This document shows, one piece after another, positions 1-64,000 of a DNA stretch of 64,000 nt (positions are counted from its first letter, which is position 1; each line of letters opens with the position of its first letter). This stretch comes from Xanthomonas sp. NCPPB 1128 (lineage in GTDB: Bacteria; Pseudomonadota; Gammaproteobacteria; Xanthomonadales; Xanthomonadaceae). The position numbers were made by a program, and so were the translations under genes. Below the pieces are notes generated by a model. That model was not told the origin of the DNA. It saw only the letters and a list, made by a program, of their open reading frames with translations, and did not search any database. The stretch spans positions 1 to 64,000 of the forward strand of contig NZ_LFME01000005.1 in the NCBI RefSeq assembly GCF_001043115.1, in the 5' to 3' direction.

Positions 1-34
1 CAACAAATGAGGGTGGGGCGGGGTGCAAACGAGT

Positions 35-52
35 ATATAGCAGATGCTATAT
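35..52. promoter_or_regulatory. Putative MntR operator (18-bp perfect palindrome)
   Basis: Seen: two perfect 8-bp inverted arms, ATATAGCA and TGCTATAT, separated by GA, about 100 bp before the mntR start. Known: MntR boxes in gamma-proteobacteria are AT-rich inverted repeats with an ATAGC/GCTAT core. Inferred: manganese-dependent repressor site controlling mntR itself or a divergent transporter gene (often mntH) lying left of the window. Confidence 0.6.
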
Positions 53-150
53 GGATTAGCATTGGCAATTCAAATCGCTGCGATAGCCCGGATTTCGGCC
101 AGAATAGGCAGGTGGCCGGCAGGGCGTCGGCACCGGACAAGGGCGTTGCG

Positions 151-615
151 ATGCAGAAAAGCGGGAAGTCGATGGCGCCGCCGGCGGTGCTGCTCGACGC
201 CGAAGTGCAGGTCGAAAGCTTCCGCCAGGTGCGCGAGGCGCACCGCCTGGAGCTGATCGAGGACTACGTGGAGCTGATTTCCGACCTGCTCGCCGACGGC
301 GGCGAAGCGCGGCAGGTGGATATCGCCGCGCGCCTGGGCGTGGCGCAGCCGACCGTGGCCAAGATGCTCAAGCGGCTGGTCAAGGGCGGCTGGGTGGTGC
401 AGCGGCCCTACCGCGGAGTGTTCCTGACCGCCGAGGGCGAGGCGCTGGCCGCGGCCAGCCGGCAGCGCCACCAGACCGTGGAGCAGTTCCTGCTTGCCCT
501 GGGCATCGACGCCGACACCGCGCGTCGGGATGCCGAGGGCATCGAGCACCACGTCAGCGAAGCGACGCTGGCGGTGTTCGCCGAGTTCGTGCGCACGCAC
601 AGCGCGTCGCGATGA
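151..615 (+). CDS. mntR: Manganese-responsive transcriptional regulator MntR (DtxR family)
   Basis: A 154-residue DtxR/MntR-type regulator, the usual MntR length. The N-terminal winged helix-turn-helix covers roughly residues 28-95 ([20 protein letters not shown] is the HTH) and is followed by the short helical metal-binding/dimerisation domain, with the EGIEHH and EFV elements that supply ligands in the family. It represses manganese uptake genes when Mn(II) is bound. I chose the internal ATG (MQKSGKSM) because the open frame further upstream has no family similarity and would run through the palindromic operator. The stop overlaps the tadA start by 4 nt, so the two are probably co-transcribed. 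Confidence 0.85.
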
Positions 616-1112
616 GCGCTGGCGACGACGTGCAGCAGGCGCGCGACGCGCACTGGATGCGCCATGCGCTGGCCCTGGCCGAACGCGCCGAGCGCGAGTT
701 CGACGAGATCCCGGTCGGCGCGGTGCTGGTCTCGGCCGACGATGAGGTGTTGGGGGAGGGCTGGAACCTCAACATCGCAGAACACGACCCCAGCGCGCAT
801 GCCGAGATCGTCGCGCTGCGCCAGGCTGGCCGCCGGCTCCGCAATCACCGCCTAGTCGGCAGTCGCCTGTACGTGACCCTGGAGCCGTGCGCGATGTGCG
901 CGATGGCGGTGGTGCATGCGCGTGTGGCGGAGCTGGTCTATGCCGCCACCGATCCCAAGACCGGTGCCTGCGGCAGCGTGTTCGACCTGCTCGCCGATCC
1001 GCGCCACAACCATCGCGTGCAGGTCCGCGGCGGGGTGCTGGCGATGGAGGCCAGCACGCGCCTGACCAATTACTTTCGCGCCAAGCGCGGCAAGCCACCG
1101 CTCGGCGCGTGA
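612..1112 (+). CDS. tadA: tRNA-specific adenosine-34 deaminase TadA
   Basis: Converts adenosine to inosine at the wobble position of tRNA-Arg(ACG) in the cytoplasm, an essential step for decoding CGN codons. The zinc site and catalytic glutamate of the cytidine/deoxycytidylate deaminase fold are intact: H63-A-E65 and the P92-C93-A-M-C96 motif. Its 166 residues match the family. It starts inside the mntR stop codon (ATGA overlap), so it is likely translated by coupling to mntR. Confidence 0.93.
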
Positions 1113-1211
1113 GCTGCCAGCTCTGCCGGTCGCGCAGTTCGCGCGGTATCATTGACGCTTGATACGACACTTCCGCGCCGGCCTCGCCGCCGCGAACGAC
1201 AGGACGGTGAT

Positions 1212-1784
1212 ATGGCGCAAGCGCACGTGGCGAACGATCGGCTGATCTGGATCGATCTGGAAATGACCGGCTTGGATACCGATCGCGATTCGATCATCGA
1301 AATCGCCACGGTGGTGACCGACGCCCAGCTCAACGTGCTGGCCGAGGGCCCGGAGTTCGCCATCGCCCATCCGCTGCAGACGCTGGAGGCGATGGACGAG
1401 TGGAACCGCAACCAGCACCGCCACTCCGGCCTCTGGCAGCGCGTACTCGACAGCCGGGTCACGCTGGCCCAGGCCGAGGCCGAGACCATGGCGTTCCTGA
1501 CCCAGTGGTGCAAGCCCGGCACCTCGCCGATGTGCGGCAACTCGATCTGCCAGGACCGGCGTTTCCTGCACCGGCAGATGCCGCGACTGGAGCGTTTCTT
1601 CCACTACCGCAACCTGGACGTGTCGACGCTGAAGGAACTGGCGCGGCGCTGGGCGCCGGCGGTGTCGGCCGGGCTGACCAAGACCTCCTCGCATACCGCG
1701 CTCAGCGACGTGCACGATTCCATCGACGAACTGCGCTACTACCGCCCGTTCATGGGCACGCTGGGCGGGCAGGGCCAGGGCTGA
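1212..1784 (+). CDS. orn: Oligoribonuclease
   Basis: DEDDh-family 3'-5' exoribonuclease (190 residues) that degrades very short RNAs, including pGpG from cyclic-di-GMP turnover. Exo I is D15-L-E17 in WIDLEMTG; the remaining acidic residues and the histidine lie in CQDRRFL and [14 protein letters not shown]. The start is the ATG beginning MAQAHV, preceded by AGGACGG at good spacing; an upstream open stretch encodes a low-complexity basic tail that is not part of the family. It converges with mscS across a GC hairpin. Confidence 0.95.
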
Positions 1785-1822
1785 TCCGCGCTCGGGATGC
1801 TTCAGGCCGCGTATGCAACAGG

Positions 1823-1844
1823 CCGCCCGACGGTCGTCGGGCGG
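1823..1844. terminator. GC-rich hairpin between convergent orn and mscS
   Basis: Perfect 9-bp stem (CCGCCCGAC and GTCGGGCGG) with a GGTC loop in the gap between two convergent genes. There is no long T-run on either side, so it is a weak intrinsic terminator at best; position suggests a bidirectional stop. Confidence 0.5.
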
Positions 1845-1883
1845 ATGCAGCAGGGCAGGGGATGCAGCGAGTGACGCCGTCGC

Positions 1884-2839
1884 TCAGCGCGCCAGCGGCG
1901 GTCCCGGTTTGGTCTCGCCGTCGTCGGTGACGCCCTTGGTCAACAATTCCGCGATCGGACGGCCGTCGGCATCGTGGTGGTACACGTGCAGGTCGCGCTG
2001 CGGGTACGGAATGCTGAGTCCGTTTTCCAGCAACTGGTTGCGGATCTGCTCCAGCGTACTGCTCTTGGCCGCGCCGAAATCGCCGTTCTTGGCGTAGCCG
2101 AACAGCATCAGGTCCACCGTGCTCTCGCCCAGGTTGGTGACCTGCACGAACGGGGCGGGCGTCTTCAGGATGTTCGGATTCTCTTGCGCGATCTGCAGCA
2201 GCAGCTCCTGCGCTTTCTTCAGGTCATCGCCGTAGCCGACGCCGACGGTGATCTCCAGGCGGCGGTTGGGCAAGGTGCTGTAGTTGACGATCGGCGCGGT
2301 GGTGATGGTGCTGTTGGGCAGGGTCACCATGCGCTCGTCGAAGGTACGGATGCGGGTCTGGAAGATCCGGATCTCGTCGACCACGCCTTCCTGGCCGGCC
2401 ACCACCACGTGGTCGCCGTCGCGCATCGGCCGCAGCACGATCAGCATCACCCCGGACGCGATGTTGGACAGCGAGTCCTTCAGCGCCAGGCCCACGGCCA
2501 GGCCGGCGGCGCCGAGCACGGCGAACAGCGAGGTCGGCGGCACGCCGATCTTCTGCAGCGCGGTGACCAGCACCAGCACTAGCATCAACGCATAGGCGAC
2601 GTTGCGCAGGAAATTGCTGAGCGTGGCTTCCACCCGTGCGCGCAGCAGGGCGCTGCGCAACCATTCGCTCAGGCGCTTGGCGATCCACATCCCGACCACC
2701 ACGATCAGGATCGCCACGCCCCAGTTGAGCGCGTACTGCGCCCAGTCCAGCGTCCGCCAGTCGAACGGACGCGCCGCCCGCGTCGCCGGCGCAGCGGTCG
2801 TGGCCGCCGTCAGTGCCGTCAGCCACGACTGCATCGGCA

Positions 2840-2840
<1 letters not shown>
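1884..2840 (-). CDS. mscS: Small-conductance mechanosensitive channel, MscS family
   Basis: Inner-membrane channel (318 residues) that opens under membrane tension to relieve osmotic down-shock. Three hydrophobic helices lie in about the first 130 residues. The pore-lining third helix has the Gly/Ala-rich pattern AVLGAAGLAVGLALKDSLSN, followed by the beta domain (RDGDHVVVAGQEGVVDEI) and the alpha/beta cytoplasmic domain. The start codon overlaps the stop codon of ppsA by one base (TGATG), so translation is probably coupled to ppsA, an uncommon pairing of a gluconeogenic enzyme with a channel. Confidence 0.9.
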
Positions 2841-5215
<2,375 letters not shown>

Positions 5216-5360
5216 GCGCGATGCTCCGTTAGGCCATCGCCCGAGGCGGGCTGAATGGCCGCGTCCGTGAGGGAAGAAGCCGATATGATGCAGTGCGCAC
5301 CCGAGCCGGCACAAGCGAAGCGGGTGCATCCGTTGGGTTTCAGCCAGGAGAATGCAGGCA

Positions 5361-6182
5361 ATGTCGACGATCAGACCGGTGTTCTACGTGTCCGATGGAA
5401 CCGGTATCACCGCTGAAACCATTGGGCATAGCCTGCTCACCCAGTTCAGCGGTTTCAGCTTCGTCACCGACCGCATGTCGTTCGTCGACGATCCGGAAAA
5501 AGCCCGCGACGCGGCACAGCGCATCCATGCCGCAGGGGAGCGCTATCAGGTTCGGCCGATCGTGGTCAACTCCTGCGTCGATCCGCAACTGAGCATGTTG
5601 CTGGCCGAGAGCGGGGCGCTGATGCTCGACGTGTTCGCACCCTTCATCGAGCCGCTGGAACGCGAATTGAACGCGCCGCGGCACTCGCGGGTGGGGCAGG
5701 CGCACGGTCTGGTCGATTTCGAGACCTACCACCGCCGCATCAATGCGATGAACTTCGCCCTGGCGCACGACGACGGCATCGCGCTCACCTATGACGAGGC
5801 CGACGTGATCCTGGTGGCGGTCTCGCGCGCGGGCAAGACCCCGACCTGCATCTACCTGGCGCTGCATTACGGCGTGCGCGCGGCCAACTATCCGTTGACC
5901 GACGAGGATCTGGAGAGCGATCGGTTGCCGCCGCGGCTGCGTGCCTACCGCAACAAGCTGTTCGGGCTGACCATCGATCCGGAGCGGTTGCAGCAGATTC
6001 GCCAGGAGCGGCGGCCGAATTCGCGCTACTCCAGTGCGGAGACCTGCCGGCGCGAAGTGGCGGCAGCCGAAACCATGTTCCGCATGGAGCGGATTCCGAC
6101 GCTGAGCACCACGCATACCTCAATCGAGGAGATTTCCAGCAAGGTGCTGGCAACGCTGGGACTGCAGCGCGAGATGTTCTGA
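5361..6182 (+). CDS. ppsR: PEP synthase regulatory protein (bifunctional kinase/pyrophosphorylase)
   Basis: Member of the DUF299/PpsR family (273 residues). It phosphorylates a threonine near the active histidine of PpsA with ADP to inactivate it, and removes that phosphate with inorganic phosphate. The N-terminus [20 protein letters not shown] and the P-loop [11 protein letters not shown] near residue 160 are diagnostic. An AGGAG lies 10 nt before the second ATG but only 1 nt before the first (5352), so I chose the second. It is divergent from its target gene ppsA, the usual arrangement. Confidence 0.93.
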
Positions 6183-6307
6183 GCGGGCGGGGCCGCCCCT
6201 GGCGGCAACGGCATTTCCGCACGCCGCCGCACGGATTTCCACGGTAGGCCGCCGGCGCCGATCCGTCAATGCTGCCGCCGGCGCGATCCAGCGTGTAGGA
6301 TCGGTCC

Positions 6308-6814
6308 ATGCAGCACGCCATGACCCGCAGCGAACGCATCCCCCGGCTCAGCCGTTTCGGCTGGCTGATGGGGCTGTACGCCGAGAACTATCTGCACCTG
6401 AACCGCCTGTTCGTGCCGGCCGACCTGGCCGCCGGCAGCTATGTGTCCAGCATCGGCGACGGCCTGGACCTGCGACTGGACGTGATCGAGCGCCACCGCT
6501 ACACCGTCGAACTGCGCCTGACCTACGGCCTGTGCGACCCGCTGACTGGCGAGCCCGACCCGTCGGCCTACGTGCGCCTGTACCTGGACGCGCGGCAGGC
6601 CGAGACCACGCACTGCTATGTCGGCCGCCGCTGGCAGGACGTGATGGGGCTGTATCCGCCGCCGGCGGAACTGATCAGCCACCGCATGCGCATGAACACC
6701 TTCCTCGGCAAATGGCTGGAGTACCTGGCCGAGCGTGGCCACGGCGTCGCCACCCTGCGGTCTGCGCCGCCACTGCCGCATGCGCCGCGCGACGCTGCGA
6801 CGCCGGCGGTCTGA
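6308..6814 (+). CDS. DUF1249 family protein (YqiB-like)
   Basis: A 168-residue cytoplasmic protein of the DUF1249/YqiB family, recognised from FGWLMGLYAENYLHLNRLF and the C-terminal MRMNTFLGKWLEYL. The family has no firm biochemical role; in enterobacteria it sits next to the NUDIX hydrolase nudF and cpdA, and here too a NUDIX gene follows directly. No signal peptide or membrane segment is visible. A second in-frame ATG (MTRSER) four codons later is an alternative start. Confidence 0.75.
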   Translation: MQHAMTRSERIPRLSRFGWLMGLYAENYLHLNRLFVPADLAAGSYVSSIGDGLDLRLDVIERHRYTVELRLTYGLCDPLTGEPDPSAYVRLYLDARQAETTHCYVGRRWQDVMGLYPPPAELISHRMRMNTFLGKWLEYLAERGHGVATLRSAPPLPHAPRDAATPAV

Positions 6815-6891
6815 CCGTCTGACTTCCGCCTGGACCAGGCAGCAGCGCGGATACGGCATACTGCGCGCCCGTCGCCTTCCGCCGTCACCGC

Positions 6892-7380
6892 ATGCCTTAC
6901 ACCCCCATCGTCGCCACCTTGGGCTACGTGCTCTCGTCCGACCGCAGCCAGGTGCTGCTGGTCCACCGCAATGCCCGGCCCGGCGACCATCACCTGGGCA
7001 AGTACAACGGCCTGGGCGGCAAGGTGGAAGCGGACGAGGACGTGTTGGCCGGCATGCGCCGCGAGATCCTGGAGGAGGCCGGCATCACCTGCGAGGCGCT
7101 GCAGTTGCGCGGCACCATCAGTTGGCCGGGGTTCGGCAAGCACGGCGAGGACTGGCTGGGCTTCGTGTTCCTGATCGAGGCCTACGCGGGCGAGCCGTTC
7201 GCCGAGAACGCCGAGGGCACGCTGGCCTGGGTGCCGATCGCGCAGATGGACACGCTGCCGCTGTGGGAGGGCGACCGCCACTTCCTGCCGCTGGTGTTCG
7301 ACGGCGACCCGCGCCCGTTCCACGGTGTGATGCCGTATCGCGACGGACGCATGCAGTCCTGGCGCTACTCGCGGGTCTGA
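6892..7380 (+). CDS. NUDIX hydrolase, MutT/8-oxo-dGTP diphosphatase type
   Basis: A 162-residue NUDIX hydrolase. The Nudix box (GX5EX7REUXEEXGU) is complete around residues 43-65, starting GGKVEAD and ending REILEEAGI, so metal binding and pyrophosphatase activity should be intact. The N-terminal VLLVHRNARPGDHHLGKYNG resembles 8-oxo-dGTP diphosphatases, suggesting nucleotide-pool cleaning, but substrate cannot be fixed from sequence. It follows a DUF1249 gene on the same strand with a short gap. Confidence 0.8.
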   Translation: MPYTPIVATLGYVLSSDRSQVLLVHRNARPGDHHLGKYNGLGGKVEADEDVLAGMRREILEEAGITCEALQLRGTISWPGFGKHGEDWLGFVFLIEAYAGEPFAENAEGTLAWVPIAQMDTLPLWEGDRHFLPLVFDGDPRPFHGVMPYRDGRMQSWRYSRV

Positions 7381-7401
7381 CACGCTCGCGCTTCCATCAA
7401 G

Positions 7402-7529
7402 CCCCTCTCCCGCCGGGAGAGGGGTTGGGGTGAGGGTGCGGCGCGAAAGCGACGCGCGGGCTGGTTGCACCAGGCGCCGCCCGTACCCTCATCCGGCCCT
7501 TCGGGCCATCTTCTCCCGACGGGAGAAGG
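7402..7529. repeat. Bipartite REP-like intergenic repeat, copy 1
   Basis: Left half: the hairpin CCCCTCTCCCGCCGGGAGAG running into GGTTGGGGTGAGGGT. Right half, inverted: GTACCCTCATCCGGCCC followed by the hairpin CTTCTCCCGACGGGAGAAG. The same two halves recur at 24078-24267 with other spacing. Typical of dispersed intergenic repeats in Xanthomonadaceae; it may form long secondary structure at the end of the NUDIX transcript. Confidence 0.7.
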
Positions 7530-7614
7530 AACAGCCTCCTCCAACTCCTGTCCGGAGATGGGCAAGGGTGTCGCGCGCCGCTCGGTCGAACGTCCGCGCG
7601 ACGCCACGTCCGCC

Positions 7615-7776
7615 TTGTCCACAGCTGCTGTGGATCGATCCTGCACAAGCCTGTGGGCAAGCGTGGCAAGTCATTGAAAGGGCTGCCCGATGTTGTCGGG
7701 TGGTGAAAATTTCAGCAGTCCCGGTCGCGCTTCTCCACAGCCTGTGTGGATGAAATCGCACGAACGCTGTGGATAA
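7615..7776. other. Cluster of DnaA-box-like 9-mers
   Basis: Six matches or near-matches to TTATCCACA in 162 bp: TTGTCCACA (7615), TGTGGATCG (7629, reverse), TGTGGGCAA (7652, reverse), TTCTCCACA (7731), TGTGGATGA (7745, reverse) and a perfect TGTGGATAA (7768, reverse). No dnaA, dnaN or gidA genes are nearby, so this is not an obvious oriC. It occupies the non-coding gap downstream of bdhA. It could be a DnaA-titration site or a local repeat family. Confidence 0.5.
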
Positions 7777-7878
7777 GCTGCTGGCGGCGTTGTGCCGCAA
7801 CGGCCGCCGTCGCGCTGGCGAAAAATTCGCCAGCGTCGATAGCGACCCAGCAGCCGGACGTGCGTGCTCGCCGCAGCG

Positions 7879-8637
7879 TTACTGCGCGGTCCAGCCGCCG
7901 TCGATGGCAATGGTCTGCGCGGTGATGTTGCGCGCCGCCGGCGAAGCCAGGAATGCTACGCAGCCGGCCAGCTCGTCGTAGGCGATGAACACGCCCTTGG
8001 GCATCGGCTTGAGCATCACCTGGGCGATCACGTCGGCTTCGGAAATGCCGCGGGTGCGCGCCTGGTCGGCGATCTGCTTGTCCACCAGCGGCGTTTTCAC
8101 GTAGCTGGGGCAGAGCGTATTGATGGTGATGTCGGTGTCGGCAGTCTCCAGCGCGATCACCTTGGAGAAGCCGACCAGGCCATGCTTGGCAGCGACGTAG
8201 GCGCTCTTGTACGGGCTGGCGACCAGCGAGTGGATGCTGCCGATGTTGACGATGCGGCCGAAGCCGCGCGCGCGCATGCTCGGCAGCACCGCCTGGGTCA
8301 GCCGCGCCACGCCGGTCAGCATCACCTCCACCAGCAGGCCCCACTTCTCCATCGGAAAGTCTTGCAACGGCGCCACGTGCTGCAGCCCGGCGTTGTTGAC
8401 CAGCACGTCCACCGGCCGGCTCAGCGCCGCCAGCGCGGCCTGGATGCTGTCGGTGCTGGTCACGTCCAGCGCCACCGCCTCGGCCGAGCCGCCGGCGTCG
8501 CGCAACTGCGCGGCCACCGCTTCGGCTGCGCCGAGGTCGAGGTCGCTGACGACGATGTGGCGGCCGTCGGCGGCCAGTGCATGGGCGATGCCGGCGCCGA
8601 TGCCGCTGGCGGCGCCGGTGATCAGGACGGTCTGCAT
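7879..8637 (-). CDS. bdhA: D-beta-hydroxybutyrate dehydrogenase (SDR family)
   Basis: A 252-residue classical short-chain dehydrogenase that interconverts 3-hydroxybutyrate and acetoacetate with NAD. Visible: cofactor motif TGAASGIG near the N-terminus, NNAG near residue 88, and the catalytic S/Y/K in SIHSLVASPYKSAYVAAKHG. The insert around VKTPLVDKQIADQA is characteristic of 3-hydroxybutyrate dehydrogenases. Its proximity to phaE and phaC fits a role in mobilising polyhydroxybutyrate. It is transcribed away from pssA. Confidence 0.88.
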   Translation of the reverse strand: MQTVLITGAASGIGAGIAHALAADGRHIVVSDLDLGAAEAVAAQLRDAGGSAEAVALDVTSTDSIQAALAALSRPVDVLVNNAGLQHVAPLQDFPMEKWGLLVEVMLTGVARLTQAVLPSMRARGFGRIVNIGSIHSLVASPYKSAYVAAKHGLVGFSKVIALETADTDITINTLCPSYVKTPLVDKQIADQARTRGISEADVIAQVMLKPMPKGVFIAYDELAGCVAFLASPAARNITAQTIAIDGGWTAQ

Positions 8638-8772
8638 GGGGAGTACCTGCGCGGAGTGGGGAGCGGTCAGCGTAGCAGCGCGCCGCGACGCCCGGCAGCG
8701 GCCGCTCGCCAGTGCGGCGGCGCCACGCTACCCTGTGCCGTCGCTCGCCGCTCACGCCGGATCCGCCACGTT

Positions 8773-9393
8773 ATGCCGATGAAACGCCACTTCTCCATGC
8801 TGCGCGAGTTCCAGCTGGCCGACTGGTTCACCTTGGCCAATGCCTTCTGCGGCACCGGCGCGGTGTTCGCGGCGATGCGCTTCCTGCAGGATGGCCGCCG
8901 CAGCGACCTGCTGTTCGGCATGGCGCTGATCCCGTTGGCGTTCGTGTTCGACGCGCTGGACGGGCGGGTGGCGCGCTGGCGCAAGTCGTCCTCTACCCTG
9001 GGCCGCGAGCTGGACTCGCTGGCCGACGTGATCTCCTTCGGCGTGGCCCCGGCCGCGCTGGCCTACGCCTGCGGCATGCAGGGCGGCTGGGACTGGCTGG
9101 TGCTGAGCTTCTTCGTCTGCTGCGGGGTCAGCCGCCTGGCCCGCTACAACGTCACCGCCGAGCAGATCGCCGGCGACGGCGACAAGGTGCCGTACTTCGA
9201 GGGCACGCCCATCCCGAGCAGCCTGGGCCTGGTCATCGTGCTGGCGATCGCTGCGCACCTGGGCCATATCGGCGACGCCTTGTGGTGGGGCGAGTGGCGG
9301 TTGGGGCCGTGGCTGCTGCATCCGCTGGCGCTGCTGTTCGCGCTGTCCGGCTCGCTGATGATCAGCAAGACGCTGCGCATTCCCAAGCCCTGA
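8773..9393 (+). CDS. pssA: CDP-diacylglycerol-serine O-phosphatidyltransferase
   Basis: Integral membrane CDP-alcohol phosphatidyltransferase (206 residues) making phosphatidylserine, precursor of phosphatidylethanolamine. The signature D-x2-D-G-x2-A-R-x8-G-x3-D-x3-D is intact in DALDGRVARWRKSSSTLGRE followed by LDSLAD. Several hydrophobic helices follow. The second ATG two codons later is an equally possible start. It is separated by a short gap from phaE. Confidence 0.87.
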   Translation: MPMKRHFSMLREFQLADWFTLANAFCGTGAVFAAMRFLQDGRRSDLLFGMALIPLAFVFDALDGRVARWRKSSSTLGRELDSLADVISFGVAPAALAYACGMQGGWDWLVLSFFVCCGVSRLARYNVTAEQIAGDGDKVPYFEGTPIPSSLGLVIVLAIAAHLGHIGDALWWGEWRLGPWLLHPLALLFALSGSLMISKTLRIPKP

Positions 9394-9438
9394 TCGCAGC
9401 GGGTTGCTATCATCGCGGGCCAGTTCGGGAGAGTGGCG

Positions 9439-10569
9439 ATGAAGGCTAGCGGCGGCAGTGGCGCCGGCGATTTCGAGGCGATGACGCGGCAGTACTGGGA
9501 GGCCTGGAGCGCTGCGTTGCGCCAGGGCACGCCGGCCCCCGCGTCGGCCGCTTCTGGTAATGGCTCGGGTTCCTGGCGCGAAGCGATCGCGGCCTGGAGC
9601 CAGTGGCTGCCGCGCGGCAGCGCGCCGCAGGCCGAGGAGGCGGTGGCGCAGTTCCAGCAGCAGGCCGGCGATTGGCTGGGCGCGATGCAGCAGGTGGCCG
9701 CGCAGTTCGCCGGCCGCGACGCCAGCAGTGCCGACGTCGCCGAGGCCTGGAAGCGCCAGGTGCAAGGCCAGCGCGAGCAGTTGCTGCACTGGCTGCTGGG
9801 TGCGGTGCGCGGCGCCGGCCAGGCCGGCATCGATCCGTGGTTGCAGCAGGCGGCACAGTGGCTGCAGGGCATGCAGCGCGACAGCGGGCCGTGGCTGCAG
9901 ATGCCCGGGTTCGGCCCGGCACGCAACCACCAGGCACGCTGGCGGGCGCTGGCCAAGGCACAGCAGGACTACCAGACGCAGTTGCAGGCCTATCTGGGGC
10001 TGCTGCAGGGCGCCATCGACCGCGCCTTCGGCCTGTTCGAGGAGAAGTTGCGCGAGCATGAGGACCCGGGCCGGCAACTGACCAATGCGCGGGCGATGTT
10101 CGATCTGTGGATCGACGCGGCCGAGGAGGCCTATGCGGCGGCCGCGCTGTCGCCGGAGTTCCGCCAGGTCTACGCCGACGTGGCCAACGCGCAGATGCGC
10201 CTGCGCGCCCTGCTGCAACGCGAGACCGAGCAGGTGTGCGAGCAGGTGGGCCTGCCCACGCGCACCGAACTGGATGCCGCGCATCGGCGCATCGCGGACC
10301 TGGAACGGCGGCTGCGGCGGCTGGAGCGCGGTGAGGGGCAGGGTGCGACTGTCGTAGCTGGACCTGCACCGGTTGCCGCGGCCCCGGCCGCGCCGCAGAA
10401 AGGTGCCAGGAAGACCGCGGCCAAGTCGTCCGCTGCGCGCGCGGCAGCCGTCGCGTCCGAATCCAAATCCAAATCCAAGTCCAACACCGCCAAGCCAGCG
10501 AAGTCCGCGCCCGCCGCCAAGCCGCGGCAGACCGGCGCCACGCCGGCCACACGCCGGAGCCGCGCATGA
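9439..10569 (+). CDS. phaE: Class III polyhydroxyalkanoate synthase subunit PhaE
   Basis: A 376-residue, highly helical partner subunit of class III PHA synthase, needed for activity of PhaC on the granule surface. The N-terminus FEAMTRQYWEAWSAAL and the region AMFDLWIDAAEEAYAAAALS are PhaE-like. A coiled-coil segment (RRIADLERRLRRLERG) precedes a tail of about 80 residues rich in Ala, Lys, Pro and Ser, with a short SK-repeat coded by reiterated TCCAAA/TCCAAG. A GGGAGAG ribosome site lies 5 nt before the ATG chosen; a GTG two codons upstream is less likely. The stop overlaps phaC by 4 nt. Confidence 0.88.
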   Translation: MKASGGSGAGDFEAMTRQYWEAWSAALRQGTPAPASAASGNGSGSWREAIAAWSQWLPRGSAPQAEEAVAQFQQQAGDWLGAMQQVAAQFAGRDASSADVAEAWKRQVQGQREQLLHWLLGAVRGAGQAGIDPWLQQAAQWLQGMQRDSGPWLQMPGFGPARNHQARWRALAKAQQDYQTQLQAYLGLLQGAIDRAFGLFEEKLREHEDPGRQLTNARAMFDLWIDAAEEAYAAAALSPEFRQVYADVANAQMRLRALLQRETEQVCEQVGLPTRTELDAAHRRIADLERRLRRLERGEGQGATVVAGPAPVAAAPAAPQKGARKTAAKSSAARAAAVASESKSKSKSNTAKPAKSAPAAKPRQTGATPATRRSRA

Positions 10570-11642
10570 AGGGACCGCTGAGTTTCAGCAGCGACGATCT
10601 GGTCCAGGAAACCCTGGAGCTGCAGCGCAAGTTGCTCGAGGGGCTGCGCGTGCTGCCGGGCCTGGACACGGTGGACTACGGTGCCACCGCGCGCCAGGAA
10701 GTATGGCGCGACGGCAAGGTGGTGCTGTATCGCTTCGTCGGCGAACGCCCGCCCACCGCCAAGGTGCCGCTGCTGATCGTCTATGCCCTGGTCAACCGTC
10801 CGTACATGGTCGACCTGCAGGCCGATCGCTCGCTGGTGCAGGGCCTGCTGGCGCTGGGCCTGGACGTCTACGTGCTCGACTGGGGCTACCCGGACCGGTC
10901 CGAGCGCTACCTGACGCTGGAGGACTATCTGCTGCGCTACATCGACGGCGCGGTGGACCACCTGCGCGCGGCCGGTGGCGGTGCGCCCATCAACATGCTC
11001 GGCATCTGCCAGGGTGGCACGTTCTCGCTGTGCTACGCAGCGCTGCAGCCGGAGAAGGTGCGCAACCTGATCACCATGGTCACGCCGGTGGATTTCCACA
11101 CTCCGGACAACATGCTCTCCAACTGGGCGCGCCAGGTCGACGTCGACCTGTTCGTGGACACGCTGGGCAACGTGCCGGCGGACCTGATGAACGTCAGCTA
11201 CCTGATGCTCAAGCCGTTCCGGCTGAACCTGCAGAAGTATGTCGGTCTGCTCGACATCCTCGACGATCCGCGGGCGCTGGAGGATTTTCTGCGCATGGAG
11301 AAGTGGATCTTCGATTCGCCTGATCTGGCCGGCGAGACCTTTCGCGAGTTCGTCAAGCAGTTCTACCAGGACAACGCGCTGATGCACGGGCGCGCGCGCA
11401 TCGGCACGCACACGGTGGACCTGGGCCGGGTCACCATGCCGGTGCTCAACGTCTATGCCGAGCAGGATCACCTGGTGCCGCCGAATGCCTCGCGGGCCCT
11501 GCGCGGCGTGGTCGGCAGCGGCGACTACGCCGAGCTGAGTTTCCGCGGCGGCCATATCGGCATCTACGTCTCCGGCCGCGCCCAGCGCGAGGTCCCGGCG
11601 GCGCTGCATCGGTGGCTGGCCGAGCGCGATGGCGGGCACTGA
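10566..11642 (+). CDS. phaC: Class III polyhydroxyalkanoate synthase subunit PhaC
   Basis: Catalytic subunit (358 residues, typical of class III) that polymerises (R)-3-hydroxyacyl-CoA into PHA granules. Alpha/beta-hydrolase fold with the lipase-box variant GICQGG, whose nucleophile is C148; catalytic Asp in NVYAEQDHLVPP and His in RGGHIGIYVSG. Translation is coupled to phaE through an ATGA overlap. No phaA or phaB is present in this window, so precursor supply must be encoded elsewhere. Confidence 0.93.
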   Translation: MKGPLSFSSDDLVQETLELQRKLLEGLRVLPGLDTVDYGATARQEVWRDGKVVLYRFVGERPPTAKVPLLIVYALVNRPYMVDLQADRSLVQGLLALGLDVYVLDWGYPDRSERYLTLEDYLLRYIDGAVDHLRAAGGGAPINMLGICQGGTFSLCYAALQPEKVRNLITMVTPVDFHTPDNMLSNWARQVDVDLFVDTLGNVPADLMNVSYLMLKPFRLNLQKYVGLLDILDDPRALEDFLRMEKWIFDSPDLAGETFREFVKQFYQDNALMHGRARIGTHTVDLGRVTMPVLNVYAEQDHLVPPNASRALRGVVGSGDYAELSFRGGHIGIYVSGRAQREVPAALHRWLAERDGGH

Positions 11643-11723
11643 AGGCTGACCGTCTTGCGCCGTCACGCGGCGCCCGCACCGGCGCGCGTAGAGTGGATGG
11701 CCGTTGTTGATGGAGCTGCCGCC

Positions 11724-11924
11724 ATGTCGCAATCCCGTTCGCTGTCGCGCTCGTTGAACGACCGCATGATCGCGGGCGTGATGGGCGGCATCGCCCACCG
11801 CTTCGGCTGGAATGCGACCCTGCTGCGGGTGCTGTACGTGGTGGGGTCGATCGTCTCGGCCGCGTTCCCCGGCATCCTGGTCTACCTGATCCTGTGGCTG
11901 CTGATTCCCAACGAAGCCGACTGA
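11724..11924 (+). CDS. PspC domain small membrane protein
   Basis: A 66-residue protein that is essentially one PspC domain: LNDRMIAGVMGGIAHRFGWN followed by one hydrophobic segment ending LVYLILWLLIPNE. PspC proteins sit in the inner membrane and act in the phage-shock/envelope-stress response or its offshoots. No pspA or pspF is visible nearby. A GGAG precedes the ATG by about 8 nt. The downstream gene overlaps its end. Confidence 0.8.
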   Translation: MSQSRSLSRSLNDRMIAGVMGGIAHRFGWNATLLRVLYVVGSIVSAAFPGILVYLILWLLIPNEAD

Positions 11925-12376
11925 AACGATCGCTGCCGCTGGCTTGGCGCCGCGTTGGCATCGCCGTCGGCGTTCTGTGGACCTCGCCCAACACCGCCCT
12001 GGGTGTGCTCGCCGGTGCCATCGCGCTGGTCTTCGGTGCGCGCCTGCGCTTCAGCCGTCGCGAACTTGCGTTGGTGTTCGAACGGGTGCCAATGCGGCCG
12101 CGCGGGGCGATGACCCTGGGCAACGTGATCCTGCTCAGTGCCGACGATCTGGACGTGGCCTGCGCCACCTACGAGCACGCTGCCGGTCGCTGCCGGCATC
12201 CGGCAGTACGGCTCGGCGACCACGAGCGTGCGCACGTGCTGCAGTACATGCTGCTGGGGCCGTTGTTCCTGCCGGTCTACCTGGCCTGCGGTGGGGTCAG
12301 CGTGCGCAATCCGCTGGAGCGCGCCGCCGATCGCTACGCGCTGCACGGCCGCGGCTGGTGGCCGGGGAGTGGCTGA
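11894..12376 (+). CDS. Hypothetical protein with an HExxH-like motif
   Basis: A 160-residue protein I do not recognise. It has a basic N-terminus, a hydrophobic segment (about residues 36-50), and H110-E-R-A-H114 in LGDHERAHVLQYML, followed by a second hydrophobic stretch. The HExxH pattern could be a metal site, but most of the protease fold is missing at this length. The GTG start overlaps the PspC gene by 31 nt, suggesting coupling; later starts are possible because no clear Shine-Dalgarno sequence is visible. It ends just before a GTAG-type REP. Confidence 0.6.
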   Translation: MAADSQRSRLKRSLPLAWRRVGIAVGVLWTSPNTALGVLAGAIALVFGARLRFSRRELALVFERVPMRPRGAMTLGNVILLSADDLDVACATYEHAAGRCRHPAVRLGDHERAHVLQYMLLGPLFLPVYLACGGVSVRNPLERAADRYALHGRGWWPGSG

Positions 12377-12424
12377 GTGCGTGGCGCCAGCAAACAGCTG
12401 CTTTCGCAATGCATGACGTTGTCG

Positions 12425-12494
12425 CGTAGGAGCGGCTTCAGCCGCGACGGGCTTTACCGGGAACGCCCCGGTCGCGGCTGAAGCCGCTCCTACG
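12425..12494. repeat. GTAG-type REP palindrome pair
   Basis: Two perfect inverted 24-nt arms (12425-12448 and 12471-12494), the first starting CGTAGGAGCGGCTTCAGCC, with a 22-nt centre. The GTAG head followed by a GC palindrome is the hallmark of REP elements mobilised by RAYT (TnpA-REP) transposases in Xanthomonas, Stenotrophomonas and Pseudomonas. It lies between two convergent genes and may also terminate transcription. Confidence 0.85.
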
Positions 12495-12526
12495 GATGTA
12501 CGAGTGGCGCTTGTTAGTGGCTCGCG

Positions 12527-13738
12527 TCAGTCGAGCCGGGCGAAGCCGAACAGGCGCTTGAGCGGATGCGCGTGCCGCTCGATCTGCGCGCGCAGCAGGC
12601 CGGCGCCGATCATGCTGTAGGTGATGCCGTTGCCGCCGTAGGCCATCGCGAACTGCACGCGCGGACCATGCTGCGGGTGCGGGCCGAAGAACGGCAGGCC
12701 GTCCTCGGTCTCGGCGAAGGTGCCGGCCCAGGCGAAGGTCGGCTGCAGCTCCAGCCCGGGCATCACCTTGGCGATCTTGCGCGACAGCGTGCGTGCCTTG
12801 CTGTCCACGCGTGCGTCGCGACGCGCCGGCACATCCACGCTGTCGTCCTCGCCGCCGGCGACGATGCGGCCGTTGCCGGTACTGCGCAGGTACAGATACG
12901 GGCGCGCGCTTTCCCAGATCATGGTGTCGCGCAGCGGGCCGAGCACGGAGGGTTCCAGCGGGTCGCTGACGAAGGCGTAGCTGCTGCGGTTGCGCGCCAC
13001 GCGCTGGTCGAGCCAGTGCTGGTTGGCGTAGCCGGCGGCCATCACCACGTGGCCGGCACGCACCTGCGCGCCCTGGTCGGTATGCAGGGTCACGCCGCGG
13101 CCATGGACCACGATCCGCGCGATGCGAGTGCGGTCGTAGACGCCGACACCGCGTCGGAAGGCGCGGCCGAGCAGACGGTAGGTGAGGCGGTATGGATCCA
13201 CCCGCGCCGCCTGGTGGCTGAGGATCGCGCCGTGCGCCTGGAGGCCGTAGTCGGCGTCCAGCGCCTTCGCATCCAGCCATGCCACGTCCAGGCCGTGTCG
13301 CGCACGCACTTCCAGCTCTTCCTGCAGCACCCGCACGTGCCGGCGTTTGCTGGCGTAGTAAAGGCTGTCGTTCCAGCCGAAGTCGACATCGCGCAGTGGC
13401 CGCACCAGCTCGCGCAACTGCTCAAGGGCCTGCGCGCAGGCGCCATAGGCCAGTGCCGCAGCCGGTTCGCCATAGCGCTTGGCCAGGTCGATCAGGTGGG
13501 TGTCGATCTCGTACTGCAACAGGGCCGTGCTGGCCGCGGTGCTGCCCCAGCCGATGTCGCGCTGCTCCAGGAGCGTTACGGCGTGCCCGTGCGAGCTCAG
13601 TTCTTCGGCGATCAGCGCGCCGGTGATGCCGCCGCCGACGATGGCGACATCGCAGCGCACGTCGTCGCGCAGCTGCGGAAAACTCTGCATGAGGCCGTTG
13701 CGGACCGACCAGAAGGGATAACCGCTCTTGAGATCCAT
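12527..13738 (-). CDS. FAD-dependent oxidoreductase, DAO family
   Basis: A 403-residue flavoprotein of the D-amino-acid oxidase/glycine oxidase superfamily. The dinucleotide-binding motif is DVAIVGGGITGALIAEELSS (about residues 29-48), and the C-terminal flavin contact is AYGGNGITYSMIGAGLLRA. The substrate is not evident; such proteins oxidise amines, amino acids or sarcosine-like compounds. No Rieske centre follows the FAD domain. It stands alone in its orientation. Confidence 0.75.
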   Translation of the reverse strand: MDLKSGYPFWSVRNGLMQSFPQLRDDVRCDVAIVGGGITGALIAEELSSHGHAVTLLEQRDIGWGSTAASTALLQYEIDTHLIDLAKRYGEPAAALAYGACAQALEQLRELVRPLRDVDFGWNDSLYYASKRRHVRVLQEELEVRARHGLDVAWLDAKALDADYGLQAHGAILSHQAARVDPYRLTYRLLGRAFRRGVGVYDRTRIARIVVHGRGVTLHTDQGAQVRAGHVVMAAGYANQHWLDQRVARNRSSYAFVSDPLEPSVLGPLRDTMIWESARPYLYLRSTGNGRIVAGGEDDSVDVPARRDARVDSKARTLSRKIAKVMPGLELQPTFAWAGTFAETEDGLPFFGPHPQHGPRVQFAMAYGGNGITYSMIGAGLLRAQIERHAHPLKRLFGFARLD

Positions 13739-13915
13739 GACGCCCCGGCGCAGAAAGGATGTGCGACTTACGCGCAGCCCCGGTTAAGTCCGCGTGACGC
13801 GGCGCAAACGTCATGTTCGGGCAAACAGCCGCGATTAACCTCGGTGCAGAAGTCCCTCACATGGCGCTGTGTATGGTGCGCGCCAGTTCCACGAATTCCC
13901 TGTAGAGGAAGCGTC

Positions 13916-14131
13916 ATGTCGGTCGTTCTGTACATCGGTGGCAGCAAGGACGGAGAGAAGGGCGTCGTCCCCTACGGTTTCCGCAAGTCCATGAAGGAAA
14001 CCGAGGCCGGCCCGGAGATCTATGTCGAGCGCGTGCTGGCATTGAGCGACCGGCAGGTGCGGATCATGGCCCTGGAATCGCTGCAGGACGATATCGTGGT
14101 AGAACGCCTGCACAGGTATTATTCGCGTTGA
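13916..14131 (+). CDS. Small conserved-looking protein of unknown function
   Basis: A 71-residue protein (MSVVLYIGGSKDGEKGVVPY at the start) with no signal peptide, membrane segment or motif I recognise. AGAGGAAG lies 6 nt before the ATG, giving good support for translation. It precedes the LOV kinase on the same strand by about 75 nt. The function is unknown. Confidence 0.6.
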   Translation: MSVVLYIGGSKDGEKGVVPYGFRKSMKETEAGPEIYVERVLALSDRQVRIMALESLQDDIVVERLHRYYSR

Positions 14132-14206
14132 CGCCGGCATGCGAACCCCGGTGTGGCCGCTCGCCTAGGCGGGCCAGCGACGGTTCGCATCGACCTGCCA
14201 TCGCCC

Positions 14207-15841
14207 ATGCCCGCACCAGAAACCAGCAACCGCCCGGCGCCGCCGACGACCGTCGATCCTGACGCACCCACCGACATGTCCAACCAGCGCAGCGATATCT
14301 TCTTCGCTGCGGTGCAGACGACCCGCATGCCGATGATCGTGACCGATCCGCGGCAGCCGGACAACCCGATCATCTTCGTCAACCGCGCGTTCCTGGAGAT
14401 GACCGGCTACGGCCGCGATGAGCTGATCGGCAACAATTGCCGCTTCCTGCAGGGGCCGGACACCGATCGCGAGACGGTGCGCAGCGTCCGCGATGCGATC
14501 ACCTCGCATGACGAAGTGGCGGTAGAGATCCTCAACTACCGCAAGGACGGTTCCAGCTTCTGGAACGCGCTCTACATCTCCCCGGTCTACGACGACCGCG
14601 GCGAGTTGGTGTACTTCTTCGGTTCGCAGTTGGACGTCAGCCGTCGCCGGGATGCCGAGGACGCGCTGCGCCAGGCGCAGAAAATGGAAGCGCTGGGCCA
14701 GCTCACCGGCGGCATCGCGCACGACTTCAACAACCTGCTGCAGGTCATGTCCGGGTATCTGGAACTGATCGAGCATGCGGTCGAGAGCGAGCCGCTGAAT
14801 CCGTCGCTGCTGCGCAAGAGCGTGGAGCGCGCACGCGATGCCGCAGGCCAGGCCGCGCGCCTGACCCAGCAGTTGCTGGCGTTCGCCCGCAAACAGAAGC
14901 TGGAAGGGCGCGTGCTCAACCTCAATGCCCTGGTGGCCGGGATGAGCGACGTGGCCGAGCGCACCCTGGGCGACGGCATCGCGTTCTCGCTGGAGCTGGC
15001 GCCGGACCTGCGCAACTGCCGGATCGACCCAACCCAGGCCGAAGTGGCGCTGCTGAACATCCTGATCAACGCCCGCGACGCGATGGCCGAACAGGCGGCG
15101 CCGCGCCTGGTGATCCAGACCCGCAACGTCTCGGTGCGCGCCGACGAGCCCACCACCTACGACAACTTGCTGCCCGGCCATTACGTGTGCGTGTCGATCA
15201 CCGACAACGGCAGCGGCATGCCGCCGGAGGTGCTGGCGCGGGTGCTGGATCCGTTCTTCACCACCAAGGAAGAGGGCAAGGGCACCGGCCTGGGCCTGTC
15301 GATGGTGTATGGCTTCGCCAAGCAGTCCGGCGGCGCGGTGCGCCTGTATTCGGAGGATGGCCACGGCACCACCGTGCGCCTGTACTTCCCGATCGACGAT
15401 AACGTCGAGAACATGGCGCCGCGCGATTCGCGCACGCGCCGTCCGTTCGATCGCCAGGGCGACGAGACCATCCTGATCGTCGAGGACCGGCCGGACATCG
15501 CCGAACTGGCGCGGCTGTTCCTGGAGGACCAGGGCTACGCCACGCACGTGGTGTACAACGCCCGCGAGGCGCTGGAGTTGCTCGACACCGGCGTGCACGT
15601 GGACCTGCTGTATTCGGACCTGATCATGCCCGGCGGCCTCAATGGCGTGATGCTTGCGCGCGAGGCGCGGCGGCGTCGGCCCAAGATCAAGGTGCTGTTG
15701 ACCACCGGCTACGCCGAGTCCTCGATCGAGCGCACCGATGCCGGCGGCAACGAGTTCGACGTGCTGGCCAAGCCCTACAACCGCCAGGAACTCACCCGTA
15801 AGGTGCGCATGGTGCTGGACGGTCCCAACGGGGTCAGCTGA
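14207..15841 (+). CDS. LOV-domain hybrid histidine kinase (blue-light photoreceptor)
   Basis: A 544-residue soluble sensor. Residues about 30-140 form a LOV-type PAS domain with the flavin-binding motif [10 protein letters not shown]78 is positioned to form the light-induced cysteinyl-flavin adduct. A HisKA/HWE-like dimerisation domain follows with H172 in [12 protein letters not shown], then a HATPase (N-box [13 protein letters not shown]-box [12 protein letters not shown]), and a C-terminal receiver with LIVEDRPD and acceptor Asp in [11 protein letters not shown]. The layout and length match the LOV kinase of Xanthomonas citri, which affects motility, adhesion and virulence in light. The start is the ATG of MPAPETS; a GTG 54 nt upstream and a later ATG (MSNQRSD) are alternatives. 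Confidence 0.9.
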
Positions 15842-15936
15842 CGCGACAGGTCGGCGCGCGCCTGTCAACGGGTTCCCCGGCGGCGCGCGCACTGCGAAAA
15901 TGCGGGTTTTCCGCAAGGCGGCTTCGGCCGGACGCA

Positions 15937-18306
<2,370 letters not shown>

Positions 18307-18313
18307 GGTGGCA

Positions 18314-18372
18314 GGAGGAGCGCCGGTGCGCCTGCGCCGGTCGCTCCAATGACGACCGCTCGCTGCGGTCGT
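18314..18372. terminator. Two hairpins between convergent tex and hybrid kinase
   Basis: An imperfect GC stem around GGAGCGCCGG...CCGGTCGCTCC is followed by a perfect 8-bp stem ACGACCGC/GCGGTCGT with loop TCGCT (18352-18372). Placement between converging genes suggests bidirectional termination; T-runs are absent. Confidence 0.4.
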
Positions 18373-18385
18373 GCAACGCGGCCGA

Positions 18386-21300
18386 TCAGGCCGATTCGAC
18401 GCGCGGGTGCGGGTCGCTGGCGAGCGCGGCGGCTGGCGGCGTCACCAGCGATGCGGCCAGCCCGAGCAGCTTGACCGGGTCCACCGGCTTGCCCAGGTGC
18501 GCATCGAAGCCGGCCTCCAGAGCCAGCGCGCGATCCTCGCTGCGCACGTAGGCGGTCAGGGCGATGGCCGGGATGCGGCTGGCCGCTCCGGCGCCGCGGC
18601 TGCGGATGCTGCGGATCAGGCTGTGACCGTCGCGGCGCGGCATGCCCACGTCGCTGACCAGCAGCGCATATGGCCGCTCGCGCAGCAGCGCTTCGGCATC
18701 GTCGGCGCAGACCGCGGTCTCGACCACGGCACCGGCCTCCTGCAGGAAACGCTGGGTGACGCCGCGCGAATCCATGTCGTCGTCCACCACCAGCACGCGC
18801 ACGCCATCCAGGCGCATGCCGCCACGACGCAGCATGCCGCCGGACAGCGCCGCGTCGCCGCCGCGGCGGATCGGATCCAGGCTCTGCAGATCGTTGCGCG
18901 GCAGCAGCAGGGTGAAGGTCGCACCCAGGCCGACGCCGTCGCTGCTGACCGACAATTGCCCTTGGTGCAGTTCGGCCAGTTGCTTGGCGATCGCCAGGCC
19001 CAGGCCGAGGCCGCCGGCGCTGCGCGTGCTGCTCGCGTCGGCCTGGCGGAAGCGGTCGAACACGTGCGGCAGGAACGCCGGGTCGATGCCGATGCCGGTA
19101 TCGCCCACGGCGATGCGCACATGGGTGCTGGTGCTGTCCAGGGTCACCGTGACCGTGCCGGCGCTGGGGGTGAACTTGATCGCGTTGCCGACCAGATTGG
19201 TCAGCACCTGCTGCAGCCGCACCCGATCGCCCAGATAGGGCAGGGCGGGTGCTTCGTCGGCGACCAGCACGATGTCGATGCCCTTGTTCTGCGCGCCGGG
19301 GCGCGCCGCATCGATGGTCTCGCCCAGCAGCGCGCGCAGATCCACCTCGCCGGCTTCCAGGCGCACCTTGCCGGACAGGATGGCGCTCATGTCCAACAGG
19401 TCGTCGATGATCTGCGCCTGCGAGTGCGCGCTGCGCTCGATCACCTCCAGGCCCTTGGCCAGGTCCTTCTCGCGCACCGCGTCGTCCTGCATCAGCCGCG
19501 ACCAGCCCAGGATCGCGTTGAGCGGCGTGCGCAGCTCGTGGCTGAGCGTGGCCAGGAATTCGTCCTTCATGCGGCTGGCGCGCTCGGCCTCGCTGCGCGC
19601 GCTCTGCTCGGCGGCGAGCAGCTGCTGCAGGCGCAGATCGGTGCCGCGGCGTTCGATGATGATGCCGGCCAGGTGCGAGGCCGAGCGCGCCAGGTCCTGT
19701 TCGTGCGGGTTGGGGTAGTGCACGAACGGGTAGTACAGCGCGACCACGCCCAGCACTTCGCCGTCGCTGGCCAGGATCGGCGTCGAGCAGCAGGCGACGA
19801 TGTCCGCCTCCAGGGCGGTGGTCAGATAGTCCTGCCAATGCGGATTCACCCGCACGTCGCTGCACAGCACCTGCCGGCGCAGATAGGCGGCGCGACCGCA
19901 GCAGCCGGTATTGGGATTGATCGGCAGGCGCTGCACCGCCTTGCGGAAGGCGGGCGGCATGCTCGGCGCGGCCCCTTCCAGCAGGCACTGGCGGTGCTCG
20001 TCGACCAGCATGATGGTGCAGCGCAGGCCGACATCGCTCTGCGACTCGATGCCCCGCGCGATGGCCTCCAGCACGGTGTTGAGCGGCTTGCCGGTGGTGA
20101 TCATCGCCAGCGCCGCGCGCTCGGCGGCGGTGGCATTCTCGATGCGCTTGCGTTCGGCGATGTCCAGCAGCGAGCCGATGAAGCCGAGGAACTGGCCCGA
20201 CGAACTGAAGCGCGGCGTGGCGGTATCCACGCACCAGCGGTATTCGCCGTCGTGGCGGCGCAGGCGGTATTCCACCGTGTAGGCGCGGCGGTCGGCGCAG
20301 GCACGCGCCAGGGTGCGGCCGACCGAGGCAAGGTCGTCTGCATGGAGCATTTCCTGCCAGCCGCTGCCCAGCGCCTCCTGCTCGCTCTGCCCGGTGAACA
20401 GATACCACTGGCGGCTGACGTACTCGCAATCGCCGTCGGCATTGGACATCCAGATCATCACCGGCGCGTTGTCGCACAGCTGGCGGAAGCGCAGCTCGCT
20501 CTCCTGTAGGCGCTGTTCGACCAGGCGGCGGTCGTGGATGTCGGTATTGGTGCCGATCCAGCGCACGATGCGGCCGCTTTCGTCGCGGATCGGCAGGGCC
20601 CGGCCGAGATGCCAGCGGTACTCGCCGTCGTGGCGACGCAGCGGATACTCGATCTCGTACGGCTTGCCGCTGCGCAGCGCCTCCGGCCACACCTCCATCA
20701 CCCGCGTCAGGCCTTCCTCGGTGTGTACCTTGCGCCAGCTCTCGTAGCCGGCCTCACCGACAGCCAGCCCGGTGTACTCGTACCAGCGGCGATTGAAGTA
20801 GTCGACGTGGCCGTCGGGCATGGCGGTGAACACGATCTGCGGCATCGCATCGGCCAGTTCGCTCAGACGCGCGGCGCTGCTGGCCAGTTCATCTTGCGCA
20901 CCCGCGCGTTGCATCGATTCCCAGCAGCGTGCCGCCACCAGCCGCACCAGCTCGATCTCGGCCGAGGTCCACACGCGCGGATGTGCCTGGTGCACGCCGA
21001 TCGCGGCCACCAGGCGGCCGGCCTTATGCAGCGGCGCAGTAAGCACCGCGCGCATGCCCAGGCGACGGTAGTTGGGGTCGTCCAGGCGCATCGGCGGCTG
21101 GTGGGTCTCGGTGTCCTGCACCACCCACGGCCGGTTTTCGCGCATGCACTCCAGCAGGTCGCTGCCGAAATCGCTGAAGCGCGAGCGCCCGAGCAGGTGC
21201 GAGGCGCCGTCGACGTAGTCGGCGCGCACGTCGAACACGTCCTCATCGGCCTCGACGATCGCGTAGGCGCAGCGATTGGCGCCGAGGTGCTGGCCGAGCA

Positions 21301-22231
21301 GGGCGGCACCGGTCTCGCAGATGGCTTCGGTGCTGTGCAGGTTCTGCAGGGTGTCCTCGAGCATCAGCAGGAAGCTGTCGTGCGCTTGCGCGCGCGCCTG
21401 TTCGGTGCGGTCGATCCCGTGTACCAGGATCCCGCTGACCTTGCCTTCGGCGTCGTGCATCGGCTGGTACACGCATTCCAGCGTGGTTTCCGAGGTCGCT
21501 TCGTGCGGGCTGCGGCACAATTGGAAGGTCATCGACTCGTCGATGAAGGCCTGGCCGCTGGTCCGGACATTGTCGAGCAGGCCGATGACGCCCTGCTGCT
21601 GGATTTCGGGAATGGCCTCGGTCAGCGGCCGGCCAACCACCTCGCGCGGTCCGACCAACTGCTGGTAGCGCCGGTTGACGGTCTCGATCACGTAATCCGG
21701 GCCGCGCAGGATCGCCAGCGCCGCCGGCGACTGCTCGAAGGCGTCGGCCATCTGCGCACGTTGCGCGTCCAGCGCCTTCAGCAGCGTGTCGCGTTCGCGC
21801 GCCAGGGTGATCCGCGCGGTGTCCTCGGTGCACACGCACAGCACACCGGCGATGCGGCCCTCGTCGTCGAACAGCGGGCTGTAGGAGAAGGTGAAATACA
21901 CCTGCTCGCTGTAGCCGTTGCGCAGCATCGTCAACGGGATATGTTCGTTCCAGGTCGATTCGCCGCTGACCATCACCCGGTCGGCCTGTGCCCGCACCTC
22001 CGGCCAGACGTCCGGCCACACCTCCTCCATCGGCCGCGCGAAGCCCTGCGGATGCCGCAACCCGAGGATCGGCACGTAGGCGTCGTTGTAGAGGTTGAAC
22101 TGCCGTTCGCCCCAGCGCACCGCCATCGGGAACCGCGAGTTCAGGCAGATCGACAGCGCGGTCAGCAGGCTCCGCGGCCACTGCTCCATCGGGCCAAGTT
22201 CGTGCTCACGCCAATCGATGGCGCGCAGCAA
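18386..22231 (-). CDS. Multi-PAS/GAF hybrid sensor histidine kinase
   Basis: About 1281 residues with no clear transmembrane helix. The N-terminus (LLRAIDWREHELGPMEQWPR) is a PAS-like input seen in cytoplasmic hybrid kinases; further PAS units follow, with GAF-like regions near residues 290-430 and 705-870. HisKA carries SHELRTPLNAILGW near residue 900, then HATPase (NLVGNAIKFTPSAG, GGLGLGLAIAKQ) and a C-terminal receiver (VLVVDDDMDS; acceptor Asp near 1194 in LLVSDVGMPRRDG). The start is uncertain: the annotated TTG is the only conventional start before an upstream stop, yet the preceding codons also look like this family. A single receiver gene lies just upstream on the same strand. Confidence 0.88.
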   Translation of the reverse strand: MLRAIDWREHELGPMEQWPRSLLTALSICLNSRFPMAVRWGERQFNLYNDAYVPILGLRHPQGFARPMEEVWPDVWPEVRAQADRVMVSGESTWNEHIPLTMLRNGYSEQVYFTFSYSPLFDDEGRIAGVLCVCTEDTARITLARERDTLLKALDAQRAQMADAFEQSPAALAILRGPDYVIETVNRRYQQLVGPREVVGRPLTEAIPEIQQQGVIGLLDNVRTSGQAFIDESMTFQLCRSPHEATSETTLECVYQPMHDAEGKVSGILVHGIDRTEQARAQAHDSFLLMLEDTLQNLHSTEAICETGAALLGQHLGANRCAYAIVEADEDVFDVRADYVDGASHLLGRSRFSDFGSDLLECMRENRPWVVQDTETHQPPMRLDDPNYRRLGMRAVLTAPLHKAGRLVAAIGVHQAHPRVWTSAEIELVRLVAARCWESMQRAGAQDELASSAARLSELADAMPQIVFTAMPDGHVDYFNRRWYEYTGLAVGEAGYESWRKVHTEEGLTRVMEVWPEALRSGKPYEIEYPLRRHDGEYRWHLGRALPIRDESGRIVRWIGTNTDIHDRRLVEQRLQESELRFRQLCDNAPVMIWMSNADGDCEYVSRQWYLFTGQSEQEALGSGWQEMLHADDLASVGRTLARACADRRAYTVEYRLRRHDGEYRWCVDTATPRFSSSGQFLGFIGSLLDIAERKRIENATAAERAALAMITTGKPLNTVLEAIARGIESQSDVGLRCTIMLVDEHRQCLLEGAAPSMPPAFRKAVQRLPINPNTGCCGRAAYLRRQVLCSDVRVNPHWQDYLTTALEADIVACCSTPILASDGEVLGVVALYYPFVHYPNPHEQDLARSASHLAGIIIERRGTDLRLQQLLAAEQSARSEAERASRMKDEFLATLSHELRTPLNAILGWSRLMQDDAVREKDLAKGLEVIERSAHSQAQIIDDLLDMSAILSGKVRLEAGEVDLRALLGETIDAARPGAQNKGIDIVLVADEAPALPYLGDRVRLQQVLTNLVGNAIKFTPSAGTVTVTLDSTSTHVRIAVGDTGIGIDPAFLPHVFDRFRQADASSTRSAGGLGLGLAIAKQLAELHQGQLSVSSDGVGLGATFTLLLPRNDLQSLDPIRRGGDAALSGGMLRRGGMRLDGVRVLVVDDDMDSRGVTQRFLQEAGAVVETAVCADDAEALLRERPYALLVSDVGMPRRDGHSLIRSIRSRGAGAASRIPAIALTAYVRSEDRALALEAGFDAHLGKPVDPVKLLGLAASLVTPPAAALASDPHPRVESA

Positions 22232-22346
22232 GGCCCCCGTAGCGCTGCCGGCGGGAAACCGGACAGGAGGCGGCGAACAGTCCTTGGCGTTGATGGCTGA
22301 GTCCCTCGAATCGTTCCGCCAGGCGGCGGGCTACAACCGGGGATTC

Positions 22347-22727
22347 TCAGGGGCGTGCGGTGGTCTTGGCGTGAGCGTCCTGCAACGCCTTGATCAGCTG
22401 TTCGGACAGGTAAGGCTTGGTCAGCACCACGCCGGCGGCGAAGCCGGTGGGCAGGGCATCGGCAGCCACGCCAGTGGCGAGCACGAAGGGGGTCCCGCGT
22501 TCGCTCAGCGCCCGGGCCACCGGTTCACTGGTTTCGCCGGCGGAGAGGCGGAAGTCGAGCACGGCCCGGTCCGGGCGTTCGCTGTCGATCAGCGCAAGGG
22601 CCTGCTGCACGGATGCGGCGACGCCGACCACCTCGGCACCGGCCTGGGCAAGCTGCAACTCCAGCAGCGTGGCGTTCATCTCGTCGTTCTCGACCACCAG
22701 GATACGCAGGCCCCGCAATGCCGACAT
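22347..22727 (-). CDS. Stand-alone response regulator receiver protein
   Basis: A 126-residue single REC domain with no output domain: acidic pocket in ILVVENDEMN, acceptor Asp in DRAVLDFRLSAG, conserved lysine in VVLTKPYLSEQL. It lies about 115 nt upstream of the hybrid kinase on the same strand, so it is likely a phosphoryl partner, as in phosphorelays. The start chosen is MSALRGLRIL; an upstream GTG would add 16 residues. Confidence 0.8.
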   Translation of the reverse strand: MSALRGLRILVVENDEMNATLLELQLAQAGAEVVGVAASVQQALALIDSERPDRAVLDFRLSAGETSEPVARALSERGTPFVLATGVAADALPTGFAAGVVLTKPYLSEQLIKALQDAHAKTTARP

Positions 22728-22854
22728 CGCTTGCTCGTTAAGGTTTGGGAACGGAAAGTATAGCGGGACCGTCACGGCCGCCGCCTAGACAAACGAGTGC
22801 AGGAAGATGAAGCGTTTACCTGCAATCGCCGTCGACGTATGCGACGCGGTCGCG

Positions 22855-22884
22855 AAAAAAACAAACGGCAGCCGAAGCTGCCGT
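22855..22884 (-). terminator. Intrinsic terminator downstream of tRNA-Leu
   Basis: On the minus strand a perfect 8-bp stem ACGGCAGC/GCTGCCGT closes a UUCG tetraloop and is followed by TTTGTTTTTTTT. A textbook rho-independent terminator placed directly after the tRNA-Leu gene. Confidence 0.9.
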
Positions 22885-22890
22885 CAGTCC

Positions 22891-22977
22891 TGGTGCCGAA
22901 GGTGGGACTCGAACCCACACGCTTTTAAGGGCGGCGGATTTTGAGTCCGCTGCGTCTACCGATTCCGCCACTTCGGC
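22891..22977 (-). tRNA. tRNA-Leu (anticodon CAA)
   Basis: An 87-nt class II tRNA read on the minus strand, starting GCCGAAGTGGCGGAATCGGT and ending CTTCGGCACCA, with the CCA encoded. The anticodon stem GCGGA/TCCGC encloses CTCAAAA, giving anticodon CAA (decodes UUG). The long variable arm and GGTTCGAGTCC T-arm are intact. Followed by a strong terminator. Confidence 0.95.
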
Positions 22978-23362
22978 GCGGCCGCGGAGTATAGCCGACA
23001 GTTCGGTCGCGCCGCCAGCGGGTCCGCATTCGCCGTCGAGGCCTGGCAGGTGAGGGGCGTTGGCGGAGATCGAGGCGTTCTTGAACTTCTCTCTCTCTAT
23101 CTATCTACAAGCGGTGCGCCGTTGCTGCTTCCTTCGCTGCGCGCTTGCCGGGTACGCTTTCGCGTTGTGCCGATATCGGCAATCGCAGGTGACGGGTGCC
23201 GACGTGGCTGCCGGGGCGACTTCGCGTCGCGCGTCGTCGCGAACGCAGGTCGCATCGGTGGTGTGGCGGGAGGCGCGCACCTCGCGCAATGCAGGCGTGC
23301 GCTGATTTCATTGGGCGTGGCGAGGGCTGCTGCGAGGTCGCCAACGATCCGCAAAAAAACGC
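22978..23362. other. Non-coding gap before the tRNA array
   Basis: About 385 nt without a convincing gene. It contains a short pyrimidine microsatellite (CTCTCTCTCTATCTATCTA, near 23089-23105). Open frames here lack ribosome sites and family motifs. Confidence 0.6.
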
Positions 23363-23391
23363 TTGCGTGTGCCGATCACGATCGTTAATAT
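23363..23391 (+). promoter_or_regulatory. Sigma-70-type promoter of the first tRNA-Ala/Glu unit
   Basis: TTGCGT and TAATAT separated by 17 nt, ending about 20 nt before tRNA-Ala. A GC-bearing discriminator (TCCGCTCC) fits a stringently controlled stable-RNA promoter. Confidence 0.65.
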
Positions 23392-23410
23392 TCCGCTCCT
23401 CGCAGCACGT

Positions 23411-23486
<76 letters not shown>

Positions 23487-23532
23487 ACTTTTCGGACATA
23501 GGCCGTCCGCAAAGGCGACATCGTTACACAGC

Positions 23533-23608
23533 GTCCCCATCGTCTAGAGGCCTAGGACATCACCCTTTCACGGTGGCGACCGGGGTTCGAATCCCCGTGG
23601 GGACGCCA
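23533..23608 (+). tRNA. tRNA-Glu (anticodon TTC), copy 1
   Basis: A 76-nt tRNA beginning GTCCCCATCGTCTAGAGGCC with anticodon TTC in CACCCTTTCACGGTG and ending GGGGACGCCA with encoded CCA. It lies 46 nt after tRNA-Ala and is probably co-transcribed with it. Confidence 0.96.
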
Positions 23609-23672
23609 TTTTTCTCAGGAATTCCTCGCGCGCATCCGGGTTCGGCTCTGCCGAACATAGTGAGTGCGGGGT

Positions 23673-23701
23673 TTGTACATCGGAAGAAAGTCGGGTAAGA
23701 T
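23673..23701 (+). promoter_or_regulatory. Sigma-70-type promoter of the second tRNA-Ala/Glu unit
   Basis: TTGTAC and TAAGAT separated by 17 nt, ending 21 nt before the second tRNA-Ala. Only the -10 region and downstream sequence resemble the first promoter, so the second unit appears to have its own -35 element. Confidence 0.6.
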
Positions 23702-23722
23702 TCCGCTTCTGCCAGTACACGT

Positions 23723-23798
<76 letters not shown>

Positions 23799-23842
23799 AC
23801 TTTTCGGACATAGGCCGTCCGCAAAGCAACATCGTTATCCGC

Positions 23843-23918
23843 GTCCCCATCGTCTAGAGGCCTAGGACATCACCCTTTCACGGTGGCGACCGGGGTTCGA
23901 ATCCCCGTGGGGACGCCA
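23843..23918 (+). tRNA. tRNA-Glu (anticodon TTC), copy 2
   Basis: Identical by reading to the first tRNA-Glu gene, 310 nt downstream of it. The spacer from tRNA-Ala is 44 nt here against 46 nt in copy 1. It is followed within a few bases by an intrinsic terminator that ends the whole array. Confidence 0.96.
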
Positions 23919-23925
23919 TTCTTCG

Positions 23926-23956
23926 AAAACACCCGGCATTGCCGGGTGTTTTTTTA
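23926..23956 (+). terminator. Intrinsic terminator after the tRNA array
   Basis: Stem AAACACCCGGC/GCCGGGTGTTT with an ATT loop, followed by more T residues. It closes the duplicated tRNA transcript; no comparable terminator follows the first tRNA-Glu. Confidence 0.9.
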
Positions 23957-24077
23957 TGCGTGGTGTGCACGTTGGCGTTGTCCTCGCAGAGGATCGCCAC
24001 GCGTGTGCTGCAAGCGGGTGGACGGCCTGCCTCTTGGGCAGCGGTGCCTGCTCCTGCTTTCCCTGACTGCGTGCGTG

Positions 24078-24267
24078 AACCCCTCTCCCAAGGGGAGAGG
24101 GGCTTTGTTCCTTCTCCCTCCGGGAGAAGGTGCCCCGCAGGGGCGGATGAGGGTGCGGACGCTCATGGCATTCCAACCGTCGGGACATGCGCCTTGGCAT
24201 TTCGACGTTGCGTGGCTGCGCTCCGTACCCTCACCCCAACCCCTCTCCCGGAGGGAGAGGGGCTTTT
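24078..24267. repeat. Bipartite REP-like intergenic repeat, copy 2
   Basis: Contains CCCCTCTCCCAAGGGGAGAG, then the hairpin CTTCTCCCTCCGGGAGAAG with GGGCGGATGAGGGTGCG, and 70 nt later the inverted partner GTACCCTCACCCCAACCCC with CTCTCCCGGAGGGAGAG. These are the same half-units as at 7402-7529, in the opposite order. It fills the gap between the tRNA array and the leftward hydrolase gene. Confidence 0.7.
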
Positions 24268-24329
24268 GACTCCCTCTCCGTTCGGGACAGTGAGCTGGTG
24301 CTGCATGGGGGAGGGACAGTTGCGCCAGC

Positions 24330-26201
24330 TCAGCGCAGCAGCCGGCGGATCTGCAGGATCGCCTGCGGCGTGCATTGCACGCTGTGTCCGGAGACGATCA
24401 CCGTTTCCGATGCGGCGCCGGGCAGGTGGGCGCTCCAGTACGGCACGATGCCGTCGCTGGACTGCGCAAGCGGCACGCGCGGATCCTCCTGCCCGATGAT
24501 GGAGTTGTAGGTCACCTTTGGTGAGATCGGCAACTGCGCCGCGGCGAGGATGAAGGGATCCCGGTCGCTGAGGCTGTCGACGCTGTTGGGCAGTGCGCCG
24601 AGCATGTCCTTGCCGGCGATGTCCTTGAACTGATCGAGGACGCGCCGGGGCAGGCCGATCACGGTGCGGGCCAGTTCGCCAAGCGGGCCGGCGGCCTCCG
24701 GTGTGCCACGCTGTGGCGTGGCCAGGAAGATCGCCTCGGACACCTCCGGCATCGGCGCGAAATGCAGCATCGGTCCGAGCCTGGCCTGCATTGCCTGGCG
24801 GGCCTTGGGATCCAGGGCCGCATCGTCGAACAGGGTTCGCCACAACCGCTCGCCGTCGCTGGAGGACACCATCAGTCGCGCCAGCACGCCGCCCATGCTG
24901 TGCCCGATCAGCACCATGTCGTGTGCGGAGACGCTGCGACGCTGCGGATCGAACTGGTCCAGCGTCTGCTCCAGCGCGTTTCGCACTTGCAGATGGGTAT
25001 AGGGAATCGGCAGGTTGGTCGGGTAGTACACCAGCCAGATCTGGTAGCGCGCACGGACCTGCGGATCGCCGAGCAGGTCGTTGGCCAGGTTGACCCAGGC
25101 CTCCGGGCTGCTGGCCAGCCCGTGCAGCAGTACCAACACGCGCCGGTGCGGGTCGTAGGGCTGGGTCATGAACACCTGCGGCCGGTCGATGCCGTGCCCG
25201 AGGCCGAGCAGGGTGCGCAGCGATTGCGCGGCGAAGCCGGCGCGCGCCATCCACACGCCATAGCCGGCGCTGAAGTTGGCCGCCAACGGCACGTCGACAC
25301 CGCCCATCGCCACCCGCTCGCTGATCGAAGGATCGTGGACTTCCACATGCGCGCTGTGGCTGGCCAATACCTCTTCGCGGGTGCGGCCGTCGAAGCGCAG
25401 CAACACTGTGAGGTTGGGCGTGGGCATGTCGCTGTAGGTGGGCGCGGCTTCGGTACCGCCGATGGCGTCCGCCGTCGGCTGCGGCAGGATCGCAACCATT
25501 TCCGCGCCGAATCCGTCGCGCCGATACACGCTGCGCAACCCGTCGAAGCGCAGGCCGCTGGCCGCCAGCATCGCCTCGGGCATCGGCATGTCCTGCAGGC
25601 TGCCCATGCCGTTGGCATCCAGCGTCACCGTCCAGTCGGCCAGGGTGGCGATGGGCGCATCGGCATCGTGGGTGGTGGGCGGATGCCGCCGGTAGCGCGC
25701 GAACAGAGCGGTCACCGCCTGCTGCACGGCGTAGTTGTAGTAGTCGCGCACCTGGGTCTGGCGTTCTTCGAAGGCGCGTTCGCTGGGCGTGCGTCCGCTG
25801 AAGAACAGGTAGGCGTAGGCATAGCGCGCGGTCTGCAGCCAGCCGGCCAGGGTGGCATCGCTGTCCGCTTGTCGTCTGGCAGCGCCTTGCGCGGCCAGCA
25901 GCGACAGCTCCGCCGCCGTCGCCAGGGCGCGTTCCTGGTCCATGTCGGCAGTGCCGAGCAACCGGTCGAGGCACGGCGGCACCGTCGCCGTACAGCGTGC
26001 CGCGTCCAGGCCGGCGACGTTCAGCGTCTGCAGCGCGGCGTCGCTGAGGCGCGCGGCGCTCAGCGCGTCGCCGCGCTTGGCCTGGATGTAGCGCGCCGCA
26101 TCCACCCGCTGCAGGGTGACGCTGGCGCAGCCGCTCGCGCACAGCGCCAGGCCAAGCGCGACGCAGGCCAGCGCCACGCGGTGCCTGCGCTGCCGCCTCA
26201 T
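24330..26201 (-). CDS. Lipoprotein alpha/beta-hydrolase of the efflux operon
   Basis: A 623-residue predicted lipoprotein: basic N-terminus, hydrophobic stretch and lipobox LCASGC (C25). The hydrolase domain is C-terminal, with VLVLLHGLASSPEAW and the nucleophile elbow LIGHSMGG near residue 432; the last catalytic residue is probably His in VIVSGHSVQCTP. The N-terminal 300 residues are unlike known lipases. It is the last gene of the RND operon and overlaps the pump gene by 4 nt, so it may act on a pump substrate or on envelope lipid. I chose the ATG at MRRQRR; the longer frame upstream reads antisense-like sequence inside the pump gene. Confidence 0.82.
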   Translation of the reverse strand: MRRQRRHRVALACVALGLALCASGCASVTLQRVDAARYIQAKRGDALSAARLSDAALQTLNVAGLDAARCTATVPPCLDRLLGTADMDQERALATAAELSLLAAQGAARRQADSDATLAGWLQTARYAYAYLFFSGRTPSERAFEERQTQVRDYYNYAVQQAVTALFARYRRHPPTTHDADAPIATLADWTVTLDANGMGSLQDMPMPEAMLAASGLRFDGLRSVYRRDGFGAEMVAILPQPTADAIGGTEAAPTYSDMPTPNLTVLLRFDGRTREEVLASHSAHVEVHDPSISERVAMGGVDVPLAANFSAGYGVWMARAGFAAQSLRTLLGLGHGIDRPQVFMTQPYDPHRRVLVLLHGLASSPEAWVNLANDLLGDPQVRARYQIWLVYYPTNLPIPYTHLQVRNALEQTLDQFDPQRRSVSAHDMVLIGHSMGGVLARLMVSSSDGERLWRTLFDDAALDPKARQAMQARLGPMLHFAPMPEVSEAIFLATPQRGTPEAAGPLGELARTVIGLPRRVLDQFKDIAGKDMLGALPNSVDSLSDRDPFILAAAQLPISPKVTYNSIIGQEDPRVPLAQSSDGIVPYWSAHLPGAASETVIVSGHSVQCTPQAILQIRRLLR

Positions 26202-29200
26202 GCCGCAGCCTTCGCCGGCATGTCGGCGCGGCGCGCGAACAGCAGGTCGTACAGCACCGGGATCACCCCCAGCGTCACCAGCGTGCCCAGGGCCAGGCCG
26301 CCGATCATGGTGATGGCCATGCCGGTCCACAGCGGGCCGGCGAACAGCATCAGCGGGATCAGGCCGACGATGCAGGTCAGCTTGGTCATCACGATCGGGC
26401 GCAGGCGCTTGACCGCGGCGGCGATCACCGCTTCGTGCCGGTCCAGGCCATCGGCCAGTTCGGCCTCGATCCGCTCCAGCAGCAGTACCGCGTTGTTGAC
26501 GATGATCCCGGCCAGCGCGAGCAGGCCGAAGGTGGCCATGAAGCCGAACGGATAGCCGGTGACCAGCAGGGCGAGGGTGGCGCCGATCAGCACGAACGGA
26601 ATGCTGGCGACCACGATGAACAGCTTCCGGAACGAATTGAATTGCCACACGAACAGCAGCAGGATCGCGCCCAGCGCATGCGGCATGTACTGCAGCAGCG
26701 CCTGGTTGGCTTCGGCGGCGTCCTCCAGTTCGCCGCCCATCTCGATGCGGTAGCCCGGCGGCAGGCGCAGCGCCGCCACCTTGTCGGCCAGCGCGTCCAC
26801 TACCTGGTCGGTGGTCAGGTCCGGGTTGCGGCCGGTGATGGTGATGGCGCGGCTCAGGTTGCGGCGCTGGATCGTCGAGGGCTCGGAGCTCAGTTGGATG
26901 TCGGCGATCGCCGACAGCGGCAGCGGTGCGGCGCCTGACGAGGGATAGATCGGCGTGTTGCCGGGATTGCCGCCGCGCGCACGCGGGTCACTGTCGCCGC
27001 GCAGCACGATCGGCACATTGCTGCCGTCGTCGTGGATCACCGAGGCGTCCACGCCGCCGTAGCGCAGTTGCAGCGCCTGGGCGATGTCCTCGCTGGCGAT
27101 GCCGGCGCGGCGCGCCTTGGCCTGGTCCACCTGCACCACGTAGCGTGGGATGCGGCTGTCCCAGTCGTCGCTGACGTCCAGCGTGCCGGGCAGGGCGCGC
27201 AAGGCGTCGGCGATGCCGGCGGCGAGGCGGCGCAACTGCGCCTCGTCCGGGCCGATCACCCGGTAGATCGCCACGCCAGATTCGGTCGAGCCCAGCGAAA
27301 AGCGCTTGGGCTCGGCGCGCACCGCCGGATAGGCCTGGCGCAGGTGGGTGCGCACGTTGGCGATCAGCGCGTCGATGTCGCTGCCCGGCTGCACGCTGAC
27401 GGTGAAGTAGGCGATGTTGGCCGCCGGCAGCGGCGGGTTCAGTCCGAGCACGATGCGCGGGCCGCCGTCGGCGACGTAGCCGATGCTGTCGACGATCTGC
27501 GGGTTCTGGCGGCGGTCGGCCAGCCACTGGCTGATCGACTGCACGGTGCGCAGAGTCTCGCGCGCATCGCTGCCCGGTTGCAGGGTCACCGGCATCTGGA
27601 ACTGCAGGCGGTCGGACTTGGGCAGGAAGCTGTAGGGCACCGAGACCAGCACGGTCACCGCCAGAGCCAGCAGGGCGAGCATGCTGCCCAGGAACAGCGC
27701 CTTGTGCGCCAGCAACGCCTCGATCGCGCGCCGGTACAGGCGATACGGTTTGGACGTGTAGCTCTCGCCGTGGCCATCGGCGGGCGCGGCATGCGCGCGG
27801 GCGAAGTACATGCACAGCAGCGGGGTGATGGTGATGCTGAGCAGCCAGGAGCCGAGCAGGGTCACCGCCAGCACGATCGCCAGCGAGCGCATGTATTCGT
27901 TGGTACTGGTCTGGCCGAAGAAGAACGGCGAGAACGCCAGCACGATCACCAGTGAGGACGTCAGCAGCGGGATCGCCAGGCTGCGGCCGGCCGCCTCGCA
28001 GGCGGCGCGGCGTTCCTCGCCTGCGGCCAGGCGCCGCTCGATGTCCTCGGCGATGACGATGCCGTTGTCCACCAGCAGGCCCAGCGTCAGGATGATCGCG
28101 GCGATGGACACGGTCTGCAGTTCCACGTTCAGCGCCCGCATCGCGATCAGCGCGCCGAGGATGGTCAGCGGCACGATCGCGCCGACGATCAGGCCGGTGC
28201 GCCAGCCGAGAAACAGCATCACCACCGCCATCACAATGACGATGGTTTCGCCCATGACGTGGTGCATCTTGCCCATCTCGCGCTCGACCACGTCGGCCTG
28301 GAAGGTGACCACGTGCTGCGCGAAGCCCACCGGCAGCGCCTTGGCGGTCTCGCCCAGGGTGCGCCGCAGTGCCTTGCCGACCTCGGCGACGTTGTTGCCC
28401 GGCGCCATCGACACCGCCACCACCACCGCCGGCTGGCCCTGGTAGATCGCGCCGGCCTCCGGCGGATCCGCCGGCGTCAGCTCGATGCGCGCCAGTTGCG
28501 CCAGCGGGAGTTGCCGCGGGCCGTCGGTGCCCTGTGTGGCGATCGGGGCATTGCGCAGCTCGTCGAGGTCGTGCACTTCGCCGGAGGTGGTCACCGTCAT
28601 CGCCATGCCCGATGCCGCGACCAGGCCGCCGCCGGCGACCACGTTCTGCGCGCGCAGTTGCTGCGCGACCGCGGCCGGGGTGAGACCAGCCTCGCCCAGT
28701 TTGGTGCGGTCGAAGGCGACATAGACGCGCTCGTCCTGCAGGCCGTGGAAGGTGACCCGCTCGACGCCCGGCACGGCGTACAACTGCGCGCGCATCTGCC
28801 GCAGCGGCCCGAGCATCTCGGCGGTGTTGAAGCCGGGCGCGGTGACCGCGATCGAGGCGATGGCGACGCGGCCGAAGTCGTCGTCCACCAGCGGCCCCTG
28901 GGTGCCCGTGGGCAGCTCGGCGCCGGCCTCGGCCGCCTTGCTGCGCACACGCTGCCACAGCGCCGGCAGATCCTTGACGCTGTCCTGCGCAGTGACCTGC
29001 ACGATGGCGCTGCCGGGATGGATGGTGGTGACGATCTTTTTCAGGCCGCTGACCTCGCGCAGCCGTTCCTCCAGCGGGCGCGCGAGCAGGTTCTCCACGC
29101 GTTCGCTGGGCATGCCGGGGAAACCGACCTGCACGATCGCATCGCGCACGGTCACGCTGGGCTCCTCCTGCGAGGGAAAGCCGAGGAAGGTGACGATGCC

Positions 29201-29272
29201 GCCGATCAGGATCAGGGCGGCGCTGAACAGCGCCAGGCGGCTGGACTGCAGGGTGGCGCGGGTCAGGTTCAT
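26198..29272 (-). CDS. RND-family efflux pump, inner-membrane permease
   Basis: A 1024-residue resistance-nodulation-division transporter, the usual length for AcrB/MexB-like proteins. The first helix (LALFSAALILIGGIVTFLGF) is followed by a large periplasmic loop. The fourth-helix proton-relay region is LGLLVDNGIVIAED, and the second half repeats the layout (LLALAGIIVNNAVLLLERIE). The tripartite partners (adaptor and outer-membrane factor) are in the same operon. The substrate is not evident. ATGA overlaps on both sides indicate tight translational coupling. Confidence 0.9.
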   Translation of the reverse strand: MNLTRATLQSSRLALFSAALILIGGIVTFLGFPSQEEPSVTVRDAIVQVGFPGMPSERVENLLARPLEERLREVSGLKKIVTTIHPGSAIVQVTAQDSVKDLPALWQRVRSKAAEAGAELPTGTQGPLVDDDFGRVAIASIAVTAPGFNTAEMLGPLRQMRAQLYAVPGVERVTFHGLQDERVYVAFDRTKLGEAGLTPAAVAQQLRAQNVVAGGGLVAASGMAMTVTTSGEVHDLDELRNAPIATQGTDGPRQLPLAQLARIELTPADPPEAGAIYQGQPAVVVAVSMAPGNNVAEVGKALRRTLGETAKALPVGFAQHVVTFQADVVEREMGKMHHVMGETIVIVMAVVMLFLGWRTGLIVGAIVPLTILGALIAMRALNVELQTVSIAAIILTLGLLVDNGIVIAEDIERRLAAGEERRAACEAAGRSLAIPLLTSSLVIVLAFSPFFFGQTSTNEYMRSLAIVLAVTLLGSWLLSITITPLLCMYFARAHAAPADGHGESYTSKPYRLYRRAIEALLAHKALFLGSMLALLALAVTVLVSVPYSFLPKSDRLQFQMPVTLQPGSDARETLRTVQSISQWLADRRQNPQIVDSIGYVADGGPRIVLGLNPPLPAANIAYFTVSVQPGSDIDALIANVRTHLRQAYPAVRAEPKRFSLGSTESGVAIYRVIGPDEAQLRRLAAGIADALRALPGTLDVSDDWDSRIPRYVVQVDQAKARRAGIASEDIAQALQLRYGGVDASVIHDDGSNVPIVLRGDSDPRARGGNPGNTPIYPSSGAAPLPLSAIADIQLSSEPSTIQRRNLSRAITITGRNPDLTTDQVVDALADKVAALRLPPGYRIEMGGELEDAAEANQALLQYMPHALGAILLLFVWQFNSFRKLFIVVASIPFVLIGATLALLVTGYPFGFMATFGLLALAGIIVNNAVLLLERIEAELADGLDRHEAVIAAAVKRLRPIVMTKLTCIVGLIPLMLFAGPLWTGMAITMIGGLALGTLVTLGVIPVLYDLLFARRADMPAKAAA

Positions 29273-30387
29273 GGCGAGACGGTGCCGAGGCGGGTGGTGG
29301 GACGGAACGGCACGACGTGCTGGCCGTCGTGGAGGAAGGCGGCGCCGGCGGCGACGATGCGTTCGCCGGGGGCCAGGCCGCGCACGATCTGCACGCGGTC
29401 GCCATCGCTGCGGCCGGTGCCGACCTTGCGGCGGCGCACACTGCCGTTGTCCTGGCGGTACACGAACACCATGGTCTGGCCATCGGCCATGCTCGGAATC
29501 AGCGCGCTCAGCGGCACGCTCGTTGCTTGACTGGCGTCGCTATCGGGCAGGGCCAGCAGCAGCGATTCGCCGCTGCGCGGTTGTGTCGCATCGGTGCCGG
29601 TGCTGTCGAAAAGCGCCTGCACCGTGGCGCCGCCGTCCACACGTTCGGAGACGCTGCGCAGGCGCAGCGGCAGGGCCTGTTGCGGCGCGCTGCTGCGGTA
29701 GGCAAGGACGCGCTGGCCGGGTTGCAGCGCCGCCGCGCGATCGGCCGGCAGTGTCGCCAGCACCTGCGCGCGATCGGCGCCGTCCACTTGCAGCACCGGC
29801 TGGCCGGCGCTGACCAAGGTATCGGGCTGCTGCAGCCGCGCCACCACGCTGCCGTCGAACGGGGCGCGCAGTTCGGACTGGCGCACCGCGCGGCGTGCCA
29901 GCGCCAGGTCCGATTGCGCGCTGCGGACCCGCGCCTGCGCTGCGGCGAAGGCGCTCTTGGCGGCGGTCAGGGTTGCCGCCGAGGCGGCGCCGTCGTCGAA
30001 CATGGCCTGTTGCTGGGCGAGCTGGGTCTGTTGCTGCTGCAGATCGGCCGCGGCGATGCCGACGCCGGCCTCGGCCTGCTGTAGGCGCAGGCTGTTCGGT
30101 TCCGGATCAAGGCGCGCCAGTACCTGGCCGGCGCGCACGTGGTCGCCCACGTCCACACTGATGGCGGCGATGCGGCCGCCACCCTCGAAGCCGAGGTCGG
30201 CGCGTTGTTGCTGGCGCACCTGCGCGAGGTAGCGGGTGCTGTCGCGCGCGGTATCGCGGCCGACGGTTTCCAGCTTGACCGCGCGCGGCGCGTCGGCGGT
30301 CGGTGCGGCCTCGCGGGCGCAGCCGGACAGCGCCAGCGCGGCCAGTGGCAGGCACAGCGTGAGAAGCAGGGTGGGGCGCAGGGTCAT
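29269..30387 (-). CDS. RND efflux periplasmic adaptor (membrane fusion protein)
   Basis: A 372-residue HlyD/AcrA-type adaptor anchored as a lipoprotein (lipobox LSGC, C23). The biotinyl-lipoyl-like motif GFEGGGRIAAISVDVGDHV leads into a Gln/Ala-rich coiled-coil hairpin (about residues 100-165), then LRAPFDGSVVARL and beta-barrel domains. It bridges the permease and the outer-membrane factor. Its stop overlaps the permease start by 4 nt. Confidence 0.9.
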   Translation of the reverse strand: MTLRPTLLLTLCLPLAALALSGCAREAAPTADAPRAVKLETVGRDTARDSTRYLAQVRQQQRADLGFEGGGRIAAISVDVGDHVRAGQVLARLDPEPNSLRLQQAEAGVGIAAADLQQQQTQLAQQQAMFDDGAASAATLTAAKSAFAAAQARVRSAQSDLALARRAVRQSELRAPFDGSVVARLQQPDTLVSAGQPVLQVDGADRAQVLATLPADRAAALQPGQRVLAYRSSAPQQALPLRLRSVSERVDGGATVQALFDSTGTDATQPRSGESLLLALPDSDASQATSVPLSALIPSMADGQTMVFVYRQDNGSVRRRKVGTGRSDGDRVQIVRGLAPGERIVAAGAAFLHDGQHVVPFRPTTRLGTVSP

Positions 30388-30410
30388 GGTCGGCGGTGTC
30401 CCGGAAGCGA

Positions 30411-31229
30411 TCAGAATGTGTAGGTGACGGTGGCGCCGCCGCCGGCAGCGGCGCGGCGACGCACCACCGGGCTGCCGTCGGCGGGGCCGACGTAGCGGGT
30501 GGCGTTGAGTAGCAGTGAGGCGGTCCAGTGCGGCGACAAGGTGTGGTCCCATTCGGCGCCGGCCGTGTAGGCGTACACGCCGGCATCGGCGCGGTGCGGT
30601 TGCAAGCCGCTGGTCGCGCTCTGCGTATCGGTGACGCCGAAGTAGGCCTGGTTGAAGCGGCGGTCGCCGACGTGCGCATCCAGGTCCAAGGTCACGTTGT
30701 CGGCCGCGGCCTGCAGCAGGGTGAAGCGCGCTCCGGCGCGGTAGCGGTTGCGGCGCGCGCCGTCCTTCAGCGTGAACTCCGCCTCGGCATCCAGCGCCAG
30801 GTACGGGGTGAGCTGCTGCATGACCAGGCTGCGCGCGGTGATCGCGCCGGGCACGTCGCCCATGCCGGCCAGGCGCTTGGAGCCGGGGCGCCAGCTGCTG
30901 TCGCGCTGCAGGCGGCCCAGGTCGTAGCCGAACGACTGGCTGGCGGAGAAGCCGTGCGCATTCTGGAACTGCACGCCGGCGCCGCGCACCGTGTCCGCGA
31001 ACAGGATGCCGCGCTGCACCGAGAACACCGTCACCGCCTGCACGCGATCGTCGGCGGAACCGGCATAGCGCGGGGTCAGCATGGCGCCGGCGCCCACGTT
31101 CAATTGGGTGCGGTCGCCGAACAGGCCGGCGCTGGGTGCCGGGTCGGGGTCTGCGGCATGTGCGGCCGGCGGCAGCGCCAGCACCGCCACGGTCAGCGTT
31201 GGCGAGAGAATGGAAAGCACATGTTTCAT
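30411..31229 (-). CDS. MipA/OmpV family outer-membrane protein
   Basis: A 272-residue precursor with a clear signal peptide ending PPAAHAAD. The mature part alternates polar and non-polar residues as in a beta-barrel and ends in F (VTYTF), the outer-membrane signature. GAGAMLTPRYAGSADDRVQA is typical of MipA/OmpV. E. coli MipA scaffolds murein hydrolases; others affect antibiotic uptake. It is embedded in the pump operon between the outer-membrane factor and the adaptor, an uncommon position suggesting a linked envelope role. Confidence 0.85.
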   Translation of the reverse strand: MKHVLSILSPTLTVAVLALPPAAHAADPDPAPSAGLFGDRTQLNVGAGAMLTPRYAGSADDRVQAVTVFSVQRGILFADTVRGAGVQFQNAHGFSASQSFGYDLGRLQRDSSWRPGSKRLAGMGDVPGAITARSLVMQQLTPYLALDAEAEFTLKDGARRNRYRAGARFTLLQAAADNVTLDLDAHVGDRRFNQAYFGVTDTQSATSGLQPHRADAGVYAYTAGAEWDHTLSPHWTASLLLNATRYVGPADGSPVVRRRAAAGGGATVTYTF

Positions 31230-31257
31230 CGGGGCAACCTCGTGCGGGGGGAAAAGG

Positions 31258-32718
31258 TCAGGGCGCGTGCGGCAGCGGCACGCCGTAGAACGCGCGGAAC
31301 AGCGCGATGCGATCGAGCAGCAGGTCCTGGCGCGCCTGCAGGTGCGCCAGCTCGGCCTGGGCGGCCTGGATGTCGCCGGCCAGCAGCTCGGGGCGGTCCT
31401 GCAGGCCTTGCACCACGCGCTGCTGCAGGCGCGCCACGCGCTGGCGCTCGCGTTCGAGGTTGGTGCGCTCGCCGCGCGCGCGCTGCTGCAGTGCCGTCAA
31501 CGCATCCAGTGCATCGGCGACTTCGCGGAACGCCACTTCCACGGTCTTCTCGTAGTCGGCCACCGCGCTGTCCTTGCGCAGCTGTGCGATGTCCAGGTTG
31601 GCGCGGTTGCGGCCGCCGTCGAACAGCGGCAGCAGCAACTGCGGCATGAAGCTCCAGGTGCGGCTGCCGGGCATGAACAGTCCGTTCAATGCCTCGCTGG
31701 CGGTGCCCAGCGAGGTGCTCAGGCGGATCGACGGGAAGAACGCGGCGCGCGCGGCGCCGATGTCGGCATTGCGCGCGCGTAGTTCGGCCTCGGCCTGGCG
31801 CACGTCCGGGCGCTGCAGCAGCACCTGCGAGTCGAGGTCGTGCCAGGCGCGGGCGTCTTCCTGCTCGGCGCCGGGCAGCAGGTCCTGCACGGTGCCGGCG
31901 CCGTCCGGCATGGCGTAGCCGGCGAGCAGTTGCAGGGCGCGGCGAGCGGCGGCGTGGTCGCTGGCGGCCTGCTGCGCGCGCGCCTGCGCCTGGTCGTCGT
32001 CGTGGCGCTGGCGGTCCAGCGCATCGCGGGAAATCAGCCCGACCGACAGCTGGCGCGTGGCGACCGCCAGCAGCGCGGCACTGCGTTCGGCGATGGTCTG
32101 CGCCTGTTGCTGGCTCTGCAGGGCGGCGCGCTCCAGCGTATAGGCGCGCAGGACCTCGGCGACCAGCGCACCGCGCGCCGCCTGTCGACCATCCTCGGAC
32201 GCCAGGTAGCGCTGCTGCGCCGCCGCCGACAGCGACGCCAGCTTGCCGAACAGGTCCAGTTCGAAGCCGTCCACGCCGACCGCGACGGTGCTCAGCTTCT
32301 GGCCGTAGCGCGCCTGCGTGGCCGCGTCGTCGTAGCTGCGGCGCGTACCCTGGGCATCGAGGCCGAGCTGCGGCAGTTGCTGCGCGCGTTCGATGCGGTA
32401 CTGGGCGCGGGCCTGCTGCACGGTCAGCACGGCATTGCGGAAGTCCGGGTCGTGGGACAGCGCTTGGGTGACGAGTGGGGTCAGGTCGTGTTGCGGCGAG
32501 AACGCCTGCACGAACTGCTGTTCCTGCTCGGTGAGCGTAGTGTCGTTGCGGTTCGGGGCGGCAGCCTCGGTCGCAGTGGCCGCGCCCAGCGTGGGTGGCA
32601 GGGCCGCTTGCGGGCGCTGGTAGAGCGGTGCCAGGGAGCAGCCACCCAGGGCGAGCGCAAGCAGGCAGAGCAGGGCGCGGGTGCGACACGGGCGAAGCAG
32701 CAGGGACGGTAGAATCAT
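31258..32718 (-). CDS. TolC/NodT-family outer-membrane efflux lipoprotein
   Basis: A 486-residue outer-membrane factor with lipobox LALGGC (C27) and the internal duplication of long heptad-rich helices expected of TolC-like channels. AFFPSIRLSTSLGTASEALN and LFDGGRNRANLDIAQ are NodT-like signatures. It is the first gene of the leftward operon and diverges from the OmpR-type regulator across about 110 nt. I chose the ATG of MILPSLLL; a longer frame has no signal sequence. Confidence 0.9.
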   Translation of the reverse strand: MILPSLLLRPCRTRALLCLLALALGGCSLAPLYQRPQAALPPTLGAATATEAAAPNRNDTTLTEQEQQFVQAFSPQHDLTPLVTQALSHDPDFRNAVLTVQQARAQYRIERAQQLPQLGLDAQGTRRSYDDAATQARYGQKLSTVAVGVDGFELDLFGKLASLSAAAQQRYLASEDGRQAARGALVAEVLRAYTLERAALQSQQQAQTIAERSAALLAVATRQLSVGLISRDALDRQRHDDDQAQARAQQAASDHAAARRALQLLAGYAMPDGAGTVQDLLPGAEQEDARAWHDLDSQVLLQRPDVRQAEAELRARNADIGAARAAFFPSIRLSTSLGTASEALNGLFMPGSRTWSFMPQLLLPLFDGGRNRANLDIAQLRKDSAVADYEKTVEVAFREVADALDALTALQQRARGERTNLERERQRVARLQQRVVQGLQDRPELLAGDIQAAQAELAHLQARQDLLLDRIALFRAFYGVPLPHAP

Positions 32719-32827
32719 GGCGGCGGTCGGGTGATCGAACTCGACTGCCAGCATCGGCGGGCATGTTCAAGCCGCCTTCTAGGAATCTTCAAGATTCCAT
32801 CAAGACGCGAAATACAGGCACCAGGCA

Positions 32828-33517
32828 ATGCACGCGAAGAAGATCCTGCTGGTCGAAGACGATGCCGACAGCGCCAGCATCCTCGAGGCCTACCTGCGCC
32901 GCGACGGTTTCGAGGTCACCATCGCCGAGGATGGGCAGAAGGCGGTGGCGGTGCATGCGCAGTGGAAGCCGGACCTGGTGCTGCTGGACGTGATGCTGCC
33001 GCGGCTCAGCGGCACCGAGGTGCTGTCCACGATCCGCCGCAGCAGCGACACGCCGGTGATCATGGTCACCGCGATGGGCGACGAACCGGAGAAGCTCGGC
33101 GCGCTGCGCTACGGCGCTGACGACTACGTGGTCAAGCCGTACAGTCCCAAGGAAGTGGTGGCGCGGGTGTATGCGGTGCTGCGCCGCGCCGGGCCGGCCC
33201 GTGCCAGCGAAGAGCCGCTGCGCCACGAGCGGCTCACCGTGGATACCGCGGCCGTGCGCGCCACGGTGCGCGCTGCCGACGGCCACGAGGTGGCGCTGGA
33301 ACTGACCCCGACCGAGTTCAACATCCTGGCGACGCTGATGAAGACGCCGTTCAAGGCCTTCACCCGCAGCGAACTGCTGGAAATCTGCCTGCCCGACAGC
33401 GACGCGCTGGAGCGGGTGGTGGATGCGCATGTGCACAACCTGCGCAAGAAGCTGGAACACGAGCAGGTCACCGGGCTGTTGGTGACCGTGCGCGCGATCG
33501 GCTACCGCTTCCGATGA
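32828..33517 (+). CDS. OmpR-family response regulator
   Basis: A 229-residue transcription factor: receiver with acidic pair in LLVEDDADS, acceptor D54 in LLDVMLPRLSG and K in YVVKPYSPKE, then a winged-helix DNA-binding domain (LTPTEFNILATLMK, VVDAHVHNLRKKLE). It is divergent from the RND efflux operon and overlaps its sensor kinase by 4 nt, so it most likely controls the pump, as SmeR/BaeR-type regulators do. Confidence 0.92.
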   Translation: MHAKKILLVEDDADSASILEAYLRRDGFEVTIAEDGQKAVAVHAQWKPDLVLLDVMLPRLSGTEVLSTIRRSSDTPVIMVTAMGDEPEKLGALRYGADDYVVKPYSPKEVVARVYAVLRRAGPARASEEPLRHERLTVDTAAVRATVRAADGHEVALELTPTEFNILATLMKTPFKAFTRSELLEICLPDSDALERVVDAHVHNLRKKLEHEQVTGLLVTVRAIGYRFR

Positions 33518-34764
33518 ACTGGGCCTGGTTCCGCCGCAAGCGCCACGTGCCGCTGTGGCAGTGGGTGGGCCTGCGCATGAGCGCGCTGGCGGTGCTGACC
33601 ATCATCGCGATCGCGCTGGGCATGCTGCTGCGTTTCGCCATCTGGGATGCGTCCACGCTGAGCCGCCTGCCGCCGCAGGCGCGGCAGGAAATGCTGCAAC
33701 TGCGCGAGGATCCGCACAGCAATGCGCGGCGCCTGTGGGAACTGTTCGAGACGTATTACGACGTGGCCGATTTCCTGCCCGGGCTGGCCAGCCGCGACTG
33801 GCTGCTGCTGGCGGGCATGATCCTGGCGTCGATCCCGGTGATCGTGGTCTGCGGCCTGCTCGCCTCGCGGCCGCTGTCGCGGCAGTTCTCCAACGTCGCC
33901 GCGGCGGCGCGGCGGATCAGCGATGGCGATTTCGCCGCGCGCGCCAGGGTGGTGCCCGGCGCGCCGGACGAACTGGCCGGGCTGGCGATCGACTTCAACG
34001 GCATGAGCGCGCAGTTGCAGCAGTACGAGCGCGAGGTGCGCGAGTCCAGCGCGATGCTGGCGCACGAGCTGCGCACCCCGCTCAACGCGGCTATGGGGCG
34101 GGTGCAGGGCATGCTCGACCAGGTATTTCCGAGCAGCGAGGAGCAGTTGCGCATGGTCCAGCGCCAGCTGGAACAGATCAATCGCCTGGTCGGCGACCTG
34201 CACTTGCTGTCGATGGCCCGCGCCAACCAGTTGATGCTGGAACCGCAGCGGTTCGCACTCGGCGCACTGGTCCGCGAACGCCTGACCTGGGCCGCGCAGC
34301 CGCTGCAGGGGGCCGGCATGCAGGTGCAGGTGCGCATTCCTGAGCAGTTGCACATCAGCGCCGACCGCGACCGCCTGGGTCAGGTGCTGTCGGTGCTGAT
34401 CGACAATGCGCTGCGCTACGCCGCGGCTGGCGGCGAGCTGGCGCTGGAGGCGCAGGCCGATGCGGAAGGCGTGCTGATCCGCGTGGCCGACCGCGGTCCC
34501 GGCGTCGACGAAGAAGCGCTGGCGCGGATGGGCGACCGTTTCTGGCGCGCCGACGACTCGCGCGCCCGCCATTCCGGCGGCAGCGGCCTGGGCCTGTCGA
34601 TTGCCGCGGCCATCTGCCAGGCGCACGGTGGCGCGCTGGAATTCGCCAACCGCGAGGGCGGCGGGCTATGTGCGCGCGTGCGTTTGCCGCATGGGCCTGC
34701 CGGCGACGCTGATGCGCCGGCCCCCAGTGCGTCCGCTGCGACCCCGCGCAAGCGCCACGCCTAA
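33514..34764 (+). CDS. Sensor histidine kinase partnered with the OmpR-type regulator
   Basis: A 416-residue membrane sensor with two transmembrane helices (about residues 23-46 and 100-124) around a short periplasmic loop of roughly 55 residues. A HAMP domain (RPLSRQFSNVAAAARRISDG), HisKA with H184 in MLAHELRTPLNAAMG, and HATPase (LIDNALRYAA, GGSGLGLSIAAAI) follow. The small periplasmic part suggests sensing of membrane-embedded or cationic signals. It overlaps the regulator gene by 4 nt. Confidence 0.92.
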   Translation: MNWAWFRRKRHVPLWQWVGLRMSALAVLTIIAIALGMLLRFAIWDASTLSRLPPQARQEMLQLREDPHSNARRLWELFETYYDVADFLPGLASRDWLLLAGMILASIPVIVVCGLLASRPLSRQFSNVAAAARRISDGDFAARARVVPGAPDELAGLAIDFNGMSAQLQQYEREVRESSAMLAHELRTPLNAAMGRVQGMLDQVFPSSEEQLRMVQRQLEQINRLVGDLHLLSMARANQLMLEPQRFALGALVRERLTWAAQPLQGAGMQVQVRIPEQLHISADRDRLGQVLSVLIDNALRYAAAGGELALEAQADAEGVLIRVADRGPGVDEEALARMGDRFWRADDSRARHSGGSGLGLSIAAAICQAHGGALEFANREGGGLCARVRLPHGPAGDADAPAPSASAATPRKRHA

Positions 34765-34905
34765 GGTCCGCAATGGCTGCGGAGCATAGATGCGGCTCTG
34801 CATCCAGCGTCTACGCGACACGAGCCAAGGACGACCACTTGGCGATAGAGTACGGCGAGGCCGACACCCGCATCGGCCTGCCCCGTGTCGCAACCGGACC
34901 TCGCA

Positions 34906-35106
34906 ATGCGCGTAACCAGCACCGCCACCCCGACCGGAACCACCGCCGCCGAATGGCGCGCCATCGAACAGGCCGCCGTCCGCGAACTGCAACGCCGCAC
35001 CGAGGCGGCGCATACATCGGTGATCGCGCTGCTGCAGACGCATGCCGACGCGTTCAGCGCGAAACAGCGCGCCCAGATCCGGCGGCGGTTGGGGCAGGGC
35101 GGCTGA
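34906..35106 (+). CDS. Small hypothetical protein
   Basis: A 66-residue soluble, helical protein (MRVTSTATPTGTTAAEWRAI at the start, ending QIRRRLGQGG). No motif is recognised. Codon composition looks coding-like, but the ribosome site is weak (GGA 7 nt upstream). A GTG seven codons earlier is an alternative start. It may be a short genus-specific protein or a spurious frame. Confidence 0.45.
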   Translation: MRVTSTATPTGTTAAEWRAIEQAAVRELQRRTEAAHTSVIALLQTHADAFSAKQRAQIRRRLGQGG

Positions 35107-35332
35107 ACCCCAAGGCCGCCTGGCGTGGCAGTTCTGCCATGCCGGGCATGCAGCCCGTCGATCGATGAGGGGCGCTTCCAGGGAAGCGCGATCGACCGGC
35201 GGTGCACGCCCGGCTGCCAGTGCCGAGGCGAAAGCCGCAGACGATCTACGGCAGCCATCCGCGTGTCAGGCGTCCGGCCCCGTCCATCGCTGATTGCCAC
35301 ACAACCTCGGCTATCATCGCCCCGACGCTGAG

Positions 35333-36676
35333 ATGAGTACGGATATGGAAGTGCGACTCACGCGCGAGCAGGTCCTCGCGCTTGCGCCCGATGCGGCATC
35401 GGCCAAGGCGGCCGCGGGCCTGGCCACGGACGGGAAATGGGGCTTGCTCGGCGCCGACGCCGAGGTGCTGTGGGGAGAATGCCAGGGCAGCGGCGCCAAG
35501 CCCTACCAGACCCAGGTGGACCTGGCCGCGCTGGTGAGCCGTTGTTCGTGCCCGAGCCGCAAGTTCCCGTGCAAGCATGGCCTGGCGATGCTGTTGCTGT
35601 ATGCCGCCGGCAATCCGCGCTGCGTGCCGGGCGCCCGCCCGGCCTGGGTCGACGAATGGATGCAGGGGCGCCGCGAGCGCGCGGCGCGCAAGGAGGAGAG
35701 TGCCGCCAGCACGCCGCCGCCCGATCCGCAGGTCCAGGCCGCGGCGGCGGCCAAGCGCGAACAGGCGCGTTGGACGCGCATGCATGCCGGCGCGGCCGAA
35801 CTGCAACGCTGGATCGCCGACCAGTTCCGCCAGGGCCTGGCCAACCTGGGCGCTGAATTCGCCCAGGACGCGCGGCGCATGATGGCGCGCATGGTGGATG
35901 CGCAGGCCCCGGGCCTGGCCGCACAGCTGGAGCGCGCCGTGGGCGAGGGTGGGCGCGATCTCGCGCAGCTCGCCGACCTCGGCGAACGCCTCGGACTGCT
36001 GCAACTGCTGGCCCAGGCGGTACCGCGCGCCGGCGGCTTCAATCGCGCTCGCCAGGCGGATCTGCGCGCCGCGCTGGGCTGGCCGCTGGAGCGCGACACG
36101 GTGCTGCGCGAGGGCGAGGCCGTGCACGATCGCTGGCACGTCCAGGGCCAGCACCTGATCGAGCAGCCGGGCAATCTGCTGGAGCGCCGGGTGTGGCTGC
36201 AGGGCCTGGACAGCGGCCGCTTCGCGCTACTGCTGGACTACAGCCACGGCGGCCGCGGCTGGGAGCAGTACTGGCGCAACGGAGACGTGCATGTCGGCCG
36301 CCTGCATTTCCATCCGGGCACGGTGCCGCTGCGCGCCGTGGCTGGCGAGCTCGGTGCCGGCGCGCAGGCCGTCGCCGCGCCGCCACGCACCGACACCCTC
36401 GACGCCGCCGCCTGCGCGCATGCGCTCAATCCTTGGTTGCCGCAGGTGTCCATGCGCTTGCGGGACGTGCACATCGCGCACGATGGCCGCAGTGCCTGGG
36501 CGCAGCACGCCGAAGGCGGCCTGCCCTTGCAGGTATCCGCGTTGCAGGGCTGGGCGCTGCTCGCGTTCGCGGGTGGCCACCCGGTGTGTCTGATGGGCGA
36601 GTGGGATGGCCATACGTTGTTGCCGCTCAGCGCCTGGAACGGGCAAGGCGAGTGTTGGGAAAGGAGTGCGGCATGA
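35333..36676 (+). CDS. SWIM zinc-finger family protein (module gene 1)
   Basis: A 447-residue protein whose N-terminal part carries a complete SWIM zinc motif, CxCx6CxH: C71, C73, C80 and H82 in RCSCPSRKFPCKHGL. SWIM domains bind nucleic acid or protein. A charged Ala/Arg-rich linker (about residues 105-150) and a C-terminal region without recognisable enzyme motifs follow. It is the first gene of a five-gene unit (SWIM, DUF5691-like, MoxR ATPase, DUF5682-like, VWA) and overlaps the next gene by 4 nt. The start could also be the ATG four codons later. Confidence 0.82.
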   Translation: MSTDMEVRLTREQVLALAPDAASAKAAAGLATDGKWGLLGADAEVLWGECQGSGAKPYQTQVDLAALVSRCSCPSRKFPCKHGLAMLLLYAAGNPRCVPGARPAWVDEWMQGRRERAARKEESAASTPPPDPQVQAAAAAKREQARWTRMHAGAAELQRWIADQFRQGLANLGAEFAQDARRMMARMVDAQAPGLAAQLERAVGEGGRDLAQLADLGERLGLLQLLAQAVPRAGGFNRARQADLRAALGWPLERDTVLREGEAVHDRWHVQGQHLIEQPGNLLERRVWLQGLDSGRFALLLDYSHGGRGWEQYWRNGDVHVGRLHFHPGTVPLRAVAGELGAGAQAVAAPPRTDTLDAAACAHALNPWLPQVSMRLRDVHIAHDGRSAWAQHAEGGLPLQVSALQGWALLAFAGGHPVCLMGEWDGHTLLPLSAWNGQGECWERSAA

Positions 36677-38199
36677 ACGAGGCCTGGTTGAAGCCGGCCC
36701 TGCTCGGCATCGATCGCCCGCAACGGATCCCGGTCGACGGCGCGCTCGGCGAGGTGCTTGCCGCCATCGCCATGCAGGAGGATGCCGCACTGGGCTACAG
36801 CCTGCAGGTAGGCGCGTTGGCAGCGTGCAGGCGTGCCGCGCTGCGTCTTGGCGCAGCACTGCCGTCGCCGCCGCCTGTGTCGCCCGACCCGCAGGTGCTG
36901 CCCGCCGATCACCCTTGGTTGCCGTTGTTGCAAGCGCTGTTCGCCGGGCAGCAGCCGCCCGCATGGCTGAAGCGTCTCCGCCAGGAAGCCTGCCTGCAGT
37001 TGGCAACCCGCGGCCAGAATCTGCCTGTCGCGGTACTGCCACAGGCATTGGATGCAGGCGCACGCCTGGCTGCGCTGCGCAGCGCCTTGCGCGCGGTGCT
37101 GGGCGCACGCGGGCACTGGCTGGCGGCACGCAACGCGGAGTGGGCCTATGCCGCCGATGCGGTAGAGGCGGCGCATACACCTGCAGACCTGGAGCGGATG
37201 TGGAGCGACGGCGCGTTCGATACACGGCTGCTCGCCCTGCGTCAGTTGCGCGCGCAGGACGCCGCGGGCGCACGCGTGCGCGTGGAAGCCGCGCTCAAGG
37301 AGCTGTCCGCGCGCGAACGCGCCGCCTGCATCGAGGCCTTGCAGGCGCACCTGAGCGAGGCCGACGCGCCCTTGTTGCAGCAGCTATTGAAGGATCGCAG
37401 CCGCGAGGTACGGTTGCTGGTCGGGCCGATGCTGGCTCGGCTGTCGAGCACCGCGCATGCGCAGTACCTGCAAACGCAGATGCTCGGAGTGCTGCGGCAA
37501 CAGCGCACCGGCTTGCTGCGCCGGGTGACCTGGACCCTGGATGCGCCTTCCGCCATCGACGCCGGTTGGAACGACACCGCCATCGATGCCAAGCGTCCCG
37601 ACCATGATGCCCTCGGCGAACGCGCCTGGTGGCTCTACCAACTGGCGCGGCAACTGCCGCTTGCCTGGTGGAGCAACACCCTGGAGAAGAACCCGGAAGT
37701 GCTGCTGGCCTGGGTCCGCAGTACGGAGTGGTACGACGCCTTGCTGCGCGCCTGGCTGGAACGCGTGGACGCCAGTGAACCTGCCTGGGTGGAAGCCTTG
37801 ATCGGCGTAGAGCAGCGGCTGCTGGCCCTGGGCGAGTTGCTGGCCCTGCTGCCGCCAGCGCAACGCGAACGGCACTGGCCGGCCAGCGCCGCAGACCTGC
37901 AGCAACAGCGCCTGCTCGGCGATGTGCTGGCCAGCACCGCACTCGGCGAGACGCTGAGCGCGGCGTACTCGCAGCGATTGGCCGCAGGTCTTGGCGCGCT
38001 GTTCGAGGCGGAAACGCTGCGCCACGACTACATCCTGCGCGACGCGCTGCTGGAACTGCTTGCCATCCTGCATCCCGCCGCACTGCCGCAGGTGCAGGTG
38101 GCCGATCCGCCGGCAGACGCCACCGCCGCCATGCTCGATTGCGTGCAGCAGGCACGCCAGCTCCTTGCCCTGCGCCAGACCCTGCACGCCGCATCCTGA
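36673..38199 (+). CDS. DUF5691-like helical protein (module gene 2)
   Basis: A 508-residue, Ala/Leu-rich protein with no catalytic motif that I can see. Repeated helical pairs (for example PLLQQLLKDRSREVRLLVGP MLARL near residues 236-258) look like HEAT-type repeats, which would make it a scaffold. The family name is inferred from its neighbours: DUF5691 proteins occur with SWIM, MoxR, DUF5682 and VWA genes in other bacteria. It starts by an ATGA overlap with the SWIM gene and is followed within 30 nt by the ATPase gene. Confidence 0.65.
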   Translation: MNEAWLKPALLGIDRPQRIPVDGALGEVLAAIAMQEDAALGYSLQVGALAACRRAALRLGAALPSPPPVSPDPQVLPADHPWLPLLQALFAGQQPPAWLKRLRQEACLQLATRGQNLPVAVLPQALDAGARLAALRSALRAVLGARGHWLAARNAEWAYAADAVEAAHTPADLERMWSDGAFDTRLLALRQLRAQDAAGARVRVEAALKELSARERAACIEALQAHLSEADAPLLQQLLKDRSREVRLLVGPMLARLSSTAHAQYLQTQMLGVLRQQRTGLLRRVTWTLDAPSAIDAGWNDTAIDAKRPDHDALGERAWWLYQLARQLPLAWWSNTLEKNPEVLLAWVRSTEWYDALLRAWLERVDASEPAWVEALIGVEQRLLALGELLALLPPAQRERHWPASAADLQQQRLLGDVLASTALGETLSAAYSQRLAAGLGALFEAETLRHDYILRDALLELLAILHPAALPQVQVADPPADATAAMLDCVQQARQLLALRQTLHAAS

Positions 38200-38225
38200 T
38201 CCTTACGCCTTTCATTGGAGACCTC

Positions 38226-39308
38226 ATGAGCACTGCCGTCCTGCGCCAGCATGCCGAACACCAATACGCCGAGGAACTGGAGGAACTGCGCCGCCAGGAC
38301 AACCGCCAGCGGCCTGCCAACTGGCTGCTGTCGCCCTGGGCGGTGGTGACCTACCTGCTCGGCGGCACGCTGGAGAACGGCTTCGTTGTCAGCCCCAAGT
38401 ACATCGGCGACCGCCGCCTGATGGAAGTGGCCGTGGCCACCATCGCCACCGATCGCGCCCTGCTGCTGTTCGGCGTGCCGGGCACCGCCAAGTCGTGGGT
38501 GTCCGAGCACATGACCGCTGCGATCAGCGGCGATTCCACGCTGCTGGTGCAGGGCACCGCCGGCACCAGCGAAGAGCAGATCCGCTATGGCTGGAACTAC
38601 GCACAGCTGCTGGCCAACGGACCCAGCGAGAAGGCGCTGGTGCCGAGTCCGCTGATGCAGGCCATGCGCCTGGGCAAGATCGCCCGCATCGAGGAACTCA
38701 CCCGCATTCCGGCCGACGTGCAGGACGCGCTGATCACCGTCCTGTCGGAAAAGACCTTGCCGATTCCGGAACTGGGCAGCGAAGTGCAGGCGGTGCGCGG
38801 CTTCAGCGTGATCGCTACCGCCAACAATCGCGACAAGGGCGTCAACGAACTCTCCAGCGCACTGAAACGCCGCTTCAACACCGTGATCCTGCCGGTGCCG
38901 TCCAGCGAAGAGGACGAAGTGGCGATCGTGCGCAAGCGCGTGGCCGAGATGGGCGCGGCGCTGGACCTGCCGGCCGAACCGCCGGCGCTGCAGGAAGTGG
39001 CGCGCGTGGTGCGCATCTTCCGCGAACTGCGCAATGGCGTCACCGAGGACGGCAAGGCCAAGCTGAAGAGCCCGACCGCCACGCTGTCCACCGCCGAGGC
39101 CATTTCGGTGATCAACAACGGCATGGCCCTGGCCGGCCACTTCGGCGACGGCGTGTTGCGCCCGGGCGACATGGCCGCCGGCATGATCGGCGCCATCGTC
39201 AAGGATCCGGTGCAGGACGCGCTGGTGTGGAAGGAATACCTGGAAACCGTGGTGAAGGAGCGCGAGGACTGGAAAGACCTGTACCGCGCGTTCCGCGAAC
39301 AGGCCTGA
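38226..39308 (+). CDS. MoxR-type AAA+ ATPase (module gene 3)
   Basis: A 360-residue AAA+ protein. Walker A is G83-VPGTAK-S90. The Walker B position reads IARIEEL (E156-E157), with Glu where the family normally has Asp (IDE). The sensor-1 asparagine is in VIATANNRDKGV and arginine fingers in ALKRRFN. MoxR ATPases act as chaperones that remodel or activate partners, usually with a VWA protein, which is present two genes downstream. A GGAG lies 5 nt before the ATG. Confidence 0.88.
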   Translation: MSTAVLRQHAEHQYAEELEELRRQDNRQRPANWLLSPWAVVTYLLGGTLENGFVVSPKYIGDRRLMEVAVATIATDRALLLFGVPGTAKSWVSEHMTAAISGDSTLLVQGTAGTSEEQIRYGWNYAQLLANGPSEKALVPSPLMQAMRLGKIARIEELTRIPADVQDALITVLSEKTLPIPELGSEVQAVRGFSVIATANNRDKGVNELSSALKRRFNTVILPVPSSEEDEVAIVRKRVAEMGAALDLPAEPPALQEVARVVRIFRELRNGVTEDGKAKLKSPTATLSTAEAISVINNGMALAGHFGDGVLRPGDMAAGMIGAIVKDPVQDALVWKEYLETVVKEREDWKDLYRAFREQA

Positions 39309-39322
39309 GCGGGCCGGCGTCG

Positions 39323-41623
39323 ATGAGCGAAGCCATCTCCCTGTTCGGCATCCGCCACCACGGCCCCGGCTGTGCGCGCAGCCTGGTCGCCGCATTGACG
39401 GCGCTGCAGCCGGACTGCGTGCTGATCGAAGGACCGGCCGGGACCGAGGCGCTGCTGCCGCATGTGCTGGAGGAGGGCATGCAGCCGCCGGTGGCTTTGT
39501 TGTCCTACTGCGTCGACGACCCGCAACTGGCGGTGTTCCATCCATACGCGGCGTACTCACCCGAGTGGCAGGCCATGCACTGGGCGCTGCGCAACGGCGT
39601 GCCGGTGCGCTTCATGGATGTGCCGCCGGCCTTGACCCTGGAATGGCAGGCACAGGCGCGTGCGCCTGCAGACCAAACGCCGGAGCCGGCGGACACGCTG
39701 CCACCGGCGCAGGATGACGCCGACGCACCCGAGGACGAGCGCGCCGAGGTGCGCCCGTCCGACCCGCTGGACTGGCTGGCGCGCGCCGCCGGCCATGCCG
39801 ACGGCGAGGCCTGGTGGAACCACATGGTGGAAGAGCGCGGCGACGGACAGGGACTGTTCGACGCCATTGCCGAGGCCATGACCGCCGTGCGCGCGCACAC
39901 GCCGGACCATCCCGGCCTGCGTGGCGAACACGAGGCCGTGCGTGAGGCCCACATGCGCAGCGCGCTGCGCAGTGCCGGCAAGGCCTTCGCACGCGTCGCG
40001 GTGGTCTGTGGCGCCTGGCACGTACCGGCGCTGCAGCCGGACGCGTTGCGCGCCAACAGCGCCACCGCCGACAGCCGCCTGCTCAAGGCCATGCCCAAGC
40101 GCAAGACGCAGAGCACCTGGGTGCCGTGGACCTATCGCCACCTGAGCATGGACAGCGGCTACGGCGCCGGCGTGGAGGCACCGGGCTGGTACGACCACCT
40201 GTGGCGCAGCAGCGGCGTCCACGACCAGCGTGCCGTCGGTTGGTATGCGCGGGTGGGGCGGTTGCTGCGCGACCACGGACTCGACTGCTCGTCGGCGCAC
40301 CTGATCGAGGCCACACGCCTGGCGGACACGCTGGCTGCCTTGCGTGGACATCCGGTCCCCGGTCTCGACGACATCGCCGAGGCCAGCCGCGCGGTCATCT
40401 GCAATGGCGACGATGCGCCGATGCGGCTCATCCGCGAGCGCCTGATGATCGGCGATTCCCTGGGACAGGTGCCCGACAGCGTGCCGGCAGTGCCGCTGCA
40501 GCGCGACCTGGAAGCGCAGCAGAAGCGCCTGCGCCTGAAACCCGAAGCGCTGGAAAAAACCCTGGATCTGGACCTGCGCAAGGACACCGACCTGGCGCGT
40601 AGCCATCTGCTGCATCGGCTGCGCCTGATCGGCATCGAATGGGGCCGGCTGGCGCGCACGGGGCAGTCTGCACGCGGCACTTTCCACGAGATCTGGCAAC
40701 TGGCCTGGCAGCCGCACTTCCTGGTGGATCTGGTGCAGGCCAGCCGTCACGGGCAGACCCTGGCCGATGCCGCCACCGGCATGGCCATCGCGCAGGCGCG
40801 CAAGGCCGAGGCGCTGCCTGCGCTGTCCGCGCTGGTGGACCAGGTGCTGCTGGCCGACCTGCCGCAGGCGGTCAGCGCGATCGCTGCGGAACTGGAGGCG
40901 CGCGCCGCCACCGATGCCGACCCGCTGGCGCTGCTCGGCGCATTGCCGCCGCTGGCCAACGTATACCGCTACGGCAATGTCCGCCAGATCGAAGGCCACC
41001 CGGTCGCGCACCTGTTCGACAGCATGCTGGCGCGCGCGGTCGTCGGCCTGACCCTGGCGCTGTCCAGCCTCGACGAGGCGCGTGCCGAGCAGGCGCGCAG
41101 CATCGTCCTGGACGCCGATCGCGCCATCGGCCTGCGCGGGGATGCGGACGGCAGCGCCAACTGGCAGCAGGCATTGCGACGCGTGGCGCTGTCGCCGGCG
41201 TGCAGCGCGCTGCTGCGCGGCGTGGCGCTGCGGGTGCTGTTCGACACGCAGGCGGTGCAGGCCGACACCGTGCACCTGCAGCTTCAGCAGCAACTGTCGC
41301 CGGGTGCCGAACCGCTGCAGGCCGCGCAGTGGCTGGACGGCTTCCTCAACCGCAACGCCACCGTGCTGCTGCACGACGACGCCGTGTGGCAGATGATCGA
41401 CGCCTGGGTCGTGGCGCTGGACGAGGCACAACTGGTGCGCGTGCTGCCGTTGGTGCGGCGTACCTTCGCCGCCTTCCAGCCGGCCGACCGCCGCGACCTG
41501 GGGACGCGCGTGCGCCAGGCGCCGGTGGAGACCGCCGTGGCCTCCGTTGCCCCGGACTGGAACGTGGCCCGCGCCGAGCGCGCCGTGCCGACGCTGCGCG
41601 AACTGCTGGGATTGCCCGCATGA
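39323..41623 (+). CDS. DUF5682-like protein with TraB/TIKI-type motifs (module gene 4)
   Basis: A 766-residue protein. Its N-terminal third has LFGIRHHGPGCARSL (H12, H13), then CVLIEGPAG (E36), and VVCGAWHVPAL with H233. This spacing of histidine, glutamate and a Gly-x-x-His strand resembles the TraB/TIKI/ChaN/EreA superfamily of metal-dependent hydrolases; that assignment is inferred. An acidic linker (about residues 112-140) follows; the remaining ~400 residues look helical. It starts 14 nt after the ATPase gene and overlaps the VWA gene by 4 nt, so it is probably the client or effector of the MoxR/VWA pair. Confidence 0.72.
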   Translation: MSEAISLFGIRHHGPGCARSLVAALTALQPDCVLIEGPAGTEALLPHVLEEGMQPPVALLSYCVDDPQLAVFHPYAAYSPEWQAMHWALRNGVPVRFMDVPPALTLEWQAQARAPADQTPEPADTLPPAQDDADAPEDERAEVRPSDPLDWLARAAGHADGEAWWNHMVEERGDGQGLFDAIAEAMTAVRAHTPDHPGLRGEHEAVREAHMRSALRSAGKAFARVAVVCGAWHVPALQPDALRANSATADSRLLKAMPKRKTQSTWVPWTYRHLSMDSGYGAGVEAPGWYDHLWRSSGVHDQRAVGWYARVGRLLRDHGLDCSSAHLIEATRLADTLAALRGHPVPGLDDIAEASRAVICNGDDAPMRLIRERLMIGDSLGQVPDSVPAVPLQRDLEAQQKRLRLKPEALEKTLDLDLRKDTDLARSHLLHRLRLIGIEWGRLARTGQSARGTFHEIWQLAWQPHFLVDLVQASRHGQTLADAATGMAIAQARKAEALPALSALVDQVLLADLPQAVSAIAAELEARAATDADPLALLGALPPLANVYRYGNVRQIEGHPVAHLFDSMLARAVVGLTLALSSLDEARAEQARSIVLDADRAIGLRGDADGSANWQQALRRVALSPACSALLRGVALRVLFDTQAVQADTVHLQLQQQLSPGAEPLQAAQWLDGFLNRNATVLLHDDAVWQMIDAWVVALDEAQLVRVLPLVRRTFAAFQPADRRDLGTRVRQAPVETAVASVAPDWNVARAERAVPTLRELLGLPA

Positions 41624-42801
41624 CCGACACGACACCTACACCCGACACGCCCACCTCGCGCACGCAGCGCTGGCGCCTGATCCTGGGGCAGGAGGCCGAG
41701 TCCAGTTGCGGCGCCTTGCCCAAGCCGCTGCAGGGCATCGACCAGGCACTGGCCGCCCTGTACGAACCCGATGGCCCGGGCGGCCTGGGGCGCCGCGGCG
41801 GGCGAGGGGCCTCCTCGCCCAACGTGGCTCGCTGGCTGGGCGATATCCGCCGCTATTTCCCATCCTCGGTGGTGCAGGTGATGCAGCGCGACGCCCTTCA
41901 GCGCCTGGACCTCACCCAGATGCTGCTCGAAAAGGAAATGCTCGAGCAGGTGCAGCCCGACGTGCACCTGGTCGCCAACCTGATCGGCCTGAGCCGGGTG
42001 ATTCCGGCGCAGACCAAGGACACCGCGCGCATGGTGGTGCGCCAGGTGGTGGAGCGCCTGCTGCGCCAGCTCGAGGAACCGATGCGCTCGGCGGTGACCG
42101 GCGCCCTGGATCGCGCCCGCCGCAACCGCCGCCCGCGCCTGGCCGAGATCGACTGGCACCGCACCATCCGCAGCAACCTGCGGCACTGGCAGCCGGAGCT
42201 GCGCACCGTGGTGCCGCAGGACCTGGTCGGCTATGGCCGCAAGGCCAGGAAGCCGCAACGCGAAGTCCTGTTGTGCATCGACCAGAGCGGCTCCATGGCC
42301 GCCTCGGTGGTGTACTCCAGCATCTTCGGCGCGGTGATGGCCTCGCTGCCGGCGGTGTCCACGCGTCTGGTGGTGTTCGACACCGAAGTAGTCGACATGA
42401 GCGAGCAACTGGACGACCCGGTGGACCTGTTGTTCGGCGTGCAACTGGGCGGCGGCACCGACATCCACCGCGCGGTGAGCTACTGCCAGGGCATCATCCG
42501 CGAACCGCACAACGCTATCCTGGTGCTCATCTCGGATCTGTACGAAGGCGGCGTCGAAGAGCGGCTGCTGGCGCGCGCCCGCGAACTCATCGAATCCGGC
42601 GTGCAATTCATCGTGCTGCTGGCCCTCAGCGACGAAGGCACACCGTCCTACGACCGCGCCCTGGCGGCCAAGCTGGCGGCGCTGGGCGTGCCGTCGTTCG
42701 CCTGCACGCCGGATGCCTTCCCGGGCTTGATGGCCGCGGCGATCCGCCGGGACGACATCCAGCAGTGGGCGGGGGCGCAGGGGTTGGTGACGGTGCGGTG
42801 A
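41620..42801 (+). CDS. VWA domain (MIDAS) protein (module gene 5)
   Basis: A 393-residue protein with a C-terminal von Willebrand A domain. The MIDAS metal site is D221-Q-S223-G-S225 in LLCIDQSGSMAAS, with the conserved T in LGGGTDIHRAV and the Asp in VLISDLYEGG. The N-terminal 200 residues are helical and probably bind the AAA+ partner, as in CoxE/ViaA-like pairs. It closes the five-gene operon; after it the GC content drops. Confidence 0.85.
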   Translation: MTDTTPTPDTPTSRTQRWRLILGQEAESSCGALPKPLQGIDQALAALYEPDGPGGLGRRGGRGASSPNVARWLGDIRRYFPSSVVQVMQRDALQRLDLTQMLLEKEMLEQVQPDVHLVANLIGLSRVIPAQTKDTARMVVRQVVERLLRQLEEPMRSAVTGALDRARRNRRPRLAEIDWHRTIRSNLRHWQPELRTVVPQDLVGYGRKARKPQREVLLCIDQSGSMAASVVYSSIFGAVMASLPAVSTRLVVFDTEVVDMSEQLDDPVDLLFGVQLGGGTDIHRAVSYCQGIIREPHNAILVLISDLYEGGVEERLLARARELIESGVQFIVLLALSDEGTPSYDRALAAKLAALGVPSFACTPDAFPGLMAAAIRRDDIQQWAGAQGLVTVR

Positions 42802-43310
42802 GGTGAGATTGGTGGACTATTGATGTCTGGCACTACCGATTTTACATAAGATACATTATGCGAAATTTGCCGCATCCCCGGACGGGGGCGCGGCCGGCCA
42901 TCCCCGTTACAGATCCACCACAACTCTGAGCAGTTCCGCACCTGACTGCCGCGCAGGAAATGCCCCGTTCCCGCAGACATACACCCCATTTGCCGCGGAC
43001 ATACGCCGCACATTTCTCGGAGCCACGGACAAGTCGCCCCAGCCTTGATGGAACGATCACCGCCGCAGACATGCGTCATCTGCGCAAAGTCGGCATTGGC
43101 AGGACTGAAGGGGGATTTTGGAGCCCACAGCTTAAGGTCGGGGTTTGTGACAGAGGCCGGAAGCAAGGCATGCCGCTGCCCGCAGTGATGGCAATGACTG
43201 AGCACTGATCCGTGGCAAGCGTGATCGGGTATTTTCAAACTGTTACAGCAGTGGACAATTCCGCAGCATGGCTGCTCAAGTAAGGCAGTTGGCTACCCTG
43301 CGGCAGGTCT
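42802..43310. other. Gene-free gap with repeated CCGCAGACAT motifs
   Basis: About 500 nt of mixed composition. CCGCAGACAT occurs at 42971 and 43063, and a variant CCGCGGACAT at 42993. CAGTTCCGCA and CAATTCCGCA flank the region (about 42931 and 43255). No open frame is convincing. It may be the scar of a mobile element at the edge of the defence genes. Confidence 0.4.
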
Positions 43311-46300
43311 CTACGGGAGTAAGAATTCCTTTGCTGGCGACTTCTCCCCAAATAGCTTTTTCTTTCGTTCCGAGCGGACCCGCTGGTAGCGGTTCTTCAA
43401 CTGACTTTCGACACCAGGCCAGAACTGCCTATAGGGAGCGGAAGCAGCCCCGTCGTCCCGGCTAAAGACATCGAACCGTCCATCGACCACCTTGAGAAAT
43501 AGCACCGAGAAGCGCCAGAAGTCCTCAGGAGTCGCCGCTTTGAGCATTTTCCCGTGCCAGTGCATCGCCCATGCATGGCGGTGAAACGCGTACGCAGCCG
43601 CAGACTGGGCAGCTCCGATGAAGCCCGGCGTACCCTTGTACCGCGCCAAGACGGCCGAATTTGCGTACCTGTTACCAGATAGTCCCGCCACCATCAATGC
43701 TCGAGCTATTCTTGACGGCTCTCCGCTCTCCAGATTTTCCTCGATGTAACGCTCCAGCGCTGCCTCTTTGCTGCTCCAAAGCGCGGTCAGCACCTCCAGA
43801 GCGAGTTCGTCGTCGTTGATGGCGCTGTCCAAACGCCGGCTACGGATGGCTTCGAGCAGAGTGTGATCCTGAGCCGACCAAAGGGCCAGTCCAGCCAATG
43901 GCAGTCCAAAGCGACCAAAGCTGTTTCTGACATACGGCTCGCTTGCGTGCAGCGTTTCGAACAGCCGTGCTGCTAGATCGGGATTCCAACCAGCTATCGC
44001 ATGCGCCAGCAGCAACCCCAAGTTGTGGACGCCACCAAGACGAGCCTTCGGCAACCCCAAAAAAAGGTCCGCCCAGTCCTCCGCAAGCCCCCTATCTGCT
44101 TCAGCAACCTTCTTGAATTCGCTAAAGCGGAAACTGTCCAAGATGATCGCCGCGTCCGCAGCGGTCAGCTTCGCCCTAAAGACGTCGAAAGCTGCATGTG
44201 AAAGCCGTTGTTGCTCCTCGAATCTGTCGTTATCGTCCTTGTCATCGCGCATCAGCTCCGTCAGGTCCCTGCGCTCTTCCGGTTGCGCCGAGACGTGATA
44301 CCGCGCCAGCTCTAGCTTGTCTCCGCACAGCTGGTTTATCTCAATGACGGGCACGGCAACATCCAGCTCAAAGCCGGCCGCTTTCCTGATCGAGGCATCG
44401 ATACACCGCGCAACCGTGGCGCCCGCATCGCCGCCGAGCCTCTTCGCGGCTTGGCCATAGAGCTCGGGAGCTATGCGGTCAAGCGCATCGCTACTGGCCA
44501 GCACTCCAAGATTAGCCGCCTCTAGAATCACATGGGAGCCGTACCACGCTTCGTAACCGCCCTTGCACTCGAGGTTCTTGGCGGACCACCCGCTTTTCAC
44601 CACCGACTCGATTGTGCGTCGGTCGCCAGCCTTCAAGGCCATGTACAAGGTGAGCGCGCGAACCGTCTCTACTTCGCTCCTCACGAGCTCGGGAATGATT
44701 TCGAGAACGCGATCGGACAGGAGAGTATCGGAGTGAGCGCCGAACGCGAGGACGACGATCAATGCGCGCTTGTCCCCGCTAGGGATTGTATCCATCAGCA
44801 ACGTTTCATACGTTGACTGGTCAAGCGAGTTGGCGATGCTTAGAACAGAAATTAATGGGTTGCCTCCCGCATGCGGCGATAAAAGGGCTTTGACTTGCTC
44901 GTCGGCACTCAGCAGCGGAAACGCGGCCAGCAGTAAATACTGCGCTATCAAATGAGGCTCGTCTCCCTTGAGCGCGGCAGCCGCGCTGGCGATGATTCCC
45001 GTCTCCACACTAGACGCAACTTCCATAGCTTGTGCGGCGGTTAGAAGCGCATTGTGGTTGCTCATCTCAAAGGTTCCCTGGCGCAACGCCAGCCCTTTCC
45101 TGGAGATGACATGGCCGATGAACTCTCGGTGCTTTGCGATAGCCACCAATGGCTCGAATCGTACCAGCCCTGCCCTAGCTTCCGCGAAGTGCATATCTTC
45201 GCCGGACGGCCCCATGAACAGGCGAATCTTCGCGACATCGATGTCCGCGTAGCTCTTTGCCGTTTCCGTGATGTTGTCCGGCCTCTGGCTCTCCGGGTCG
45301 CAAGGATCGCTCGCACAGTACTTCTCGACGAGGCGCCACCCTTTTATTATTGGCCGATCGGCAGTAAGTTCCAGTAGCAGAGCGTGCTCCTGGGATGCCG
45401 CGGCAGGATCTCCCGTCGAACGCAGAAGATTTACGTACGCCCACTTTCCGGTTCGCGATACTCTGTCATCGGCGAACATACTGCCCGCCTCAACTATGGC
45501 ATCGCGCGCCTCCGTCCAGTCGACGCGATTGAACCGGGCAAGATGGATGAACTCGTCGTAGGGACAGTAGAATCCCATGTTCAGCGCACTGGCAAAGCTC
45601 CAGTGGAGCAGCGCCTTAGCGAACGGCGCAACCGGCTTTCCCGCGATCAGCACCAAGGCGAGTTGCGCGAGCGCATCGACATCGCCGTCGTTCCTTATGA
45701 GCTCATCCAGCAGCGTCCTTTCGGTCGGTGAAAGCGCAGCGATCTTAGCTTCGATCTCCACCTTCCGCTTGCGCCGTTCCTCCTCCACCTGGCCCGCATC
45801 GCCACCGGAGTCGATGGAATACATCCTTGCCTCTGGAGCCAGGGAATAGTGTCCCAACCATGACTGCAGGATCGGAATCATCGCCGTCCATGCAGTGTCG
45901 CAGAGTTTCGCGGCTTGCAGCGCAGCCCTCACCCAATCGAAGTTGGATGGATTGTCGCGGGCAAGACAAAGTAGGCGTGCCGCCTGCATGAAAACGTCCG
46001 GCCGGCCTTCGACTAGCAGGCAAAACGCCGGAAATTCGTCTCCATTGGGGTTCTGAAGTCCGGCGAAGGCGCACGTGACGGCCGCACCCACCTCAACCGG
46101 AACGTCAACGTCAAGGCAAGCAATGGTGAGTGCGGCTAGGACCGTGTCGAAGGTCCGATCGAGGGAGGCGATTGGTTCGATCATCGTCTCGATCGTGGCC
46201 GTCAAATCGCGTCCATTGCGCCTAGCCCTGCGCAGTTCATCGACAATCGCGAAGCCCAACGCGAGCGTAAGACCGCTTTCGTCCAGCCGGTATCGGGTCG

Positions 46301-47888
46301 GATCATCTTCGAGCTGTATGAAGAATCTTCCATCCGAAACCGCCTCAACACCTCCTTCGAAGACTTGAAGGTCGTCAATCTGTTGCCCATCGATCCTCTT
46401 CAGAATCTCATTTGCATGCTTCCTGAGGGCGAGAGCGAACTCGTGCGCCGGACGGGGAACCGGGCTATCCCGTTCCCCGTATATACGCATGTGCTCGAAC
46501 AGCAGCCTGCTGATGCTGAGTTGTTCGAGCTGCCTGATGTGCGATCCCTGCAGCAGTTCCAATGCGATCGCAAGTAGTCTGGGATTGCGCAGCGACGTGG
46601 CCACCGTCTCGGGCAGTTCATCTACGCGTATGCCGTGCCCCTCGAGGATCAAGTCGCGTTCGGTCTCTGTCCACTCCGGCACGGTAATCACTACGGTGGA
46701 TGCAATCAGGCGTCTCTTCACGTGCGCCGAGTAGTGCACGGTGCGCGTGGTGAGCACCAGCTGCCCGCCCATCCTGCCCAACTCGTGGCTCATGTCGTTG
46801 GCGATCCGCCCCCAGTCGAGCTGCGGTCGCTGGTTCATCCCGTCGATCACGACCACCAGACGCGGCGAGGCGGGCGTTTCTGCCTTGCGCCACCTGTTGA
46901 AGATCCGAAGCCACCGTGTTACAGCGGACTCCGATTTCCTGCCGCCAGTCTGCGCCACAAGCTTGTCGATCAGCGCGCCGATGATATCGCCGACCGCTGC
47001 AGCATCGCTGAACTCGTCAGCCGTGAACACCACCATCAACGGCCGGTCCGCTTGCGACAGCCAGCTTTGTGCGAACAACCACGACTTGCCGTTTCCTTCG
47101 TCTCCGACGATGACGGCAATTTTTCCGGCTGGCCGGGATGCAAGGAACGGATCCATTTCGGAGACCAGCGACTCCCTCGGCAACGGGTTGCCCAATACCG
47201 CGTCGCCGGGGGCCAAGGGTTGCCGGAGATGGCGCTTGGCGTGCTGCTGGCTGCCGAAAACGTCCTCAAGCCAGCGGCGATTGTTGCGCACTGCCAGCGA
47301 GGTGCCGATTGTCGGCTCCTGAAGCAACCCACGGATGCGCGCGGCATGTCTAGCAAACCGCTCGTCGTCCTCCACTGCCTTGAGTGATGCCAATGCGTTG
47401 GCACGTACTCCGCGCTCGTCTCCTGCCCCGCGGCCGATGAACTCCGCAGTTGCCTCTGCGGCCATCGCCAGGGCGACCGCGAGTGCCGGCAGATCCGCCC
47501 TGCTCCAGTCCAGCACAAGCGTGCTGATCCCGTTTCTTTCGCTGATTTCCAGAACGTTGTCCGCAAGTTGGGTACTGACGGACGTCGTCGCGCCAAGTAC
47601 CCATAGATCGACTCCGCTCCCACCGTCTATCGTCAACTCGGCAATCTTGGTAATGACTTCGTTTTTCGGGATCTTGCGATCGTAGCGTTTTGCCTCGAAG
47701 CAGATGGCGTCGTCTTCGTAGGACGACTTGCCATCCATGCCGAACTGCGATCCGCTGCTGGACAGGCGGATCGGCACTCCCGAAATTTCGGCCAGAACAA
47801 CGGCCAGCAGCCCTTCAAACCCGTCTTCCCCGGTGGCGGGCAGCTTGAGCAGCATGGCTCGCAGAGCCGCGATTGCCTTCTTGTCCAA
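43311..47888 (-). CDS. Avs-like STAND NTPase with N-terminal PD-(D/E)XK nuclease
   Basis: A 1525-residue protein. N-terminus: an Mrr-like restriction nuclease core, E25, D52 (FGMDG) and E65-A-K67 (ICFEAKRYD). Centre: Walker A G262-DEGNGK-S269 and Walker B LVVVIDGMNQ (D349), then a winged-helix-like part, typical of STAND/NACHT NTPases. The last ~900 residues are helical, as expected for a ligand-sensing repeat region. This architecture matches Avs anti-phage proteins, which recognise phage proteins and unleash a nuclease. The only possible start is TTG, preceded by AGGG at 7 nt; an in-frame TAG lies four codons upstream. GC is visibly lower than the flanks. It follows the Gabija-like pair on the same strand by about 190 nt. 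Confidence 0.83.
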   Translation of the reverse strand: MDKKAIAALRAMLLKLPATGEDGFEGLLAVVLAEISGVPIRLSSSGSQFGMDGKSSYEDDAICFEAKRYDRKIPKNEVITKIAELTIDGGSGVDLWVLGATTSVSTQLADNVLEISERNGISTLVLDWSRADLPALAVALAMAAEATAEFIGRGAGDERGVRANALASLKAVEDDERFARHAARIRGLLQEPTIGTSLAVRNNRRWLEDVFGSQQHAKRHLRQPLAPGDAVLGNPLPRESLVSEMDPFLASRPAGKIAVIVGDEGNGKSWLFAQSWLSQADRPLMVVFTADEFSDAAAVGDIIGALIDKLVAQTGGRKSESAVTRWLRIFNRWRKAETPASPRLVVVIDGMNQRPQLDWGRIANDMSHELGRMGGQLVLTTRTVHYSAHVKRRLIASTVVITVPEWTETERDLILEGHGIRVDELPETVATSLRNPRLLAIALELLQGSHIRQLEQLSISRLLFEHMRIYGERDSPVPRPAHEFALALRKHANEILKRIDGQQIDDLQVFEGGVEAVSDGRFFIQLEDDPTRYRLDESGLTLALGFAIVDELRRARRNGRDLTATIETMIEPIASLDRTFDTVLAALTIACLDVDVPVEVGAAVTCAFAGLQNPNGDEFPAFCLLVEGRPDVFMQAARLLCLARDNPSNFDWVRAALQAAKLCDTAWTAMIPILQSWLGHYSLAPEARMYSIDSGGDAGQVEEERRKRKVEIEAKIAALSPTERTLLDELIRNDGDVDALAQLALVLIAGKPVAPFAKALLHWSFASALNMGFYCPYDEFIHLARFNRVDWTEARDAIVEAGSMFADDRVSRTGKWAYVNLLRSTGDPAAASQEHALLLELTADRPIIKGWRLVEKYCASDPCDPESQRPDNITETAKSYADIDVAKIRLFMGPSGEDMHFAEARAGLVRFEPLVAIAKHREFIGHVISRKGLALRQGTFEMSNHNALLTAAQAMEVASSVETGIIASAAAALKGDEPHLIAQYLLLAAFPLLSADEQVKALLSPHAGGNPLISVLSIANSLDQSTYETLLMDTIPSGDKRALIVVLAFGAHSDTLLSDRVLEIIPELVRSEVETVRALTLYMALKAGDRRTIESVVKSGWSAKNLECKGGYEAWYGSHVILEAANLGVLASSDALDRIAPELYGQAAKRLGGDAGATVARCIDASIRKAAGFELDVAVPVIEINQLCGDKLELARYHVSAQPEERRDLTELMRDDKDDNDRFEEQQRLSHAAFDVFRAKLTAADAAIILDSFRFSEFKKVAEADRGLAEDWADLFLGLPKARLGGVHNLGLLLAHAIAGWNPDLAARLFETLHASEPYVRNSFGRFGLPLAGLALWSAQDHTLLEAIRSRRLDSAINDDELALEVLTALWSSKEAALERYIEENLESGEPSRIARALMVAGLSGNRYANSAVLARYKGTPGFIGAAQSAAAYAFHRHAWAMHWHGKMLKAATPEDFWRFSVLFLKVVDGRFDVFSRDDGAASAPYRQFWPGVESQLKNRYQRVRSERKKKLFGEKSPAKEFLLP

Positions 47889-48078
47889 TGGAAAGCCCTA
47901 AACTGCGTGGTGTTATCAGCTTGCCCTATTGACTCCCGGTGTTAACGGCAAGCCCGGTTTCCGCCAGCGCCGGCACCGGTGCGCCGCCCTGCGGGCGTCG
48001 CCGCACAATGGGTGTGCAACTCTTCTGCTTCGATTTCTTCCGTTTATTCTACAGCTGATCTCCTAGTAGGAGCCATGA

Positions 48079-49833
48079 TCAGTCCTCCTGTGGTGCGGGA
48101 GCTGGCTCGATTGCCCCGTCGAACCAGTTGTCGAGTCTTGCCAATGAGACGTTGGAAAGCTCTTGGGTGAAGAGAAGCGCTAAGCGCGTTGTCGGGCGGG
48201 AACAGCACACATAGAACAGATTGCGGTTCCTCTCGTACGCATCCTGCTTTCCGGCCGGGACTCCTTCGGCCGACCATTGCAGGAACTGGTCGAAGTTGTA
48301 CTTATTCCAGCCGCGCCCGAGAACGACCAGAACGTTCTCGAACTCGTCACCCTTCACGCTGTGCTTTGTAGCGAACGGGGTGTGACCGTCGATGAACCTG
48401 TCCAGGGCGATGACTTCCTTGTAGGGAACATCCCGCAACTGCCGGATCTGCTGGACCCGGCGCGGTGGCTCCTCCCCTTCCTCGCCATGCCATTCCGCGG
48501 CCTCGCTAACCGCGCCGAGCACAGCGTCCGGCGGTCGCGGATGCGCATGCTCGAACATGTAGTCCAGCACTTGGCCTATAGTTCCGTCGAGCCTAATCTT
48601 AGTGAGGCCCTCCATCGAGGATGACCATGCGACCTTGTCCGCATGCGAAGAGACGGCAGGCGTCAAGCCGCCTAGCAACGAGAACATCTCCCCGAACCGC
48701 TTGTGATGGAAAGCCGTGCATGCGGGCTCAAGCGCGTCGCAAAAGAACGCCATGAGCGGATCTTCCTTCTTGATGAACTGGTCCGTATAGGAAAAGATCT
48801 TGGTGATCGAATCGTAGCCCTGCTCCGAAGCGAGAACATTGTGGGTGAGCATGAGAACCTTGGTTCGCTGGGGAGCCACGTCCCAGCCGTCCGATTCCAG
48901 CTTCTTGATGAGCGTCGTCAAATAGGCATGGGCGGCCTCGGCGGGGAGATCGCCTTTCCAGTGTCCGCCTCCCGCGCCGGATCGGCGTTCGCCTTGCCAG
49001 GCATTGGTGTGGAACGCGATCGCCGAGCCAACGAAACTCTCGTCCTTCACCGCTTGTGGCAGCTCTGGCCTCATCCTGTTTAGGACATCGACTATCTTTG
49101 TCGCTGAGCGGAAGTTCGCCTTCTTGCCGATTTCCGTCAGTGCTTCATTGGTGACGTGGCCGCACGTCTTGTCGTAGATGCGTTGCCAGTGGTCGCCGAA
49201 CAAGCCGATCATCGGGCCGGTCGCGCGTCCGAGCAGGTGCCCGCTCATGCTGGTCATCACCGCAACGTCCGTATCCTGGTACTCGTCTATCAGTACGAAC
49301 GGGTACTGCTGCGCAAGAAGCGCCTGAAACTTCACGTTCGGGAGCAGCGAAACCATTAGCCCCAGGACGTCGTCATGGTGCAGGGTGACGGTGTCGGTGG
49401 TGGCGCGGCGGTGGCCGAGTTCGTATTCGACGATCCGGCTGCCGATTCCGTTTGCCTCGGCCAGCTTCTCGTCCCATTCCGACATTGCCGAGACCAGTGA
49501 CCTCAGCGCTGGCTGGAATTTCCTGATCAGCGACCAGCAGAACGCATGGATGGTGTCGACGAAGACCAGCGGATTGCTGTCGATACGGCTGTTGATGACG
49601 GCCGTGGCCGCATTGGTGTAGGTGATGCAGGCGATGCGTTGGTGGTTCCTGCGCAGCTTGAGGCCCTCGTGTTCGATGAGGTGCTTGAGCGCTTCCACCA
49701 ACGAATAGGTCTTGCCGGCGCCGGCGCCGGCTTCGAGCAGGAAGTTGCGATGGTCCCGCAAGCACTGTACGACAAGTGCTTCCGCTTCTCGCGCGGCGAT
49801 CAGCGCGGGGCTCGCTTCGGGTACGGCATTCAT
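48079..49833 (-). CDS. gajB: UvrD-like helicase, GajB-like
   Basis: A 584-residue superfamily 1 helicase. Walker A is AGAGAGKT (residues 35-42), Walker B FVLIDEYQDT near residue 183, motif V-like HSVKGDEFENVLVV near 494 and motif VI-like FYVCCSRPTTRLAL. Its start overlaps the upstream OLD-type nuclease gene by 4 nt, the pairing that defines Gabija. Bacillus GajB is about 90 residues shorter. Likely role: senses DNA ends or nucleotide state and activates the nuclease during phage infection. Confidence 0.8.
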   Translation of the reverse strand: MNAVPEASPALIAAREAEALVVQCLRDHRNFLLEAGAGAGKTYSLVEALKHLIEHEGLKLRRNHQRIACITYTNAATAVINSRIDSNPLVFVDTIHAFCWSLIRKFQPALRSLVSAMSEWDEKLAEANGIGSRIVEYELGHRRATTDTVTLHHDDVLGLMVSLLPNVKFQALLAQQYPFVLIDEYQDTDVAVMTSMSGHLLGRATGPMIGLFGDHWQRIYDKTCGHVTNEALTEIGKKANFRSATKIVDVLNRMRPELPQAVKDESFVGSAIAFHTNAWQGERRSGAGGGHWKGDLPAEAAHAYLTTLIKKLESDGWDVAPQRTKVLMLTHNVLASEQGYDSITKIFSYTDQFIKKEDPLMAFFCDALEPACTAFHHKRFGEMFSLLGGLTPAVSSHADKVAWSSSMEGLTKIRLDGTIGQVLDYMFEHAHPRPPDAVLGAVSEAAEWHGEEGEEPPRRVQQIRQLRDVPYKEVIALDRFIDGHTPFATKHSVKGDEFENVLVVLGRGWNKYNFDQFLQWSAEGVPAGKQDAYERNRNLFYVCCSRPTTRLALLFTQELSNVSLARLDNWFDGAIEPAPAPQED

Positions 49834-51848
49834 GCGACTGCTCCGGCATCGCCCGGTGGCGCGGGCGTAGGCGGCAGGTCGCCTTCAGCGAGCCATGCCA
49901 ACCCGCTCCGGATGTAGTGCGGGATGTTCCATTCGCCTTTGGACAGGGCATGCTCCAATGCGAATGCGGATTTCTTCAACTCCTTCGCTTCTTCCCAGGC
50001 TTGGGCTTCTTTCTCCTGCTCGCTAGGTCCCGGCAACGGGAAGAGCTCAGGGTTTGCCAGCATGAACGCGTCTTCGAAGCTGCGGCCGCAAGGTCCTGCC
50101 TCGGTCTCGGGACACTGGTGCGCGAGCCGCATCCGGCCTTTGGTCCTGGCCGCATCATCGACAGCCAGCAGTTCTGCCGGGGTGATGCCGTTGTTATCGT
50201 ACCAGGACTTCAGGCAGGCATTGCTGGTCTTCTGCCCCTGCGACACCTGGCAGGCGACGAGCTTGCCGGCGCCGTTGGCCTTCACGCTGTCGATGTCGGT
50301 AATGACCAAGGTCCGGAGCTCAAGGAAATTGACGAGATCGAAGAAGATATGCGCGTAGGCGCCGCCGACCTCGACGACGGCGAGATACTGGCTGCCAAGC
50401 TTCTTTCCCTCTGCGAAATCCTTGTCAAGTATCCGGATGATCTTTGGGAGCAACAGTCTTTCGGTTGTGCCCTCGATCAGGATCGCTTTGTCTGCGAAGA
50501 ACAGGTCGCACCGGGTGAGGGTCATGTATTGATGCAGGAATGTGCGGTCTGGCTCAGGCTTTCCGGCAAGTCCCTTCCTGAGATCCTTGACCTTGGTGCT
50601 GATGATGCCGTTCTTGTCCGCGGAAGCGAGGAAGTACCGGATCGTCTCGAAGTGAGCTTCATTGGCGACATGGGACGAGTGCGTCGAAACGACGAACTGT
50701 ACGGGCCACGATTCTCCGGTTTCCTTGTTGAACGCCAATGCGATGTCCGCGATCTTCCGGATGAAGACTTCCTGCATCTGCGGATGCAGGTGGACCTCGG
50801 GCTCCTCGATGAAAACGAGGTGCACCGAGGGCCTGGGCTCCATCGCAAGATAGAGCTTGAAGAACTCCCTGAGCTGCAAAAGGATCAGGATGATATTGCG
50901 CGTTCCCAAGCCGTTGTAGGCCTCGGGAAGATGGATGCCATTGGATCCGGTATACCTGACTTTCGTGTGGTTGGTCAGGAGCTTGGCAACGTCGAGAGTC
51001 GTTTCGGTCAGAAGCTTGGGGTCGTTGAGGCCCGGATAGCCAAATAGCGACAATGCGGGAAGCAATTGGTCGAGCTTCTCGTTGAAGTCGTCACCAATCT
51101 TGTCTTGGATCGCCTTGACCGCAACCTCGAGTTCCTGGGCGATGGCGTGGCTGTCCGTGTCATCGGTGTTGCTCTTGGCCGTCGAAAAAAGGTTCTCCAG
51201 CACCTTGCCGATGACCACGCGCTCTTTCTGGCTCGCGTCATCCAGCCCGCGCTGTGCGCTGATGAAGCCGCCAATGCACAGTTTCTTCAGTGTCGACCTT
51301 TCGATGACCTTTTCGTTTGTTTCATCGTTCGGGTCGATGGCGACAAAGGTCGTTTCGTACAGCGACGGAACTCGGTCGCGGAGGAGGCGGAAAAAGCCCG
51401 GTCTCGCGTTCTCGTCCGTCTCCGTAAAGTCACCTAACAGTTCGGGCAGCTTCCCGTCCTTGAGCGCGTACCGGACGACGCCTAAGGCTTCCGTGCATTC
51501 GGGATCAAGGTCGACGACCAACTCGCTGAGCAAGCCGAGGTGCTCGCCATTTTTATACGAAAAACGAAGCCTGACTTCTATCGAAGGCAAGATCTTCCTT
51601 ATCTCTATCTCGTCCTCGCCCTTGGCTCTTCGGAGATGAGAATCCCAGAACTGGTCGTAGCAACAGAACGAGAAGTCCTCCAGGGAAAAAGAGGGAGAAG
51701 CATCGGACAGAAGGCGCTTCATCACTTCAGTCAAGGATGTCTTGCCGCTGTTATTGCGTCCGACTATGACGGTAGTTCGGTGCTCCAAAAGCAATCTGAC
51801 GTCGTGCAGCAGTCTGAAGTTCTTGGCTTCGATTTGCTTGAGGTACAT
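49830..51848 (-). CDS. gajA: OLD-family ATPase/TOPRIM nuclease, GajA-like
   Basis: A 672-residue protein with an ABC/SMC-like ATPase (Walker A G30-RNNSGK-T37; Walker B LVFIEEPEVHLHPQM near 345) split by a helical insert, then a TOPRIM nuclease domain: catalytic E in AILIEGTTERLLLP near 456 and the DxD of ITDIDSVK near 517. This is the layout of OLD nucleases and of Gabija GajA, which nicks DNA when NTPs are depleted. It is about 95 residues longer than Bacillus GajA, mostly at the C-terminus. An AGGGGGAAGCAGGA stretch precedes the ATG. Confidence 0.82.
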   Translation of the reverse strand: MYLKQIEAKNFRLLHDVRLLLEHRTTVIVGRNNSGKTSLTEVMKRLLSDASPSFSLEDFSFCCYDQFWDSHLRRAKGEDEIEIRKILPSIEVRLRFSYKNGEHLGLLSELVVDLDPECTEALGVVRYALKDGKLPELLGDFTETDENARPGFFRLLRDRVPSLYETTFVAIDPNDETNEKVIERSTLKKLCIGGFISAQRGLDDASQKERVVIGKVLENLFSTAKSNTDDTDSHAIAQELEVAVKAIQDKIGDDFNEKLDQLLPALSLFGYPGLNDPKLLTETTLDVAKLLTNHTKVRYTGSNGIHLPEAYNGLGTRNIILILLQLREFFKLYLAMEPRPSVHLVFIEEPEVHLHPQMQEVFIRKIADIALAFNKETGESWPVQFVVSTHSSHVANEAHFETIRYFLASADKNGIISTKVKDLRKGLAGKPEPDRTFLHQYMTLTRCDLFFADKAILIEGTTERLLLPKIIRILDKDFAEGKKLGSQYLAVVEVGGAYAHIFFDLVNFLELRTLVITDIDSVKANGAGKLVACQVSQGQKTSNACLKSWYDNNGITPAELLAVDDAARTKGRMRLAHQCPETEAGPCGRSFEDAFMLANPELFPLPGPSEQEKEAQAWEEAKELKKSAFALEHALSKGEWNIPHYIRSGLAWLAEGDLPPTPAPPGDAGAVA

Positions 51849-52165
51849 GTCCTGCTTCCCCCTGAACCTTGCAATGAGACACGGGATACACCAAGCACCT
51901 TGACAGGTCGCGAATCGCTAGTCTTCACACAATAAATGTCCGCTATAGGTCGACAGCTGGCAAGCCCTAACTCCGATAAAATCTCTCTAATTAGCTTATC
52001 GAACCATAGACCGGTCCTCGCTGGATGCTCCAGGTAGAGAGCCGCCATGTCCCCGATAAAAGTCCCCTAATCGCTTCCCGGCTACGCTTGCTCTCGAACA
52101 AAAAGAGGATATTTCACGATGTCGGCATAAGCCGAGCCTAGAAGCCAGGTCGTCTAGCTCCCACT
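51849..52165. other. AT-richer gap upstream of the gajA-like gene
   Basis: About 315 nt with no convincing gene. It must hold the promoter of the leftward defence genes. An imperfect inverted repeat, GATAA...TTATC, lies near 51975-52000. I cannot assign a firm -35/-10 pair. Confidence 0.4.
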
Positions 52166-52501
52166 TTACGCCTCTTCCGCTGAGGGCGGGCGAACATACG
52201 GGATGTCCTGCCTGCGGGACGCGCCAAATTGCTGATAGTTGGCTCGGGCTTGTGTGAGGCTGAGGTTGCCATCGCGGCCGCCTAGTACGTCATCAGCATC
52301 ATCATCTTGACCATCATCCTCCCAAAAGCAAACGGCGCAAATCTTAAATTCCCCTCGCTCGGAAAGCGTCTTGTAGCTACAGAAGGGGCCTGCGGAGTGG
52401 AAGGTCTTTGAGCAGCATGACGTAGCAACCCAATAAAATGGATCCCCGGATCCGGTGGAGATGCATCCTGCAGCGTAGATGCCACTCGACGCTTGGGGCA
52501 A
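52166..52501 (-). pseudogene. CPCC-type cysteine-rich protein, probably degraded at its N-terminus
   Basis: The C-terminal part KTLSERGEFKICAVCFWEDD, then GQ...LSLTQARANYQQFGAS, matches small CPCC-family proteins. The first zinc knuckle, normally PCPCCGY, reads AGPFCSY and so lacks two cysteines. The only start is a TTG 36 codons upstream, in sequence unlike the family, 10 nt from the end of the monooxygenase gene. Most likely a decayed or 5'-truncated gene; a diverged functional protein is possible. CPCC genes are common beside defence and mobile loci. Confidence 0.5.
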
Positions 52502-52510
52502 GACGATCTT

Positions 52511-53728
52511 TTACAGGCGATACAGACTGCCAACACCGCTCGCCGGCGTCCCGTCAATGCAGTCGGCCATCGGCAACCCCTGCGACCATCCTGCCGCCAT
52601 GGCTTGAGCATCACGCAACGGATCGGACGCCTTGGCGCGCTCATTGCGAAGACGGCAGGTTTCGGGGTCTTGGGCGAAAAGGCCGCGCGCGAACAGTCTG
52701 CCCTGCTCTGCCAGCTTTGTGGTCTTTGGTCCGCGGACTGCGGCGAAGCGCAGCAGTGCTTCATCAAGGCTACCGTCGACACCATCGAGGCACCGCGCCA
52801 GATGCCAGGCGTCTTCCAAGGCCTGACAAGCGCCTTGGCCCGAGGTCGGCAGTGGCGCGTGCGCCGCATCGCCGACGAGCAGCACATTTGCTCGGCTCCA
52901 GGTGTGCAACGGCTCCACGTCGTGCACGGCGATCAGTTGGATGGAGTGCGCCGGCGTGGCTTCGATGAGGCGGGCGACAGGTTCGGGCCATCCCGCAAAC
53001 AGATCCATCACGTCCTTGCGCATCTCCGCTGCTGGCGTCGCCTCGGGCAATGGCCGCGCCTGCGCGGCGGCCCAGTACACCAGATCCGTCCGGATCGGGA
53101 CGCATCCGAAACGGTCGCCAGACCCCCAGTAATCGTGAATTGCGAGGTCGCTGACCAACGTGCCACTTTCATGCGCAACGCCGATCCAGTTCACAAACCC
53201 CTGGTAGATGGGCGTGTTGTCCCCGGCAACGAACTTGCGGGCCACCGAGCCCATTCGGCCATCCGCGCCAATGAGAAGATCCGGACAGATGCTCTTGCCG
53301 TTCTCGAATCTCGCGACGGCCTTGCCGTTGGCATGCAGGTCGATTGCGACCGCTCGATGCCCGAACTCCACCTGGATACCAGCGCGTGCCACGTGGTCCA
53401 GTAATACCCCCTGCAAGTCCCGACGCAGGATGGTATGGGTTGGGTAGCCCATGATGTTGTCCAGCAGCGTGATGTCCAGGCCTCCCAGCGCGTTACCCGC
53501 TGCGTCTTTGCGGTGTACCGACAATGGCCGACCGCCCACCGCCCCGACATCCTCCAACAACCCGAGTTCCTGCAGCACAAAGCCCGCGTTCGGCCAAAGC
53601 GTCACGCCAGCGCCCATGGTTGCCGGGCCGTTCCGACGTTCATAGACGCGCACGGTGTGCCCCTGCTTATGCAACGCAAGGGCCACGCTCAAGCCTGCGA
53701 TGCCGCCACCCAGTATTCCGATCTCCAT
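52511..53728 (-). CDS. FAD-dependent monooxygenase
   Basis: A 405-residue class A flavoprotein monooxygenase. The Rossmann motif is IGILGGGIAGLSVALALHKQ at the N-terminus, the DG motif PDLLIGADGRMGSVAR near residue 165, and the GD motif VLLVGDAAHAPLPTSGQG near 290. Such enzymes hydroxylate aromatic or related substrates with NAD(P)H and oxygen; the substrate is unknown. It is divergent from a LysR-type gene, which probably regulates it. The ATG at MEIGILGGG was chosen because the Rossmann fold starts there. Confidence 0.87.
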   Translation of the reverse strand: MEIGILGGGIAGLSVALALHKQGHTVRVYERRNGPATMGAGVTLWPNAGFVLQELGLLEDVGAVGGRPLSVHRKDAAGNALGGLDITLLDNIMGYPTHTILRRDLQGVLLDHVARAGIQVEFGHRAVAIDLHANGKAVARFENGKSICPDLLIGADGRMGSVARKFVAGDNTPIYQGFVNWIGVAHESGTLVSDLAIHDYWGSGDRFGCVPIRTDLVYWAAAQARPLPEATPAAEMRKDVMDLFAGWPEPVARLIEATPAHSIQLIAVHDVEPLHTWSRANVLLVGDAAHAPLPTSGQGACQALEDAWHLARCLDGVDGSLDEALLRFAAVRGPKTTKLAEQGRLFARGLFAQDPETCRLRNERAKASDPLRDAQAMAAGWSQGLPMADCIDGTPASGVGSLYRL

Positions 53729-53796
53729 GCCGATGCATCCCGATTCAATTGGTCCAGGCGTGCCGTTGGAGGGCAGCCGTTGGACGGGAGTGCATC

Positions 53797-53810
53797 TTGG
53801 TCCCCACCAA
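53797..53810. promoter_or_regulatory. Possible LysR-regulator operator
   Basis: Inverted repeat TTGGT-CCCC-ACCAA in the 137-nt divergent spacer between the monooxygenase and LysR genes. A second CAATTGG/CCAATTG pair (53746 and 53807) brackets it. Placement suggests autoregulation, but the classic T-N11-A form is not evident. Confidence 0.35.
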
Positions 53811-53865
53811 TTGCGCAAACTAGCGTGCAAAGATGGCAGGCTTTCATACCCCAGGTGGGATAACG

Positions 53866-54783
53866 GTGCGCAACAAGCTCGACCTGAATGCAGTCCGCGT
53901 CTACGTGGCCGTCGTCGACGAGCAGAGCTTTTCCGGCGCGGGACGCCTGCTGGCCCTGCCGTCGTCCAACGTCAGCCGTCACGTCGCGGCGCTGGAGCGC
54001 AGGCTGGGCGTGCGCTTGCTGGAACGCAGCACGCGCCATCTGCGCATGACGGAAGCCGGCAGGCTGGTGTACGAGCGCGCCAAACCAGTACTCGACGCCT
54101 TGCTGTCCACGGAGGAGGAGCTCGGCGCAGTACAAGGCGAATTGAAGGGGCCTCTCAGGATGTGCATGCCCAACGAAGCGCCCAGGCTGCTCGCGCCTAT
54201 CCTTGCCGAGTTCTGCAGTCTTCATCCTGGCATTGAGTTGGAATGCGATACGCGCCTGACCGGCCTGGAGGTGCTGCGGGAAGACATGGACCTCTCCATC
54301 GTCTTCCACCGCGGGCGTCAGGATGACAGTGCGTTCATCACCCGCGAACTGGCGACATTGCCCAGCATCGTGGTCGCGTCCCCCGCGCTGTTGGCCCAAA
54401 CCGGAATGCCGCGCCACGTGCGCGAACTCAAGTCCTTGCCTTGCATCACCACCGTGAGCGCCCTGAAGGGGCAGCCCTGGCAGTTTCTCGATCCTGTGGG
54501 CGAGATCGTGAAGGTGCCTGTGCGCAGCCGCTACCGCGTCAACAGCGGGGAACTTGCGGTGGCGGGCGCGCGCCAGGGCCTTGGCTTCGCAATCGTTGCA
54601 GCCTACCCATGCCAAGACGATCTTGCCGCGGGCCGGTTGCAGGAAGTGCCGCTGGATCTAAGCCCTGCACCGCTGCAATTGCTTGGTGCCTACAGTCATC
54701 GGCATTCGGTCACCGCGCGGGTTCGGGCGTTGCTGGAGTTCATCCAGGTGCGGTTGCAGGGATTCGCGGGCAAGTCAACGTAA
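53866..54783 (+). CDS. LysR-family transcriptional regulator
   Basis: A 305-residue LTTR: N-terminal winged helix-turn-helix (VDEQSFSGAGRLLALPSSNV SRHVAALERRLGVRLLER, about residues 11-48) and a periplasmic-binding-protein-like effector domain. It is the CrgA/DsdC-like subgroup common next to oxidoreductases. I chose the GTG start (reads RNKLDLNAVRVYV) because AGGTGGG lies 7 nt upstream; an ATG 11 codons earlier lacks a ribosome site. Confidence 0.88.
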   Translation: MRNKLDLNAVRVYVAVVDEQSFSGAGRLLALPSSNVSRHVAALERRLGVRLLERSTRHLRMTEAGRLVYERAKPVLDALLSTEEELGAVQGELKGPLRMCMPNEAPRLLAPILAEFCSLHPGIELECDTRLTGLEVLREDMDLSIVFHRGRQDDSAFITRELATLPSIVVASPALLAQTGMPRHVRELKSLPCITTVSALKGQPWQFLDPVGEIVKVPVRSRYRVNSGELAVAGARQGLGFAIVAAYPCQDDLAAGRLQEVPLDLSPAPLQLLGAYSHRHSVTARVRALLEFIQVRLQGFAGKST

Positions 54784-54866
54784 GGCCCATCCGCGAACTT
54801 CTGTCTTGGCCAACTCCTGCCTTTCGCAGCCGCTAGCTTCCGCCGTGCAAAAGCACACGCGCGCGC

Positions 54867-55673
54867 TCAACGACAGGATTCCGGCAACTTCTCCAGCAGG
54901 CCCGCCACCACTGGCGTCAGCCGGTTCGCGACTTCCGGTGGAATCGCGTCACCCGCCCCCTGCCCGGCTTCGCTACGGGCCTGTTCGCAGGCCTTGACGA
55001 TCCGCGGGCGCATGCCGGACCACAGCGCCTTGCACTGCCAGCCATCCCGGCCCAGCGGCAGCACGGCGTAGGCGATGGACTGGCATTCCTGCGCGGCGCG
55101 TGTGGCCAGCGGCTGGCTGGCATACTCGTGCGGCACGGTGCCCAGCGTCGGTTGGTAGTAGCTGTCGGGGAACGCCGCCGCGTAGCGTTCCGGGTCCAGT
55201 TGCAGCGGCAGGCCGGTCGCGGTCAGGTCGAGCGCGCGGCCGCAGGGTGCCGCGGCGGCGATGCGCTGGATCGCTTGGTAGATCGGATGGTCCAGGTCAG
55301 GTTCGCGTGCGGTCACCTCGGACGTCGCGGCCAGCACCGGCAGGCGCGCGCGGTTGGCCATCTTGGCCAGTTCACCAGAATGGGCCGGTGCGCAGCGTTC
55401 GCGGACGCTGGCCGCGATCAGGAAGGTGGCGTCGCGCGCGAATGCGGGATCGCTTTGCAGCAGTGTGGTGATGCGCTTGTCGGCTGCATCTTCGGACAAT
55501 GGCGCGATATGAAATGCGGGCACAGTTGGCGGGTGGATCGCCGTGGTCGCAGCAGCATGCGGTGTCGGTGCCCCATGCCCGTGCGTGCGCAATGCCAACA
55601 GCACGCCGCCGGCAACGACGACGCCACAGGCGGCGATCGCGATCGCCAAACGCATCGGCGACTTCAGGCGCAT
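54867..55673 (-). CDS. Membrane-anchored hypothetical protein of the zinc operon
   Basis: A 268-residue protein with one N-terminal hydrophobic helix (LAIAIAACGVVVAGGVLLAL) and a periplasmic part with paired cysteines (RERCAPAHSG, APCGRAL, QECQS, WQCKAL, KACEQ, ESCR), probably disulphide-bonded. No family is recognised. It is the last gene of the leftward zrg-like operon and sits directly after the first DUF3299 gene. A GTG start immediately abutting that stop codon would add four residues. Confidence 0.65.
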   Translation of the reverse strand: MRLKSPMRLAIAIAACGVVVAGGVLLALRTHGHGAPTPHAAATTAIHPPTVPAFHIAPLSEDAADKRITTLLQSDPAFARDATFLIAASVRERCAPAHSGELAKMANRARLPVLAATSEVTAREPDLDHPIYQAIQRIAAAAPCGRALDLTATGLPLQLDPERYAAAFPDSYYQPTLGTVPHEYASQPLATRAAQECQSIAYAVLPLGRDGWQCKALWSGMRPRIVKACEQARSEAGQGAGDAIPPEVANRLTPVVAGLLEKLPESCR

Positions 55674-55685
55674 CGAACTGCGCAC

Positions 55686-56336
55686 TCAGCCCTGCACCGG
55701 AGCGATGGTGGCGTCCTCCGCCTCGTAGGTGGCATTGGCGATATCCGCCTTGAAGTCGGCCAGATGCAGCCGCCCCTGCAGGTGGAACGGGTCCCACAGC
55801 TCCGGGACGTCGATCGGGGTGCGCAGGACCACGTGCAGGATCTGGTTCGGCGGCGGCGGTGGCACGTGGATGCAGGCGCCATAGAACGGCACGAACAGCA
55901 GTTCGCTGACTTTGCCCTGGTCGTCGCTTTCCAGCGGCACCACGTAGCCGTCCAGGGCGAAGCGCTTGCCTTCCAGGCCCTTCACCACTTGCGACGAACC
56001 GAACTGCGCGGCGCGCTGGGTGCCGGAATGGTCGATCGGCATGCCGTTGACCACCGAGGGGCCATCGTCGACCGGCGCTGCCTGATCCGTCACCGCGGCG
56101 TCGCCTCGCCACGCCGCGCTGATCCGCGGCGGTGGGCGCTGGTAGATGTCGTTGGCCGGCGCCAGTTGTTCCCAGCGTTCCACTGTGTCCGGGACAGCGT
56201 CGGCGGCTGCGGTCGCGTGCGTCGCTGCCGGTGATGGTGTCGGCGTGGCGTCCGACTGCTTCCCGCCATCACCGTGGCAGCCCGCCAGCAGGCACAGCAA
56301 TCCAGCCAGCAGGAAATGGCGATCAGCCTTTTTCAT
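55686..56336 (-). CDS. DUF3299 lipoprotein (zrg-type operon), distal copy
   Basis: A 216-residue predicted lipoprotein (lipobox LLAGC, C20). The DUF3299 core is GYVVPLESDDQGKVSELLFV, then PFYGACIHVPPPPPNQILHV. It is paralogous to the next upstream gene. In Vibrio cholerae two such proteins belong to the Zur-controlled ZrgABCDE zinc system; the exact role is not settled. It overlaps its paralogue by 14 nt. Confidence 0.8.
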   Translation of the reverse strand: MKKADRHFLLAGLLCLLAGCHGDGGKQSDATPTPSPAATHATAAADAVPDTVERWEQLAPANDIYQRPPPRISAAWRGDAAVTDQAAPVDDGPSVVNGMPIDHSGTQRAAQFGSSQVVKGLEGKRFALDGYVVPLESDDQGKVSELLFVPFYGACIHVPPPPPNQILHVVLRTPIDVPELWDPFHLQGRLHLADFKADIANATYEAEDATIAPVQG

Positions 56337-56919
56337 AGGGATGCAGGCGCGCCTGCTCCATCGTGTAGGCGGTGCCGGCGAGTTCGCCGTGGAGGGTTTC
56401 GGCGCGCAGTTGCCCGGTCAGGTAGAACGGGCTGTACATGTCGGGCGGGTCGATCGGGGTGTCCAGGCGCACATGCACGATCTGGTTCGGCGGCGGCGGT
56501 GGCACGTGGATGCAGGCGCCGTAGTACGGCACGAACAGGAACTCGCGCACGCGGCCGGCGTCGTCGCTGTCCAGCGGCACCACGTAGCCCGGCAGGCGCA
56601 CCTTGCGCGCCAGCACGGCGGCCACGGTGTTGTAGGTGCCGGTCTGCGGCATCGCGCGCTTGCCGGTGTGATTGACCGGCGCTTCGTCGCTGTTTTCCAG
56701 CGCCTTCAGTTCGGCCGGCGGCAGCATCGCGCTCCAGTCCAGTTCGCGATAGCCGTCGGCGTCGGGCTCGCCCAGTGGCGGGTCGATCGCTGCGTCGCTG
56801 GCCGGCGCTGGCTGCGACGCCGCTGTTGCCTGCGCTCTTTTTGGAGCGGCGGGTTGCGGCTGCCGGCCGCAGCCGCACAGCATCGCGAGCGCCAGCAAGG
56901 GAAGGATCCAGCGGGTCAT
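56323..56919 (-). CDS. DUF3299 lipoprotein (zrg-type operon), proximal copy
   Basis: A 198-residue predicted lipoprotein (lipobox LCGC, C17) with the DUF3299 core LPGYVVPLDSDDAGRVREFL and FVPYYGACIHVPPPPPNQIV. The shared GACIHVPPPPPNQI block with its neighbour shows an old tandem duplication. The Cys/His pair in GACIHVP is a possible metal ligand. It follows the ABC permease by 2 nt. Confidence 0.82.
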   Translation of the reverse strand: MTRWILPLLALAMLCGCGRQPQPAAPKRAQATAASQPAPASDAAIDPPLGEPDADGYRELDWSAMLPPAELKALENSDEAPVNHTGKRAMPQTGTYNTVAAVLARKVRLPGYVVPLDSDDAGRVREFLFVPYYGACIHVPPPPPNQIVHVRLDTPIDPPDMYSPFYLTGQLRAETLHGELAGTAYTMEQARLHPYEKG

Positions 56920-56921
56920 GC

Positions 56922-58184
56922 TCAAACCTCCGGCGACAGGCCATCGGCCAGGGTGCGGCGATAGGCCAGCAGGGCCGGCACGATGCCGGCGAGCACGCCG
57001 GCCAGCAGCACGCAGCCGAGCCAGCCCCATTCCGCCGCACTGGGCGCGATACGGTTGAGCGACAGGCCGAAACGGTCGAGCACCCAGCCGCGCGCGAGCC
57101 AGCTGGCCGCGGTCACCACCAGCAGTGCCAGCGCGCACGACACCACGGTGACCAGGCCGGCCTCGAACAGCAGCAGCCAGGCGATGTCGCGCGGCCGTGC
57201 GCCGACCGCGCGCAGGATCGCCATCTCGCGCCGGCGCTCCTGCAGCGTGGCCACCAGCAGCGCGACCATCGACACCAGGCCGAGCAGCACCACCAGCGAG
57301 GCGATCATGCGCAGGGCGCCTTCCGCAGTGCCCAGCGTGCCCCACAGCTGCTGCAGGGTGACGCCCGGCATGATCGCCAGCATCGCTTCGTCCGGGTACT
57401 CGTTGATCCGCCGCTGCACCGAGAAGGTGGCGATGCGGGTCTTCAGGCCGAGCATGAAGGCGGTGATGGTGCCCGGGGTCAGGTCCATTGCCCGCGCCTG
57501 TGCGGCGCTGACGTGCTGGCCAGGCAGGCGCACGCCGGAATGCCAGTCGATATGGATCGCCTCGATCGCCTGCAGCGACACCAGCACGCTGGAGTCCACC
57601 GGCGTGCCGGTGCGGCGCAGGATGCCGACGATCCGGAACGGCTTGTCGGCATGGTTGGCCAGGCTGATGCGCCCGGTGCCGTGGGTGAGCACGATCTCGT
57701 CGCCGATGTGGCGGCCGAGCGCGGCGGCGACGTCGGCGCCGATCACCGCATCGTAGAGGTCGTCGAACGCCCTGCCCTGCGCGAACGCCAGGGGATGCTT
57801 GGCGCCGTAGTGGTAGTGCTCAAAGAATCCGCTGCTGGTGCCGACCACCCGGTAGCCGCGGTAGGAATCGCCCAGGGACAGCGGCACCGCCCACTTCACT
57901 TCGGGCATCGCGCTCAGGTCCTGGTAGCTCTTCCACGACACGTTGTTGGTGGCATCGCCGATGTGGAACACCGAGTACAGCAACAGATTCACCGGGCCCG
58001 AGCGCGCGCCGACGATCAAGTCGGTGCCCGAGACGGTACTGGCGAAGCCTTCGTGCGCCTGGGTGCGGATCCGCTCCACGCCCAGCAGCAGGGTCACGCT
58101 CAGGGTGATCACCAAGACCGTCAATGCAACGCCCAGGCGCCGGCTGCGCAGGCTGGCCAGGGCCAGCTTGAACAAGGTCATCAT
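56922..58184 (-). CDS. ABC transporter permease (FtsX/MacB type)
   Basis: A 420-residue permease with one N-terminal helix (GVALTVLVITLSVTLLLGVE), a large periplasmic MacB-like domain, and three C-terminal helices (MIASLVVLLGLVSMVALLVA, AGLVTVVSCALALLVVTAAS and LGCVLLAGVLAGIVPALLAY). This is a mechanotransmission-type (type VII) ABC fold rather than a zinc importer of the ZnuB kind. It is coupled to the ATPase gene by an ATGA overlap. The operon context suggests handling of zinc-dependent envelope components. Confidence 0.87.
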   Translation of the reverse strand: MMTLFKLALASLRSRRLGVALTVLVITLSVTLLLGVERIRTQAHEGFASTVSGTDLIVGARSGPVNLLLYSVFHIGDATNNVSWKSYQDLSAMPEVKWAVPLSLGDSYRGYRVVGTSSGFFEHYHYGAKHPLAFAQGRAFDDLYDAVIGADVAAALGRHIGDEIVLTHGTGRISLANHADKPFRIVGILRRTGTPVDSSVLVSLQAIEAIHIDWHSGVRLPGQHVSAAQARAMDLTPGTITAFMLGLKTRIATFSVQRRINEYPDEAMLAIMPGVTLQQLWGTLGTAEGALRMIASLVVLLGLVSMVALLVATLQERRREMAILRAVGARPRDIAWLLLFEAGLVTVVSCALALLVVTAASWLARGWVLDRFGLSLNRIAPSAAEWGWLGCVLLAGVLAGIVPALLAYRRTLADGLSPEV

Positions 58185-58891
58185 GCACCTCCCACGCTGG
58201 CGCGGTTGAGCGTAGCCAGGTCGGTCTGGGCGTCGAACAGCGGTGCGATCGACGGATCGTGGCTGACCACGATCGAACTGGTGCCGCCCTGCCGGCATTC
58301 GGCGAACAGCAACTGCAGGAAGGCCTGGGCCGCGACCGGGTCGAGTGCGGAGGTGGGTTCGTCGGCGAGCAGCAACGGTGGCCGCGCAATCAACGCGCGT
58401 GCGGCGGCCACGCGTTGCTGCTGGCCGACGCTGAGGCGGCCGGCCGATCGCGACCACAGTGCCGCCACGTCCAGGCCCAGCGCGACCATCAGCCGCTCGA
58501 TCTCGGTGTCCAGCGCCTGTGTGCCTCGTGCCAGCCGGCCGCGGCGCGCCGAGAACTGCAGGCCCAGGGCAATGTTGTCGCGGGTGCTCAGGAACGGCAG
58601 CAGGTTGAATTGCTGGAACACCACGCCGCAGTGGTCGGCACGGAAGCGATCGCGTGCGGCCTTGCGCAACGCAGCCAGATCCTGCCCGGCCACGCGCACG
58701 CAGCCGGCAGTGGGTTGCAGCACGCCGGCGATCAACGCCAGCAAGGTGCTCTTGCCCGATCCGCTGGCACCGCGCAACAACAGCTGTTGCCCACGCGGCA
58801 GCGCAAACGATGCGATGTCCAGCACCGGTGCGGCGGCGCCGGGATAGCCGAAGCGCACTTCGGTCAGTTCGACGACGTGGTGCTGGTTCAT
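58181..58891 (-). CDS. ABC transporter ATP-binding protein (LolD/MacB type)
   Basis: A 236-residue ATPase with Walker A LLRGASGSGKSTLL, signature RLSVGQQQRVAAARAL, Walker B LLLADEPTSALD and the switch His in SIVVSHDPS. All catalytic residues are present. It drives the FtsX-type permease encoded next. It overlaps the DUF2796 gene by 4 nt. Confidence 0.92.
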   Translation of the reverse strand: MNQHHVVELTEVRFGYPGAAAPVLDIASFALPRGQQLLLRGASGSGKSTLLALIAGVLQPTAGCVRVAGQDLAALRKAARDRFRADHCGVVFQQFNLLPFLSTRDNIALGLQFSARRGRLARGTQALDTEIERLMVALGLDVAALWSRSAGRLSVGQQQRVAAARALIARPPLLLADEPTSALDPVAAQAFLQLLFAECRQGGTSSIVVSHDPSIAPLFDAQTDLATLNRASVGGA

Positions 58892-59424
58892 TGCGGCAGC
58901 TTCACCCGGGTCTGCCCGGGCACGACCTCGGTGCGGCCCTGGCCGGCCGCGTTGGCGACGTCCACCACCGTCGTGTGCAGCCCTGGGAATCGCTGCGGCA
59001 GCAGCACCTGCAGGTGGTCGAGCCGCGTCGGCTGCGCGCAGTTGAACGCGTAATGGGCGTGGAACTCGGCATGGCTATGGCCGGGTTCGTCCGGATCGGC
59101 CATCGCCACGTCGTAGCCCTCGGTGGTGACCTGCGCGCTGCGCAGCGAACAGGCCGCCGCGACCGGGAACTGCAGCCAGTCGACACCGCGCAGGATGGCG
59201 ATCGCCGCCTCCAGGTGCTTGCGCTCGCCGGCATCGCGCGCCGGATGTTCGAAATCGAGGATGCCGATGCCGGGCGCACTGAGCCGCACGTCCACGGCGG
59301 TGCCATCGACGGCGATCTCCAGGTTGGCCTGGCCGTGCACGTGCGGGCCGTGGTGACGGATCGCAGCGATGGCTGGCGAACTGGCGGAGAGGAGCAACAG
59401 GATCAGGGGAATGCCAGGTCGCAT
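58888..59424 (-). CDS. DUF2796 periplasmic protein (ZrgA-like)
   Basis: A 178-residue precursor with a signal peptide (IPLILLLLSASSPAIAA) and histidine-rich clusters (IRHHGPHVHGQANLE, GHSHAEFHAHYAF) fit for zinc binding. DUF2796 proteins head Zur-regulated zinc operons such as zrgABCDE of Vibrio cholerae. It is the first gene of the operon here, with a Zur-box-like sequence 19 nt before its start. Confidence 0.85.
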   Translation of the reverse strand: MRPGIPLILLLLSASSPAIAAIRHHGPHVHGQANLEIAVDGTAVDVRLSAPGIGILDFEHPARDAGERKHLEAAIAILRGVDWLQFPVAAACSLRSAQVTTEGYDVAMADPDEPGHSHAEFHAHYAFNCAQPTRLDHLQVLLPQRFPGLHTTVVDVANAAGQGRTEVVPGQTRVKLPQ

Positions 59425-59442
59425 ATGCAGCGCATCGGTTGA

Positions 59443-59455
59443 GTTACACTATAAC
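59443..59455. promoter_or_regulatory. Putative Zur box
   Basis: GTTACACTATAAC, within TGAGTTACACTATAACATTAG, differs at two positions from the proteobacterial Zur core GTTATANTATAAC and keeps most of its dyad symmetry. It lies 19 nt upstream of the DUF2796 gene, where bound Zur would block initiation when zinc is sufficient. Confidence 0.7.
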
Positions 59456-59587
59456 ATTAGTGAACAATCGAGCGTGGGTGCAAGCCTGGCGCTGCCGTCA
59501 GTCAGCCCCGGTTCGCCTGCGGCCACGTTTGACGTGCATCGCTCAGCGGGCATAGGCCGGGCCGGGCGCCGAACTTCAAGGACCTTC

Positions 59588-59818
59588 ATGTCTTCTTCCA
59601 TCATTCCCGACAGCTACACCGCCTGGCGCCACTGCATCGAGGTCGACTGCGGCTTGCGTCTGGATCCCGCCTACATCGCGCAGCGCATTGCCGCGCTCAA
59701 CGACCCCGCCGACCATCACACCCAGCAGTTCGTGCGCTGCTGGGGCGAGTCGCATCGCCAGCAGGTGCTGCAGTGGTTTGCGCAGGCGCAGGCCGCATTC
59801 GCAAACGGTCGCGCGTAA
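59588..59818 (+). CDS. Small hypothetical protein
   Basis: A 76-residue soluble protein (MSSSIIPDSYTAWRHCIEVD at the start) with alternating helix-like segments and a conserved-looking Trp/His/Cys content. AAGGA lies 6 nt before the ATG, so translation is plausible. It diverges from the zinc operon and could share the Zur-box region. No family is recognised. Confidence 0.65.
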   Translation: MSSSIIPDSYTAWRHCIEVDCGLRLDPAYIAQRIAALNDPADHHTQQFVRCWGESHRQQVLQWFAQAQAAFANGRA

Positions 59819-60175
59819 AGCTTCCGGCGCGGCAGGACGCGGCCGCGGTTGCCGTCGGACGGCGATGCATTCCTTCTGCAAACGCGGCACGGCCGGGGCG
59901 TGCTGGACGCCGCGCGGCGCGACATGGCGACGCCCTGATCCAATCAGGACCGTGAGTGGTCAAGCGATGAAGGTCGGCCGCGGCCTGCGTGCGCATTGGT
60001 GGCGCGCTCTGCCTTGAAGCGCTGACGCCCCTGGACGGGAACGCCAACTTAGCCGGAACCACCTCACTGACACGTGCGCTACAAGGCAGGCTGCCAAGCT
60101 ACGACAGCTGCCGGTAGCATGCACGCGCATCGCCGCCCGGCATCCACCTCCCACGCTCCCGCAAGGACACCCAAC
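59819..60175. other. Gene-free gap before the phospholipase-D gene
   Basis: About 355 nt. It contains a small inverted repeat CCTGATCCAATCAGG (59935-59949). I see no convincing open frame, promoter or RNA. Confidence 0.5.
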
Positions 60176-61456
60176 GTGCCTCTCGCTTCCATCGCCAGCG
60201 CGCATCCCGCGCGCCGCTTCCTGTCCGCCGCCATGGCCTGCCTGCTGCTGTCGGCAGCCACCGGCGCCGAGGCCCGGCCGCAGCCCTCGCAGTTCCAGAT
60301 CGTCGAGAGCGTGCCAGAGGCCAGCGTCTACGGCGAACCCGGCGTGCCGCGCACCCAGCAGACCTGGCTGGCGATGATCAACGGGGCCAGGCAGCGCATC
60401 GACATCGCCGCGTTCTACATCTCCGAGAAGCCCGGCACCGGCCTGACGCCGGTACTGGACGCACTGGCAGCCCGCGCCCGCGCCGGGGTGGCGGTCCACC
60501 TGCTGGTCGACCACACCTTCCTGGCCAAGAACCCGGACAGCGTCGCTTGGCTGGGCAAGGTGCCGGGTATCACCGTGCGGGTGCTGCCGGTCGATACGCT
60601 GACCGGCGGCGTGCTGCACGCCAAGTACATGATTGTCGACGACGCCAGCGTGTTCGTCGGCAGCCAGAACTGGGATTGGCGGGCGCTGGAGCAGATCCAT
60701 GAGATCGGCGCGCGCATCGATGACGCGCGCTTCGCCAAGACCTTCGCCGCGAGCTTCGACTACAGCTGGCGCCTGGCCGACGAAGGCAATCTGGCCAAGG
60801 CGCAGGCGCGCGGCGTGCAGCCACCGGACTTCGTTCCGGTCACCGCCACCGATCCGGTGCTGCTGGATGCCGGCAGCGCCGCGCCGCTGGTCGCCTTCCC
60901 CGCCTTCAGCCCGCCGGCGCTGCAGCCGGCGTGGGTCAGCGACGAGGAGCCGGCGCTGGTCGAGATGATCCGCGCCAGCCAGCATGCGCTGCGCATCCAG
61001 GTGATGACGCTCTCGGCGATCCGCAGCTTCGGGCCCAAGGGCTGGTGGGCGCCGGTCGACAGCGCCATCCGCGACGCCGCCGCCCGCGGCGTGCAGGTGC
61101 ACATCATCGTCGCCGACTGGGCGCTGCGCGAACCGATGCAGGCCTATCTGAAGAGCCTGGCCGCGCTGCCGAACATCGCGGTGAAGTTCAGTCGCCTGCC
61201 GCCGGCGCCGCAGGGCTTCATTCCGTATGCGCGGGTCGAGCACGCCAAGTACGCGGTGACCGACGACCGCAGCAGCGTGATCGGCACCGGCAACTGGGAA
61301 TGGAGCTACTTCAATACCGCGGTGGACGCCTCGGTATTCGTCAAGGGCAAGGGGCCGGCCGAGACGCTGACGCGCATCTTCGACCGCGACTGGAACGGCC
61401 CTTACGTCACCACGCTGCAGCCTGGGCAGAACTACGAGGCGCCGCGGACTGAGTAG
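60176..61456 (+). CDS. Secreted phospholipase-D-like protein
   Basis: A 426-residue precursor with a signal peptide (FLSAAMACLLLSAATGAEA) and two HKD half-sites: HAKYMIVDDASVFVGSQNWD and HAKYAVTDDRSSVIGTGNWE. Both have H-x-K-x4-D followed by the GSxN-like triad, so the bilobed PLD active site is complete. The layout resembles PLD3/PLD4-like and poxvirus-type proteins in bacteria. The substrate may be phospholipid or nucleic acid. I chose the GTG because AAGGA is 8 nt upstream; ATGs further upstream lack one. Confidence 0.83.
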   Translation: MPLASIASAHPARRFLSAAMACLLLSAATGAEARPQPSQFQIVESVPEASVYGEPGVPRTQQTWLAMINGARQRIDIAAFYISEKPGTGLTPVLDALAARARAGVAVHLLVDHTFLAKNPDSVAWLGKVPGITVRVLPVDTLTGGVLHAKYMIVDDASVFVGSQNWDWRALEQIHEIGARIDDARFAKTFAASFDYSWRLADEGNLAKAQARGVQPPDFVPVTATDPVLLDAGSAAPLVAFPAFSPPALQPAWVSDEEPALVEMIRASQHALRIQVMTLSAIRSFGPKGWWAPVDSAIRDAAARGVQVHIIVADWALREPMQAYLKSLAALPNIAVKFSRLPPAPQGFIPYARVEHAKYAVTDDRSSVIGTGNWEWSYFNTAVDASVFVKGKGPAETLTRIFDRDWNGPYVTTLQPGQNYEAPRTE

Positions 61457-61734
61457 CCTTTGCTGTCGCGTTGGCCGCACGCACCTTCAGGGTTGGCAGT
61501 TCTTCGCCCACTGCGCGCTTCATCGCGTCTCGGCAGGAGCGCGCAGCCAAGACCGAAATGCACCTTGGGTGCGCGGGTGGCACCGCGGCATCTGCCGCGG
61601 CCGTCCCTACGAAGCCTTAACCAGCGCTCCCTATCCTAGCTCCGCGCTGGGGGGCGGCCGCGGCGCCGGGCATTGCCGCACGCGCCGCAACGCACGCCTC
61701 CCACCGCGTACGGACATCAAAACAAGGAGACGCC

Positions 61735-62010
61735 ATGAAGACGCTGCACGCACTCGTGTTCGCAGGAAGCTTGTTGGGCCTTGCCTCGCCGGCTTTCGCC
61801 GCGGTCGCCAATCTCACCAACAGCGCCGACGGTGCCAACCGCGACGCCGGCATCGCCGCGGTCAAGAAGAAGTTGCAGGACGCCTGCACCGAACGCAAGG
61901 GCAAGCCGGACCCCAACTCGTTCGAGGTGGTGTTCGAAAAGACCAGCCAGAATCCGGACGTCCCAAAGCCGTACTACGTGGATGGAAAGATGAAGTGCGA
62001 TATTCCGTAG
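61735..62010 (+). CDS. Small secreted hypothetical protein
   Basis: A 91-residue precursor with a clear signal peptide (MKTLHALVFAGSLLGLASPA, cleavage after FAA). The mature part of about 68 residues has two cysteines (QDACTE, KMKCDIP) that could form one disulphide. AAGGAGA precedes the ATG by 6 nt. It is followed by a terminator. No family is recognised. Confidence 0.72.
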   Translation: MKTLHALVFAGSLLGLASPAFAAVANLTNSADGANRDAGIAAVKKKLQDACTERKGKPDPNSFEVVFEKTSQNPDVPKPYYVDGKMKCDIP

Positions 62011-62063
62011 CTGTGAGTTGGATGTGAGGTGACTCACGCCCACATGCGTTTGAATGCGAACGA

Positions 62064-62090
62064 GGCCCCGCTTGCGGGGTCTTGTTTTTT
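62064..62090 (+). terminator. Intrinsic terminator
   Basis: Stem GGCCCCG/CGGGGTC with a CTTG loop, followed by TTGTTTTTT. It ends the small secreted-protein gene and separates it from a convergent gene. Confidence 0.85.
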
Positions 62091-62117
62091 GCGCATGCGC
62101 CGAGCACACACGCGGCT

Positions 62118-62558
62118 TCACCTACCAATAAATCCCGACGGCAGCTCCACCGACGGTCTGCAACGCAAATAATTGCGATCGCGGTCCAGCGCCTGCTCCC
62201 AGCCGTTGCCCACTTTGCGGATCACGCGCCCTTCCGAGCAGGAAACGCCGGCGGCCCGCGCTTCGGCAGTGCCCAGTGCAGGAATGTCGAGTTGGATCTG
62301 GGACGGCCGCGGACGGCCGAAGTTATGGGCAAAGTTGTCCTGCATGGAGAAGTCCACCTGTTCGCAATAGGCATGCGTCCAGGGACGAGGATCGTTTGCC
62401 AGCAGCTTGCGGCAATCCAGGCGTGGAATCGGGGCGACGTTGCGCTGCGGATTCACACGCTCGACGCCCCGTCCGACCGCCGAGCGCGTTTGCGCGAATG
62501 CCGTGGTCGAGACGGCGATGAGGAGCAACCCTGCTGCTGCCCGTTGAATGACGTCCAT
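62118..62558 (-). CDS. Secreted hypothetical protein
   Basis: A 146-residue precursor with a signal peptide (MDVIQRAAAGLLLIAVSTTA, cleavage after AFA). Four cysteines (LDCRKL, AYCEQV, VSCSEG, LRCRPS) suggest two disulphides in the mature periplasmic or secreted protein. No family is recognised. It converges with the preceding small secreted protein. Confidence 0.68.
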   Translation of the reverse strand: MDVIQRAAAGLLLIAVSTTAFAQTRSAVGRGVERVNPQRNVAPIPRLDCRKLLANDPRPWTHAYCEQVDFSMQDNFAHNFGRPRPSQIQLDIPALGTAEARAAGVSCSEGRVIRKVGNGWEQALDRDRNYLRCRPSVELPSGFIGR

Positions 62559-62691
62559 GATCCCCCCTGTGCGGAGAGCTTAGCGATGCCTAGTCCATGT
62601 CGCTTAGACAAAATTGCGTGCAGCACCTATGGGCATCCAGCGCAGTTGCAGACAATAGCGCCAGGCCCCGGCAGAGTACCGCCGCGTTCGC

Positions 62692-64000
62692 TCAGGACGC
62701 CCGATCAGCCAACAGCAGCGGCGACACGGTCGCGCGTTGCACCATCACGCACTGGTCGGCGATGGCGGTCAGGCCGAGGCGGTGCGAGACCGCGACCAGG
62801 GCCGTCTGCGGCAGCCGCCGCCGCAACGTGCTCAGGACCTGCTGTTCGGCGACGGCGTCGAGGGCGCTGGTGGCTTCGTCGAGCAAGGCGACGCGCGGTT
62901 GCCGCAGCAGCACCTGGGCGAGCAGCAGCCGCTGCAGTTCGCCGCCGGACAGGCGCGCGCCGGCGCCGTGCGCGGCGGTGTCCAGGCCGGCGCCGCCCTG
63001 CAGGCGCGCGGCCAGGCCGACGTCGCGCAGGGCTTCCCACATCGCGGCCTCTCCCGCGCTCGGTGCTGCCCAGGCCAGGCAGTGCCGCACGCTGTGCTGC
63101 CAGGGCCGCACGCCCTGGGCGACATAGGCCAAGGGCTGCAGCGCCGCGCGGTAGCCGGCGAAGTCGAGCGCACGGCCGTCGCAGTGCGCGGCGAACTGCG
63201 GTGGCGCGACCATGCCGGCCAGCGCGTCCATCAGGCTGCTCTTGCCGACGCCGGATGGGCCGCTGATCAGGGTCAGCGTGCCTGGCGCGAGGACCAGACC
63301 GGTCAAGGCGACCGCGGCCAGCGGCGGTGCCAGGCCGATGCGTGCGATCTGGATCGGCGCCGTCGCTTCTGTCGCTGCACTGGGCTGCGCCGCCACGGTG
63401 CCAAGTGGTGTTGGCAGCGTGCCGAGCGCGACGTAGCGCTGCCACAATTCCAGCGCAGGCGCGGCCGAGCGCAGTTGCTGCACGCTCTGCCGGGTCGAGA
63501 CCAGGTACGGCAGCAGCCGTCCCAGCAGCAGGCCGACGGTAATCAGCGCGCCGCGGTCGATGCCGTGCCACACCCCGGCCAGCAGCATGATCGCGGCGAT
63601 GGCCGCCACCGCCGCCAGTTCCAGCAACAGGCGGCCGGAGGCGACCAGCGCCTGCTGGCGCGCGTAGCCATAGGCGAGCCGACCGGCGATCGCCTCGTAG
63701 GCTTCCTGCTCGCGCGCCTCGCGGGTGAACGAGCGCACGTGGCGCAGGCGCCGCGGGAAATCCTCGCTGAGCCAGAACAGCCGGGTCATGTCGGCGACGT
63801 ACTGGCGGCTGACCCGGGCCTGTTCGTGGCCGGCGATGCGGAACGCGAGCAGGCCCAGCGCCAGCAGCGGCGGCAGTGCCAGCACCAGCATCGGCGAGAC
63901 CAGGAACGCCGCGGCCAGGCTCACCGCCGCGGTGATCGCCGCCACCAGCAGCTGCAGCAGCGCGCTGAAGCCCTGCACCACGATCTCGACGTTGTAGGTG
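62692..64000 (-). CDS. ABC exporter, fused membrane and ATPase domains (partial, 5' end outside window)
   Basis: The frame stays open to the right edge (codons read TYNVEIVVQGFSALL), so the N-terminus lies outside the window. Visible are the last helices of the transmembrane domain (LAAVAAIAAIMLLAGVW, LVAAITAAVSLAAAFLV) and a full nucleotide-binding domain: Walker A ISGPSGVGKSSLMD, signature ARLSGGELQRLLLAQ, Walker B VALLDEATSALD and switch His in VAVSHRLG. The layout is of type IV exporters such as CydC/MsbA; substrate unknown. Confidence 0.85.
   Translation of the reverse strand, partial: TYNVEIVVQGFSALLQLLVAAITAAVSLAAAFLVSPMLVLALPPLLALGLLAFRIAGHEQARVSRQYVADMTRLFWLSEDFPRRLRHVRSFTREAREQEAYEAIAGRLAYGYARQQALVASGRLLLELAAVAAIAAIMLLAGVWHGIDRGALITVGLLLGRLLPYLVSTRQSVQQLRSAAPALELWQRYVALGTLPTPLGTVAAQPSAATEATAPIQIARIGLAPPLAAVALTGLVLAPGTLTLISGPSGVGKSSLMDALAGMVAPPQFAAHCDGRALDFAGYRAALQPLAYVAQGVRPWQHSVRHCLAWAAPSAGEAAMWEALRDVGLAARLQGGAGLDTAAHGAGARLSGGELQRLLLAQVLLRQPRVALLDEATSALDAVAEQQVLSTLRRRLPQTALVAVSHRLGLTAIADQCVMVQRATVSPLLLADRAS

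Follow-up and report, generated by a model that had tools for sequence, protein, structure and literature searches.

The window (the whole stretch of 64,000 nucleotides analysed here) carries a set of five genes, plus-strand throughout, that spans positions 35333-42801 and in which every product has a Pfam match:

35333-36676, plus strand: gene for a SWIM zinc-finger protein of 447 aa (Pfam SWIM, 4.3e-6)
36673-38199, plus strand: gene for a DUF5691 protein of 508 aa (Pfam DUF5691, 3.5e-80)
38226-39308, plus strand: gene for a MoxR AAA+ ATPase of the YehL type, 360 aa (Pfam AAA_5, 1.6e-37)
39323-41623, plus strand: gene for a DUF5682 protein of 766 aa (Pfam DUF5682, 4e-248)
41620-42801, plus strand: gene for a YehP-like VWA protein (CoxE type) of 393 aa (Pfam VWA_CoxE, 5.5e-51)

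The SWIM/DUF5691 and DUF5682/VWA junctions are ATGA overlaps, and spacers of 26 nt and 14 nt separate DUF5691 from MoxR and MoxR from DUF5682, respectively. This is the compact layout (same strand, overlaps or gaps below 30 nt) that a first-pass annotation of the same DNA had described, and the identities that it had given to the five products hold as well. The phage-defence genes that it had placed next to the module are those of a Gabija system (GajB/GajA, identified by PADLOC) at 48079-51848 on the minus strand. The GC content is about 70% in the module and 56-62% in the island downstream. Purifying selection acts on all five genes, with dN/dS values between 0.008 and 0.253 across the set when compared with five of the seven relatives fetched.

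The survey of gene neighbourhoods that the annotation had proposed reveals a conserved linkage. It covered the best 80 of 586 GTDB relatives, and is biased toward the window's own branch because these are the best of the 586. A tally of gene order was possible for the 68 of these 80 loci that have enough flank, adjacent hits to the same family (split frames in L034, L041 and L058) being taken as one gene. All five genes are present in 64 of the 68 loci, and order and strand are both kept in 62, so that the linkage cannot be ascribed to chance; the order may be kept with a looser adjacency, a few loci having insertions of 3-4 kb within the set (e.g. L021, L052, L087). Two annotated plasmid records also carry the five genes in this order, although in one of them a further small gene separates MoxR from DUF5682. 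Among 299 Pseudomonadota genomes, DUF5682 is rare (12 genomes), and all six DUF5691 matches above the cut-off sit 1.2-1.7 kb from DUF5682 (these counts leave out a DUF5682 fragment in G246 and DUF5691 matches in G209 and G009, all below cut-off). The DUF5682 tree mostly tracks phyla. The five-gene unit is old, and its order is common to very different bacteria.

The pairing of a MoxR ATPase with a VWA protein, already recognised in the first-pass annotation, is confirmed by the conservation of Walker and MIDAS residues. In the ATPase these lie as follows:

38472-38495, plus strand: Walker A, with K89 in 75/75 homologues
38691-38696, plus strand: acidic pair E156/E157 of Walker B, in 75/75 homologues

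This AAA+ protein, which we take to belong to the YehL subfamily, is 42% identical to E. coli YehL over 350 columns. Its partner is a VWA_CoxE protein whose MIDAS residues D221, S223, S225 and D306 are found in 73 of 73 homologues (T280 in 71 of 73). MoxR-vWA pairs are presented as chaperone-cochaperone couples in PMC7159879.

DUF5682 is the constant partner of this pair, and its predicted structure (pLDDT 90.2) shows an N-terminal alpha/beta domain followed by a long helical array. The features of the N-terminal domain are:

39329-40057, plus strand: alpha/beta domain, about aa 3-245, Tiki/TraB/ChaN-like by profile
39347-39361, plus strand: GIRHH (R11, H12, H13), invariant
39428-39430, plus strand: E36, invariant
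39617-39619, plus strand: D99, invariant
39941-39946, plus strand: R207-E208, invariant
40019-40021, plus strand: H233, invariant

Together with E81, these residues make up the set that is invariant in alignments of 14 and of 63 rows. The predicted structure places E36 and D99 within strands, and H12/H13 and H233 immediately after strands. When residues 1-330 were compared by hhalign with TraB and ChaN (4 of 30 places in the TraB set being left out, three below cut-off and one a fragment), the scores were 33.0 and 34.6, values that none of 300 shuffles reached (best 26.6 and 24.6) and that can be set against a TraB-ChaN yardstick of 38.6; the corresponding hhalign probabilities are low (24-49%). 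H12, H13, E36 and H233 align with the TraB and ChaN motifs in matching order, and DUF5682 resembles the Tiki/TraB/ChaN proteins in having an early GxxH, a Glu on the next strand and a late GxxH, but differs from them by its C-terminal helical array. The Tiki fold is unconfirmed, since a Foldseek search with the full-length model gave no PDB match at E <= 0.001, and no Tiki-type title appeared among the 50 of 471 matches listed. We nevertheless consider it probable that the N-terminal domain is of the Tiki/TraB/ChaN type, and, from its sequence, DUF5682 may be a hydrolase. A kinship with erythromycin esterases was rejected, since the hhalign score was 21.2 and one of 100 shuffles reached 25.8; the Erythro_esteras profile also misses TraB (20.6) though ChaN reaches 53.5, which weakens that negative.

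The two remaining proteins are less easily read. The first contains the following motif:

35543-35578, plus strand: SWIM motif CSCPSRKFPCKH, within the 447-aa SWIM protein

Among 69 homologues its residues are almost invariant (C71 and C73 in 67/67, C80 in 67/68, H82 in 68/68). DUF5691 is the fastest-evolving of the five proteins (dN/dS 0.200-0.253). Judging by evolutionary rate and motif, SWIM and DUF5691, the faster-evolving components, might serve in substrate recruitment or signal sensing.

The link to E. coli was absent from the first-pass annotation and is added here. Homologues in K-12 are YehL (MoxR), YehM (DUF5682, 27% identity over its length) and YehP (VWA, 35%), and the homology of these three proteins relates the window's module, at the sequence level, to the E. 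coli cluster. The SWIM protein can be aligned with YehQ at the SWIM motif alone (hhalign 8.5%). MoxR, DUF5682 and VWA stay linked in the E. coli-like branch, whereas the large helical-type partner is swapped, DUF4132 (yehI) taking the place of DUF5691; the two families give an hhalign probability of 27%, and a family search of the window's genome found no DUF4132. DUF4132 also occurs without DUF5682 (G007, G200). The E. coli relative is present in 5162 of 5426 genomes at a coverage of at least 80%.

The reading that we prefer, with belief and doubt about evenly balanced, is that the operon encodes a YehL/YehP-type MoxR-VWA machine, with DUF5682 as the protein that it remodels or gates. The MoxR protein would form a ring powered by ATP. 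The VWA protein, which carries a metal-binding MIDAS, would act as the adaptor bringing this ring to its client, and DUF5682, with its hydrolase-like domain followed by helices, would be that client or the effector. ATP-driven remodelling might then mature DUF5682 (by metal loading, for example) or free it from an inactive state; both the choice of DUF5682 as client and the direction of control are what we infer. More tentatively, and with somewhat less confidence, one may think of an unrecognised class of machines, which about a dozen phyla share and which nearly all E. coli carry in variant form, in which a MoxR-VWA pair activates a dedicated Tiki-type hydrolase while an exchangeable DUF5691 or DUF4132 and the SWIM finger select the target. 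The annotation knew of no assigned role, and our search of the open-access literature likewise found none for the module, for DUF5682 or for the combination of MoxR, SWIM and VWA; among the matches listed, none was about yehL, yehP or yehQ function by title, and DUF5691 was not named in work on DUF4132, MolR or WGR. If MoxR, DUF5682 (for which an active site is predicted) and VWA are viewed as one conserved unit, the unknown families DUF5682, DUF5691, DUF4132 and YehL-type MoxR become a single question, and one that can be approached in laboratory E. coli because a relative is present in almost every genome of that species.

An anti-phage or conflict system, in which an infection signal sensed by SWIM and DUF5691 would lead the MoxR-VWA pair to free DUF5682 as a harmful hydrolase, seems to us unlikely. 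The first-pass annotation had considered a conflict-related role possible, and what stands of this idea comes from the window's genus, where the module has a patchy distribution (8 of 20 genomes), sharp edges and changing neighbours, and where defence-type genes lie at the window's site in four of the five genomes examined: Gabija in the window, an AbiL-like pair in G310, HEPN and GajA-like genes in G305 and a weak GapS1-like match in G304 (none were found at the site in G307, and the G309 region was left out of the gene-family scan). The rarity of DUF5682 in Pseudomonadota points the same way, as do the MoxR-vWA conflict systems known from PMC7159879. What did not stand is any resemblance to a catalogued system, PADLOC giving no match for four of the five proteins and a weak, unconvincing one to IetA for MoxR (E 0.0062 and 0.0068). 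Outside the genus the nearest neighbours are a mixture (without a control set), and a PADLOC scan of 124 neighbours, taken from 31 of the best 80 loci and again without a control set, gives only scattered hits (at E <= 1e-15, 33 families were matched, and 24 of the 25 listed had a single matching gene, the other having two). The near-universal presence of the relative in E. coli, the course of the DUF5682 tree along phyla and the single match in 50,697 phage records also argue against it. A phage-defence role is weakly suggested, mainly by position in one genus, and the earlier interpretation is partly borne out.

We give still less credence to a damage or stress machine that, once DNA or RNA has been damaged, protects or repairs macromolecules, the target of DUF5682 being damaged protein or nucleoprotein. 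In PMC8533742, depletion of DdrO in Deinococcus strongly raises the drA0166 (DUF4132) operon and dr2173, and MolR is cited as LexA-regulated; in PMC4245954, delta-molR1 and delta-lepA are synthetically sick. These data concern DUF4132 or molR and not the window's operon, in a genome that lacks DUF4132, and no LexA-, SOS- or RDR-type box was found upstream of the operon, nor any above chance in 65 upstream regions. RtcB-type RNA ligase genes do occur near 2 of the 80 loci (best 80 of 586) and, in the E. coli-like branch, near 1 of 7 loci, too rarely for a linkage to RNA repair, which we rejected. CoxD-CoxE and NorQ-NorD are metalloenzyme maturation systems, and the module could in the same way mature a metalloenzyme encoded elsewhere, DUF5682 being a helper instead of the client, but this we find quite improbable. 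In its favour, the VWA protein belongs to the CoxE family, PMC7159879 derives its MoxR-vWA pairs from CoxD-CoxE, and the name molR comes from molybdate use (as cited in PMC8533742 and PMC4245954); against this, clustering of neighbours in the best 80 of 586 loci shows no other family that recurs next to the module in over 10 of the 80, and no recurring one that resembles a shared enzyme client.

The preferred reading, a MoxR-VWA machine acting on DUF5682, can be set beside known systems. RavA-ViaA likewise consists of a MoxR and a VWA protein, but the ViaA model gives only a weak match here (15.8 bits, cut-off 500), and RavA-ViaA is not known to have a DUF5682, SWIM or DUF5691 partner. The ternary conflict systems described by Kaur et al. 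2020 (PMC7159879) likewise unite a MoxR-VWA pair and a third component in one neighbourhood, but that component is VMAP, iSTAND, FtsH or a beta-propeller where the window has DUF5682. At E <= 1, Pfam finds none of these four in the five proteins; the one exception, the bpMoxR model, scores 18.4 bits, below its cut-off of 27. The searched text of that paper contains no SWIM, YehL, YehP, MolR or WGR. In E. coli K-12, yehL-yehM-yehP-yehQ (b2119-b2122) has MoxR, DUF5682 and VWA in the window's order and a SWIM gene adjoining them too, with the difference that this gene (yehQ) comes last there and first in the window.

The module, placed by the first-pass annotation as five tightly packed same-strand genes combining these domains, is arranged as it was described, and a Pfam match was obtained for each of its members.

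35333-36676, +, SWIM gene
36673-38199, +, DUF5691 gene
38226-39308, +, MoxR gene
39323-41623, +, DUF5682 gene
41620-42801, +, VWA gene

Two junctions are ATGA overlaps and the other two are gaps of 26 and 14 nt; GC is about 70% within the module and 56-62% in the stretch 3' of it (about 42.8-54 kb). Selection maintains all five genes: comparisons with five of the seven fetched relatives from the genus give dN/dS values of 0.008-0.060 for MoxR, 0.057-0.112 for VWA, 0.097-0.181 for DUF5682, 0.158-0.238 for SWIM and 0.200-0.253 for DUF5691. The rate of the last two, the fastest-changing pair, would suit a role in recognition or sensing.

Scanning GTDB with a DUF5682 alignment gave at least 592 matching stretches, at least 586 of them encoding a relative, and the best 80 were kept; these being the nearest relatives, the linkage figures are valid for the window's branch. 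In the 68 loci whose sequence extends 4.6 kb or more before DUF5682 and 1.3 kb or more after it, searched with profiles built for this analysis, all five genes are present in 64 (members are missing from L048, L050, L063 and L064) and order and strand are as in the window in 62, so that the neighbourhood survey proposed earlier finds the linkage conserved. Gene order is kept in 66 of all 80 loci; in two from Streptomycetaceae (L088, L090) SWIM and DUF5691 lie on the opposite strand. Simple clustering of adjacent ORFs gave no other neighbour family in more than 10 of these 80 best loci. The DUF5682 tree (78 rows, 13 NCBI phylum-level groups) largely tracks those groups, with 16 changes against a possible minimum of 12 and a shuffled mean of 42.3, and the window's protein clusters with 16 Pseudomonadota rows (SH-aLRT 100; named families Comamonadaceae and Sphaerotilaceae). 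The same genes are annotated in the same order on one Deinococcus and one Rhizobium plasmid record. The module is a real, old and compact gene unit. As side observations, a Variovorax locus carries an Hsp90/HATPase-like ORF and an 847-aa ORF without a Pfam family between MoxR and DUF5682 (L021:5685-10139), and RtcB-type RNA ligase genes lie near the module in three loci from both branches (L028:17440-18750, L065:3979-5403, L114:15850-17001).

The papers among the literature matches listed assign no function to the module. We think that it is most likely a MoxR-VWA remodelling machine, in which the pair would act on a dedicated client or effector, DUF5682; what is new here is a candidate client domain in a module of this kind. 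Nine DUF5682 residues (R11, H12, H13, E36, E81, D99, R207, E208, H233) are invariant both across 14 aligned rows from the two branches and across 63 aligned rows from the window's branch, and a rougher alignment retains H12 and H13 in 79 of 80 rows. In profile comparison, residues 1-330 score 33.0 with the 26-sequence TraB/PrgY/GumN profile and 34.6 with the 20-sequence ChaN profile, levels reached by none of 300 column shuffles in either case (best 26.6 and 24.6), with reversed-profile scores of 21.9 and 21.6; TraB against ChaN gives 38.6, four unrelated profiles give P 0.18-0.38, and erythromycin esterases were not reached. The hhalign probabilities for TraB/ChaN are just 24-49%. The motifs LFGIRHHGPG...DCVLIEGP and VVCGAWH correspond to LFGTIHVLKP...DQVVLEL and the late GxGH, respectively, and Tiki proteins, as described in PMC6254334, have a core of parallel beta-sheet with His and Glu residues in common. 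In the AlphaFold2 model (mean pLDDT 90.2, pTM 0.86), E36 and D99 lie in strands, and H12/H13 and H233 directly after strands, of an N-terminal alpha/beta domain followed by a mostly helical array. Foldseek with the whole model found no PDB match at E <= 0.001; its best 50 of 471 rows are mostly helical-repeat or helical proteins, none a Tiki protein by title. On balance, the N-terminal domain is rather likely to be Tiki-like.

The module occurs in 8 of 20 genus genomes. In five of the seven fetched relatives similarity to the window begins at 35302-35306 and ends at 42801-42805, with differing immediate neighbours; two relatives (G310, G308) have the window's upstream flank, and three genomes without the module (G304, G305, G307) keep both flanks of the site. 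The phage-defence genes said to adjoin the module are indeed there, as a Gabija pair with strong PADLOC matches:

48079-49833, -, Gabija GajB
49830-51848, -, Gabija GajA
34765-52510 (elsewhere L109:5914-9476, L108:6835-8403, L103:12193-14197), site after the histidine-kinase gene, variable in the genus and often with defence-type genes: GajA-like with HEPN, weak GapS1-like or AbiL-like

Defence-type genes occupy this site in four of five genomes examined: the window has Gabija, an AbiL-like pair adjoins the module in G310, G305 has HEPN and GajA-like genes, and G304 has a weak GapS1-like match (63.5 bits against a cut-off of 320); in G307 the genes found were for an epoxide hydrolase and a TetR regulator. 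Neither of two genes scanned beyond these sites in G308, further downstream, is a defence gene by Pfam. Across phyla, PADLOC/Pfam matches are scattered among 124 genes adjoining 31 of the 80 loci, a count made without a control set. A 1525-aa ORF with a TTG start in the low-GC island (43311-47888, -) has no Pfam, PADLOC or NCBIfam match and is possibly an unknown island gene.

A role of the module itself in conflict is possible but weak, since it has no convincing PADLOC match, 5162 of 5426 E. coli genomes carry yehLMPQ at 80% coverage or more, and matches were found in 1 of 50,697 phage and 31 of 72,556 plasmid records. For a role in the damage response the hints are indirect, coming from DUF4132 and molR in two papers (PMC8533742, PMC4245954), but no damage box lies upstream of the operon.

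The gene unit comes in two branches. DUF5682 was found in 12 of 299 Pseudomonadota genomes, as 13 full-length copies and one fragment below cut-off. Six copies belong to the window's type, each with DUF5691 at 1.2-1.7 kb, and account for every DUF5691 match above cut-off in these genomes, two weaker ones being left out. The other seven, like E. coli YehM by best BLAST match, form a separate group in the DUF5682 tree; none has DUF5691, and six have DUF4132 at 1.5-3.1 kb, while the seventh sits at the end of a contig. In six of the seven, a SWIM-type motif occurs in an ORF near the VWA gene (the other locus stops short of this ORF), and three of these six ORFs also match YehQ. DUF5691 and DUF4132 occur together in 5 of the best 80 of at least 586 relatives, all Chitinophagaceae by title. 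Tandem DUF4132 genes were seen in two E. coli-like loci, three in L113:9398-18550 and two in L116:8174-15984, the latter between DUF5682 and VWA. The E. coli K-12 genes run yehI (DUF4132), yehK, yehL, yehM, yehP, yehQ, and YehL, YehM and YehP share 42%, 27% and 35% identity with their counterparts in the window. From the comparison of the two branches it follows that MoxR, DUF5682 and VWA are constant, with SWIM nearby and a large partner drawn from one of two families.
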